Shown here piece by piece: positions 1-64,000 of a DNA stretch of 64,000 bases (positions are counted from its first letter, which is position 1; every line of letters begins with the position of its first letter). Below the pieces are notes generated by a model. That model ran no database searches. It saw only the letters and a program-made list of their open reading frames with translations, and was not told the origin of the DNA. Position numbers and translations under genes: made by a program. The stretch comes from Pseudoscleropodium purum (taxonomy: Eukaryota > Streptophyta > Bryopsida > Hypnales > Brachytheciaceae): the NCBI GenBank assembly GCA_963969395.1, contig OZ017795.1, positions 15,190,001 to 15,254,000 on the forward strand. Direction: 5' to 3'.

Positions 1-370
1 TTTTAAATATTGCGATTTGAACTTTGACCTATTACCATGAAGTGCTAATTTTCTAATTTTTAGAATGGCACAATAAAACACCTATTTCTAAATTTTTAAA
101 AATAAATTTAGTATTCAATACGAATTTCTTTCACTTTTTGTTCAATAATTCACAATAACAATAATTCCAAATCCTCACGAAGAAGTCTGAAATTTGTACG
201 ACTTACAAAAGACATGTAATCACATCTTTGAAAAAGAAATACAAAAAATTTCATTCATAGATTGTTGCAAAATGAAAGTTGCATACAAAGAGAGTAACTT
301 TAAAGCCTTTGAAAAAGTGGTCATCGGCACTTCCTTTCAGGGTTGATATCCCCTCCTCCATCAGTCAGGA

Positions 371-480
371 ACTCATCAGGGTATCAACGTCCACGGACAG
401 AAATTCAGCCTTCAAAGCACTCATGATCGAACAACACCCGCCTAGCAAAACCGCAGCAGCTTCAGTCAATATACCGACTT
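371..480 (-). CDS. Possible C-terminal exon, unrecognised
   Basis: The minus strand has an open frame of about 37 codons ending in TGA, with sequence such as GILTEAAAVLLGG and SALKAEFLSVDVDTL. It is preceded by an acceptor-like TTTAAG. The composition looks more protein-like than the surrounding AT-rich DNA. No family is recognised, and upstream exons would have to lie beyond the GC-rich mobile elements at 535-1750. This may be chance. Confidence 0.15.
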
Positions 481-534
481 AAATCTCGTGTTACCGGGAC
501 TGCTCCGATCTCGCACCAAGCTCAATCTAGTTTA

Positions 535-945
535 GAGCCCGTTTCCATGGAGGTCTTGGACCTCCAGGAACCGGAGGGGGCCGGTTTGGCCAGCCGGAGG
601 TCCAGCTCCCTCCGGGTGCTTTCCATGCAATCCGACTTTGCAGGATCCAGTAGTAATTAAAATGAGGAGGACCACTGGACCCAAAATGCAGAGACTTATG
701 ATTCGAGTTCAGTTGTAAAGGCGTGGTGAACTTACCCTATGGTCCCACCGGAACTCCCACGAAATCAGCCTGGACAGAAAAAATCATTTGTCTAATTATC
801 GAAATGGGGGTCCAGGATTCCGTCCAGGCCCTCCAGTTCTGCAAAATCGGATTGCAGGAGCCGGAGGCTGCAGGTCCAGCCGGAGGGGAGCGCGGACCTC
901 CATGGAGGCCGCCTGGATGTCCAGTTCCTCCATGGAAACGCGCTC
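535..945. mobile_element. Tourist/PIF-Harbinger-like MITE, GC-rich
   Basis: The left end reads GAGCCCGTTTCCATGGAGG. The reverse complement of the right end reads GAGCGCGTTTCCATGGAGG, one mismatch in 19. Both ends are flanked by TTA (532-534 and 946-948), the 3-bp target duplication typical of PIF/Harbinger elements. Further inside, TGCAATCCGACTTTGCAG and its near-complement near 840-858 extend the inverted symmetry, so the element could fold back. At 411 bp it has no transposase and would be non-autonomous. The open frames inside are by-products of high GC. Confidence 0.72.
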
Positions 946-948
946 TTA

Positions 949-1750
949 AAGCCTGACTCCATTGGGGCCCAGGCCTCCGAAAACCGGAGCTGGCTGGACC
1001 TCCGTGCTAGACGGGCCGGACCCCTCTGGAAAGCTCCATTGAGCCGGACCTCCGGGCGCAGGGAGTAAGGGGCTATTCGCATGCAGCCCCGACCCCGACC
1101 TCTGGAGGGGCGTCCGCTGGTTCGCATGGGGGGATTTACAGCCCCCAAACCGATTTGGAGATCGGGTTCCCTCTTCGATTTCAGTTCCTTGAAAAGCGGA
1201 ATTGCGCGCTCGCGCTCTTGCCCATGAACCCGACCTTCCCCTTAAACCCAATTATCCACCACTTGTCAGAGATCGATTCATCGCCGGGTTTGCCGCCGGG
1301 TTTGCAGGGAGCTCCAGTTAAAGTTACACTAAAATGGCCAGGCCACCACTGCTACCTCCGGCTGCATGCGGAAGGGAGATGACGGGGGGCCCGACCTGCG
1401 GATCGGGTTGCCCCGACCTCAAGGTCGAGGTCGGCACCCCATGCGAACAACCTCTAAAGTTACCGGACTTCAACCGCCGCAGTTACAGCCGAAGCAAAGT
1501 TACAGCTGCAACGAGTGGCTCTGTGAGCAGAAAGTGAACCTGAAGTTTCGGCCGGGGGCTCTGCCGTTTGTCTCCTAGCTGCGTGTTCAATGCCTCCGGC
1601 ATCCCTCCGGACCCTCCAGGCCTGCAAGGCCGTTTTACAAGGACCGGAGGCTGGAGGCCAACCCGGAGGTGTGGCAACGCTGGCCCAGCCCAATGGAGCC
1701 TGCCCAGAGCTCCAATTTTCGGAGGTCCGGGCGTAAATGGAGCGAGTCTC
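949..1750. mobile_element. Second TTA-flanked GC-rich inverted-repeat element
   Basis: It abuts the previous element and shares the TTA at 946-948; another TTA is at 1751-1753. The left subterminal sequence (CTCCATTGGGGCCC..., then GCCTCCGAAAA and GGAGCT) matches the reverse complement of the right end (CTCCATTTACGCCC..., then ACCTCCGAAAA and GGAGCT). The outermost ~10 bases are less similar. Internal GC-rich arms around 1070-1130 and 1360-1450 are also partly complementary. It is probably related to the 535-945 element, either as a neighbouring insertion or as half of a larger composite. No credible protein is encoded. Confidence 0.5.
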
Positions 1751-1947
1751 TTACTTATTGCAACCAGTCACATGTCCCCACAACAGTACTAAATAAAGAA
1801 TCTCGTGCTCGATGATTGATGTCCAAGCATGTGATCAACTGATCATGTCTGTTCAAACATCAAAATGCAGCGCCGCAACCGGCCAAAGTTACAGACGCAC
1901 GATCTTCCACAGTGTCGGTATTTAGGAGTCTCACGTATCGTGACTAG

Positions 1948-2121
1948 ATGAAGAGGCGGGCTTCCGATGGAGAGGTTTCCGACGAAGCTGCCACTCAGCA
2001 ATGGATGGAAGTTGCCAAGGGAGACTTTTCACTCACTGTAACTTGCCACTACTGTTCCGGACTGCCGATATGTGAGTTCGAGGAGGGGCACATTCACACG
2101 TTTTTTTCCTGCTGTTGCTGA
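1948..2121 (+). CDS. Small Cys-rich ORF, unrecognised
   Basis: A 57-codon ATG-to-TGA frame in a GC-balanced island just past the GC-rich elements. The N-terminal half is charged (MKRRASDGEVSDEAA). The C-terminal half is Cys/His-rich: a CxxC at residues 33-36, another Cys at 42, His 48 and 50, and three Cys at 55-57. This could be the first exon of a zinc-binding protein or a chance ORF. No family is recognised and no downstream exon was found. Confidence 0.22.
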   Translation: MKRRASDGEVSDEAATQQWMEVAKGDFSLTVTCHYCSGLPICEFEEGHIHTFFSCCC

Positions 2122-3295
2122 AGCTTGGAAAAAACTGTTTAATGTCCAGCTGGCTGGAATCTGTTAGTCGGACTTCAAGCCGTATCCCGTAAGGACTGGC
2201 TGCAGGTCTTGTCGTCCAGCTTTTCGTCCAAAAAGGTACAGGCTTTTAGAGTAGCCTTGGAATTTTAGCAATTGCAACTGCAGGAACGACTCTGGGAGTG
2301 AGTAGGGGACCACTTGATTAGGTGAACTATTCTAGGACGGGCAGAATGACTGGTTTGCCCTATTGGCATTGATGGATTTATTTATTTTTTAATTTTACAA
2401 AAGGACAAATGTGAGAAATGGGGAGTCAAATGAAGAGCAATTGAAATTTTAATTTTTATGTCAAACGAAATTTTTTTTATGAATTTTTGAAGTGTGTTGC
2501 TCAATTGGTCAAAAACAGTCTTTAGACTGTCATCAAACCAACGAAAAGTATATTTATAATGGTCTTCTTACCCACTTATGACAATCACAATATTTCCTAA
2601 CATGGATACAACGTGAAGGCCTAAAAAACTTCATTTCTTGTGATGAATTTACACTCAAAAGATGGAAGTTCCTACATAAGTCACTAATCATTCCATCACC
2701 ATCATCTAAGACAACCATTGTGGCCACTAACTCAATTTAATGTTATTAGTCCAAAACTCGTTTATTTGAAATTTTATGTCATGGGTTGATGAAAGACTTT
2801 AACAGATCATTTTCTAGGTGTCTATGATGGGTCTTTTGCATGTCATAGGTTTGTTTATGTTAACAATGCAAAGATGAAGTTTTATGTAGATATATTCTCT
2901 CCCTCTTAATTTGAGTCTTTTGGAGACCATCACACTATAAGTCAAATAGTTTGAATGTGAGGCTTGTATGTTCTAAAAAATGATAGTATAGCACATGTAC
3001 AAGATATTCTAAAATGTCATTGAAGGCTAGGGAGGGTCAAAATAAAGAGGTCTAAATGTAGTCTCAAGTACATATGCAAATTCAATTCTTTTTTGATAAT
3101 TACATACTTCACATATAGAATATATTTTTCTTGCTTAGAATAGAATTCATAATTAGTAGGTTTCAAGTGTTTCTAATATAGAATCATTTATTTCTCATTC
3201 AGAAAATTATTATAATACAAATAAAACTCAACACTTTTTGGTTTTCTTATGAGTCTAATCATGTTCATAATAAGTATTATATACAAACAATATTT

Positions 3296-3560
3296 ACTAA
3301 AATCCCTAATACAAAGGGTGGTTTTAATGAATAATATTAGAGTATAATATATATCCAAGTGTCATATTGGCACTAGCATCATAGACTTTGGCCACTAAAA
3401 TCCCTAGTACAAAGGGTGGTTTTAATAAATAATATTAGAGTATAATATATATCCAAGTATCATATTGGCACTAGCGTCATAGACTTTGGCCATTAAAATC
3501 CCTAGTATAATATATATCCAAGTGTCATATTGGCACTAGCATCATAGACTTTGGCCACTA
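3296..3560. repeat. 98-bp tandem repeat, about 2.7 copies
   Basis: Units begin at 3296, 3394 and 3492 with the phrase TAAAATCCCTA and carry TATAATATATATCCAAG and CATATTGGCACTAGC. The third unit lacks about 32 bp (the ACAAAGGGTGG...ATATTAGAG part) and ends near 3560. Units differ by only a few substitutions, so the expansion is recent. Confidence 0.9.
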
Positions 3561-4307
3561 TGCTCTAACACTATTCATTGGTGCCCAAAGATTACCCTTC
3601 TACTAGTGAACATCATTCCTATATATCTGTACTTTGTATGTCATGTGCACAAGTATATATATATAATTTATTCATCTAAGTAGTCAGATGAGAAAAATAT
3701 TAAATTCATCCATTAGTTGAATCATACAAAAGCCACATTATAAAATAATTGATCTTTTAGAATTGGGTTTAAATCAAATGTGCAAAGCCTTGCCAAAGTA
3801 ACTAACTAAAACAATATTTTCTATTTCATTTATTTTGGGTAATTTATAAACCAACCTTTACTAGAATGATGAAGCTATCCAAATCAAATTCTAGAATGGA
3901 TGAAAAACGAAATGAATGAAAATTCATTAATTCATTTTGAAATGGTATTGCTCTTTTGTGTATATATTTTTTTTAAAAGCAATATCATTCTATAAATTTT
4001 ATAGAAATTTCAATATTTCACCTACTTTAAAACACTCAATGCTTAAAAAAAGCCTTGTAACTGAAGACCCAAGAAAAAACCTCTATAACTACACTCATCT
4101 ATTGGGATCTATTTGTTGATGAATGTAAAAAAGCATCCTCTATTTTATTGTTGGTTTATTTGTATTTCTAGAAAACTCCTATCTTATTCAAAATCTAAAA
4201 TTTGATCAACCATAGCAAATAACAAGATCCAATATATGGTTTTCTAAAATAAAAAATTTAGATAAGTGTGTGGAGTTTTTTCTCTATGACCTTCTATATC
4301 ACTATAT

Positions 4308-4394
4308 ACCTACTCCTTGAGCTCAACACACCTACTCCATGGGCTCATCATACCTACTCCTTGAGTTCTAAATACCGACTCCTTGGACTCCCTT
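4308..4394. repeat. 22-bp tandem repeat, four units
   Basis: Four consecutive units start at 4308, 4330, 4352 and 4374. The consensus begins ACCTACTCCTTGAGCTC; each unit carries a few substitutions in its 3' half and the last is 21 bp. The array is non-coding and has no obvious function. Confidence 0.88.
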
Positions 4395-6653
4395 CCTTAG
4401 ATTTGTGAAAAGTTGATTTTGTCTTTTGTAGGATACGTGAGAGCCTTTACCCCTTGAAGAACATGGGCCTCTCATGACCAAGATAATTACCAAAATGCTT
4501 CAATTATTAAACCAATAGGTGCACTCTTTGTTTCTACAATTTACAATGAAGTCATGATAGTTCTCCATTGAGGGTTGACATTTGATTCTCAGTGTCCCCC
4601 AAGACTGCCAAGAGTCAAGGTATGAGAACTTTTCAAGAACATGGGAAGCTCTCTCACGTAAAGCAAAATGTATTTTAATCAGATTTCACTCTCCGGTTCC
4701 TCTTTTCAACGACATCCAAGCCAAGCCCTGGTAAACAATGTTATGTTCACAATGTTATGATGAGTAGGCTGATCCCAGCTGAAAAGGTAGAAAAGACCCT
4801 GGGCGGTCCCAACTGAAAGGGAAATGACCGGACTTGACCCGCATCGACTGAATCGACGCCATATCGAAAAAGTCATCCCCATCCCCAGTACCGTACGCAA
4901 CTACCGCTTCAGGTACTGGACAATCCGTAGTACAACGCCTCCTGTAGCTAGTCGGATTCATTTGGCTAGTTTGCATTATTGCTGATCCTGAAAGTACTGG
5001 GAAAGCGGGCCAGCCCTCTGCATGTGAATATCTAGATTGCAGCAGTAACGTAAGTTACGTAACTTAAGAGATATTTCAGTTTCAATTAGGGCTCAATCAT
5101 GGTGAATTCTTTCAATGACCGTTTGCAGTCATTTTGAATGTTTTTCATTCAATTAACCACACTTCATCTAGTTTCAGATACTTAACAATGAAACTATATT
5201 CCAAACTTTGTAGAATGAGAGTGCTTGTACGTCTACAAAATTCACATTTTGAGGCAAATGAACAATTCGATATTGTTAGTGACAAAGCAGCCCAGAAAAT
5301 ACAGCCATGGACACCCTTTCGAGTCTCCAAGTCAAGACCTGCACCTGTTTGTTGTTGATTAATTTCGTACGTCGTAATTAACCTCTACTATTACGGATCT
5401 CCAATTCCAAATACCGGTATGAAATCAAAAATTCCATCATTGGCAAACAAAAAATTCTAGCATATTTTACAGGTGATCGAGCTTAGGGTGGGTTCTCCCG
5501 TCGCTGATTCGAGCTAGCGGAACATGTGATAATCTAAGTAAATCAGTGTTTCGTTCTTGTGTAATTAATCAGTATGAATCTCGTTACAGACCCCTTCACT
5601 CCATGTCGATCGTATTCCGCTGAGATTTACTCCTTGTCGAATCGTATCACATGCAAATGAATGCAAAGTTAACTTTCCTTGGGTGTCCAACTGAACAAAA
5701 TAAGGAAAATCTTGTGGATCGAATCGCAAGTAAACATGCACACCGGCCACATCGATTCTTGCGTCCCCTGATACCGACGTCATCCGTGCAGGGCGTCACC
5801 CCACCCTTCCGGTGACGCAACGCCTGCGTCATGGCAGGGGATGATTTCAAGCATGTGCGGACTCCTAGCTGGACTCCTAGCTGGGATCAATGATCCACGA
5901 TTCCACGCTGCAGGCATCACGGCGACGTAGACTGACTCAGGACACCATTCGGCTTGCTCTTTCGCTTTGACATCTCCCTCCCAGGCCAGTCCACTCGGTG
6001 GAGACTTAACCTTCCGATCCTAGCTGCACATTTGGGATTCTTAGCTTGGTTGCTTGCTGAACTTAATTTCTTGTGCATGTTCAACCCGGTCGAGCGCCCC
6101 TACCCAGTTCTTTCGTGAAGGGAGTGGCAGCGAGCTCGTACTTGAAAGGACCACGTTGCCGTCAAATACTGGGGAGGACCTTCCGTCTTAAGTATATATA
6201 TTGTGCTAGCCGCGCACTTGATAGTTGGAGTGTGCGGACACACTAATTCGGGTGCCAATGAAGCTTTCGTAAACGCAAGGTTTCATTTTAGCCGCGCCCT
6301 TTTGTGCATATAGCTAGAAAGAGCTTGATGCAATTGGGAAGCTTCAGCTTTATTTGCATTTCAGCCTGTCCTAGTCAATATATTCCTGAGCACTTTCGTG
6401 AAGTACGTATTACTGACTTGCTACTATTCGAGAGGACATTGCGGCGTCAAATAGAAGGATGATCGATCTCTAGGTAGTTTGCACATGCACTCCAGTTCAT
6501 GGATGGGTGAACATTGATCGTTTCGTGACAATTAGGGTGCTATTGAAGAGTTTAAGAACTCAAGGTTTCAGTGATAGTTAGCTGGGGTTCAATAGAACGG
6601 GATTCCATTCCATTCAAATTAAGCCAGTTTCAGGTTCGGATTTCAAGCTAAAT

Positions 6654-8740
6654 ATGGGAAGGGCTCCAATTTCAAGTAGGGTATCCGAAAGAGGTCTGAA
6701 CAAAGGGCCGTGGACTGAAGAGGAGGACGCCATTCTGACTGCCTTCATCAAAGCGAACGGAGAAGGGAATTGGCGCACTCTCCCCAAACTAGCAGGTATT
6801 GCAATGAAGATGATCCGAGTTTTAATTCCACAAATGCGCAGTCAGCTTGATTACATAATTGAATGTATCCTCCAATAATTGGTCAATCGTAGTGTAGATA
6901 GGGGTTGCTTGCAGTGGTATCTAATGGAGGTTGACTGCGTGGTTGAATTGCAGGGTTGCAAAGATGTAGGAAGAGCTGCAGGCTACGGTGGATGAATTAC
7001 CTGCGACCCGATCTCAAACGGGGCAATTTCTCGCCTGAAGAGGATGAGCTGATCGCCAAATTACACTCTCTGCTGGGAAACAGGTACTGCATCTTCCAGA
7101 TTCGACCACACCTCTAGCTAGCAAACCATGGCCACTTTCGGAAGCTTAAATCATGGTTGGTTCTTCATAGAACCCATAATCAGCTAACCGTCTGTATGAG
7201 AGTGATTACAAGAAACACTTGTGCTATGCTGATCTCATAGGTTGTGTGTTAATCCAATTTTCAAGAATTTTGCAGTAGTGATCCTACATAGCCCAAAAAT
7301 TTAGTGAAAGATTGAAGGGCTCATCACATCTCCCGTTATACTTCATGATTTGCAAAATAATCTTGTGTACAAACAAAAATGTGCTAAATTTCCACATTTT
7401 CGAGTTCCATGATTTGGAGTACTTTGAGTACTAAAATTATGAAATTCCGAGACTTGAAATTTTGAGAGTAAGTTCTTCTACTAAGCTTAATTAGCCATAA
7501 GAAGTATCTGAAATAGATTTCCGTGCACATGCATTTCCGTGCACATGCATTTCCGTGCGCATGCCTTTCAACACAATTGAAAGACAAATTTTCACTGCCT
7601 AATTCTTGATAGTAAATTCATCTCAGTATCCTAGAGATTTATTGAATACTCGATCATCACAGAGTTAAATCTTCTAATCGCTGATTACAATCTTTTACAT
7701 CTTACGAAAAAATCATTATCTATTTTTACAATACTCTTAAAAAAAATATCGCGGTATCCATGTTTAGGAGGTGCAATGCTTGCAAGATGTTGCAACCGAG
7801 TCAGAAGGATTGGTATTGGAGCAGGGCGGCGGTTGAGCCGCACTGATCGTTCACTAATGTGATATACTAATGAACAGTATTAGCATACATCCATGAGGGA
7901 TGAGGGATGAGAAGTGATAACTGCGGTTTCTATTGCTAGCAATCAAAACGTACGCAAGGAACAGTACAAGCAGTACAATTGTAATCTTGCAATCGTATCC
8001 GTATCTCAAAATGACCTAATCTAACAAACTCCGGGTGTATAATGTGCAGGTGGGCATTGATAGCAGGTCGCATTCCAGGCCGCACAGACAACGAGATCAA
8101 AAACTACTGGAACTCTCGTTTGCGGCGAAAGCTCAACACCAAGTCAGGCGATCAAGTCACAGCCACACCACTGTCCTTCTCAGCTCTGGATTCAGCCTTG
8201 AATTCAGCCTTGCAACCGAGCTCCAGTAACACCACAAGATTCGCCTCTGAAGCAACTGCAAACCCAAACCCGGGCGCCTCTTCATTTCCCGAATATGCTG
8301 AAGACCTAGCGGCGTCCTCATCACTAGAAGTCTCCGTGTTCTCCGAATACGCCAGATTCCAACCCCCCTGCGAAGCCACTCCATCGGAGCCTTGTAGCAG
8401 CGAAGGGACAGCTTGTTTAGACGATTGCTCCGATCACCAGTCACTGGAAGCAGGGTACTACTCTACCTGGTCGACATCTGTTGCGAATGAGACTAGCGTT
8501 GCAGACGACTCCGTGAAGCATGAATCGTCGTATGCTTACTCACCCGAGAGTGTCTTGACACAAGGACTAGATTCAGAAGATGATTTCTTGTGCAGTGACT
8601 TCAGTAGCTTCACCAATGGCTTGGCGGATCTCGGGGACACCAGTTTCCAGATGTTGCTGCAGTTGATGTCGATGCCGATGTCTCCGTTGCACAAAAACCT
8701 GGTGCCTATGTCGTGGCCAGCCGATGCCCTCTGGTCATAG
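6654..8740 (+). CDS. R2R3-MYB transcription factor (3 exons)
   Basis: A nuclear DNA-binding regulator of 320 aa. Exons: 6654-6795, 6954-7083 and 8050-8740, with GT-AG introns in phases 1 and 2 at the classical R2R3-MYB positions. R2 (about residues 17-67) has Trp at 20, 40 and 60. R3 (about 70-118) has Phe73, Trp92 and Trp111; Phe in place of the first Trp is normal for plant R3. Residues 79-98 fit the bHLH-interaction signature [D/E]Lx2[R/K]x3Lx6Lx3R (E79, L80, K83, L87, L94, R98), so a partner in a MYB-bHLH-WD40 type complex is expected. The ~200-residue tail is Ser/acidic and probably activating; I do not see a named subgroup motif. The start at 6654 gives MGRAP, a common MYB N-terminus. 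Flavonoid or pigment control is inferred from the bHLH motif only. The gene looks intact. Confidence 0.93.
7517..7564. repeat. 16-bp triplicate inside MYB intron 2
   Basis: Three consecutive copies of ATTTCCGTGCACATGC (the third has one change, GCGCATGC) lie in the 966-bp second intron of the MYB gene. Each unit contains alternating-purine GTGCACATGC or GTGCGCATGC. Confidence 0.9.
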
Positions 8741-11700
8741 TTGCCGATTAATTACCTAATTGTGTCGATTAAAATGTTCGACAGCGTTTTGTAATTATTG
8801 CATCATGGTTGCTGAGTTGTAGTTACTGGTGTGGACGAGAAAATGAAAGTCTTTTTTCTCCATACCACTTTTCGATGTGTAAATTGCAGCACGAAAAAGC
8901 TGTTTAATTTTGTTTAATTTTGTTTGCATCAGCTCCCCTGCCTGCTTGAGTCAGTCAGTGGGATGCAAGTTGCATCGGCCCATTTTACTGAAGGGTGCAA
9001 TGGAACATGTATACTGTACTACTGTTTACATATACATTCTGAGAGAGAGAGAGAAAAAAATATCTCAAACTGGCGTTGGTGTGGGCCTGTGGGGTGATGC
9101 CAGATTGTACATTCAAAAGGGGGGGTTCTCAGATACTTCTGGACTGTGATGGGGCGGCCCTGCTTGAATCTTATCTTTTGTTTTAAGCACCGTACCACAG
9201 ACCCGGTCAGAGCAATGGGCAAACCAGTTTTTAATGGACAAGTGACCTTCCCAAGGCAATTTTCATTGCAACTGGAATCTGTTAACGTGGCAGCACTTGT
9301 TTTTTTATTTCTGAACAACTTTTACATTAATGCAGCACAGGCTGCTATCTCAGTGGGGTGATGAATCTACTGACATCCATGCATCTGCGTGAAACATGTA
9401 GAACATGCATGATACCTTGAAATCCATCTAATAGACAATCATTCATCCAAGGACTGTCCGTTTGTTACGAGAGACCTACTCCGCAGGGCAGGGCTTCTCT
9501 CGGCTAGTACACTATTGCTCGAGAAAATCTCACCAAGGTAAGGTGGGTATCCCCCAAACCGCCACTAATTGTTACTGTGCCTAATTTATATCATTAAAAT
9601 GTTCAATTTATATATTTTCTTAATAACAAGTGAAAGGAGGTTCCAACGCACCAAAGAATATGACATTTGGATAATGTGTGCAAAAGTTATGAAGGAACTA
9701 AATTTGGTTTTAAAAGCATTTCTTCCACAGAGGTACATAATTGATTTTGGACATGTACTCAAAGTGAAGATGGAAATTTAGGGTCAATGGCACATTTGGG
9801 GTGTCCACTATATATCAAATTCTTGCAAGGTAGGTTGTGAATTCACCTAGAAGTCCTATCCAATACACATGTTTGCTTTAGGCCTTGCTTGAAGTAGTAC
9901 CAAGTGTTTTTTTCAACAAATTAACCACTTAAAAAAATGCATGTCTTGTATGGTTTTGTCATTGATATGTTCATCATTCAAAATGATCTCTCATAGCAAC
10001 TAGCTACTTAGGAATATTATACTACAATTTACTAGTAAAGTTTTTGGTCCTTAGCTAAAATCCTAAGGTGAGTCTTAAAAAAACATATGTATTTAGACCA
10101 TTTGTCAAAATCTTCTAATAGACATGTTTGGTGAACCTAATCCATTAGAGGTGAATCCATAAGGCAACAAATTCATGGTTCAATCTTTTCATTTCTCCAT
10201 TGATTTCAATCGGTTGGCTTCCCAATCATAAGATGAAAGTTCCTATTGCAATCACTATTCATTCATCCAAGACATTGATTGTGGTGACTAACTCAACCTA
10301 ATATAGTCGGGTCATTGCAAGAATTCTTGGTACTATTTATTTGTTGCAAGAACAATGCTGGAACCTTCCTTTACAAGAACTTTTGAAGCAAAATTCATAT
10401 GAACTTGAAATTTGTATAAAAAAATGTTTGTCTTGAGTATTATCATATCCCTTATTTTTCCACAAAAATTAAAAATATTTGATATTTAAAAATTAATTAA
10501 AGTAATATATCACATTTTGAGTTTTAGGGGGGATGTACTATGGAATACCCAAAATTAAAAATATAGAGCTAAATTTTCTATGATCTATTTTTACAATATA
10601 AAGGCATATTTTTACTAAAGAAAATCTAAAAATAATTTATTTCATGGCCTCCACGTTTGTGTAAATAGGACTCCATTGTACTCACATTTTAAAGCATTGA
10701 AGATGGTTTCAAGACCAATCCTTTTGGTGAAATCTCTTTCATCATAAAGTCTTCCTAAATAAAAATTTTAAATTTTTTATGAAATTTTTTTATCGTGTTT
10801 TTAACAAATTAAAATGTCAAAGTATCTATTTTCTTGTGTATTTGCACTTTTCTAGTTATCCTACTTAGAAAAAATTTATATGATTTTTTTCTTAAAGAAC
10901 CTAAATTCTACAGGTGTATACATTGGCTATATTTTTTTAATTTTTTTCTAGTTTTCTAGTACTCCCCAAAAAATTACAAGCACTAGTTTAAGTAGAACAA
11001 AATTAGCAAGTCACTCTTGCAATCATATAGTCCAAATCTCATTTATTGAAAAAAATTATTATGGATTGATGCAAGTCTTTAATGGATCATTTGACCTAGG
11101 TGTTGGTGATGAATCTTTTACATGTCATGGATTGATTCACCTTATACAAAGTTGTACACATTATTTAACTCCACATTGTGTATAAATGGTTAAATTTTTG
11201 TTAATATAATATAAAAAATACATACTATCTATGTCCTAGCTCGTACATTTTAAATAAAATCTCTATAGGGGTTCTTTACAAATTGGTTGTTATTAGGTGT
11301 TGTTGCCTTAATTGAAGAAATCGTTAGAAAAAATTTCAAGCCTTAGGTGGGTCATTTAATGGCATGAAAATGTGCAATTGTAAAATATTAGCCCAAATTG
11401 GCTCATATAGAATCTTGCCAATGAAAGTCATATTATGTGCCTTGTTGTATTTTTTACTAAATTTATTGTTATTATTTTATTAAAAAAATGTTATTATTTT
11501 TTGCTATATTTGCACATTTGTTGAAGATCAAATGGCCCTCCTTAGGGTCTAGACTTTCTCTAATGTGGTTCAAGAGGGATTCATCTTCTATGACATTCAA
11601 TTATTTTAATTTATCATTTTTCCACTACACAATTACATGAGGGTTTTTCAAAGTGCAACCATGTATTAAGTTTTAAAATATTATAATCGAATTGCAATGC

Positions 11701-12650
11701 TAGATAGTGTGTGTGAGCATAAAAATTCAAGCATGTGAGCCTTAAGCATATGTATAAATAGATATTCTACAACCACTGAATACTTACTTATAATATAAAC
11801 ACTTATAATATTGGTATCTATAATACTTATACTATAATCATGGAAAGTTTCTATGATATAGACACCTTTCATAGGTATATAGTCTTCTAGGCTCATGGGC
11901 TTCCAATCTTACACATCTAGGTTCACATCATAGCATCCCTTTAATTGAAGAATAATTGTGTCTCTTTGAAACCTAACTACTATACTGACTTATAAACTCA
12001 AGTGTCCAAGCCTAAGGTAGAAATACCTAATCGCAACATATTTTTTGTTCCAACACCTAAAAATGGACTTATATAAACACTTCCACAACTCAAAACCACC
12101 ACATTTTTTCAAAAGCAATTAACTAATGAAAGGTAAATAATTTTCTTGAGCAACCAATGAAAGTTGAGACATTTTGTGCTTCAAGGGGGTCTATTCAAGT
12201 TTAGTCTAGTGTTATATATAACCTAGCCTATTTTTTCTATTTTGAAAATTTATAAAATTTTAATAAAGTGTTGAAAAATTACTAACGCCTTGAATTGCAT
12301 TTCCCTTGAGTATGCTAACAATCTCATTAAATTTATTTGGTCATTCAACCTTTGAGAGAGTGGGACCAAGAAAAGTGTTGCTTTTAGATATTTCTACTTT
12401 AACCATGGGAAGAAGTGCCTTTATCACCTTATTGCCTAGTTAGTTAACAAATAATAAATATATTTCAATATAAATAGGGGCATTTTTTGTTTTTATTATT
12501 TCAAAAGAAATCATTCATTGGACTCTTTTAATCCTTATTGTCCTTCCTTAGTTATACATAATTTGTGACACTTTTTTACATGATTGATAGATTAAATGCT
12601 AATTAATTTCCCCTTGAAGTGAAGGTAGACACTCTTTAGACTCTACTAGG
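8741..12650. other. Intergenic after MYB; repeats, no gene recognised
   Basis: The MYB 3' flank gives way to AT-rich repetitive DNA. A short GA run lies near 9042. The segment around 10210-11140 matches 2640-2860 but is split by about 700 bp of extra sequence (see 10314-11023). No coding sequence is supported. Confidence 0.45.
10314..11023. mobile_element. Probable ~0.7 kb insertion with short inverted ends
   Basis: The repeat near 2640-2860 runs without interruption, whereas its relative is split between about 10300 and 11025. The extra sequence begins ATTGCAAGAAT and ends ACTCTTGCAAT, an 11-bp inverted pair with one mismatch. It is AT-rich with no transposase frame. The boundaries are approximate and no clear target duplication was found. 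Confidence 0.4.
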
Positions 12651-15249
12651 TAACTTGAATCATATCAAAAATCTAGTTATAAAAACCAATATACTAATAG
12701 TGATATTACCTACACTAATTGATTTAAAAACTATTATAAGATTTTGCTTTTGTGAATATTTTACCGACTATATATATATATTAGTATTGATATCTATGCT
12801 CTTGGTAAATATATTTATCACATACAAGAATTTATTGCATTTATAAATCATTTAGTGTAATAGTTTTAAATATAATTACTATTATATTTGGTATGTTGAA
12901 TAGCCTCAATTGCACAAGCAATAAAAGAACGCCCTTATTTTTGTAATCCAATCATCTTAATTGATTTATAATCAAAGAGGTAGAGTTGCTTTTGAAATGG
13001 TGAATTAAAAGTCAAAGTAGAAAGTTGAACAAAAAAATTAGCAATCACTATAAGCAAGAGGTAATGCAAAGTAAAAGAATGCTTTGAAATTTATAAAACT
13101 TAAGAAATATGAAGAGCTATGTACACTTGAAACTTTCAATTCAAATAAAAGACTCATATGGAGAATACTTTTGTACATTATGGGAATAAAAGTGTACAAC
13201 TTTTGAATTTTCCAAAGTTTTGTCAAGCTAGACTATTGATGTAGACTTGAAGCAAATTTTAGGGACCCTTGTGCCAAATGTCCCTTAGTCAATCATTTAA
13301 AAAGAACTCACTAGATGAGATGTCATGTTTTAGTAAATATACTAAAACAATAGAGAAAATATTTTGTGGACCCTCTTTAAGTTACACTACCACCAAAAAC
13401 CTTCGGATCTCTTAAGACAAAGGCAAGCGATGGATCTTTAGAGGTTTTGTGCAAGGCTTCTCATTTATTGTAGTTGAATAGTTGATGTGCAATAAACTAT
13501 TTCATCTTCACATGGCTCTTTATTTGGCAACAAAAAACATACATAAGGTCAACTTTGTTAAATAGGCGATATTCCACAAGGCAAAAATTGAAACACATAT
13601 CTTCTTATAGGACTAATTTCTAGTCAAAACTAGGATAGATGTAGATTTTGGTTTCAGCTTGCTCAACCTAAATTGTACGAAAGTCATAAAATCTTTCCAA
13701 TTTAACATGTTTAAAATAACATAAAATTATTTGTTTGTTGTCTAAAAATATTACTATAAATACCTACCATATGTATGAACTTGTGCAAAATAAGTAGTGT
13801 AGAATTGCTAGTAGCCAAAAAATCAGTCATACTGTAGTATATGACTTCAAGGTAACTAGAAATTTCAAAGCTGGTTGAATTCGTTGAGAATGGTTTCATT
13901 ATGAGAGCCAAAGTGTGAGAAGCTCAAGAAAGAAACTTGGAACCAGTTAGGAGCTTGAAACTATGAAGAAGGTGTGACACCCCATTTTTGCTATTTGGAG
14001 AAGGAGTATTGAGAATTGGAAAAGGATGTTTGACAAGGTATGTAGCATGAAGTTGTAGAATGCGCAGGAAATGTGGAACACATTATGAAGGCACAAATGT
14101 GACAAGATGGAGCTAAAAGGAATATACTGAAATAAATAAAAAATTGTTCATGCTGATATACACCTCTGGAACAAAATAACAAGTGCTGTGAAAATTTCGC
14201 AGAAATGTGGTAGAAGCTCAACAGGAAGCCAATGTGGAGCTGCCCCATGCACGTTCTTTGGAGAATGCTCGAGTAGTGAAGAAGATGTGACTACCCCTAA
14301 TATGCAATTGATATTTAATTGGGTGACAAAAATTCCACCAATTTTCTTTAAGCTTACGTACTGGGAAGGTTAAATTCAGCTAGTGAAATCTGCCATCTGA
14401 CAAATATGAGGATAAAGTCTGTGCCAGAGTAAGAATGCCAAAAAGGCCCAAGAAGCATAACATGAGGAAGACTCCCAAGTATAATCTAATCTGACATCAG
14501 AAATGTCATCTCATGAAGCTACAAGAGAAAGTTAAAGTACTGAACTTTCAATGGATAAAACAAGCTTAAATTAAAGATGCCCGCTGAAGAAACGTGCATC
14601 AACTTTGAGCTGATCTGCAGTCTCAAAGAAATATTACTTCCGTATCTCTACCACATAAAAGCAATCTCTTCCCACATAAACTTTACCTCCATTTTCCAAA
14701 ATAGTTTAATGTATGCGTAGTCATGATCAGGTGTACTCACAGGGGAGTATTTAACATCATTTGATTCGCAAAGTTTCCTCACATTAGAAACAAAGTGGGG
14801 CCATAACAGGGCCTCGATATTGCAGCCCTGCCGAGTACTAATTTACAGCCTACCTGCTCTGCAAAATAATGGATGACCTGGACGATCATTGTCCAGCTCA
14901 TGTGGCTGATTAATGAGAGGGCTTCTTTCTGTTTTGTGATTTCTTTATTTGGCTATTCATTTGATTTACTGAGACTTGAGCACATTTGAGCGACTTGAAA
15001 ATTGTTGGGATCTTCACCAGTCTGCTTATAGTTTAGGGTTTATTGTACCTATTGGTTGCTTATTGTTTCAGGTTTGAGCCACACTAATAGTAATTCAGCA
15101 TGACATACGGTTAATCAACTTTTATTATTGAAAATTACTGGCATAATCAATCGAACATTTTTTACATGAGAATCATCACTCAGTTTGGTGGTCAATAGAC
15201 AACAATCAAGTCTTACTCAAATTGAAATATTAACCCCTGAAGAACAGTG

Positions 15250-16110
15250 ACTATGTTTTCACTGAAAACATTCAAAAACTGCCATTTTTAGTACAAGTAT
15301 AAAAATTTTGAATTTTTTTGACACATGTAACTGTGAAATCTTGTAGGATGTTGAATTGAGAACATGTGCTAAGAATTTCAGAAATTTCCACTGCTTGGAT
15401 TGCAAGATATAAGCATTCAAATTTACCAAAATCATTTTTTGACCTTGCAAAGAACAAGGTAACTACACTTCACAAGCTCACTTTTCTATGAAAAAATATC
15501 CAAAATGATGGTGTTTCTTTGAAAATTCTTTTTCCTAGACAAGTTGGCCACATGCTTGAATATTCTTTGGATCATTTGAAATTGCACAACATATACGAAA
15601 AAAATAGTAAGTAGACAGTAGTAGAGAATGATTTAAAATATTAAATTGTTAAGAATTCAATTATGGGATTGAAAATGCCCATCCCAATGGTTGCAATGTT
15701 ATAATAAATAATCTACATCCTATGATTTTAATTTTTCCAAAAATAGTGAAAATTGAGTAAGATAAAGGACTTCAAAGTTTTTTTAGAATAAAAAATCCAT
15801 ATTGGCCACAAACAAAAAAACTTCATAACATTTGATTCATTGCTAAAAATGGAATGACTCAAAACTTTCCATATAAATATAAATTTGGAAAATCAATTTG
15901 AAATTTTTATTTCTAAAAAAAATGATTATTCCTTATCTACCTAAACTGCCCATTTATGAAAAAAATAACTTATTAGATCATTTCTTTTGATTCATATTCC
16001 ATATGTAACCAAATTTAGTGCATATGAAAGATATTCCTTGTTCCCACCTTCTACTAAAATTTTAGCCTAAAAATGAAAATCTCTAGTCACATATACTGTA
16101 CACACTCCAA
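15250..16110. repeat. Dispersed repeat inside duplication copy A
   Basis: This ~0.86 kb AT-rich segment matches 31620-32450 in inverted orientation. Shared phrases include TATAAGCATTCAAAT, ATCCCAATGGTTGCA and GTGACTAGAGATTT (one strand or the other). It occupies a gap in the A/B duplication alignment, so it arrived after the duplication. A more diverged relative may lie at 62690-63150. No coding capacity. Confidence 0.75.
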
Positions 16111-17559
16111 AATTCTATGTTGCCAAAATATGCATGCTAGTCCTTTAGGGGTTAAAGTTCCATGTAAAATAAAAATAAAAAACTTAAAAAATTCTTTTAA
16201 TGGCAGTTGAACTGGCAGAGAAAAACCTGAAATGGCGGGAAAGATGAAGAATCTGATCAATAAGAAAATGGAGTGAAAGCTGAGCCTATCATATTGCACT
16301 TAAGAGCATCTTGGGCAAAGAATTTAAACTTTTGCTTCTAGCCGCTTGATTTTTGAATCGTGCTCTGATCTGGACTGTCCATGCAAAGATTTGTGCTGTC
16401 CGCCTTTGGGTGAAAGCAAATTCCCACTCAGATTTTCAGAAAGCCATACGGCCTTCTGATGGCCCCACTTTGCTCCTAATGCTACATTTCTGCAGCTTTC
16501 TACTCATTAAAATGAGGTATTTCAAAGCTCCAAAATCGTAACATTCATGTGCGCAAAGCTCTGAAAAACTCACTCACATAAATCTGAGGTTCCTAGTTGG
16601 CATTTGGAAATTAAACTTGGGCCCATTCTTAAATTTTGACATTTCTTGAAATTTGACAAGGAAAGCTCTGACCTGAAGACTGGCATGAATAAAGAGCCTA
16701 TTTGGGGAAAAATCTTAGACAAACCATCAACTTCGGTTTCTCTTTTAGAGTAGAACTATGAGTGGTCGAAAATTCTTTCAGGCCATAATTACATGGAACA
16801 AATAAGAATATCAGAACCGGCTTCGGGAGATTATATTTGGGAAGAAGTGCAAGTTTCAATACCGAGAAGCAGAACATAAGTTAAGAACGCCCAACCATGA
16901 ATTCAATTATGCAATTAGATCAGATCAAATGATGTCGACTAGCTTGGGAAAGTAAGAACGCTCTCAAATCTGAGCTTCTCATTGTAGTCTAAGATATATT
17001 ATGCATTCAAAAAATAACATCAGCCTTGGCCAAAATCACAGTTTATCTCGAAGTTAAATCATCCACAATGAGCTCCATGAGCTTGAATTAAGTCCCAACC
17101 TCCTCTTTTCCACATCTCTTCTTTAACAGAATCACACCAGATACTCCGTTCAGGGTATTTCATGTCAAAACTTTGCAATCCGTATCGCCAGCTCTTGCAT
17201 CGTATTCAATACTCGCCATTAATTGGAATCATTTGCAGAATTTTCTCCACTTCATTTCAACAGTCCGACAGGTCTGTTGCATCCCACAACGACATCGTCA
17301 GCTTCTTAAGAATCAAAGACAATGTACCAATTATGCAATTAAGTTATAAGGCCCCCAGCTTGTAATTTCTAGAGAATGAGCTTCTGGACTTCCACATGAA
17401 CTTTCCAAATAGCAGTCTGATAACGATCTGATGGAGTGCCCATTCAGATAGTGAGGAAATTGTAGAATAGCTGTAAACCCTAATCAGTCAATATGTATAC
17501 ATGGTCGGATTAGGGATGGACAGGAAGTCCTTACTCACCTTTTACTGAGATGGCGATCT

Positions 17560-17740
17560 CAGCATTGGTAACATTGCTCGATCTCCAACACTTGGACCAA
17601 GTCTCGAGCAGTCACCTTCGTGTTTTTCACCAGCTACTTGTGCCTTGCGGTCTAAGGAAGACACCAAACGCAAGCACAATTCGCCCAAACCAGCTGTGGA
17701 AACTCCAGAAAGCTCAACCAAATGGACCACCCTGAGCAGC
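17560..17740 (-). other. Reading frame preserved in both duplicates, 3' of the TIR gene
   Basis: The block aligns with 34600-34775. On the minus strand both copies keep a frame through LGELCLRLVS and DRKAQVAGE; on the plus strand both keep TKRKHNSPK and end at the same stop. The only length change inside is 3 nt. In copy A the minus frame runs into GGTGAGT, a good splice donor on the same strand as the lectin-TIR gene. It may be an unrecognised exon, or simply conserved flank shared by descent. Confidence 0.25.
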
Positions 17741-17944
17741 TAATGGACGGAAATTCTGAAATTTGGAATCAATGGTTACCTCATGAGGCAGGAAAACTCA
17801 ATCATATTTGTCAAAATGGAGGATTTCAATGAGATTGGCACTGTTTCAACCACTCAACTGAAACATCATATTCACATCAATCTTCTTTTCCAGAGCTGTG
17901 GGTGTCAATTTTTTGGCGCTCTAGACCCATCATTCACAGGGAGG

Positions 17945-18646
17945 TTATCCTTGCTTCCTTACGTTAATAAGAAAAGTATTTTGTTTGAGGAACGAGGGGA
18001 ATAAGAGAAGCAGCAGCTGGGAAAATTCAGTGTCACAAATCAGGGGAACTAGAGTAGTACTCCCTGAAGTCAAGGTGGTTAAAATCACAGGAGGGATTGT
18101 CATTCCCGGCTTACAGTAACTAGGAATACAATAGGTCTTCACAGCCCCGATAAGGTACGATGCAAAGCTCCTCTTTTTGCTCAGAATTTCATTTACTTCC
18201 TTACAGATTGTCTTGATGTAGTCATTGTCTTTGTCGCGTCTCTCATAACCGTATGGAATACCTCTTTGTTGGCAAAGCCAAGTCACTGCTTGTCTACACT
18301 TCTCCACCTGGAGAGGGTGATTGCCCTTGCTCATGTCCTCCCAACGACCTTCCCAAGTTTTTTCAACCAGATGAGCCCTGACTTGTTCTGGTGAGAGCTC
18401 GTAGAACAGAGGCAATACTCGAATTCTATCCGTAGGATTGTTCATCTGAGTTTCCACAAAAGCGATCAACTCTGTCATAGGCCACTTCGCTACAAAGAAA
18501 GCATTGGTCACCACCACGACCCCCACATCAAATCTTGGTAATTCTCGTAAGATTTTCTTTGCAATTGATTTGCCCATTTCAACATCTTGTGTGTCAAAAA
18601 AGATTCTGACACAAGACTTGGCAACGGACCAGGGCCATGCCCTCAT
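17945..18646 (-). CDS. TIR domain of copy A
   Basis: Plant-type TIR. The frame also stays open upstream of the Met at 18646, adding RPLRIFISHAG (strand A). Visible blocks: RIFFDTQDVEMGKSI (BB-loop region), VGVVVVTNAFFVAKWPMTEL, whose Glu59 occupies the position of the catalytic Glu of plant TIR NADases (the W-x-x-x-E-L block), and RVLPLFYELSPEQVR, the equivalent of the family's VxPxFYxVxPxxVR. Known TIRs of this type hydrolyse NAD+ to make immune signals; that this one does is inferred. It reads about 40 residues past the copy B stop because of one missing T. Confidence 0.82.
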   Translation of the reverse strand: MRAWPWSVAKSCVRIFFDTQDVEMGKSIAKKILRELPRFDVGVVVVTNAFFVAKWPMTELIAFVETQMNNPTDRIRVLPLFYELSPEQVRAHLVEKTWEGRWEDMSKGNHPLQVEKCRQAVTWLCQQRGIPYGYERRDKDNDYIKTICKEVNEILSKKRSFASYLIGAVKTYCIPSYCKPGMTIPPVILTTLTSGSTTLVPLICDTEFSQLLLLLFPSFLKQNTFLINVRKQG

Positions 18647-18654
18647 TGTTCCAT

Positions 18655-19059
18655 CTAGCCAAGTTGGAAAGTTCTTGTGAGATCCATCTGAACCACCTGC
18701 ATGGGATATGAAAATACGTAGAGGACGCTCCCAAATCTAAACCAACAAAGTGAAACAATTATGCAGATAATCATTCCAACAGACACTATAAGCGATACAG
18801 GGACTCCCACAGGTATCCATAGGTTCCTTTTCTTCCCTGCATTCTTTGCAATTGTTGAAGGTTCGCTACTGGGGCCTTGAGGAGGAACACTTAATGGTGG
18901 TGTATTGGGAGCGTTGAAAGGCGAAGGATTTGGAGCCCTTAAAGGCGGAGGATTGCTTGCTGGAGGTGGAGATGGACTTGAAATATCAGGTGGAGGACTT
19001 GGTATTGACGCAGGTGGAGGCAGTGATGGAGCAGCAACAGGACCATCTGATGATGACAT
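18655..19059 (-). CDS. Pro-rich linker and transmembrane segment of copy A
   Basis: The frame begins with about 65 residues of Pro/Ser/Ala/Asn-rich, extensin-like sequence (PSLPPPASIPSPPPD and similar). A basic KNAGKKR follows, then a hydrophobic helix (VGVPVSLIVSVGMIICIIVS). The last ~29 residues are a shifted reading of what should be the TIR start, caused by a missing base near 18726. Its initiating ATG is probably not a real start: an acceptor-like CATCATCAG sits there, so this is most likely an internal exon of the lectin-TIR gene. Confidence 0.65.
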   Translation of the reverse strand: MSSSDGPVAAPSLPPPASIPSPPPDISSPSPPPASNPPPLRAPNPSPFNAPNTPPLSVPPQGPSSEPSTIAKNAGKKRNLWIPVGVPVSLIVSVGMIICIIVSLCWFRFGSVLYVFSYPMQVVQMDLTRTFQLG

Positions 19060-19389
19060 GACAAATCACAACACGACACATACGTGTCTCTACACTAGTA
19101 GCTAATTGATTATTCATTAACCAACATATACACACAAATATTAGAACTCATGTGTGCAAATTCACAGTCTATTGACAAACATGATATGTAGTTACATGGA
19201 ATGTGATTACTAATATGTAATATAAGCATTCGCAACTAAAATATGAAGTATTATAGATACACACATTTCATGAAATGAAATGTGTCTGCGCTACAATAAA
19301 AGAGCTGCATGCATTCTTTGTAGACCTAAACATAAGCACCATAACTAATCAATCACACTGATCCTATACATAATATTGTAACTAATATA

Positions 19390-20187
19390 TCATGTTGATC
19401 CAAAATTCATGATGACCAAGGTGATACATGTCGTGAACCAAAACCTTAAAATCATGTTGAAAATTCCAAGCGTTTGTGAGATGGTGCTGGGTGGAGACAT
19501 ACTGGGTGAAGGTGAAGGAGTAACTGGGGCTGGAATTGCAGGAGTTACTGGAGGTGGAGGTGCACCTGGAGTTGCATCCTGGGCAATAACAATTGGTGGC
19601 GCTAGAATGCCATCGTTGCTGAAGCTCCATGCGCAAACATAAGGAATATTGCTACTTTCTATCCCCTTTGCAGTTGAGGAACCAATGTACATGCTCTCCT
19701 TCAGAAGCGATAAGTTTAGTCCACTTTGTGATCCTTGTGGCTTAGCAGGCTTGTCTTGTTTGTAGTTTGCGTAGTAGATATCCATACGAGAGTCAGCTTC
19801 AAAATAATCAATCCAGATTTGTTGGTATATAATGACACTGCTTGAAGCCAAGCTAGAGACTGGCTTAATAGTATAAGTAGAGTTCATACTGGCCAAGTTA
19901 ATACCAATATGATTCTCATTGGGATCGTTGAACTCCGGGTTCATGAAGGTGTCCAATTCCACACCAAGGATATGGTTATCGGATTCATAATTCTTTGCGG
20001 TTTCGGAGGTTCCATTGGTTATAAGTCCCATGAAGTCTAGGGGAGCTCCTATGGTGACGTTGTCGGGAACTATAATGAAGGCCATACCGGGCCCTGTATA
20101 ACCGTCATCAGACACAATCCGTAACTGATAGATGAATGAGGTACTGAAAGATTTTACCATTGTAGAACCAGGATCTATCATTTGCAC
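19390..20187 (-). CDS. Legume-lectin domain of copy A plus Pro-rich tail
   Basis: An uninterrupted frame in the same register as the 20451 start. Lectin hallmarks in order: KSFSTSFIY, GPGMAFIIVP, LGVELDTF followed by N and D residues of the usual metal/carbohydrate site region (FNDPNENHIGI), WIDYF and YVCAWSFSNDG, the usual C-terminal strand of L-type lectins. After residue ~205 it becomes Pro-rich (PGAPPPPVTPAIPAPV), like a cell-wall-spanning linker. If the downstream intron were retained it would end in a hydrophobic tail (ILRFWFTTCITLVIM), giving a shorter, possibly membrane-tethered lectin; that isoform is speculative. Confidence 0.75.
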   Translation of the reverse strand: MQMIDPGSTMVKSFSTSFIYQLRIVSDDGYTGPGMAFIIVPDNVTIGAPLDFMGLITNGTSETAKNYESDNHILGVELDTFMNPEFNDPNENHIGINLASMNSTYTIKPVSSLASSSVIIYQQIWIDYFEADSRMDIYYANYKQDKPAKPQGSQSGLNLSLLKESMYIGSSTAKGIESSNIPYVCAWSFSNDGILAPPIVIAQDATPGAPPPPVTPAIPAPVTPSPSPSMSPPSTISQTLGIFNMILRFWFTTCITLVIMNFGST

Positions 20188-22518
20188 CGCGCCAGGATAT
20201 AAAAATCAACCAGAGAAGTTGTACCACGAATTTGAGTTTGGAGGATTGAAGTACAAACAACCAGAAGTGATGTCGAAAATCTAGCTGCTATCAGACACTT
20301 GGTGTTCAAGAGAATTCTCCTCGAAGCCGCTAAAGCCGAAGGTGACAGCCCCGACACTGGATATACATGGTAAGATCAGAAGGGCCAGCATACCCAAATA
20401 AAACACGCGAGTCCCAGCCAGAACGATGGCCAATCTTGAGGAGTTGCCCATGATGAAACTGTGTGAACTAGCTGGCAATCTTCTCAGTCTGTACATCATA
20501 CACAAAGAATCTCATTAGTGGGTTTTCGTTACATTCTGTGATTCTGGGCGTCAAAATTTGTAACATGTATCCATCCAAAGCTCTCAATACTAGCACTGGT
20601 GTAGAGTTATGATCAGGCCGCGATGCTTGGAAGTGCCTAGGCAGACTTGGAATTTTTCCAAATTAACAAGCACGACATTTTTGCCACAAAATTCAGAACT
20701 AGACAAGCGGGATTAGCCAGATAGCTTCCATCCTTTCGCAAGCAGACCACATGCGTAAGAATACTTTACACAGAAGAGAACAAATCACTATTTTAAAATT
20801 GTTACATTTAGATTCTGACATATATATAGTAAGATGTGAGCTTCTAGACTTCAAATGGAATAAATGGTATTGACTTTAGTGTTTTACTAAACTTAATATT
20901 TATGATAATTCTATTTGATTTGCAAGTTTCGACAAGTACAAAGATACTTCTTTAGTACTAATTAGTTGTGCATTATGATTAGTGATCATTTGAAATAATA
21001 GTTTTTTTTAGTTTTAGATCACTTAATGGTTGTATCTGGAGATGAAGACAACATGACATTTGGAAACAATCCTTTTATAAATTTGGTACTTAAGGTAAAT
21101 ATGAATTATTAGTTTCCTAATTCATACTTGATTATTTCATAAGTGATATTGTAGTACTTAAATTAGTACTTACTTCATTGTAGTTTTTTTTGAAGCATCA
21201 AAGACAAAAATAACAATGAAGTAAATTTCTATTTGTCAAGGGTTCAATTTTTATTATATATTACATTAGTTTTGTTTTTCTCTACAAAACAAAAATAGCA
21301 CTATTTAAAAATAGTAAGAGATAGAGGATAATTTGGTATTGCATTTTATCAAAAGCCTTCTTTTTCAGTTGCTATTCCATTTTGAAAAGTAGAATTTCTA
21401 ATGAAATTTATGATATATTATTGACTATTTGACTAATTGAATTAGTAGTTGTGATATAGAGTATTAGAATCATGTAGTGTAACAATATAGATTTTTTTGT
21501 CTTTGATCTAGCTTTCAATTTATATAATTGGAATCTAGATGAAAAGACTAAATAATGTGATTTTCTAATTGATTTTAGTGGTTGGGGGAAAAAACATGTT
21601 GGAGTGGAAGTAGAGAAATTTGACCCCACTAATGGAGAGGTATCCACTTTTAAAGTTCATCGCAATAAGACACCAATAATTAGTAATAGGTCTCTTTCAA
21701 AAACAAAAACAAATAGATTACTAACATGGGCTACATATACTTGAGAAACATGTCCCTAAAGACCCAAATCTACTAAAGTTGTTCATGAGCATCTTCTTGT
21801 AGGGCTTTAAATTAATCTATGTAAGTGGCCCATATTTCTACAACTAGATAAAAGGCTATTCATAAATCAAGATTATAGAAATTGTACATATTAATCCTTA
21901 AATATTCTTTTATGTTCAAAAATTGAGTTCAAAGTTAAAACATATATATTTTTGAAAAAAAAACCCTTTGGTTTTCACCTTGTAAATGTTTGTTTAAGTA
22001 GATATAGGCACTAGATAGAAATAAAAACTAATTGGTTAATGATTCTTAAATGAAATTAAAAGATACTACTCCCAATGATGATGAGATTGTTCTAGCAAAA
22101 AAACTAAACTATGTGGAATATTTTTTGAATTTATTTGAAAATTGAGTTAAAAAATGAATCTTGTAAATATTTTTTGGAAGAAGATGCTCTAATTTCTCCC
22201 AAAACATGAATCTCTTCATCACTTTCTCACCACTAGTGCAAGTAGAATGAATTGAATCTTTCCATATGCACAAGCATATTTTCTTTAAGAACCAAAATTA
22301 AGACTTTTTGGCTCACCTAATGGATTCTATTTTGAGCTTAGTTGCATAACTTTTTCTCCCATGCACCAATTGAAATAAAATTATGTCCACATAAAGCTAA
22401 TGTATTTTTTTATCTTCAAAAAACCTAATTCAAAATTAAGATCATATAATACTACCGAAACTCTCATTCATCTCCCAAGGAGACAAAAGGTCCTTTTGTG
22501 GTTAAATAATTATTTAGT

Positions 22519-22827
22519 AATGGCAAATTTCATTAAAATGGCAGTATTCCATATGCCATTTTCACACCTTGACATCGAGGACAAATGTACATTGCTAAAA
22601 TCTAGGTCTCTTTTAGATTCAGAAATCTATGACTAACATAGATATTAGACTAAGCAATTTGAAAAATCTAGGATTTGTATAGATTTCAAAAATCCAGGAG
22701 GCATGTAGATTTTGAAAATCTAGTACTAGTGTAGATTCTAATATAGAAAAAATGGTTCAAACCATGGAGTTTGAATTGCTAAAAGTATCAAATTAATAAA
22801 ATACCACCATTTTAATGAAATTTGCTA
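22519..22827. mobile_element. MITE copy 1 (~26-bp inverted ends)
   Basis: The left end GCAAATTTCATTAAAATGGC (from 22523) matches the reverse complement of the right end, GCAAATTTCATTAAAATGGT (to 22825). About 303 bp, AT-rich, non-coding. It interrupts the long repeat 21500-24260: the inverted relative near 51447 (CATTCTTTGCTGAATAATG) lacks it, which gives an empty site. A TA is adjacent at each side, consistent with a Stowaway-type target, but this is not certain. Confidence 0.72.
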
Positions 22828-22989
22828 TAGTAGAGAATATTAGAATTAACTTTTGAATATTGTAATTTATTCTTTTGGTCCCTCCCTTTGGTTGTAGGTT
22901 AAAACTATAAAATACTCTTGTCTTAGTCTTCTTGGTACTCTCCTTTCTTAATAGAATCTTCTTCTCATAACTTCCATCTAAAATAAATT

Positions 22990-23007
22990 AAAAAAAAAAA
23001 AAAAAAA
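22990..23007. repeat. Poly(A) run
   Basis: An uninterrupted run of about 18 adenines on the plus strand immediately upstream of MITE copy 2. It could be a slippage tract; no retroposed gene is recognisable before it. Confidence 0.85.
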
Positions 23008-23033
23008 TCTTATTGCAAATCACAATTTTCATT

Positions 23034-23347
23034 AAATGGTGAATTTTGTTAAAATGGTGGTATTCCATATGCCATTTTCACACCTTGACATCTAGGACAA
23101 ATATACATTGCTAACATCTAGGTTACTTTTAGATTTCTGAAATCTATGACTAATATAGATATCAAACCAAGAAATTTGATAAATCTAGAAATGATATAGA
23201 TTTCAGATATCTAGGAGACTTGTAGATCTCAAAATTCTAATATTGATATAGATTCTAATACAAAAAAAACGGTTTGAACTGTGCAATTTGAATTGCTAAA
23301 AGTGCCAAATTCACGAAATACTGTCATTTTAATGAAATTGGCAATTT
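23034..23347. mobile_element. MITE copy 2, same family
   Basis: It aligns with copy 1 across its length (shared GTATTCCATATGCCATTTTC, CACCTTGACATC, TTTGAATTGCTAAAAGT) and has similar inverted ends (TTTTGTTAAAATGGTGG left; TTTCATTAAAATGACAG as the reverse complement of the right). It starts just after an 18-base A run (22990-23007). The two copies lie about 210 bp apart in the same orientation. Confidence 0.65.
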
Positions 23348-24851
23348 AACCTTGAAATGCTAGACAATCCAAAAGTGACTAATGGATGACTTTCTACATC
23401 ACCGTAGAAAAGAAGAATGTACCTATTACTTCATAAATTAAATCATTTTTGACAAAGAACCTTTGTGATAAGTCTTTTTTTTTTTGTAGGATTAGAGAAT
23501 TCAAATAAGTGCACTTTGTAGATGAAATAATGAATTGAATTGCACCTCTTGTTGTACAAATCAAAGAAAATGTTCTTCCCAACCCTTCTTTGAATTTTGT
23601 CCCTAACTTTTGACTAGAGGCTTGGAATCTCAAATGGATTTTTGGAGATGAAAGTTAGCTTGATTTACCATATTTTCTTAGTTCAAAGGTTTCTTAAAAA
23701 AAACTATTCTACTACACCTATATGAGGTCTAGAGTTCTACATTGAATAGTAGTCCTGCATTTGACTTAACTAGATATAAGCAGTTGAGCATCTACAAATC
23801 TTAAATTATATAAATTGTTTTACTTCCCATGACCTCACTTGTATAAAGAGATTGCCTACATAGCCTCGTTCACACGCACCAATAAAGACTTACAAATCTA
23901 TATGAAGTAATTATTGGAAAATTTCAATACTTTTGATTTTTCCTAGTTGGCTTCCACTAATTTTGCCTTTAGATAGCTAATGTTTTTATGTAGTGCATTG
24001 TCTACCAAGCATGTTGATAAGAGTGGCTGTCAAGAGCTAGAATCTTCATTTTCAAAAGATTTCGAAGTTTTTATTATGGACTACTATTGCTCTAGTGGGC
24101 CAACAATATAAAAGTGATAAATGATTGTAGGAGCACTTTAAAGTCGATGCCACCTTAAATGCCATGTAGGTTTGATAGATAGCTGAGTACTTAGGTGGGA
24201 ATGCATGATGATTTATAGCTGATTTAATGCCATAGTAAGGCCATGTGGGAACGTTCTTTTACTTGTGTATGTATACAAATGTCCAAGTAACTAGGTTGTT
24301 AAGCTTCTTGACCAAGCCGTACATGAAGTATTCTCCATGTAGGTCACATGAGTTCGTTAGCAGTAATATCTCCGACTTAGTGTCTTTTCATCTTTATTTT
24401 TACGCTGTAGTTGACAGTTAGCTCAAGCGTTGAAGACAAATAATTCTCACCAAACTTTGTCAAAATTGGAGGGACAAGGTGCACATTCATTGTTGGTTAG
24501 GATTGTCTTCAAAGCACCCATTCATCGTAACTCAGCAAGGAGTGTCTTTGGGAGACATTATTTGAGGATTGTTTGCAGCTAATGAATTTCATTGCTGAGA
24601 AATATAACAAATCACCATGCCACCACCACCTCTCAGTTCCTAGTCCCCTTCCAACTTCGTCTAAAGATTCAAACCCTGCAAAAGCTACGAAAGCTTCTTC
24701 CTGTTTGTTGCCTACGAGCCACTGACAGAGGAAAAAATTATTCCGACTCATACTCATGGGAATCAACCAAGCCAGCTGAATGTCATGAACCGGTGAACTC
24801 TATGAACAAGGAGAACATCTTTACCATTGCCATCTGCATCTGCCACCCAAC

Positions 24852-25547
24852 TCATCCTATTAAATTACACATGGCTTGCCCAGCATTCGCCATACTGGCC
24901 GCCATCTGTTGTGTCATATACAGCTGCATCTGCAACTGCGCCGGCGTCATCATCGTCACACCCTTCTCCGAATCGTCCACCCCACCAGTAGGAGCTGCAT
25001 CTGGATCCGGACACTCCGCATGCAAATCGAAGTCACACATCGCACAATTATAGTGCAGTCCACGCGAGATGCCCCCCTTGCACACATCGCATATTTTGAA
25101 ACACCCAGGTGCTAGTTTGAGGAGCTTAAGGTTGTGTTTCAGGTGGCTCGGGTGTCGGATGGTCCTTGCCATCTGCGCACACTTGGCGTGCACGCCGTAA
25201 TCGCAGTTGTCGGCGCATTTGTACGACCACCTGGAGTTTTTCTTATGGAAGAGCTCCGTGCACGCGTCGCAGGTGCCCCTGCCCTTGTACAAGTCGTACC
25301 AGTAATTTTCAGGGGTGAGAACGAGCTTGTGTTCGGGGTGGTGGAAAAATTTGATCTCGTGTTCTTCCGGGTGCTCGTCTTGGGGGTCGGAATCGGGAGG
25401 GGATTCGTGGGAGATTTCGAAGGAGAGAGAGAATTTGCTGACTTTGTTGCCTTCTCCGTTGCCGAGGCCGCCGTCAAAGAGAACGCTGCCGTCTGGTTGC
25501 GTAGAGAGGCCCCCTTCAATCTTCATATCACTGTGTGCATACAGCAA
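24852..25547 (-). CDS. DC1 (divergent C1) zinc-finger protein
   Basis: 231 aa. An acidic, disordered N-terminus (residues 1-65) is followed by two C1-like zinc modules. Module 1 covers about 70-123 (HPEHKLVLTP, then C93, C96, C111, C115, H120, C123). Module 2 covers about 132-179 (H132, H138, C153, C156, C168, C171, H176, C179). The tail is Met/Gln-rich (PAQLQMQLYMTQQM). DC1 proteins are plant-specific and mostly uncharacterised; binding of zinc is expected, and roles in stress or hormone responses are known for some members. The start at 25547 is used; Met at 25526 is an alternative. A possible acceptor (GTATGCACACAG) lies between them, so an upstream exon is possible. Intact, apparently single copy, and it lies between the two lectin-TIR duplicates. 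Confidence 0.85.
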   Translation of the reverse strand: MLYAHSDMKIEGGLSTQPDGSVLFDGGLGNGEGNKVSKFSLSFEISHESPPDSDPQDEHPEEHEIKFFHHPEHKLVLTPENYWYDLYKGRGTCDACTELFHKKNSRWSYKCADNCDYGVHAKCAQMARTIRHPSHLKHNLKLLKLAPGCFKICDVCKGGISRGLHYNCAMCDFDLHAECPDPDAAPTGGVDDSEKGVTMMTPAQLQMQLYMTQQMAASMANAGQAMCNLIG

Positions 25548-26175
25548 ATGCGTCAGTGGAAGTCATGAGCCCATACGAATTCGACGTCAGTTTTGAACTC
25601 AATCAGAACAAAAGATGAGACACAAACTTTTAATTAGCACCTAGAGATGGGACGCTTTGCATCTCAAGCCATTTGGTGCTTAAGATCAGGATGCTCGACT
25701 TTAAGCACAGGTTTATAGGATTAATTAGGGGATGAGTTCAATGGAAGTTATTGAGCCCACATCGTCAATGGCGTTAAAGTAATGGGGCCCCGGCGACAAA
25801 AGTTGTAACACAAATCTATACATTAGCTCTAAAAACTAGGAGTAGTATGAACTAAGGTTTCATGCCATGAGAAGCTGTTACAAGTAAAAGTTGATACCAA
25901 GATTTAAAGGAGGATGCAAGTTCTAATGCAAGCCCGAGTAATTGCAGAAGAGCAGTGTCTCGAAAACATTACTCGAGAGCGGAAATACAGAGCATTTACG
26001 AGAACCAAAGATCAAAGTGCATGAACAAACGCCTAGGATGCACTTGGTTAGGGCGAGGAGACTGACTTGATCCATTTACAACAGGGCGTGACTCGGGGTG
26101 TGAGCGCTGTGGGAACAAGGTAATTGAGGTGTAAGGTTTGGGTGGTTCAGCGTCACTTTCTTCTTTGGAACAGCG

Positions 26176-26226
26176 ATGGCCAAGGGCGTCCTAAGCGAAG
26201 GGTCAATGATATCCACTTATGTCGAG
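26176..26226 (+). CDS. Possible short first exon, unrecognised
   Basis: An ATG opens MAKGVLSEGSMISTYVE and runs directly into GAG|GTATGT, a good plant splice donor. Read through, the frame extends to 26385 as a 69-residue peptide with no known features. No downstream exon was identified. Confidence 0.15.
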
Positions 26227-26709
26227 GTATGTTTGCACTTGATGTTTAGAGAGGTGCTAGCAAAAGTGAATTCAAGCCAAATTAAAGGTCTATCAAAAGG
26301 CATTTCTAAAATCCAAGGTCTTATCATCAAGCGCAAGCAAATCCCACAGGATCATTTTGTAGTGCTCAGTAGGGTCTTAAAGTAGATTCCTGTACAATAA
26401 AGAATAAGTTACAATTCCTCAGTCTTGCATTTTTCTTGTCGACCTCAAAATTTGCTCATATGAAATTACATTAGCAGGAGGTGATTTGGACAGAAGACTT
26501 ATCAAAACCCCAGAATTTTTTTTCATGAGACATGGAGACTTAGCAGTTTATCACAAGCCTTAAACACTTCGCTCTGAAGGGTTTGTGAGTATGAGGTTCC
26601 CTAAAGTACAATTTAGAAAAACTTAGTTTAAATTGTGACTACCTAAGATTTATAATGTACATGAGCTCAGATTTGATGTTAACATTAACAAGAGACTTGT
26701 GACTGGTTC

Positions 26710-26904
26710 TTACACATTAATGTGCCCACGCGGAGGTGCTTCAGGTTTTCTTGAGAAGCGAATCACAAACTCTTCATCGTCCTCGTCAAGGCGCCAATTG
26801 AAGAACTGGTCGTAATGGCTTCTCATTGTACCGTCTGCGCAATTGCAGTCAGGAAGTAAGGTTCTGACTACATATTCCACTACATATTGCAGACTAAATC
26901 TCAA
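26710..26904 (-). CDS. Possible coding exon, unrecognised
   Basis: The minus-strand frame has protein-like charge distribution (HYDQFFNWRLDEDDEEF, then VIRFSRKPEAPPRGH) in otherwise AT-rich DNA. It ends at TAA, but that stop overlaps GTGTAAGAA, which could be a splice donor. It lies 1.2 kb upstream of the DC1 gene on the same strand, so it could be an upstream exon of that gene or a separate fragment. No domain recognised. Confidence 0.25.
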   Translation of the reverse strand: MRFSLQYVVEYVVRTLLPDCNCADGTMRSHYDQFFNWRLDEDDEEFVIRFSRKPEAPPRGHINV

Positions 26905-28497
26905 CTTTACAACTGGGGTTATACAATTTAGCTAGCTTTACACCTTCACTATTCAAGGATCTCAATCAAGAGTCATAAAATAGACATCTTAGCATAGGCG
27001 ATAGAGACTTCTACACAACATGAAGCAGACTGAGCAAATTGATCAAAAGCTCGTTATTTACAGTCCTGCAAACATGTCCCTAAGTAGCAATAAATTAGTT
27101 AACTCAGAGATAAATACAATTTAAGGTGATAACACGCCACGGCGACGACATAAACCAGCACGGAGTGTACGTATACAATGTGTACCTGAGAAATCGTCAT
27201 CTCTTTTCCATGAAAGTCGACCACGCATGTCCAACTTTACATTGGGCATATCTTCGTAGTTCCAGTTCTGCACTAGTCGGCTCTCTCCCATGTCTGGCTG
27301 GCTCTTAATATTTCAGATTTCGATATGCTTATCTTGGAGCAGAGCTTGAATCTGTCATGTATTAGGCAGAAAGAGTCGATCAATATCAGAAACCTATTCC
27401 ACAATTAAGCAGTTGCGAAAACCGTCTTCGCATTGACTTACTGCAAACTTAAGTTAACTCAGCTAACCCTGCTCTTCAACAATAACTTTAGTCCATTTCG
27501 ATCAATGACTCAATATTACATGCAAATCTTACAGGCACCCCTTATTGAATCCCAATGTGAAAAATGTGCAGAGGGTAGATCTGTGTACAGTACATTGTTC
27601 ACACCGCGATTCAATATGAAATGCCTGTGATTATAGCTCCACATTGGGCAACAAGATGTAGTGAGATCACAGAAACTCAGACAAGTGATCGACACAGCTA
27701 TGACAGACTAACAATGAGTGGCAAAACAATTGTAAAGGAAAGATCTTGGATTTGTGTGCTCACATCATTCGATCACCCACTACTCGATCTTCAGAGTGTG
27801 CGACTACTTCTATGATTTATACGTTAACGCAAGTTGTTGGTGCAAAGCTCCTGCAGGCACCTACTCCTGAATTTCGAAGGATTGAAGAGGTGTATGGTAA
27901 AAACGCCAAGCTAGGTCTGTCGAGATCCAGACAAAGCGGACTCGATCCTGGACAGAGCGCCAAGCCATGTTGATACAGGAGTGGCGAATTTTGATCCAAG
28001 TTGCTGTGATTACTATTTTTCAGTAGTCGGTAACCTCGCTTCGTGGCCCACTTTAGACGAGTTTCAATGCCACTTGCGTTGAGTTAACAGTATCTATCAT
28101 CTTGCATCTTGATTGGTGCAAAATCATTTTAATTCGGATTGTGGACTTTTGAGTTGACTTTCCACTGAATAGTTTAGTCTTGCAATCGTCTGCGCAGTGG
28201 GTTCTTTTTATCATTTTGGAGAAGTAGCCACTTATTTCTTCAGTACTCATGTGATACTTGCGTAATAGTTGGTGATATCTATATCAAAACTAGATGATGC
28301 TTAGGTAAAATTTGGCTAATGGTCTTAAAAATACAACTATAGTAATTTATTTTGACTGAAAAAAATGAAAATTTTCTTAAAAAACCCACCTATTGGTGGT
28401 ATCCAATCGCCAAAAATATTTTGCATTGTAAAAACAATGCCTCTCCGGTATGGCGTGAATCCTATTTAAAGCAACTCCACCACTTCAACTTATTAAT

Positions 28498-28850
28498 ATG
28501 GAAGTTGAAAAGGATTTCAGAGTCAAGCGGCGGAAGCAGTTGCATGAGTGGCTCTCCGCTTCTTCCGGAACAATCGCACTGCATCAACGCGTCATCCCTC
28601 GCCAACACTCTATCCAGCTTGTTTTGCGCCGTCGAAGACATTATCGGAGATGGTGTGGCTGCGGGGACCCTCTCGCGACTGCCCTGTAAGTTACACTGCC
28701 GCTCCTCTCACCTGGCTCATCTCTGATGTGCAGCTATGGCGGACTTGCAAGTGCGCTCATTGATCGAGAAATGAAAGACGATTCAGGGCCCGACGAGCTT
28801 TCCGCTACCATGATAATGGATCAGCTTCAAGTGTCCATCGATGAAGAGCG
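28498..28850 (+). CDS. Possible small spliced gene, unrecognised
   Basis: A GC-richer island in AT-rich DNA with good splice signals: donor CCCT|GTAAGT at 28686, acceptor TGTGCAG ending at 28733, and a second strong donor GCGA|GTAAGT near 28851. A TATA-like CTATTTAAAG lies near 28460. Starting from ATG 28498 (MEVEKDFRVKRRKQL), the first intron preserves the frame into YGGLASALIDREMKDD. The alternative frame through CINASSLANTLSSLFCAV also looks protein-like, so the frame is undecided. The 48-bp intron is shorter than usual for plants. No family recognised. Confidence 0.25.
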
Positions 28851-29031
28851 AGTAAGTAAGGATTGCAACACTGCTGATCGATCGGATGATCCGCCTCCGA
28901 AGTTGCGTGACTTGTTCTCATTCCAAGTTGTCATCGTAGTTATTTATTTGCTTGTAAAGCTGGTTGCCCCTTTCGATCTGCGATCCTGGTGTAAGTTGAG
29001 TCTCGAGACGGTGAATTTAATCGAACCCTAA

Positions 29032-30240
29032 CAACATGAGAGTACCATACGCTATGGTCATATTCGCCAATCAAAAGACAAACTGAATTAATTTTAGACA
29101 CATGTGGAGCTTCACTCTTGCGCAGTTTCTAAATTTTTGGGAATGGTAATGTTTCAACATTTTTTCAAAATTTTAATTAGATTGTATTGAAAATAGCCTA
29201 AAATAAAGGCACCATTGAATTACTAGTCCATGTCTTGGGAATTTCCTCAATATTCAACATTACTGTAGCTTTCAAAATTTCAGAATATTTTGAACATCTT
29301 TTTAAAACAATAAAAATTTGACATCAAATTTGACAATGGAGTAGGAGCATTAGTTTTGCCGTTGTTATTTATGAAGAATGATGATGCAAGGTGAGTTTTA
29401 CATATTATTTATAAATTGCAAATACTTACAAAGTGTGCAAGATTGCACTGGAGTCACAGTGAATTTAGTAGCAGTATCAAGGAAGCCAATAACTTAGATG
29501 AATACAACCTCGCATTTTTCAGTAACAAAATGCTAGAGAGAATCAAAGTTGACTCTTAAAGGTCATAATCCAAGAAATGATTTCATTTGCTCTAAGAAAT
29601 GTTGAAGCTTCGTTCTACTGACACAAATGAAATGGAATTTCATTGCAAAAGAATTTAAAACACATAATGGCCAGCCACTAAGCTTTGTTCTAGGATTTGG
29701 GGACTGTATCTGTAAGTTGTGAGTCTTAAGAAGAAATTAGTTTTGATGTGCACCACATCAACCACATGACATTCCTAGAACGATGTATTACTGTAATTTA
29801 ATTTTCATTTTGTATGCACTATTCTTAATCAATTTCCTTGTTCCAATTGGTTCAATGGTGACCATGATATCACATAACCTTGCCAAGCTTGAAAACAAAG
29901 GACAACCTGTCACAAGCAAAGGTTTGTAGTCTGAGTGAGCTGTGAATTTGCAGAGAGGTAGAGCTGAAGGACACGATTGAATAGGGTTTTGTTTTTCCAA
30001 ATCATGGGTGCTATTGTGACTCACAATTCATATTTCGTCCATAAATGTGATGCACTTGGTGTTCCAAGTTTGAGTACCATGGACAAAAGCTACACGGTTG
30101 TCCTATGCATGTTGACTTATGGAGTCACCACATATGTTGCTAGATATATTGGAGAGAGTCACCGTGGTCATGGAAGCAATGAAAAGATTTGTTTGAAAAG
30201 ATTTTCATATTTAAAACCACCTACACAAATTAATTGATTT
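29032..30240. other. Intergenic; nothing recognised
   Basis: AT-rich sequence between the possible gene at 28.5 kb and duplication copy B. Open frames at 29788-30237 overlap each other on opposite strands and match no family I know. Confidence 0.4.
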
Positions 30241-31619
30241 AAAAATGCTATAAGTTCTTACACTCCATGAATATTTTTACCAATTACATTCATCAAAATC
30301 CTTCTCTTTAATTAGTATTAGGATCTATGCTCTTGGTAAAAATATTCATCACATATAAGAATTTATTGAATTTTTAAGTCATTCAATGGATGTAACTTTA
30401 AATATCAATACTCTAAATATCATTACTAGCATACTTGTTATAGTGAACAACTTGAGTTGCACGAGTGGTGAAAGGGTACCTTTGTTTCATAATTCAATCA
30501 TCTCTGTTGATTTATAGTGAATGAAGTAGAGTTGGGTTTGAAATGGTGAACCAAGAGTCAAAATAGAAAGTTGAACAAAGGAACTAGTAGTCAAACGGTG
30601 CCCTTACACCTCTTCAAAATCTAAACTTATTGAGACCCTCATTACACTACAAGTAATAAGTGGGTTGTGAATAAAAAGTTTGTAGTAAAAGAGCATCAAA
30701 ATTTCAAAAGTTAAAAAACATGAAGAGCTACATTTTAGATTTTAAATTCATTAGAAAGACTCATATAGACAACACTTTTGTCCATAGGGCAATAAAAGTG
30801 TACAACTCTTGAATTTTCAAAAATTACATCAAGCCCATCTATTGATGTAGACTTGAAGCAAATTATGGGGCTCCTTGTTCCAAAATCCAAATAGCTCATA
30901 ATCCATCATTTAAAAAGAATTCACTTAGTAAATTGCGTTATTTTTAAAATATACTTAAAAATATAGAAGATGCTATAGTAGAAGGCACTAGGCGTTCATT
31001 AGAAACAATGTGATTTCATACACAAGGGTCCAATTATTAAATTCAAATAACAATTCAAACCCAATTAATTTTTAAAATAGATTTATGAAATATAGTATTA
31101 CAGGTATTATATATAAAATAAAGTATTAAGCAAAGTACATGTTTGAAAATAATTATATTTTATATAGGGGTTATATGACTTAGGATTTTTTCCCAATTTA
31201 CTTTATAGAAGTAGGAAATCATATGGTGTTAATTCTTAGGATTTCTTATTACGTGACTATGAGGGTTGGCTATAAATGCCTAGAATTATATGTATAAGTT
31301 TTGTATACATAGAAAATGACCTTAGATAATTTGGACATTTGCATTGTCTATTTTCTATCTTTGGGGTTGTCTATATCCTTGGTGTCACTTTTGGTAATGG
31401 CAATATAGCATGTTATAGTACCAAATATATCTAGATGTGCAATGTCTACAAATTTGTAGTTATCTACTAGTTTGAATTTGCATACATGAATATGCAAGCT
31501 TTTCATCTAAGAAGAACTATAACAAGCATACACCTACATGTATGATTCTCCAAAAAAAATTAAATGAATTCCTAAGGGACCAACATGTGTTTTTTGGCTA
31601 CATAGTAATTTTGGACAAG

Positions 31620-32450
31620 TACATGTGACTAGAGATTTCCATATTTTTGGCCCAATTTTTAATAAAAAGTGAGGGAGCTCAAGGATTATCTTTTATATGC
31701 ACTAAATTTCATGACATTTGGAAATATGAGTAAAAAGTTATGGCCCAATATGTTAATTTTTTTCATAAATGGATAGTTTGGGCAAATTAGAAAAAATCAC
31801 TTCTTGTAGAAACAAAATTTTGAAATTGTTTTTTTGGAGTTTCATATTTGTAGAAAGCTTTGAATCATCCCATTTTGATCAAAGAGTCAAAAGTCATGAG
31901 GATTTTTCGTTTGTAGATAGTTTTGGATTCTCTATTCTAAAGTAAACTTTTAAGTTGTTTATCTTACTCAATTTTCCATATTTTTGGAAATAAAATAAAA
32001 TGATAGGATGTAGATTGTTTAATACAACACTGCAACCATTGGGATTGGCATTTTTCAATTCTATAATTAAATTCTCTATAATTTAGTATTTTGAGTCATT
32101 TACTACTTTCTACCTATTATTTTTTTCCCTATATGTTGTACAATACCAAATGATCTAAAGATTTGCCTTGGAGAATGAATCCAAAGAAGCACGACTGTTT
32201 AGACATTCTTTCATAGAAAAGTGAGCTTGCAAGGCCAAAAAATGATTTTAGTAAATTTGAATGCTTATATCTTGCAATCCATGTGGTGGAAATTTCAAAA
32301 GTTTTACCACATGTTCTCAAGTCAGCACACTATAAGATCCTACAGTTGCATGCATCAAAAAAAGTTTCTTGTCCAAAAATTTGGTACTTGTACTTAAAAT
32401 GGCAATTTCGAGCATTTTTTGTGAAAACATAGTCATGGAACTTTAGGGAT
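31620..32450. repeat. Dispersed repeat inside duplication copy B
   Basis: Inverted relative of 15250-16110. It sits at a different point of the duplicated unit from the repeat in copy A, so two members of the same family inserted independently after the duplication. AT-rich, non-coding; the right edge is near GAACTTTAGGGATTAAG. Confidence 0.7.
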
Positions 32451-33740
32451 TAAGCGCAAGGTGCCACAAATTAGAGGGTGCTAGATTATTACCTAACAAT
32501 TGGGGTTCTTTAATAGCACCAAAAAAATAATACCCCTATACTAATACCTTAGTGTACTCACATGCTTCCAAAGTTGAATAAGAGGTGCCTCCCTCATGGC
32601 AGCTACTTGAGGTTACTTTCAATGGCCCTTTCCTTTACACTACCTTCAAAAGCCATGATCTTCAAAGACTAATACAAGCCCATGGACCTTGAGAAATTTT
32701 GTGCAAGGAAACTCAATTAAGTTACTGTGTGATACTAGTACATAATAAACTATTTCATCTTCATATGGCTCGTTGTGTAAAAAGAAATAGCACTATAAAT
32801 ACCTACCAAATTCTCAAATCTGTAGAGTAAAATTGCGAGCAGCCCAAACTTCAGTCCTACTATACTGTTCAGGATAACTGGAAATTCCAAAGGTGGTTAA
32901 ATTCGTTGAAAACAGCTTCATCATGAGCACCAAATTGTGTGATTTCCAAGATCCCAGCTCCGAAAAGTAGGAGTGGCATGGATACGAAGTTCACGGCAAT
33001 TGGATGACGAAAATTCTGCCAATTTCACAAGGTTATTGGGAAGTCAAATTCAGCTAGTGAAACCTGCCATCTGACAAATATGAGGATAAAGTCTATGCCA
33101 GAGTAGGAATGTCAAATGTCCTCTAATGAAGCAGAACATGAGGAAGACTTACAAGTATAATTTTTTCAGATATCAGAAATCTCCTCTCATGAAGCTACAT
33201 GAGAAGGTAAAGTATGGCACTTTCAATGGAGATAGCAAGCTCAAAATAAAGATGTCCTGAAGAAACGTGTGCCAACTCTGAGCTGATCCGCAAGCTCAAC
33301 CAAATATTACTTCCCCATCTCTACACATAAAGCAATCTCTTCCCACAGAACCTTAACTCCACTTTCCAAAATCTTTTGATGGACTCGAAGTTACGATCGG
33401 GTGTACTCGCAGGGGAGTATTCAAGCATGTCTGCATCATTCGACTGGAATACGATCGGATGGTTTCCCTTGGTAGAGATCTGAGTTCATGCCTCTTCCAA
33501 AATTCCTTGCCTCGATCAGACCATGGTCAAGTACTCAAAATCGTTAAAATCACGCATTTGAGAGCTCCAAATTGTGGCATTCGCGTGCACAAAGCTCTAA
33601 AAACTGAGACTGATATACATCTGAGGTTCCGGTTGGCATTTGGAGATTAAGCTTGTGCCCATCTTTTGATATTTGACATTTTGAGAAATAGTATGAATAA
33701 AGCTCTGACCAGAAGACTCGTATTAATAGAGAGCCTATTT

Positions 33741-33759
33741 GGTGGTGGTGGTGGTGGTG
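33741..33759. repeat. (GGT)6 microsatellite
   Basis: Six GGT units plus one base, lying between GAGCCTATTT and GCGTGAAAATCT. The duplicate at about 16700 reads GAGCCTATTTGGGGAAAAATCT, so the array arose in copy B after duplication. Confidence 0.9.
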
Positions 33760-35179
33760 CGTGAAAATCTCAGACGAATCATCAACTTCGGTTATTCTTT
33801 TAGATAAGAACTACCAATAGCCAAAACGCCATAATTTCATGGTACAATTATGAATATCAGAACCCGCTTCAGGAGATTGTATTTGGAAGGCAGTGCAATA
33901 TTCATTACCGTGAAGCAAAAACAAAAGAACGCCAAACCATGAATTCAATTATGCAATAAGATCAGATCAAATGATCTCGACTAGCTTCGGGAAGGTGAAA
34001 GCGCTCACATCTGAACTTCTCAATGTAGAAGACATGTTGAGCACTTAAAACACATCAACAATGGCCAAAATTACAGTTTATATTTTAGTTAAATAACACG
34101 CAACGAGCTCCATGAGCTTGAATTAACTCGCAACCTCCTCTTTTCCACCTCTTCGAACAGAATCTTACCAGATACTCCGTTCAGAGTATTTCATGCCAAA
34201 ACTTTGCAATCCATATCGTCAGCTCTTGCATCGTATTCAATACTGGCCACTAATTGGAATCATTTGCAGAATTTTCTCCACTTCATTTCAACAGTCCGAC
34301 AGGTCTGTTGCATCGCACAACCACATGGTCAGCTTCTGAAGAATCAAAGACAATGTACCAATGCAATTAAATAATAAGGTCCCCAGCTTGTATTCTCCTG
34401 AGAATGAGCTTATGGACTTGCACATGAACTTTCCTGCTAACAGTCTGATAACGACATGATAAAGTTCCCATTAAGTTATTGAGGAAATTGTAGAATAGCC
34501 TTAAACCCTCATCAGTCAAAGATGTGTGCATGGTCGGATTAGGGATGGACAGGGAAGCCATTGTTCACCTTTTTCTGAGCTGGTGATGTTAACATTGATA
34601 ACATTGCTCGATCTGGAACACTTGGACTATGTCTCGAGAGCAGCTCCACCTTCGCCGCGTAATTCGCCAGCAACTTGTGCCTTGCGGTCTAAGCAAAAAG
34701 ACACCAAACGCAAGCACAATTCGCCCAAATCAGCTGTGGAAACTTCAGGAAGCTCAACCAAATTGACCACCCCGAGAAGCTAATGACCGAAAATTCTGAA
34801 ATTTGGAATCAATGGCTACCTCATGAGGCTGGAAAACTCAATCGAATACGTCGAGATTCAGGATTTCAATGAGATTGACGCTGTTTCAGTCCCTGAACTG
34901 AAATGTCAGATTCCCATCAGTCTTACTTTCCATTGCTCTGGTTGTCACATTTTTTTGGCGCGCTGGAACCCATCATTCACAGAGAGGTTATCCTTGTTTC
35001 CTTACAGGAAATATGAGAAGTTTCCAAGAGTACTTCGTACGAGGAACGAGGGGAATAAGGGAAAAGCAGCAACTCGGAAAATTCAGTGTCACAAATCAGG
35101 GGACCTAGAGTAATACTCCCTGAAGTCATGGTGGTCAAAATAGGAGGGTCATCTCAGTTTAGCGGATTGTCATTCTCGC

Positions 35180-36052
35180 TTAACAGTAACTAAGAATACA
35201 ATAGGTCTTCACAGACCCGATAAGGTACGATGCGAAGCTCCTCTCTTTGCACAGAATTTCATCGACTTCCTTACAAATTGTCTCGATGTAGACTTTGTCT
35301 TGATGGCGTTTCCCATAACCGTATGGAATACCTCTTTGTTGGCAACACCAAGTCACTGCTTGTCTACACTTTTCCACCTTGAGAGGGTGATTGCCCTTGC
35401 TCATTTCCTCCCAACGACCATCCCAAGTTTTTCCGACCAGATGAGCCCTGACTTGTTCTGGTGAGAGCTCGTAGAACAGAGGCAATACTCGAATTCTATC
35501 CGTAGGATCGTTCATCTGAGTTTCCACAAAAGCGATCAACTCTGTCATAGGCCACTTCGCTACAAAGAAAGCATTGGTCACCACCACGACCCCCACATCA
35601 AATCTTGCTAATTCTCTTAAGATTTTCTTTGCAATTGATTTGCCCATTTCAACATCTTGTGTGTCAAAAAAGATTTTGACACGAGGCTTGGCAACGGACC
35701 AGGGCCATGTCCTCATTCTTTCATCTAGCCAAGTTGGAAAGTTCTTGTGAGATCGATCCGGACCACCTGCATGGGATATGAAAATACGTAGAGGGCGGCT
35801 CCCAAATCTACACCAGCAAAGTGAAACAATTATGCAGATAATCATTCCAACATACACTGTAAGCAATACAGGGACTCCCACGTGTATCCCCGGGTGTTTA
35901 TTCTTCCCGTCGTCTTGGGCCAGAACAATTGATGGCGCTGGACTGCCATCGTTGCTGAAGCTCCATGCGCAAACAAACGGAAGTCCGAAACCTCCAAAGT
36001 TGTAACTTGCAGATGAGAAACCAATGAACATCTTTTCCTTCAAAAGCGACAA
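35180..36052 (-). CDS. Uninterrupted lectin-end / TM / TIR frame of copy B
   Basis: A 290-codon open frame that directly proves the fusion. Residues 1-44 are the end of the lectin domain (FVCAWSFSNDG). Residues ~56-80 are the transmembrane helix (VPVLLTVYVGMIICIIVSLCW). Residues 88-~270 are TIR. TIR landmarks: RIFISHAG (89-96), KIFFDTQDVEMGKSI (126-140), KWPMTEL with Glu171 at the catalytic position, and RVLPLFYELSPEQVR (188-202). The cytoplasmic side follows the helix with CRFGSR. The true start lies upstream in the frameshifted lectin; an internal Met at residue 8 could start an N-terminally truncated TIR protein. The best-preserved TIR unit in the window. Confidence 0.83.
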   Translation of the reverse strand: MSLLKEKMFIGFSSASYNFGGFGLPFVCAWSFSNDGSPAPSIVLAQDDGKNKHPGIHVGVPVLLTVYVGMIICIIVSLCWCRFGSRPLRIFISHAGGPDRSHKNFPTWLDERMRTWPWSVAKPRVKIFFDTQDVEMGKSIAKKILRELARFDVGVVVVTNAFFVAKWPMTELIAFVETQMNDPTDRIRVLPLFYELSPEQVRAHLVGKTWDGRWEEMSKGNHPLKVEKCRQAVTWCCQQRGIPYGYGKRHQDKVYIETICKEVDEILCKERSFASYLIGSVKTYCILSYC

Positions 36053-36735
36053 ATCTTTTTGATCCTTGTAGGCTTGGTTTCCTTATAGTTTGCAATGTAG
36101 ATATCCAGACGAGAATCGGCTTCATCATAATCAATCCAGATTTGCTGGTATTTGCTTGAAGCCAAGCTGTAGGCAGGTGTAAACGAATAATTAGATTTCA
36201 TACTGGCCAAGTTAATGCCAATATGATTATTGTTGGGATCGTTGAATTCTTGTAGGTGTCCAGTTCCACACCTAGGGTGTGGTCATCAGATTCATACTTC
36301 TTCCCGGTTTCGGAGGATATAAGTCCCATGAAGTCTCCGGGAGCTCCTAAGGTGACGTTGTGAGGAACTATAATGAAGGCCATACCTGGCCCTGTACCCC
36401 ATGGTTCGCTCAAGGCGATAGATGAATGAGGTACTGAACGATTTTACTGTTGTGGAACCAGGACCTATCATTTGCACGGCATATGGATAGAGAAGTCGAG
36501 CAGAGGAGCCGAAGAAACTCACTTCTGCAGGATTGATTAGGAAACAACCAGTGGAGGTTTGGAAAAACCAGTTGCTATCAGGCACTGGGTAAAAGGAATT
36601 CTCCTCGAAGCCATTAAAAGCGAAATTGACAGCCCCGACACTGGAATCACATGGTAAGTTCAGAAGGGCCAGCACACCTAAGCAAAATAGGCGAGCTCTA
36701 GCCAGAACGATGGCCAATCCTGAGGATTCGTCCAT
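35180..36735 (-). pseudogene. L-type lectin - TM - TIR receptor, copy B (lectin frameshifted)
   Basis: The start at 36735 gives a signal peptide (LAIVLARARLFCLGVLALL) and mature N-terminus VNFAFNGFEENS, typical of L-type lectins. Compared with copy A, the lectin domain suffers three length changes: -8 nt near 36400, -7 nt near 36250 and about -16 nt near 36065. Reading passes through frames 0, 2, 0 and 1, although each segment still reads as lectin (GPGMAFIIVP, LGVELDTY, WIDYDEADSRLDIY). From about 36052 the frame is clean through lectin end, TM and TIR. The long Pro-rich linker and intron of copy A are absent; a ~20-residue spacer replaces them. No full-length product is possible without frame correction. 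Confidence 0.8.
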
Positions 36736-37595
36736 GATGAAGGTCTGAAGTACTCACAACTCAAACTTGATCTCCTTGTGAACTTGGTAGCAGTCTTCTA
36801 AACCTGCATCATATACCACGTTTTCGCATTTGTGCGATTTCGTTAAATTGGCGTCATTCTGGCGCAAAAATTGCGGCTTATAACTATGCAAAGTTTAAGA
36901 ACTAGCCCACATGTAGATTCATGGTTTCAGGTCTGAAAGTGCCGAGGCAGTGAAACACCGACAAAGTAACAAACTTGACATTTCTACCGCAGTTCAGACC
37001 TAGACAAGCAAGAGTTGCTAGCTAGCGACCATCTTTTTGCTAACAGACCACATGCGTAACTTCACTTTGCACAGATTTTCAACCACTTGAGACTAAACGT
37101 ACCGAACCACAATTTCGCACGGGGAAGGGAGACAGGGAATTCACACCAATTCCCTTTGTCAAGATATAACAGGGGAATTTGGAAAATCTGATGTGCAATT
37201 ACAGGGAAATATGAACGATTCACTTGTGGTCTCCCTTCCTTCCTGGAGGATCGACCTAGCATAGATCCTGATTTCTAACACAGAATTCAAGAAGTGAAAT
37301 AGAAAAGTGCGACCGTATGAGCAAAAGCAGACTGAATCTAAGTTAAACTTGCAGTCAAGCTTGTATATTTCAACGACTTAATTTGATTTACGTATACGGA
37401 AGATGTCAGGCCCGCGTGCCAGACTGTCAGCGGAACTGCCGGTACCATTTTTAACATATCGACTGTAGCTAGATTCGCTTCATGCTTTCCAAAACTTGAA
37501 GCGAATCAAGTTGAAGAAGATTTCCAACAGTATGATCGAAGTCATGAAACAATTAAGTGAAATAACGTACTTACACAAATCGATAAGAAAACAGA

Positions 37596-38030
37596 TTGGA
37601 CTTGCCAGGAGAGGATCAATTAAACGCTAGGCACCACCCTTCTCGATCCACTTGCAATCTACTCCAAGTGTGCCTGACAGCTGGTGCTCAGATTTGGTAC
37701 AGAACCTTTCAATTGCGTCCCTTTGAGGAAGAGAGCTCGGAGCTATGGGCGCCCTCCACGTTCGGTTTGATAAGACAGAGAGAGAGGCATTTGCCCTTGC
37801 ATAAAACCTACAACGACGCTCGAAGTTACAAGTGTCCGAATGGCAACTCTTTCTTTGTTACCTTGCGTCGACGGATTGGTTGGAAAGGAGGGAGGTTGGA
37901 CTTTGAGCCGCCGGCATTGATCAGTCCTATTATTAGTGAGGGAAAATTATTATCACTAAAAAACTCTGTTTTTCGGAAATTGGTTCAAATTTTAGCTTTT
38001 TCTACTAATTTGAATATAGTTTACAAGTAG
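37596..38030 (+). CDS. Hypothetical ORF, unrecognised
   Basis: A 144-residue open frame in a slightly GC-richer patch just outside duplication copy B. It includes YKCPNGNSFFVTLRRRIGW and FEPPALISPI, and the last ~25 residues run into AT-rich repeat. No domain, signal peptide or membrane segment is recognised. It may be a decayed gene or chance. Confidence 0.15.
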   Translation: MDLPGEDQLNARHHPSRSTCNLLQVCLTAGAQIWYRTFQLRPFEEESSELWAPSTFGLIRQRERHLPLHKTYNDARSYKCPNGNSFFVTLRRRIGWKGGRLDFEPPALISPIISEGKLLSLKNSVFRKLVQILAFSTNLNIVYK

Positions 38031-39950
38031 GAGGGTTTTGGTCAAATATTATCACAAGCTCTAACAAGACAAATTGGTATTATAGCTTGCAATTGCCTTT
38101 GGTGGCTTGCAAAGCCATGGGCCCATGGCAACATTGCATTCTACAATTTAGAATTGAAACATGTTTCTAATTATCACAAAGATTACATGAATATGTTCTA
38201 AGATTTTTCCAAGTATTCAAAATGAAGGTAGTTAGAAATTTCCACACATGGTCAATTCAAAGTTGATAAATTTTCATGCACCTATAGAATTAACCAAACC
38301 CTAGTTGTGACCCTCATTTTTCTTTAAATAATTTTAGAATAAAAAACTTGTATATTGGAAAAATCATTGTAGATTCTTGTTGGTAAATAAAAGGAAATTA
38401 TAGATTCTTTTAAAATACATTTTTGGGACACCTTATGAATAAAATATGAATTAGACTTAAAGTGCCAAAAATAGATATTTTCAAAATAAACCATAGATTC
38501 TCATAAATACCATATATTAGGGTAAGATTTGGTAGAGAGGCACCAATTAAAATGAAATTTTCAGATTTTGAAAGATCCATGCCTCCTTGCCCTAATTACA
38601 AGATGGCATTTGGCACTTTTTACAAGTATTGACTTAACTTACGTTAAATTTGACCTTGCAGGAGGATAGTAGAAGTACATTTTAGGCCAAAATATGTAAG
38701 GAAAGTTTTAGGTGTAGTTACTTTATGGTACATTTACACCGAGACTTAGCAAAATGTGTTCTTCGTTGCAATGGTACATGGCTTTTCGGATAGTTGTTCA
38801 AACCACTGTTCTTTCATAACTACCAAACTTAAGTGGCTATAGAGCTAAAAAAATTACAAGTGGTATTTATAGTTATCTAATATTGAAAAATATTGTTATA
38901 TAAGTTTCATCCTTATAATTTTGTAGATTCTTGAGCACTAAAAATTGTCTTTTATAAAGTAAAACTATCCATTACCATACAAATTTGCAATCTAGGTACT
39001 TCGAAGAAGCTATTTATGAGCTTTTATATTTTTCAAAGATTGAATTGTTTGAGAGAAGTCAATTGCAAAAAGAATAAAGACATTTTGACAAGAATTGAAT
39101 TTTTTCTGAATTTTCAAAGCTGAAATGTAAAATTGTGAGTAGATGCTTGTTGAAGCATGATCAAACCATTGTTGAAGCCTTAGAGGAGATTTTCACCTTT
39201 GGAAGGGCTATGAATTCCCAAACTTTGGTAATTACCCTACAAGGGGCCACAACAACTCGTTGATGTGGCCTAGCGATTGCCATGTTTGAAAAAATTAATT
39301 AATTAATTTTTTTCAATTTCTTCATTTTAACATTAAGCTTTTTAAACTTTTTTTTTTGGGGAACAATCATTCTCCAAAACTGCAAGGGGGGAGTTTACAA
39401 TGCACCTACTTGAAGCAGCCCTCTTGACCTCCAAAAATCTACTATTGCTCTCCAATGCATTGCCATCATGATAATGGATTAGTAAGATTGTGGTAAAAGA
39501 TGGGGCCAATGATAGAAATGGAAGGAATCTGTAAGTGGCAAAATTGAGTAAGTGGTGATATTGGGTAGTTCTACCTTAATATAAAGAGATGTAGGCAAGT
39601 ACATAACATTTACTAGGGTTGCAAGCACCTTTAATAATATGTGATTGATGATCAATCAATTTTTTTTTTCTCAGTGGGACCACAATGATAGGAAACAATG
39701 AATTGTAAGATTAATTGTAAAATTTTGAGCTTTATACAAGGATTCAATACCAAAATTATTGTAGTTTATGCAAAGAGTTTCTCCCCAAGTCTAAACAATT
39801 GATAAGCTAAACCAATGCCAAACCAACTTACAACAAATGTTCCCATAAAACTCATACCTTTCTATTTTGGGTGGAGATACTATGATTTTATAACCATTGT
39901 TACTAAATGCTAGTTCAAAACAAACTTTTACCAAATGCAAAGAGGGCTTA
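38031..39950. other. Intergenic; nothing recognised
   Basis: AT-rich DNA without open frames of note. Scattered homopolymer runs; no clear repeat border recognised except the start of the cluster at about 39960. Confidence 0.4.
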
Positions 39951-39959
39951 ACTATTAAA

Positions 39960-40910
39960 AGACATTGCAAATTCTTCTATGTAGGACAAAAGTGCAATTA
40001 TTCATCAACTATTCATCCTTAGAATCAGTTGCATATAAGGGGAGGTCTTGTGTAATAGTTTGACTTTCAATAAGGGCTTTGGGATTTTTTAAAGCCAATC
40101 ATTCATATAATACCAAAATGGATGATTTCCATGGTCACCAATCCATCTTTCAGGCAGGGTTGACAGGACGGTCGGACGTCCAAGACGTCCAGACGCGGGC
40201 ATCCGGACGCGGACGCTGTGTCCGTAGAGTCCGCTGACATTCACGTCTGCCTGTCCGCTCTGTCCGCCCTGATACCCGTCCGCCCCATTATGGCCGTCCG
40301 ATCAACACGCGGACTGATGTGGTCCGCACGATCTGGGCGTCCGCCTCAGGCCGTCCGCCCCGTCCGTCCGCCTTCCGACGGCGGGAGGGACGCTGCGTTC
40401 GCTAGCGTCCATGCGTCCGGAAAACGGACGCTATTTTGGGGCAGACGTAGAGATTCGTTAACCCTGCTTTTAGGGGTTGATCCTTAACCTATAAACTACA
40501 CCGTGGACATTTTTTGTCCGATGAATGATAGAGAATCTTTTAGTATAGGACAAAAGTACAACTATTCATCTTCAAAATTCTGTTGTGAAAAGGGGAGGTC
40601 TTCTAAAGTAGTTTGACTTCCAATGAATATTTTTACATTTTTTTAAGCCAATGATTCCGACAATATCTAGAGGGATGATTTTCACAGTCACTAGTTTGTC
40701 CTTGAAGGATTAAATGCCATGTTGATAATTGTGAAAATCATCCCTTTTGATATTGTATGACATCATCTACTTAAAAAAAAAGTATTCCTTGGGGTCAAAC
40801 TATTGTGTAAGATCTCCCCTTTTTATATAAAATTTCAAGGATGAATAATTGCAACTTTTGTCCTAAATTTAAAAAATTTGTAATGTCATTTATGGATTAA
40901 CCCTCCTCCT
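39960..40910. repeat. Cluster of three repeat copies, one inverted
   Basis: Copy 1 (39960-40145) and copy 2 (40530-40710) are direct repeats sharing TAGGACAAAAGT, TATTCATC, AGGGGAGGTCTT and AGTTTGACTT. Copy 3 (40710-40910) is inverted (AAGATCTCCCC, GGATGAATAATTGCAACTTT). A fourth relative is at 55690-55890. Together copies 2 and 3 could form a hairpin. A hAT-like MITE splits the right edge of copy 1. Confidence 0.75.
40155..40466. mobile_element. hAT-like MITE, GC-rich, CGTCCG-rich
   Basis: 312 bp with ends CAGGGTTGAC and GTTAACCCTG (9 of 10 inverted). The flanking 8-mers CTTTCAGG (40147-40154) and CTTTTAGG (40467-40474) match in 7 of 8, and an 8-bp duplication plus CAGGG ends is the hAT signature. 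The related repeat near 55850 (GTCCATATAGGGTTAATCC) shows the site without the insert. The interior is GC-rich and packed with degenerate GTCCG/CGGAC motifs on both strands, unlike anything nearby. The open frame over 40218-40487 is a composition effect. Confidence 0.8.
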
Positions 40911-41451
40911 CCTAGAATGTCCTCTAGGCATTTTAGGGTTAGGTCTGGCTTCATTGTAGAGTTGATCTTGGATGGTTATAGAGCTTCAAGAGTGGAACTT
41001 TGTAGTTATCTTTATTTCTTCAAGTAAGTTGTCACAATTAATTGGTGACAATCATATTCTTGGATACTAGTTGGCAAGACACTAATTCAAAGTGGGACTA
41101 GCAAGGTGAATTTTGTGGTCTCCAAGGTAAATGTAAAAATAAATGCCCCCTATTTTGAGCCATGTTAATTCTATGTTTTACACTTCTCCTAGCTAATTTG
41201 GAGTTTGTGATTGTAAATATGAATTCAAAATTTGCAAATTTTTTCTTGTGTGACAAATAAAAAATTCTTGTGTTGTCCCTATGATAAATTTACCCTATTG
41301 GTCCCACTTTGAATGGAGGATTTAGTGTCCACCTATAGGTTGGTTTTGTTTATGTGCTCAAAGTTGGAGGGTATTTTGCCTAAGTAATAGCGCGTACATG
41401 GTTCTAACTCAAATGCTAATGTATGTTTGTGGAAGTATGAATGATTTCGTA
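40911..41451. other. Intergenic; nothing recognised
   Basis: AT-rich stretch upstream of the foldback element and the DUF247 locus. No open frame or repeat border that I can support. Confidence 0.4.
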
Positions 41452-41570
41452 TAGGGCAATGCCCAAGGAGGAAGGATTTTTGGGAAATAATGGGCCGACG
41501 AGGAGGGCGGAGCCCAACAAGGAGGCCTGTTATTTCCCAAAATCCCCGACGACGAGGAGCCATTGCCCGA
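41452..41570. mobile_element. Short foldback element upstream of DUF247 locus
   Basis: 119 bp beginning TAGGGCAATG and ending CATTGCCCGA (9 of 10 inverted), flanked by CGTA on both sides (41448-41451 and 41571-41574). A long imperfect stem pairs GGATTTTTGGGAAATAA with TTATTTCCCAAAATCC. GC-rich relative to its surroundings, with no coding capacity. Confidence 0.65.
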
Positions 41571-41841
41571 CGTAAATCTCGAACAGAAAGATGAGAAACT
41601 GAGGATGAGAAATTAAAGTCGGAGGAGTAATCCGTAATGCCCGATTACTCAAGAAAACCTGCACAATCGGCCATTACGCTGCAGAAGCCTCCCAGGAAAT
41701 GAACGGGGAATTTTCTGGGAGTGGCTTACGTGATCAGTTAGACCTGTTGCATTGCTAGAACGAGATCAGGCAAGATGGCTCACCCAGTTCCCGACTACGC
41801 GGTAGACTGTATTCATTTTCAACATTCCAAGTGTTTTCTAC

Positions 41842-43150
41842 ATGAGGCACCCGTCTGCACGAGAGCCCAGAGTGCTGACCATTGGGCCAGCATTTGTCTC
41901 CCTTCCTTCCATGCCTGAAAGCTTTCTTTTCCACAAGAAATTGCTGAGGACGCAGCTCTTCGCTGGCCCTCACCCCGCAGACCTAACGAACATTACCGCC
42001 ATAGCTAGAGTTTCTGCTACCCGACAGTGTTATGAAAGCGATTTTCAGAACAACCTACAGCCTGATGACCTAGCTAGTGACAGACTCTCTGTAGCTTGCC
42101 GCCTGGCTTTATTCTGAGCTGGAGAAGCGGTTTGCGCATGGGTGATTTTTTAATTTTTTCCAGAGAAAGGGGTTGAGAGGGTTGATGCATATGATGCCTA
42201 CCGACATTGTCTTGTTGGAGAATCAGCTTCCTATGCCACTACTGGCAGAGGCAGTTGAGATACTTTCGAGCAGGTGCTATCTTAAGATTCAGTTTGTGTT
42301 CCAACAGAACCAAACGAGTTCCAAGGTTCATATGCTATTGTTGAATGTATTGCCGTTTCTGAGTCCATTTCGTGACACCCAGATTCACGATCCAAGTAGT
42401 ATGGTTGGGGAATTAATATGGGATGAGGATATCATGGAAGAGTGGAGGTTAAATTTGCATGAAGCGAAGCACCTGGATATACCAATTGGAGTCGATTACG
42501 ACCATCTTTTAGACTATGCATAAAGAAAGATGTACACGTGGTAACCAGCCCAAAGAAAATTTCTCAACCCACGAGCCCTTTGTCATTCCTTCAGCTTCTG
42601 CACTGATTTCTCTTGGATTTCAGTTTAAGTCGTTTGAATGGGGAGAGTGGGAAGGCCAAGATGACATGCAGCAGGGGCAAGATCATAGAACTCAAGGGAC
42701 AGACCTTGTACTTGCCCTCGGTGAAAATGTATGAGGATCTTTTTACCGAAGCTGATGAGCTTTTTGGTGTGTGAATCCATGGCGAAAGACACCTACTTTC
42801 TGAGATCATTCATGCATGTCATGAATTGCTTAATTGTTAACACTCGAGATGTAGAAGTTCTCAGAAATGCTGAAGTAATCAGATGGGGTATTACGGAATC
42901 GGCCACAGCATTTTTCAGCACAGGAACCGAAAACCTCCAGATATGCTTGTTGAAAAGTACAGAGACGGCGTTGAAGGATGTGAAGAAAATTTGTGAAACT
43001 AAGTGGCGGGTGATGTTGGGATCATTTTACCATAGATTTTTTCGTAGCGGACAGCCTTGGTTGTTTTTTGGCTTTGTTTCTGCTGTTGTTCTTTTAACAC
43101 TGACTTGTGTACAAACTGCATTCTCCATCAAATCTTATCACAAGCAATAA
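41842..43150 (+). pseudogene. DUF247 family protein, frameshifted
   Basis: Segments of a plant DUF247 protein appear in order. N-terminal EPRVLTIGPAF (41842 on) corresponds to the family's VSIGP block. DIVLLENQLPMPLL (about 42200) is the diagnostic D-LLLENQ-P motif. Then come HLLDY (about 42510), PSASALISLGFQFK (about 42590), TLYLPSVKMYEDLF (about 42705), DVEVLRNAEVI (about 42850), and the C-terminal tail PWLFFGFVSAVVLLTLTCVQTAF, the usual membrane-anchoring helix. An intron of ~65 bp ending TTTTTTCCAG at ~42162 plausibly joins the first two. The frame then changes at least three times (near 42515, 42635 and 42760, the last within a T run). The function of DUF247 proteins is largely unknown; some act in grass self-incompatibility. 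Decayed, or assembly indels. Confidence 0.72.
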
Positions 43151-43217
43151 GTTCTGGTACTTATTTTCTATTTTAAGATACTACTGAATTCCTGTTGATT
43201 TCAAACCTTCAGACGCA

Positions 43218-43541
43218 ATGGCGGGAGGCCAAGGTGGTTACACTCGTTCAAGTGTGACTCGGGAACAATTTGTGGAAAGTTTAAGTGAGGACGCAATTAG
43301 AAGATACTAGCTAAAATCAGATGCTGAACTGGCAAAATTTTGTCACCAAGGATTACCTGAGGTGAAGAAGTTAAGAAAAACTTTGAAGAAAGCTTGTGGT
43401 GACGATTCTTCTGGTTTATTATCCAACCCCAATAGTGTGCAATTGGGTGCTGCATCCAACTCCAATGGTGTGCAATCGGGTGCTCCATCAAGCCCTCCTA
43501 ATGTGCAATTGGGTGCTCCGTCAAGCTCCTCCATTGTATGA
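43218..43541 (+). pseudogene. Small ORF with one in-frame TAG and internal peptide repeats
   Basis: From ATG 43218 (MAGGQGGYTRSSVTREQF) a 107-codon frame runs to TGA at 43539-43541 and is broken only by TAG at 43308-43310 (codon 31). After the TAG, protein-like sequence continues (LKSDAELAKFCHQGLPEVKK) into three imperfect repeats, NSVQLGAAS, NGVQSGAPS and NVQLGAPSS. The frame is kept across repeats, which suggests past coding. It lies 67 bp after the DUF247 locus on the same strand. Family not recognised. Read-through, a sense-to-stop mutation or a sequence error are all possible. Confidence 0.4.
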
Positions 43542-44410
43542 TTGGGCGAAGATGGGTTACGAATTTGAAAATGTTTTCAGTTTCAACCAAGTGAGCTTGC
43601 TAGTCTCTAGAGCACAGATGTCCAATTCCTTCTCCAAGTGTAGAGGTCTGGAGCACTAGTGCAAAAGATACTGTTTGCGTCGCTTTAAGCATTTTAATAT
43701 ATTACTATGTAAATGTGATTTGGGGGGAGATGTATAGAGCTGTAGAGAGATATTTTGATTCACGAGCAAATTCTGGAGATCAAACTTTTATAAGTTCTAT
43801 GTACTCCGTATGATTTTCTTATGCAATTTCAAAGTGGGAAGTTGGAAGTTGTAGATACTATTAGTGCCATTTGATAACATCCATTTTTATTCTAAGCTTA
43901 GAGACCGTAGACACGTAGTAAAGCCATGCTTATACCACCATCATACTTTTAAAGCCAACCAAGTTTCTGAATAGATGAGTTGTTGGTAAGCTTGACAGGA
44001 GTCGGTCAATGGGAGACGGGATGAGTTTCCTAACGGTTCAGCATTTCTACATCTCAGAAGCTTTTGACTATCAAGAATCTTGACAACTCAGGCCACCGTT
44101 GTGGATTCAATTGCTTCTGTATTTGCTTCTAAGTACCAGAATGATATGCTTGACGTTTAACATCAGCTTACCCCTTAGAACTGAATGCTCCAGGTCCGTG
44201 CTCAAGAATTTACAAACTCATGTCTGCTGCATTTTATCAGGGTTATTGCAGTAGTTTTCTTCCACATTTTTCTCACTAAAATTGTACGTGCAAATTCACA
44301 CCCTGAATCCGATAATTTCATGCAACACTTTGAGAAACTGTACTTCCTACGGATGTCGTAAGGAATCAAGTCTTATGCTGCTGCACCAATTGAAAGCTGT
44401 TGCAGTCTTC
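43542..44410. other. Intergenic between convergent loci
   Basis: Moderately AT-rich DNA between the plus-strand small ORF and the 3' end of the minus-strand kinase. No gene recognised; it probably holds the kinase 3' UTR. Confidence 0.4.
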
Positions 44411-46774
44411 TCACCTGGGTGACACTTCCATCACGGATTCACACCAAATTCCGCCACCGGTGGAGCTCTGAAGAGGCTTGCAGGGGGGAGTTGATACATT
44501 CTCCATTGGTGTCGACAAGTCTAGGGAGAAAACATCCACATGGCACTTCCCCAGCTGCTCCAATTCGTTTACTACCTCAACCATAGTGGGTCGCTTTTCA
44601 GGAGTTTCCTTGCAACACCTCCGAGCTAACCCCATGAACAACTCCAACGCCTCCGGTGCATAGTTCGCTATGTGGGGGTCTACCAGAGTCAATGCGTTCC
44701 CCTCTACAGCTCTTTTATCCACCTGAACATTGGTTGATGCAACCAAGAAATTCCATATCAGTGGCAGATTCCTGAAGAGAATGGCCTAATCTCCCTTCCC
44801 GAAAATTTCTCGTACATAGACGCCAAATTTTCACATTCCAGAGTTCATGTAAATGTAAGTCAGACCTCAATTTTTGACACCTTGCATGTTGGGATATTTT
44901 TGTGTTCTTTTATTTATATCCACAAACACATCAAATTTTCTTCAGTGATTCTTGCTGTACGAGATTTTACCCTGCCGTCCATAATACATTCTTTCACAAT
45001 ATGATCAATTGCATTTATCTTTTTAAAACCATAAATCCTTGGTCATTTAGGGTTTAAACGATCAGACTATCAATTAATGAACACTGGTTCCACCGAAGGA
45101 CCGGATTGATTTCTCTCTCTCACTCAAGGACCGTATGATGTGCTTGATACCCAAAGTTGAGCCAAACGTTTACCTCTCGGACAATGTTCTTGCCCTGGGT
45201 GATGGCTTGCAAGCCCGTGATGAGCTCCAGCAACACCACGCCGAAGCTGTACACGTCGCTCTTGTCAGACAGTTTCTGTGTCATGTAGTACTCCGGGTCG
45301 ACGTACCCGGGAGTGCCTTTCACAACGGTGGAGACATACGCGGGAGTGACGCCCTCCAAGTCTGGCACCGGTGCCAAGCATGACAATCCAAAGTCGGCCA
45401 CTTTGGCTGCCTTCCGCTTGTCCAACAAGATGTTGCTGGCCTTAATGTCCCGGTGGAATATGGGTGGGTTGGCTTCCGTGTGCAAGTAACGGATTCCTCG
45501 CGCTGCACCTAGTGCAATTCGTAGACGCGATGGGAAATCCAAAGGTGCACGGTCTGAACGCGCTGCAACACACCGAAAAACGAATCACATACGGTTGCAA
45601 ATAGTTGCTAATTTCTAGTTACACTGAGCGATTGCAGAAGAATTTTTTTATCTATTCAACTCTTGAATCCCATTTTTGAAATTTTGCACATTTTTTGCTT
45701 ATATCTCTATCCGAATTGGTCATCAAAAAAGGCTGACTTTTGGATTATTCAAGTATTCCTTTGGAAGAAGGAGAAGGTATTTATTGACGAAACATTGCCC
45801 CTGAACCAATCTATTCATCGTCCAGAATATGAACGTTGGTCGGAGCGCTTAGGGTTAACGCTTACCAGACAATTGATCCCGAAGAGTACCACCTGGCATG
45901 AATTCGTAAACCAACATCTGCAGAATCAGCGAAGCTGTTCTTTAGTCAATTCATCCAGAAAGATGAATTCGTAAACTAACATGCTACTGTGCAAAGCTCA
46001 CTCCGTGCTAAAAAGTGAAACAAAAATGACCATGCTCTCTAACCCAAACACAAAGGAATTATACACAAGATCCTAACAATCTGAGGAAGCTACTGTCTCG
46101 GATTCTAATCCTAACGATCGTTACGATTATACCCGAGTGTTCAATCATTTCTGCTCACACAATAGTGCAGAATTCAGTGCAAGTATTCAGAATACTAGCT
46201 ATGGCAAATCGCCTACCTCGTGATTCTCATCGTCACAGTAGCCTTCAAGCATCACGAGATTCCTGTGATGTATTCTTGATAAGAGCTCAATCTCCATGTA
46301 AAACTCATGCGCTCCTTGGCAGGATGCCGGACTAGCAGCCTTGATGGCCACTTGCTTTCCATCTTGCAGTGTGCCCATGAATACCTTGCCATAGCCACCT
46401 TGGCCAATTTGCCTCTCCTCACTGAAACTATCTGTTGCCTCGGCTAGCTCCTCATATGTGAAGGCTCGGACGCCAGCCACTTTCAATGCTGGATTGACCT
46501 TCTTCGCCGAGCTCTCTGTTTCATTTTCTCTCTCTGCTTTCACTGCCACAAAGGGATCAATCAGGGCGTGTTGCTACATCACATGGGTTCACAAGTGCAC
46601 CAGAAACTCGAAACTGTCGTCAAGATTCGAGAGCGAAAACAAAAATTCAAACTTACAGAGTTTCCGTGCTTGTGCGGCCTTGAACCTGGACCGATACTCA
46701 CGAGAGAGACGCCAGTAGAGGTACCCTGATATGCAGAGTAACACCATTGCAAAGACAGCAGTCAAGCACAGGCT
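44411..46774 (-). CDS. Receptor-like kinase, LRR-VIII-1-like; ectodomain not found
   Basis: Five minus-strand exons join in frame: 46657-46774, 46217-46542, 45866-45917, 45174-45562 and 44411-44722 (398 codons plus stop; GT-AG introns of 114, 299, 303 and 451 bp). Exon 1 holds a transmembrane helix ([18 protein letters not shown]) and basic juxtamembrane [11 protein letters not shown]. The kinase is complete: GQGGYGKV loop, VAIK lysine, [22 protein letters not shown] (RD type), [27 protein letters not shown]. The phrases [25 protein letters not shown] and GKNIVREV, and the C-terminal SPR, match Arabidopsis-type LRR-VIII-1 kinases. An in-frame TAG lies immediately before exon 1, at an acceptor-like CTAG, so an upstream exon is needed for a full receptor. 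I found no convincing LRR exon upstream. It is either truncated or has a distant or unrecognised ectodomain. Confidence 0.82.
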
Positions 46775-49700
46775 CTAGACTCTAGAGGATCGCGGCTGTA
46801 ACTAACCCCGGGGCTCCTGAAGGTTTGCATCAGCAACACTACTGAAGACTTTTGTAAGCTTGTAATTGCAATGTGTGCTTATTCTCCATCAACAAGGAGG
46901 AAGTTAAAGAGGGGCTTCTAGGAGAAGGACGGAGCTTCCACGATGGGAGAGATGGCAGTCCAGTTCTCGGAAAGCTCCCGGCTTTGGAGACGAAGTGTGT
47001 TCAGATTCTCCTTCGCGGAATATGAAGCTTACCGATAGGCGCTTTACTGCAACCTTCGGCAGCTCCGCTGCGCTTCCCCAACAAAAAAGATGTGGAATAT
47101 TCTACATCATTTCGTTCTTCAGTGAAATGAGGTGAAATATTTCACATCTCATTAGTAGACATGGGACAGGTGGCATTAATTAGGAGAATGGTGAGTATAC
47201 TTTATCACCATATTTGTTCTACAACTATAAATATTTTTGCCATTATATATGTACAAATATAGCTAATTTTAATTATAGTATATTTGGGATGAACTTCAAG
47301 GATGAGGACTCTAGAGAGAAAAAGGTAGACCCTCTAAAGGCTCATGAATGGTATGAGGGACAAATTCAAGGAAATGAAAAAATCTAAGCACTTTTGTTGG
47401 CGAAGAGCTTCGAACTGGCCTCAAGTGCTTTACAAACTAAAGACTACTATAATAGCTCATTTTTTAACTTGAATTTTCCTAGTTTTAGGAAGAACAGAAT
47501 ATTATAGGACAAAAATTGCTAATTGCAAAATCCTCACCATTGATGTTTTTCAATTATTGTTTTGAATTATTAGCAATGTAATAATTTTCATCAATCTATA
47601 TTGCCTTTTGATTTGAAAATTAATCAACAATGAAATACACACACACATACATATATATTTACAGTTTAATTTAATCATTTATTTTTTAAATATATGTATT
47701 TACAAGTCATTTCACCAACACAAGATTTTTCCTTGGCTAGTATAACATACTCATTTTTATAAAAAGTTTTGAAAGATGAAACTTTGCACTGTGGTGGATT
47801 GAAAAAAAATTATTTTAGAAATTCAATTGTCATAATCTTGTAATTAATTAGATTTAAGTCCAAAATTTGAGAATGATCGAATCGAACAAGTCAATTAAAA
47901 GATCCTATAGTTCTAGTTGGATCTATCAAATATATAAATAATTAAATAAGACAAAGACTTTAGCATTGTTCTAAGGCAATACGTCTTATGAGAGATCTTG
48001 ACTTGAAACAGACAAAAAAAACTTTAGTTCTTAACCCCTTAAAGACTTGTGGTTAGTCATAATTTTTGAAATTGTAGAGATACTTAAAAAATGAAATTTA
48101 AAATAATAATTTAATGATGAATTTTAAACAAAAGTTATAAAATATGATTTTATGAATCATATTCATATGGTTAGGTCAACTATGACACCAACCAATATTT
48201 TTCAATTAAATTTGAAATTAATAATTAAATTTTTTTCTAAAATTGATTATAGATTGAGTTTTTTTAATTTTTATAGTATTTTTTTCCTTAAAGTGCCAGA
48301 AAATAAGTTAATCTTGATGATTTTTTAAGATTTTTATTTTATTTATTTATTCAAGTCATTTTTGAAGGGTCATTTTGTGAACTAAAAAAGTTCATTTTGA
48401 AGATTAGATATACTTATAGCACTTGAATTATAAAGTATTTATGATGAAAGTTCTAAAAATCTATATTTAATTTAGAAATGTAAAAGGACTAACACAAGAA
48501 TCTACAAATATTTAGATGGATGAATAAACCTTTTCTTTGTACTTAAGACATGTTTGTGTTCATTGATAAGGATTTATTTTCTTTGTTGAAACAAATGCAC
48601 AAGCCCACTAATTTAAAACTCATTATAAATACAACCCAAGAAAAAAAAAAGTGGGGCAAATAACCCCAAACAAAGTTGTCTAAAAATTTAACATCAAAAT
48701 GCCCAATTAACTTTTTTATGGTCACTAATCAACTTCAAGGGATGCTAAATGCCAAAAAAAATATTTTTTGATATTTAATCATTTTTTCATTTTGCTTGTG
48801 AAGCCAAAAAAAACAAAAAAAAACAAAAAAACTATTGATTTGGACAAAAACTCAACTTTGGGTGATTTTTCAAAGTCAAATGCTCTGAGAGATGCTTACT
48901 AAAGATTGTCTTAGAAGAGAAACCTAGCTAGTCAAAGACCATTCCAAAAATGAAATTCTATAGGTAGGCAATTGGGCAAGGGAATGATTAATTGGAGCAA
49001 TTAGTAAATGGATAAGTTCAAGTGAAATTTTGTTTTCCCAATGTAACTCACGTAATTAAAAAGCTTTTAAAACAATCTTTTATTGCTCTAACATTTGTGA
49101 AAAATGGCATGTACATTCTCAACTATTCATAATTGCATTTGGTCAAAAATGGCAAACTATACTTTGGTAAGATTTTGAAATACAAATCCTCCAAATCGAT
49201 TTGCCTTGTAATAAATACTATTGTTTTTTCAAAAATAAACTTTGCTTAAAGAAATCTCAAGATCTTCACTATGAAAGTCCTTGAAAATTGGAAAATTAGA
49301 AGTTGCCTAGTTTGAGAGTGGTGAATATGATCCTATGGTTAGAGTTCTCAAAAAATGATTTTAAGAAAAGTTATACTTTTATTTTAGAAATGGTAGTTTG
49401 GAAGTGATTTTAGAGGGAAGAAGTCCTTTAGCATTTAGGGTTTTTGGTAAAAGCCTTTTTGAATTCACAATTTGTTTTTTCAAAAGAACAACAAATAAAA
49501 GGACTTTTTGCAAGTATTTTAGGTCAACTCATTTCTTAGAAACAAACACATTGTAAGTGATCAAGGCAAAAACATACAAAGTTTTCCATTATTGTCTAAA
49601 GGGACAAACTCTTCTTGTCTATTTAAATTCTAATGTGGTTTCCCTACATTTTTTCATTAATAATCTCATAGCATCCTCCAAGATAGTGGCATAATGAATG

Positions 49701-50329
49701 AATTTTCTACCATTTGTACAAAAGGCATGGTGGTGTTCATTAAATTCATTATGGTAGGAGGTCCATGAAGTTTCCATTTAAGAGATGAAAATTAATTTAG
49801 GAAAGTTAAGCTGCTTGAAATATGTTTGAATAAAAAATTTTGAAAAAAAATGGTATTGGCTTCTAATTCAACTTGTTCACATTTTTTTGGAGTTTTGTGA
49901 AATAAGTTATGAATTTTTTAAATTAAGCATAGTGATTTCTAAAAGCATCCACATCTTGAAATGTACTTTATTTATACATTGATGTGCAATACAAAAGCAA
50001 AATGTACCCTTGTATTAGAGGATGCTTTTAGAACCCAAGTACTTTATGAACCTTCTACTTTAAATTGTGCCTTTTCAACCAAACTCCAATCCTTTCCACT
50101 CCACATTCTTGTCACTCTAATAATGCAAACCTTTCTATAGACTTTGCTAAGTTAGGATGTAAAATGGCAAAATTTGGCCAAAAACTACACTCTTCACTCT
50201 AATATTTAGTGTTGCTTTTAAAATAAAGTTACTTTAAACTACAAGCTTTTCTTTAAATTATACTTTTGGAGGGCAAATACAACAATTTTGAGTATGTATT
50301 TTTTGATAGAAAAACGGTCTTAGAACTTA
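46775..50329. other. Upstream of kinase; no gene recognised
   Basis: 46775-47110 is GC-balanced and may hold decayed coding sequence: the minus-strand frame has ENLNTLRLQSRELS (weakly LRR-like) and ELPKVAVKRLS running into GTAAGC. Neither could be linked in frame to exon 1. From 47.1 to 50.3 kb the DNA is strongly AT-rich with only short ORFs. Confidence 0.4.
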
Positions 50330-52690
50330 GGATGTGTTCCTACCTAACCTTACAATGATTTTACATCAGTTGAAAATTGTGGAGCATTCCCACTTGAGTG
50401 CTCATCTATCTACCAAACCTACATAACAATGGAGGTGGCATCAACGTAAGAGCACTTGTAAAGTCATTAATCAATTATGTATCGTTGGCCCATTAGAGCA
50501 AAAATAATTTGGAATAATAACTTGGAAACCTATAGGAAATGAAGATTTTAGCAATTGTTGGACATTTTTACCAATATTCCCAATCAACGGCCCATTACAT
50601 AAGAATGGTGGCTACCCAAAGTAGAAATTAGAGGGATCCCCCTAGAAAACATTCTAAACAATGAATTTTTCCAATAATCACATATTATGAATATGGATGT
50701 CCCTATTGATGTGAATTTTGGAGGGTATATAGACAATCTATTTATACAAGTGGGGTGATGGGAGGTAAAGCAACCCATGTCAGATATTTGAATGAAGATT
50801 AGTAGAAGCTCAACCGCTCATACCTAGTTAAGTCAAACGGAGGAATTATATTCAATGTAGAACTTGAGACCTCATGTAGGCATAGAAGAATAACTTTTTT
50901 CAAGAAACTTTGAACAAGGAAAAGTTGGTAAATCAAGCTAAATTTTATCTCCAAAATTCTGTTTGAATTTTAAAATCTCCGATCAAAAGTTAGGGACAAA
51001 ATTCAAAGAATGGTTTGGAGGAACATGTTCTTAGATTTTGTGCAACTAGAATTGCAATTCAATTCATCATTTCATCCACAAAGTGCACTTATTTGGTATC
51101 TTTAAAGAAGAAAAAACTTGCCACCAAGGTACTCTATCGAAAATGATCTAATTTATGAACCAATAGGTACATTCTTCATTTCTACAATGATTCAAAAAGT
51201 CATTGATTGGTTACTTGTGGATTATTTAGCATTTTAGGGTTAATGAAAATTGTGATATGCAATAAGATTAATTTGTTTTGTATTTTTAGTGCAAGTGATG
51301 AGAAAAAGGTTCTATTAAAAAAGGATAGTACAAAGAAGACTAAAGTAAGAGAATTTTATAGTTGAAACCTATAAGCAAAGGAAGGGACTAAAAGAATAAA
51401 TTACAATACACAAAAGGCAAGTTCAACATTCTTTGCTGAATAATGATTTAACCCTTAAAAGACCTTTTACCTTCTTGGATGATAAATGAGAATGTGGGTA
51501 GGATTATGTGATCTCAATTTTTAATTTGATTTTTTAAAGATACAAAATTACATTTGATTTATGTACACATAATTTGCAAAAATTATGTGACACTTTGATC
51601 TAAATAGAATTCATCAAGAAGAACAAAAAAGTTTACAAAATTTTAAAATATTTAAAAAAAAATTTGGTTCTCAAAGAAAACATTTTTGTATATATGGAAA
51701 GATGTAATTCATTCTTTTTGTAATGATGAAAAAATGATGAAGAGATTTGTATTTTGAGGGAAATGGAAGCATCTTTTTCCAAAAAATACTAACAAAATTT
51801 ATTTTTGAATTCAATTTTTAAATAGATTAAAAAAAATGTTCCACGTGGTTTAGTTTTTTTACAAGAATAGTCTCATCATTGGAATTAGTATCTTTCAATT
51901 CTATTTGAGAATCATTAACCAAATAGTTTTTATTGCAATCTTGTACGTATTTCTTCTTAAATAAACCTTTGAAGGATGAAAATAAAAGTTTTTTTTAAAT
52001 TCTAAAACTTTGAACTCAATTTTAGAACATAAAAAAATATTTAGGAATTAATATGCAATCTATGTAATCTTGATTGATGGATAGCCTTCTATCCACTAGT
52101 AGAAATATGGGCCACATTGACTAGTGAAAAGTCCCATGAGAAGACCCACATAGCCAACAACCCCCATTTAACTAATTCTAGACAATCCATAGTTTAGAAA
52201 TAACATTGCATCTATAGATGAATGATGAAAATATGATCTATGTATAATCCAAATGTAAATTTTTGAGTTAAAATGGATAGCTCTCATCATTTTGAATCAA
52301 ATGAAATATAAAAAATAAATGTAGATAAGTATTGGTTGCCAAGTGATACATTTTCAATTATAGAGGAAGTCCATAATTTGTGAATAAGTCCATAATTAGT
52401 TAAATTGGGGTTCAACTAAACTAGATTTGGGTCTTCAAGGATATGTTTTCCAAGTCTATGGGGCCTATGTTTCTACTAGTGATCTATTTATTATTGTTTT
52501 TGAAAGAGACCCTCTTACTAATTATTGGTGTTCTATCGTGATTAATTGTAGAAGTCAATACCTCTCTATTATTAAGGTCAAAGTTCTCTACCTCCACTTG
52601 AATATAATTTTCCCTCCAACCATTGAAACCAATTAGGAAATCACATAATGTAGTGTTTTCATCCAAATTACAATTAGTTTTGGCTAAATA
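50330..52690. repeat. Long dispersed repeat, inverted relative of 21500-24260
   Basis: Opposite-orientation counterpart of 21500-24260, lacking both MITEs. At 51447 it shows the pre-insertion sequence for MITE copy 1. It contains no open frame longer than about 80 codons. Edges are approximate. Confidence 0.65.
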
Positions 52691-53129
52691 GCAAATACAT
52701 ATGTGATTATATGTACACATAGCTTAGTGACACTTGATAAGAGATGAGTTTAACTCTCATGCATGTATCTTTTTCCCAATTTAAATTTTAATGAGTTCAT
52801 GCATGAATTTAAAATACATGTCAAAGAAGACATTGGACTAGTTGTTTCAAAGGTAACATAACATCTTGCCAAAGGATCTCCTAACATTAGCTACCTCTTA
52901 TGTTTTTAAACTCTCATGCCAAAAGCTTTGGTTTTATAACTTTTCAAAATGTATTTTCTTACTGCACTTTCTTATTTCAACAAAAAAAAATAAGGAGCCA
53001 CATGATGGAAAATTGCATTGAGAATGATATTTTGTATTATGTTACCTACAAATCTATTTACCACATTAGTAAACTCATAATAATTCTCATTTTTAGTTGG
53101 TGATTAGCATTCATATTAACACTTTAATT

Positions 53130-54991
53130 TAATTTTAAATACTACTTCAATACAAGTTGAACTGTTTCGCTACAAATTATGTTTTTTTGGTGAAAATATA
53201 GTTGACAATAATCAAGTTATTATTTTCAATAATCACCATATTTGAAATTATTTTGAAAGTCTAGTTGTAGCATCAAAAATCTAATTATGAAAAAGAATGA
53301 TTGTGTATTTTCTACTCAAGATTTTGTGCAAGGGTGTTGTTGAAGAAGGATTTAATGACCTATTTGGAAATTATCCTTTTAGTATAATAAGTTTGTTCCA
53401 AGGGAAGCTTGTCAATGGAAATTTTATATCAAAAGGAAAATGATCTTTGACTTCTATTTCTATTTAGGGACCTATTTCCAATTCAATTGCTAATCACTCC
53501 AAATAGACTTCTTATTCAAAATCAACAAATTTTATTTGTTCCAATTACTCACAAGATATACAATCAAACACTTATAGATCCAACAACATTCAACATTCAC
53601 TTCCAATTTAAAACAATCATTTTCCAACTTGGTCATTATCCTTGCACTACACATGAAACCAATCACAATTTCTTAATTTCCTCCATTCAACAAAGACATT
53701 CCAAATATTCCACATTAAAGACAATATTCCAGTTTTAAAAATAATGACAATCATCACTACAACAACACTTCAAACTTAAACTTGGGCTTTTATTCCAAAT
53801 TTCACCATTCAACATGCACTACTCATACACACTTATTCCAACTTGAATTCACTCATACATTGCAACCATTAGGCTTAAAATTTTATCATATTAATTTAGA
53901 TGTTGAGCACATCACTATTTACAAATTTTTAAGTTTTTAAATTTTTTCCAATCATATTTCAATCACCGCATTATATCAGTCTTTTACTCAATTCATCATC
54001 AAATTTCACAACCACTTAGCATATTCAATCTTCCTACTAGCTTCCATCACTAACTTCATAACACCATCTCATCTACACATCTATCATACAAAAAATTAAA
54101 AATACGCAGCCGACTTTGGGTTGGGACCCACACTGGTATTTTCAACAATGTGTAAAAAAATGAAATGGAAAACCATCTTCATAGGCAACTAGAACCTGGC
54201 GGATACCAATTTGGAAGAGACGACCTAACTTCCTATATATTACCAATTTGACCTCTGACTAGATCAAACTAAATCTCCAAATTAGACATTACAACTACCC
54301 AATTGGCCTCCTCCATGCCCACTCACCCATAAACTAGTCCAATTCCAACTTGGCACATTTACATCAATTTAGACATGCCCAATTGCAATTCCAACTTGGA
54401 ACCTCAAAATAAAAACCATCTTCCAAATTGGCTAACCAACACTCCAAAATTGCCAACTTGGAAGCAAAACAAAGGAACAACTTGTCAAACTAAGGTAAAA
54501 GGTCACTCAACTATATACCAAAAATTCAAAATTGGATACCAACTAGAATATCTATAGGTGCCCATTGCAAATCTTGATTTTTTAGTGTTCAAGGTTCTCA
54601 AATATATTAGATTTTTTTTTAAATCACATGAAAAATGCATTAATAAAAATAAAAGAATAGATTTTGAGAAGCCATAAATTGATTAGAGTTATGCAAGTCT
54701 TGCCTTTTAACCTTCATATTTTTGTGAGACAAATTTCTTAGATTTGACATGTGAAAAGAAGATTTAAATACTTCAAATTGGATACCCTCATGATCAAACA
54801 TTACAATCTTTCAATTCATAAGTGATATTGTTAATTTTTCTATTCCTATTTGATACTTAACATGCTTGGTTTCAATTTGTGCAGTTACAATTCCAAAAAA
54901 TTGATAAATTTTGTCAAAATGTTGGCATTTTGTTTAATTTAGAGCAAGTTTCAAGAAGCTCATAAAAGGCCTTGGGCATTTAGGGGTTAAT
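53130..54991. mobile_element. Dispersed element split by a G-poor insert
   Basis: The left part (about 53130-53460, with CAAGATTTTGTGCAAGG) and right part (about 54640-54991, with CATAAGTGATATTGTT and ending GGGCATTTAGGGGTTAA) align in order with the contiguous element at 60179-60821. The intervening ~1.1 kb is absent there, so it is an insertion. No coding sequence is recognised in either part. Confidence 0.6.
53480..54560. repeat. G-poor, strand-asymmetric block with CCAACTTGG-type words
   Basis: On the plus strand guanine is very rare while C and A are abundant, the reverse of neighbouring AT-rich DNA. Words such as CCAACTTGG, CCAATTGG, CCAAATTGG and TTCCAACTTG recur, especially 54200-54540, like a degraded short-period satellite. 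The open frames here reflect missing G-containing stop codons, not genes. Confidence 0.6.
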
Positions 54992-55240
54992 ATGCAATAA
55001 AACTTTAGGAGTTTGTCCCGACCCCTCTTTGAATTTTGTCCCAAACTTTTGATAGCATAGGGGCTCAAAATCTCAAACAAATTTTATAAGATGAAAGTTT
55101 GTTTGATTTACCAACTTTTCTTAGTTCAAAGTTTTTTGAGAATAGTTATTCTACTAAGCCTACATGAGATATGAAGCAATTTTTCTTAGTTCAAAGTTTC
55201 TTGAAAATCTACTATGCCTATATGAAATTTGAAGTTTTAC
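54992..55240. repeat. Fragment of the 23.6 kb repeat family
   Basis: Same-orientation match to 23578-23760: CTTTGAATTTTGTCCC, AACTTTTGA, AAATCTCAAA and CTTAGTTCAAAG. Part of it (TTTTCTTAGTTCAAAGTTT) is locally duplicated at about 55125 and 55183. Confidence 0.65.
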
Positions 55241-55522
55241 ATTGCACACAATTCCTATGTTTTGACAATGAGTGTCCAAGCTCTCATCTTCAAATTGTCC
55301 CATACCCTTTGAAGATTCATGATGAACAATTAATTTCATTATAAAAATAATTTCTCCACTTGTTGTATAGAGTACATGATTTGGAATTGAAGTGAAGTCA
55401 TTTCCAATATTTGAATTTTTCTTTACAAATCCTTGGATTTGGGATGGAAAGTGACTTCTTAATTCTCAAAATCTATCAAAATTTTGAGTTTATCATTTTT
55501 GGTCATCGGATCAAAATTGGTA

Positions 55523-55660
55523 ATTTAATGTGTCAAGGTTCATGAGTCTCTGTAACTGTTCTTTATGAAACAATCGGTACACTTCTGAGCCTGAATTACC
55601 AGAAAAAATGATTTCCTTTTAAAGCTGAAATTTTATCTTTAACCTTGACACGTTGCCACG
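55523..55660. mobile_element. Possible short MITE with AATGTGTCAAGGTT ends
   Basis: AATGTGTCAAGGTT at the left is inverted as AACCTTGACACGTT at the right, about 138 bp overall. Non-coding. No target duplication confirmed. It abuts the repeat at 55690-55890. Confidence 0.35.
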
Positions 55661-55689
55661 GACACCAAGTGTCTGATGGCTGACAGAAG

Positions 55690-55890
55690 ATTTTCCTGTA
55701 TAAGATAGAAGTGTGACTATTCATCCTCAAAGTTTTGTTGTGGAAAGGGAACATCTTCTATAAGTTTGACTTCCAATGAACACTTTTCCAATTTTTTAAG
55801 CAATTGATTTTCACAATACTAGAAAATGATGATTTCTTCAGAGACTAACTCGTCCATATAGGGTTAATCCTTACGCGTGTGGGCGCCCAC
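55690..55890. repeat. Fourth copy of the 40 kb cluster repeat
   Basis: It shares GACTATTCATCCTCAAAGTT, GTTTGACTTCCAATGAA and a TTTTTTAAGC context with 40530-40710. Near 55850 it shows GTCCATATAGGGTTAATCC, the uninterrupted counterpart of the hAT-like insertion site at 40147-40480. Confidence 0.65.
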
Positions 55891-58800
55891 TTTCTGGACG
55901 ATGAACAGAGTGCTTCCAAGAGCTGTGTAGTCCAACAAACTTTTCATTCATCCAATGCAATACTTGAATCTTGAAAAGTCAACCTTCCTTAATGACCAAA
56001 TTCATGAAATTGCAGTAACTGATATTTCTCTAAACAGATATGAGCCAAACGTGCAAAAAATTGAAAAAGAATTGAGGCATTAAGGGGTTAAGCACATGCT
56101 GTTTGCAAACTCCAGGTGGGAACATACCCTTAGGGCTAGACTCCAAGGGTTTGTATGAAAGTGTTTTATCCACTATGTACATACAGCAAGATGTCCAGAA
56201 CTAGGTCTGAACACTCCACGGTGGCTGCGGCTGTGCCTTGAGTCAATCCATTCATTTGTTCTTCTTTTTCACATTCCTATTCTGAAGTTAATGATATTCT
56301 AAATGAGCAAAAAGTGGAGATACTTGTGCTGTCCAATAGAACAGGAAGGGAACTGCAAAACAACCACATATTCTGTCTGCAATAGATTGATTTATGTTCC
56401 ATTTCGCACGTGTGTGTTCAATTCTCACAACTGAAGGGTTATGAAAGCAGTGGAGAAACATCTTTCTTTCCGTGGCTTCAGGGCCTTCACCATTGCATTC
56501 AGTTCATTTGGGGTCCACTCCATACTGCATTGCACTGTAATCCGTCTTATCAAAGGTTGAAGATATTTTCATATATGGACACATGTCAATCAGATAGAAG
56601 TTATGCACTCAATCTAATTTACTGTCCCCGTGATGCAACCCTGAAAGGACAGGCCTATGACTACGGCCAGAGGGAGACCTGCCCTCCTCGTTGCCCCTCC
56701 CTCAGATGGCAACGAAGGTTCTCGTGCTGACCCTTCTTCTTTCTGACCAAAGGCTAGTTGCAAAATCCACTAAAGGTTGGTTGCAATATCGAGAGTTTTG
56801 TAGCCTATCACAATGTGCCACAATTATGTCGGGAACTCTGCCATTGTTAATCATTGCTCATCTCTTCTACACGGAAAGAGTATACTCTATGGGATGACGA
56901 CCCATTTCCAACCACTTAAAGAATCCAACATAATTGTTGAATGGGTACATTTAGGGAAATACTTTTCCCGTGAAGGGAATTTGATTTAAGAAAGATTAAA
57001 AAAAAATTATATTTTTTTGGTCCAAATTGAAATTACTCTGAATTTTTTACCTAAAGAATTTGTGCAACCTATTCTTGTTATGTAAGCTGCTATAATTCTA
57101 CTGTAATTTTGTAACCCATATGCTCCTTACAAAATTCATGTAAGTAATAATTATGTACATGCCATGATCATCTGTGCTTCCAATATACACTTCTTGGACA
57201 TTTCTACAACTCTTGCAAGTCTTGGAGTACATGAGCTATAATGTAAATAGACCTATGATTGAAAACAAAACATCCTATGGTAATGTGCTCTTAAATAGAC
57301 CCTCTTCTTCGAACCGTCTTCTAGGTGGCTCAAAAAATGGATACATGATGGACTATTGATTATATTAGAGAAGGAAAAAAGTTGGTTCATTGTTTTCCAA
57401 TGGATGGTTCATACTCTTTTAAAGGTCAGTTTAAGAGCCATGGGTGGTCCATTTCCAATTAAGTGGATAGGTGTTCATTAATTTTTTTCAAAATGAGAAT
57501 TGGCGGACCAACTACCTTCTTACATAAACTAAAAAATCTGAAATAATAACTAACTCAAGCTTCCATTCAAGTTTCAGTGAAGATCGCATTTAGGAACCTT
57601 CTCTACTACTTTTTGCATGCCTCAATGCTTGTTTTTGGTAAAGCCATATCTTTTTTCAGACCATTTAAGAGTGGATTTTGCAAGGGCTACAAGTCACAAA
57701 TAGGGACCTATGGCAGAGTTCTTTGAAAATTCATACTTAATTCATAATAGCTCCAAAAAATACGAAACCACTTGGGTTAGATTCCGCATCATTTCCTCTT
57801 CAAGTGAAAAATAATGAAAAATATTTTCAAGCATCTGAAAACCACCAAAAAGGCCTTAAAGGGTCTACCTTATACTGTGGAAATGGGGGGTGGTCAGAAA
57901 TGGGTTGCCTCCCAAGCACAAGCGGACGCCCAAGAGAATCTGAGCTGATGTTGAGAAGTCCATCCACGAGGTTCTTAAATATTCACCTGAAGAACAACAC
58001 AGACAGCTAATGTAGGTGAGGAATAGAGTTCATTCTTTGTTGACGTTTATGTTTTAATGTATAAGAAAATGTTCAATTAGGAATGTACCCGAATCCACCC
58101 ATGCCAAGAAGTGAGCTAAGACCATAGAATGAGGACATGCCAATTACAGATTTAATTAAGAACAAACTGGCTGGGCTTGGAATCGATTCATCTTGAAGAA
58201 AGACGTACTGTGATGGATTTCAATTCTAGTGCTGTAAAATAGAATCCAGCAGTGAGAGGAATTAGTAATTTGGTTTTCTAAGACACCTAAGTCTTGTATA
58301 CTAATGCGTAATTTTCTTACAAAATATTCAATCTGACCAGCCAGGTAGAGTGAAATAAACTCGAGGAAGAAGGTTGTGGAATGATATTGTTGAAGAAAAC
58401 TTTGTGAAGGATCAGACAACCGCCATTGACTGGTGCTGGAATGTAGGATTCCCAAATGGAGTAGTCTCATCAGTGACAGTGTTGAAAGCCTGATTTGGAA
58501 TAGGGCTTTTCTTTTTTCCATTTTTTTAATGAAATGCCAAAGTGACCATACAAAATGTTGTATTGGTGCTCCAAATTTCAACATTCATCCACATTAGCAC
58601 ATATCACATATCCATAATTCTACTTTCATCCACAATCTAGTGATTTCATTCAAGATCTTTTTAATTTGAAATTTTCTAGCAAAAACTTCATGGTTTGTTA
58701 CCTTTTTATAGCCAAATTATTTTTTGGGGTGCAATATGGTACTCTTTTGTCAAAAAAGAAGAAGTTGTGGTCTGGAACAAAGCAATGAAATTTGCGGTGC

Positions 58801-58963
58801 CTTTAGATTACACCATGATCATTGTCATCTAGGCAATAGTATTTCTACAATTTTGGTGCTAGTAGAATACAAGTCTCTAGAGCGAGCGAGCAAGCACTTC
58901 TTCAAGTTGTAGTGTGTTTCTACTTCTATTGCCCAAGCTCTAGGATTAACAATGAATTGATTT

Positions 58964-58999
<36 letters not shown>

Positions 59000-60178
59000 C
59001 AATATTATGATGCAAATCAAGCTAACATTTTAGTCTAAATTTAAAAAATTAGTAGATCATGGTTATAGGCCCAAGTTCAATTACCATAGAATAATGAATC
59101 TAAGAAAATTTTGAAATTAAGGTTTAGGTCTATATCTTTGAGACAAGTTTTGTTTCTATATTCTTTTGGAAGTAGGGAGGGGGAATATACTAAATGAATT
59201 CCAAGTTCATATTGAAACCAAGAATGAACATATTCATCTATCTATTAAATCATTTTTGGTTGACAATATCTTAGTCCTTTCAAAGATTAATGTGGTTGTT
59301 TGAAACACAATCACATTAATAGTCAAATAGTATAAATGTGAGACAAGTGTTTCACAATCAATGACAATGTGGCAAATATACAAGATAGTTTGAGAATTTC
59401 ATTGAAGATTTAAAAGATCAAATTGAAGAGGTTTGAGTGTATTTGTTATGTACAAGTCCAAAGCCAAAGAAAGAAAACAAATACATATATAGTACTGTGT
59501 GAATGAAATATTTGTTGGGGTGGTTGTAAGGTAGGCACACCCATTATGAATCTCTTTTCAATTGGGGCAATTTGTTCACTTTTTTATTCCATTGGATTGA
59601 AATATCATTATAATTGATTGCAAAGGTTGGGGTGGAAATTCTAAAGTTTTACAAAGTCTTTCAATCCTTGTATGCATTTTAATATGATAAAATTCTAAAT
59701 GATGTCAAAATGAGGTTAATAACAACACACATAGCTACAAATAATTTATACAATTTAATGGTCTACTCCATTTTTAAAACAAATTTGTAATGTGATTTTT
59801 CCTAAAATCTAATGTACTTAAAGCTCACCTCTTAGAAACCTTATAATTAGGGAATCAAGTATTGTAATGAATTCATTGTATGAAAATTTGAAAAAAAAGC
59901 ATATTGAATCAATTTCCAAAAATATTCTTGATGCCAAAAATAATCTTGAGCAATTGGATGAACAAATAAAACATAAGTAGTATTTAGAGCCATGTATTAG
60001 GCATCCAACATGTCTTATGTTGTAGCTTTTGAAGTAAAAAACAATAGAGCCAAAATTTATAATAAAGGTAAAGGTTTTATTTGATGTCTATAAAGTGTTT
60101 GGGCTCTAAAAGCATTTCCTAATCCAAAGATACATTTTGCTTTCTCTTTGCACCAATAATATACAAATAGTGTACACT
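55891..60178. other. Intergenic; no gene recognised
   Basis: Mixed AT-rich DNA. Between 56.1 and 58.7 kb base composition is more balanced and several 60-140 codon frames occur (for example 56410-56730 plus and 58156-58584 minus), but none has a recognisable domain, splice structure or consistent neighbour. They may be decayed genes or old transposon remnants. Confidence 0.4.
58967..58995. repeat. (AG)n microsatellite
   Basis: 29 bases of uninterrupted alternating AG on the plus strand. Confidence 0.95.
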
Positions 60179-60821
60179 TTAACCCCTATATGCCCAAAGT
60201 ACCAAATTCTAAGTTGACAATATTTTGAAGTTGAATAAAATCTAATCAAGTTTCTATTTTTAGCAATTTACATTTTCAAAAAATTCTTTATTAAGTTTCG
60301 TTTTAACATTAAAAATTTGATCTAGAAAATGATTGATTATGATTTTGGTATCCAAGATTTTGTGCAAGGATGTCCATGGCAATTTTGACTTTATGTTGTG
60401 TTGAGAGCTCTTGGAAATGAGCCTCAAATACACATTAGAAATTTATTATAAAAATTGTAGAAGAGATTTTGAGAAGTGATAACTTGATTGGAATTATGCA
60501 TGTTATGTCCTTTAACATCATATTTTTTTGATGACCATTTTTATAGATTTGACATGGAAAAAGAGATTGAAAGACTTCAAATCACTTTCACAATTTTAAC
60601 ACCGCCATGATTAAACATTATGATTTTTCAATCCATAAGTGATATTGTTGTGTTTTCTTTGCTTATGTGGTTATTAACATATCTAGCTTGAATTTATAGT
60701 ATGTTTACAATTCAAAAAAAATTGATACAACTTATCAAAATGTTGTCTTTTATTCAACTTTTAGCAAATTTGAGGCAAATTCCTTGAAGCTCAAAAAAAG
60801 CCATGGGCATCTAGGGGTTAA
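60179..60821. mobile_element. TIR element with TTAACCCCTA ends
   Basis: The left end TTAACCCCTATATGCCCA matches the reverse complement of the right end, TTAACCCCTAGATGCCCA (one mismatch in 18). 643 bp, AT-rich, no transposase. The right ~350 bp matches 54640-54991. Variants of the AGGGGTTAA end also occur near 56090 and 63551. Target duplication not clear. Confidence 0.68.
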
Positions 60822-63800
60822 GAGGTGATTCATATTAGTTACCATTTCATTTCAACTTCAAAAATTCATAACTAATTTCATGAAGTTCTAAAAAAATGAC
60901 ACAACTTGAATTTGATGCCAATTTCATTTGTTTTTCAAGAAGAAATGACTATAAAACATTTCAAGAAGTTTAACTAAGTGTTTTTTTTTGCTGTGATTTA
61001 TTGTTCTAAAGTTGTATAATTTTTTGAGAAAATATTGAGCTATAAATTCCTTTATTTTCAATGGATGAAATCAATCAATTGCTACATCATCTATGGACAA
61101 TATTGCTCTAATGTAGATGAATATACATACTTTTGGATGAATATATTTGCTTTCATCTATGTAAATAGCTTCACTACTCTACTAGAATTTTAGACATTAA
61201 TCTTCCTAATGTCCAAAATCAAATTTTATATGTTTTTTAGGCAGACCAATACATCTTATTTGTACTTGTGGGAATAATTTACCAAAGTCTCTCTTTCTAC
61301 TCAGTAGTTTGGAAAAAAAAAAATTATTATATTGAACAAATTTTCACCCCCATTTTTATTTGTGACACTAATTTTTTGCACTAAATAATAGTTGTGCAAT
61401 TGTGCTCATTGTAGTTTGACATTTAGCATCAATGTATCAACCTGAAGCATTGAATCATTCAATCTGTAAAATAAAATGTAGTTTTTTCTTTCCTTCTCTA
61501 CATATCCCTGTATTGACCTGAGTCATGTAATTCAACTATCGCAAGCAAAGATGGAACATAGGAGGAAGGGTATTTCACTTCCCCCACGTGTTCCCCCTTG
61601 CCTCCACAGGGTTCCACAGGGTTTAGGGTTTAACCTTAGAAGGTCCACGGTTGTTTTGGGTTCAAAAAAGCTTCATTGCTTTTGAAGTGCTATAAATCTA
61701 AATGTCACTAAGTTATAGAAATCTCAACCATGCAGTATTGTAGTGAACATGTTCTAGATAACATAAGTCAAATTTGGAGTCATTTGACAGCATGGATTGC
61801 AAGATTATATGTTTTAATGTTGAAAAAAGACATTGAAGTCTTCCTAGCAATACATTTGGAGGTGAAATTCAATTTCTAAACTTACTCAAATAAAAAAATT
61901 TGAAACTATGAAGTGATTCAAAACCAACATACAAACACATTGGTGAAAAAAATATCATTCAATTGACTCAATGTGTTTGCAAAATGGTTTTGAAATATCA
62001 AAAAATAGCAAGGAAAGTTACCAAAAACACATATGAGCCTATACCTCCTTCTACTAAAAAACTTTTCAGTCATTCATAACTTCTTGTATTGATGTGAAAT
62101 TTTAGTCACACAAACTAGACTAGTATGAGTAACTTTATCAAAAAAAAATCATTGGAAACAGACATTGTATGGAGAAGAAACAAGCCGTTGATGTTCACTA
62201 AGATCCAAAAATGTCTGAATTTTGAACTTCAAATTGTTCCCAAACATTCAAAGAAGCTTGAATTTACATGAAAATTTTACCACAATATAATTAAACTAAA
62301 AAGGGAACATAACCCAACAAATTTGATTGAAAATAAACATTTGACGAAGTAGATACAAGCCCTCAAAGTTGCAGTTGTCAAATGTAGTTTGGTGAACTCA
62401 AATTGAACTTGTGAACTTTGATTGGCTTCCAAAAACTTGATTCATCTTAGATTGATCTAAAAATTTTACCACACAAACTAGAAGAGAGAGCACAACTTTC
62501 CCAATAAGTTTTATTGAATTTGGACATTAGATACAAGAGTTATAACACTTTCAATCAGACTTAAAACTGTACAAGGACACTTTTTGTCCTCTTGGGCGGT
62601 CTAGAGTTAAGTTTTTTTTAGGGTTTTAGATTTAATTCCTAAAATCCCTAGGCCATTTTTCTGTCAAAAACCACTCAAAACTGTCATTTTTGTTGCGTTT
62701 ATCCAAGAAAACAAAAAAAAATCATTTTTTTAGAATATAACTGTAGGATCTTGTACTTCACTTGTCTTAGTTCATATGGTAAAAATTTCATGAAGTTTGA
62801 CTATATAGATTGGCAAATATAAGCATTCAAAGTTGAAAAAAAAAATGTTGTGAACATTGGCTTGCAATTTTAGATGACTTTGACCGCCAATTGTAGAATT
62901 TTTTTATACTATGGATTTTGAATTAAAAAAATTTTATGTTGTAGAATTGAGTTGAAAGTCTAGGAAAAAAAATAAAAATAAAAACACACTTGATTTTCAT
63001 TCTTTAAAAAAAGTGCTAAGTAGAAGTAGGTCTAAGATTGGAAAAAAAAACTAAATTGTTAATAACTTCAAGATAGGATTGAAAGACAATAATCCCAATG
63101 GTGAGATTGTTTTGGAAAGTAAACACAACATTCTCCACAAAAAATTGTGAAAATTGTGAAAATTGCATTCAGAAATGAATTCTACAAGTTATTTTTTCAG
63201 GAAGATGTTGAAATTGCCTGAAAAACATGATTGTCCTTAACTTTCTCATTATTAGTCTAGATAGAACGAATCAAAACTTCACATGTAGACAAAAATAAAA
63301 CATTTTAAAGAATTTTTTTTAAAATTTTTTTTGATATTTTGCGATTTTTTTTGTGTTGCTCACCGAGTTTAGTTTCAAAATTTTTGTGGTATAACTTTTG
63401 CTCCTGGTCACCGATGAAATAAAAATTATATTCCCACGTACATAATCAATTTTTCTATCTTACGGGAAAGTTTCAAAACAATTCACCAAAAATTGAGGTC
63501 TCAGGAATCTGCCCGAAATCTGATTTGTCCCTCGAGGGGACAATGGGACTTTAGGGGTTCAACTTTATAGCAGTAATTTCCTCCTTGACCTCACAGGGTA
63601 TTTGCAACAGTTCCTTGACATTTACGAGCTAAGTGAGACCACAAGAGATTTTAAGTATTCCCTTGTCGTCACACAAGGAATCCATACAGACAATAGCCCT
63701 AATTTACACATACGAACACTTGTTTTCACACACTGGATCCATACGTGTTTCCGTGTTTTCTCACAGGGACTTCACATTAATTCTCATGTGTGTATGACTT

Positions 63801-64000
63801 TCCTGTGGACGGACCACGGTAGAGGTTGTGTGAACATTAACGTCACCATTGATTTGCTGAAACCGTGGATTTTTCTGTTTCACCTTGAAGACAGATATTA
63901 CGTGATAGCAAATGTAATCACTCCATGATCTGTACAACCACTCTGTTGAGAAGACTACTGTCTGAACCACTTACAAGTTACAGCTTTACATATTGATGAT
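60822..64000. other. Intergenic to window end; no gene recognised
   Basis: AT-rich DNA with homopolymer runs. 62690-63150 resembles the 15250-16110 repeat family in places (AACTGTAGGATCTTGTA, TATAAGCATTCAAA, ATCCCAATGGT). The two opposed frames at 63602-63970 overlap and match nothing known. Confidence 0.4.

Follow-up and report, generated by a model that had tools for sequence, protein, structure and literature searches.

Surface sensing in plants is held to run via kinases, and TIR proteins are held to act intracellularly. Animal Toll-like receptors consist of an LRR ectodomain, a transmembrane (TM) helix and a cytoplasmic TIR. The L-type lectin receptor kinases (LecRLKs) possess a signal peptide, a legume-lectin ectodomain, a linker and a single TM helix, which is followed by a kinase. 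A lectin domain and a TIR are joined within one plant protein in the TIR-Nictaba chimerolectins, Arabidopsis PP2-A5 and its kin (PMC12355970, PMC5485960); however, in these proteins the Nictaba/PP2 lectin is C-terminal and the TIR N-terminal, and the consulted sections of both papers do not describe an ectodomain-TM-TIR order. A predicted soybean protein of the composition GNA-S-locus-PAN-TIR-NB-ARC-LRR also combines a signal peptide, a lectin domain and a TIR (PMC6272470), but its lectin is of the GNA type, NB-ARC and LRR follow the TIR, and an intervening TM helix is not mentioned in the consulted part of that source.

The window analysed here, a stretch of 64,000 nucleotides from Pseudoscleropodium purum (contig OZ017795.1), contains two copies of a gene that shares the LecRLK order up to the TM helix. 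Compared to the LecRLKs, these copies and an intact gene on another contig (C43) of the same 313-Mb genome have a TIR directly after the TM helix instead of the kinase. A preliminary description of this DNA had stated that lectin ectodomains are usually joined to kinases. Apparent ordinary lectin receptor kinases are present in the same genome, including single-exon examples at 23.15-23.37 Mb of C43 (kinases read by eye). The lectin-linked TIRs are of the plant type and share a Glu at the same place with TNL, TN and TIR-only plant proteins, but form a separate clade, are positioned after a TM helix and show no NB-ARC. The likeness to animal Toll-like receptors is one of design only.

Domain organization of copy 1

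Copy 1 lies on the minus strand (20451-18113) and comprises, in order, a signal peptide, a legume-lectin domain, a Pro-rich linker with one GT-AG intron, a TM helix and a TIR:

19503..20451, minus strand: exon 1 of the pseudogene, with a signal-peptide-like start, the lectin and the first Pro-rich stretch (translation, splice-site reading, Pfam Lectin_legB)
20281..20283, minus strand: in-frame TAG in the lectin
20206..20208, minus strand: in-frame TGA in the lectin
19047..19502, minus strand: inferred GT-AG intron, phase 1 (splice-site reading, G+C)
18728..19046, minus strand: start of exon 2, with the Pro-rich linker and the TM helix
18754..18810, minus strand: TM helix (Kyte-Doolittle mean of 2.73 at its peak)
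18113..18727, minus strand: TIR, shifted by one base against the frame of the TM helix; its open frame continues to 17948
18470..18472, minus strand: Glu codon at the catalytic position, placed by aligning the TIR with AT1G72930 and L6 (coordinate counted from the translation)

The lectin matches Pfam Lectin_legB at 20205-19501 with an E value of 9.1e-37 (127.3 bits, cut-off 26.3), and the stretch 18736-17945 matches both TIR (E value of 1.5e-7; 31.9 bits, cut-off 21.3) and TIR_2 (E value of 3.5e-7). Hydropathy analysis revealed a hydrophobic N-terminus. The intron has the phase-consistent ends GTATGT...CAG, is flanked on both sides by Pro-rich stretches, and has a G+C content of 0.333 vs 0.448 and 0.473 in the exons. 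The catalytic-position Glu of the window TIRs aligns with the Glu in WCLDEL of AT1G72930 (PDB 3jrn) and also with L6. The domain order and the plant-type TIR with its Glu, both given in the preliminary description, are thus borne out by Pfam, hydropathy, splice reading and alignment.

The same description took the locus to encode one protein and missed its lesions. Because the lectin contains the TAG and the TGA, and a one-base frameshift near 18727 places the TIR out of frame with the TM helix, copy 1 no longer encodes one protein and is a pseudogene. The broken lectin still keeps the metal-loop motif of legume lectins.

A second copy within a segmental duplication

A second copy on the same strand (36735-35183) had been overlooked. 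It belongs to a segmental duplication whose two units are given together with its features:

12780..20457, no strand: first unit of the duplication, with collinear but non-continuous blocks (self-BLAST, 75-85% identity)
30311..36741, no strand: other unit (self-BLAST)
35183..36735, minus strand: copy 2, a pseudogene with the lectin broken by non-triplet gaps, without linker and intron
35183..36082, minus strand: open frame of 300 codons with the lectin end, the TM helix and the TIR (Pfam TIR 34.8 bits, cut-off 21.3)
35825..35881, minus strand: TM helix (hydropathy peak of 2.67; coordinate counted from the translation)
35540..35542, minus strand: Glu codon at the catalytic position, placed by aligning the TIR with AT1G72930 and L6 (coordinate counted from the translation)

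Relative to copy 1, the lectin of copy 2 has four non-triplet gaps, including gaps of 7 and 8 bases, and its lesions differ from those of copy 1. The 900-base stretch that encodes the lectin end, TM helix and TIR (36082-35183) is open, a state reached by none of 20000 shuffles (0/20000). Both window copies are duplicated family members that have since decayed to pseudogenes. Within about 4 kb downstream of both copies, kinase remnants were not detected (minus strand, three frames, E value of 0.1), nor was there an NB-ARC match downstream of either.

Between the two copies, the TIR differs at 37 of 614 sites and the 3' flank at 117 of 853 (p = 1.6e-6), with zero and six gap events, respectively (p = 0.044). 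The lower divergence of the TIR speaks for its constraint since the window duplication. However, the TIR omega of 0.81-0.84 does not differ from 1 (which lies within the intervals), divergence is just as low at synonymous sites, and the chance of a stop-free TIR is 0.19. We lean tentatively towards gene conversion.

An intact gene and further family members

The gene on C43, at positions 10651411-10652901 of that contig, is uninterrupted and consists of a single exon, with an open frame of 503 codons (497 from the ATG) that closes shortly past the TIR. Its protein exceeds the curated Pfam cut-offs for Lectin_legB (59.1 vs 26.3 bits), TIR_2 (29.1 vs 28) and TIR (25.6 vs 21.3). The signal peptide and TM helix, called from hydropathy alone, correspond to peaks of 2.23 at the start and 2.39 before the TIR. 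Signal peptide, ectodomain, TM helix and TIR therefore lie within one intact frame in C43, which neither window copy retains. It is the only complete lectin-TM-TIR gene found in the genome. Most of the metal loop is missing from its lectin, and sugar binding by this protein is doubtful.

Two further loci carry parts of the arrangement. The C46 locus has a lectin end (24.7 bits, below the cut-off of 26.3) and a TIR (38.8 bits) in one diverged frame of 282 codons, and its hydrophobic TM segment is weak (hydropathy of 1.38); a lectin start was not found in the 4 kb upstream. In C45, Pfam did not match the TIR at E values up to 1. The motif around the catalytic-position Glu is present in C43, C46 and C45. 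Two loci on C42 are degenerate and broken, and the DNA of the copy 1 intron stretch (19047..19502) is common to both. The lectin-TM-TIR architecture of the preliminary description hence holds for the family, through the intact gene and the related loci, and fails at the locus for which it was proposed.

In the TIR tree, all five lectin-linked TIRs group in a single clade (100/99), which is separate from the 17 other TIRs of the genome that were included. The sampling started from 20 further TIR regions chosen by hand from 67 matches in the same genome; L047, L054 and L060 (no tblastn match) and L061 (frame without the TIR start) were omitted, and L008 was added. The tree carried a long-branch warning (L057, L058), and the rows labelled TNL bear our own label, as NB-ARC-like text was seen by eye in some of them only. 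The lectins of copy 1 and C43 group together (100/100) in a tree with 16 other lectin loci, listed from a protein query; copy 2 was omitted from this tree as broken and C46 as too short. The two C42 loci and a short match at C1:12482488-12482710 were left out of every tree. The other TIRs of the genome read similarly around the catalytic-position Glu.

Among prokaryote genome contigs, 31 pattern matches yielded no relative by tblastn (0/31), and viral contigs gave no pattern match. With NCBIfam and PADLOC, bacterial TIR families were matched in part only, and the NCBIfam matches lay far under their cut-offs. AlphaFold gave no usable structure model of the window TIRs (mean pLDDT of 46), and a Foldseek search with this model gave no match at an E value of at most 0.001; the 50 matches listed did not include a TIR.

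A candidate membrane TIR receptor family and its alternatives

Most likely, these loci form a small family of membrane TIR receptors in which most members have decayed. We consider it somewhat more probable than not that its proteins start with a signal for secretion, continue with an ectodomain of the legume-lectin type and a TM helix, and have a TIR with the NADase-type Glu immediately behind the helix, with at least one intact member, C43. Since C43 shows this composition in an intact gene outside the window, a plant receptor of Toll-like design seems real, though both window copies are dead. The lectin-TM-TIR combination was not found in the literature searched. More tentatively, but quite possibly, the family is a receptor class of the plant plasma membrane in which a TIR enzyme is directly attached to a lectin-type ectodomain, convergent with Toll-like receptors and represented in this genome by an intact member and decayed relatives. 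For the family as a whole, expression, membrane location, topology, ligand, NADase activity and immune role are inferred. In the proposed mechanism, the ectodomain would sense, at the plasma membrane, a ligand derived from the cell wall or from microbes, clustering of the receptors would draw the TIRs together, and these would cleave NAD+ and start immune signalling, with the TIR taking the position held by the kinase in a lectin receptor kinase. If Toll-like signalling of this putative kind is true, the surface and intracellular branches would meet in one molecule, a single-pass receptor with a TIR at its end. It could then be asked directly whether the enzyme activity of a TIR is turned on by a ligand at the surface, a question that the intact C43 makes testable.

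An alternative that we regard as unlikely, though deserving weight, is that the fusion worked once or briefly, so that C43, C46, C45 and the window copies all represent relics, decayed to different degrees, of a dead or dying lineage in which C43 is still open. Lesions disrupt both window copies as well as the two C42 loci. In addition, C43 lacks most of the lectin metal loop, and its lectin has an omega of 1.04 (0.73-1.50) against copy 1. The open C43 lectin alone proves little, because under neutrality it would have stayed free of stops on this branch with a chance of 0.057. By contrast, this chance is 0.009 for the TM-TIR part, and when the lectins of copy 1 and C43 are compared, every one of the nine internal gaps is a triplet (9/9). 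Moreover, TIR omega is 0.34 (0.18-0.52) for C43-C46, 0.42 (0.26-0.67) for C43-copy 2 and 0.53 (0.33-0.78) for C43-copy 1; across diverged members the TIR is under purifying selection, which argues against a lineage of relics.

Less probable still is a membrane-anchored TIR in which the signal peptide, TM helix and TIR are the working part and the lectin remnant is a mere spacer that senses nothing through its fold. The constrained TIR next to an unconstrained C43 lectin without most of its metal loop is consistent with this reading, as is C46, which retains only the lectin end. Nevertheless, the lectin omega between copies 1 and 2 is 0.61 (0.43-0.91), and copy 1 retains the metal motif. Several lectin receptor kinases bind non-sugar ligands (PMC7606695), so sensing by the proposed receptor could persist even where the metal loop is lost.

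Two adjacent window genes without any fusion, one for a lectin that would terminate at 19390 and one of the Pro-rich-TM-TIR kind from near 19059, are very improbable: the copy 1 lectin frame does enter the intron and reads a hydrophobic tail up to a stop at that position, L012 can be read with a comparable tail, and the Pro-rich frame starts with an ATG, but C43 has all parts in one exon, copy 2 has the lectin end, TM helix and TIR in one frame, and the splice phase and G+C of the copy 1 intron fit. That assembly or sequencing errors made the stops and frameshifts in window copies that are really intact is hardly credible: the copy 1 frameshift is a single base, but its two stops are of the substitution type and the copy 2 gaps of 7 and 8 bases are not single-base slips.

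Architecture and lesions of copy 1

Copy 1, a lectin-TM-TIR pseudogene, starts with a hydrophobic N-terminus. The legume-lectin domain that follows (Pfam Lectin_legB, E 9.1e-37) is joined by a Pro-rich linker to a strong TM segment, and the TIR domain (Pfam TIR, E 1.5e-7) comes last. The order of parts given in the preliminary description is right, as judged from domain matches, translation and splice-site reading. The linker is interrupted by one inferred intron that keeps the phase, with a donor GTATGT at 19502 and an acceptor CAG ending at 19047; it is flanked on either side by Pro-rich coding sequence, and has a G+C content of 0.333, compared to 0.448 and 0.473 for the exons. The proposed catalytic-position Glu of the TIR was also confirmed, as it aligns with the Glu of AT1G72930 in an alignment that extends into the C-terminal helices. 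The highest PDB scores for the TIR came from bacterial TIRs, followed by AT1G72930, L6, Roq1 and RUN1.

The two copies and their neighbors in the window are as follows.

6582-8740, plus strand: R2R3-MYB-like gene in pieces (Pfam Myb_DNA-binding)
20451-17948, minus strand: copy 1
24852-25562, minus strand: C1-domain (DC1-like) protein frame (C1_2, 57.9 bits)
36735-35183, minus strand: copy 2, a second lectin-TM-TIR pseudogene
42146-43147, plus strand: DUF247 protein pieces, the second over the cut-off (50 bits)
45120-46573, minus strand: receptor-like kinase exons (Pkinase)

The claim that one locus encodes the receptor does not hold for copy 1, which is unable to make the protein as it stands: two in-frame stops (20283-20281 and 20208-20206) lie in its lectin exon, and the reading frames of TM and TIR differ by one base. 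These stops, the frameshift and the existence of copy 2 had been overlooked.

Continued into the intron (19501-19390), the lectin frame of copy 1 gives a hydrophobic tail and then a stop; a comparable tail is readable in a degenerate locus on contig C42 (L012, 2243-2533). Such a tail could represent a lectin-only, membrane- or GPI-anchored isoform made by intron retention, or just intron DNA that the two loci share.

Copy 2 and the segmental duplication

Copy 2 sits in a direct segmental duplication, with collinear blocks at 12780-20457 and 30311-36741 and an identity of 75-85%. Four gaps of non-triplet length (8, 7, 8 and 8 bases) break its lectin relative to copy 1, and another gap, of 735 bases, removes the Pro-rich linker together with the intron. 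The last lectin stretch, TM and TIR form a single open frame of 300 codons; none of 20000 shuffles of this stretch was free of stops. At the positions of the two copy 1 stops, copy 2 has none, and aligning the copy 1 lectin with that of C43, an intact lectin-TM-TIR gene elsewhere in the genome, shows no gap that breaks the frame. These sequence comparisons suggest that the gene was probably still intact at the time of the duplication, and that the two copies probably died independently. Both window copies are pseudogenes.

The TIRs of the two copies (18727-18113 and 35797-35183) are 94% identical, with the lectin (~80%) and the 3' flank (86%) more diverged, which holds for synonymous sites too; the TIR stretch is possibly a gene-conversion tract.

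Relatives elsewhere in the genome

A search of this plant's assembly (313,191,705 bases in 52 contigs) with the frame of copy 2 yielded 67 matches. The top match outside the window falls within the single uninterrupted exon of the C43 gene (C43:10651411-10652901), which is open over 503 codons, 497 of them from the ATG on. It encodes a signal-peptide-like start, a lectin, a short linker, a TM and a TIR. Scanned as a single protein of 496 residues, it exceeds the curated Pfam cut-offs for Lectin_legB (59.1 versus 26.3 bits), TIR_2 (29.1 versus 28) and TIR (25.6 versus 21.3). DNA of contig C43 also matches the 5' flank and coding start of copy 1 (81% over 106 bases and 88.5% over 122 bases).

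A frame of 282 codons on C46 has a lectin end slightly below the cut-off (24.7 bits), a hydrophobic segment that is weak (1.38) and a TIR scoring 38.8 bits. The 4 kb upstream yielded no lectin start. The C45 locus has a TM, an aberrant TIR-like stretch without a Pfam TIR match at E up to 1, and additional hydrophobic segments. Two degenerate C42 loci have DNA in common with the lectin end and intron of copy 1. Given these relatives and the C43 DNA match, the lectin-TM-TIR combination is no accident of one locus. The preliminary observation is partly confirmed and its interpretation partly supported: this genome does contain the architecture, as the intact C43 gene, but its window representatives are dead.

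The C45 parts share one frame (L011, 1970-3322, minus strand, 452 codons), in which the additional hydrophobic segments and a further C-terminal stretch come after the TIR-like part. On the minus strand of L012 (C42:13902500-13911500), the degenerate lectin end has a degenerate TIR upstream of it. This inverts the usual arrangement, in the manner of a tandem array that has decayed; a kinase-like frame is nearby. More degenerate pieces of the same lectin, with stops and 52-67% identity, occur at C1:15164294-15164443 and C45:3426838-3427115; one of the two lies ~26 kb ahead of the window.

Selection and divergence

The TIR omega (intervals in brackets) is 0.34 (0.18-0.52) for C43-C46, 0.42 (0.26-0.67) for C43-copy 2, 0.53 (0.33-0.78) for C43-copy 1 and 0.84 (0.42-1.98) for copies 1-2. 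The lectin omega is 0.61 (0.43-0.91) for copies 1-2 and 1.04 (0.73-1.50) for copy 1-C43. When the lectin DNA of copy 1 is aligned with that of C43, all nine internal gaps are triplets, the sole 1-base gap being terminal and due to the slice used. If the C43 branch were neutral, its lectin would stay free of stops with a chance of 0.057 and its TM-TIR part with a chance of 0.009. Together, these values argue that the C43 frame has been maintained, clearly for the TIR and less clearly for the lectin.

In the copy 1-C43 comparison, synonymous sites diverge by 0.31 for the lectin and 0.72 for the TIR; the corresponding values for copies 1 and 2 are 0.33 and 0.07. The lectin and TIR halves differ in their histories, and our guess at the cause is gene conversion or module exchange.

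Gaps of 18 and 87 bases in the C43 lectin take out most of the stretch that in copy 1 holds what we take to be the metal-ligand motif, which makes sugar binding by the intact gene doubtful.

Proposed working and literature

Beyond the domain order, we infer every step of the working. The product would most likely be a secretory-pathway membrane protein whose ectodomain lies outside and whose TIR lies directly beneath the membrane, in the position of the kinase in a lectin receptor kinase. Ligand-driven clustering would gather the TIRs, and NAD+ cleavage would begin.

TIR-Nictaba fusions are known in plants (PMC12355970, PMC5485960), and one soybean GNA-TIR-NB-ARC-LRR sequence is on record (PMC6272470). 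The main text of a lectin survey of 38 plant genomes does not contain the term TIR (PMC6362431), and a surface-receptor survey of 350 genomes has it twice, in "TIR-NLR" and in a reference (PMC10834447). No legume-lectin-TM-TIR protein was found in the passages searched in these and other open-access papers (PMC4131498, PMC7282519, PMC12856790, PMC12512272 and PMC7606695). The claim that the architecture is new is limited to this scope.

Kinship of the TIRs and lectins

In a maximum-likelihood tree with 17 other TIRs from the same genome, a branch with 100/99 support separates the linked TIRs (copies 1 and 2, C43, C46 and C45) from the rest. The other TIRs are similar around the Glu, so we read the linked TIRs as a branch within the TIR repertoire of this plant. 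The copy 1 and C43 lectins also group together (support 100/100), apart from 16 other lectin loci, many of which look by eye like lectin receptor kinases.

Lectin receptor kinase-like gene clusters occur on C40 (L027-L030) and C44 (L031-L033). Their open frames stop inside the kinase, so the kinase regions probably contain introns, unlike the single-exon cluster on C43.
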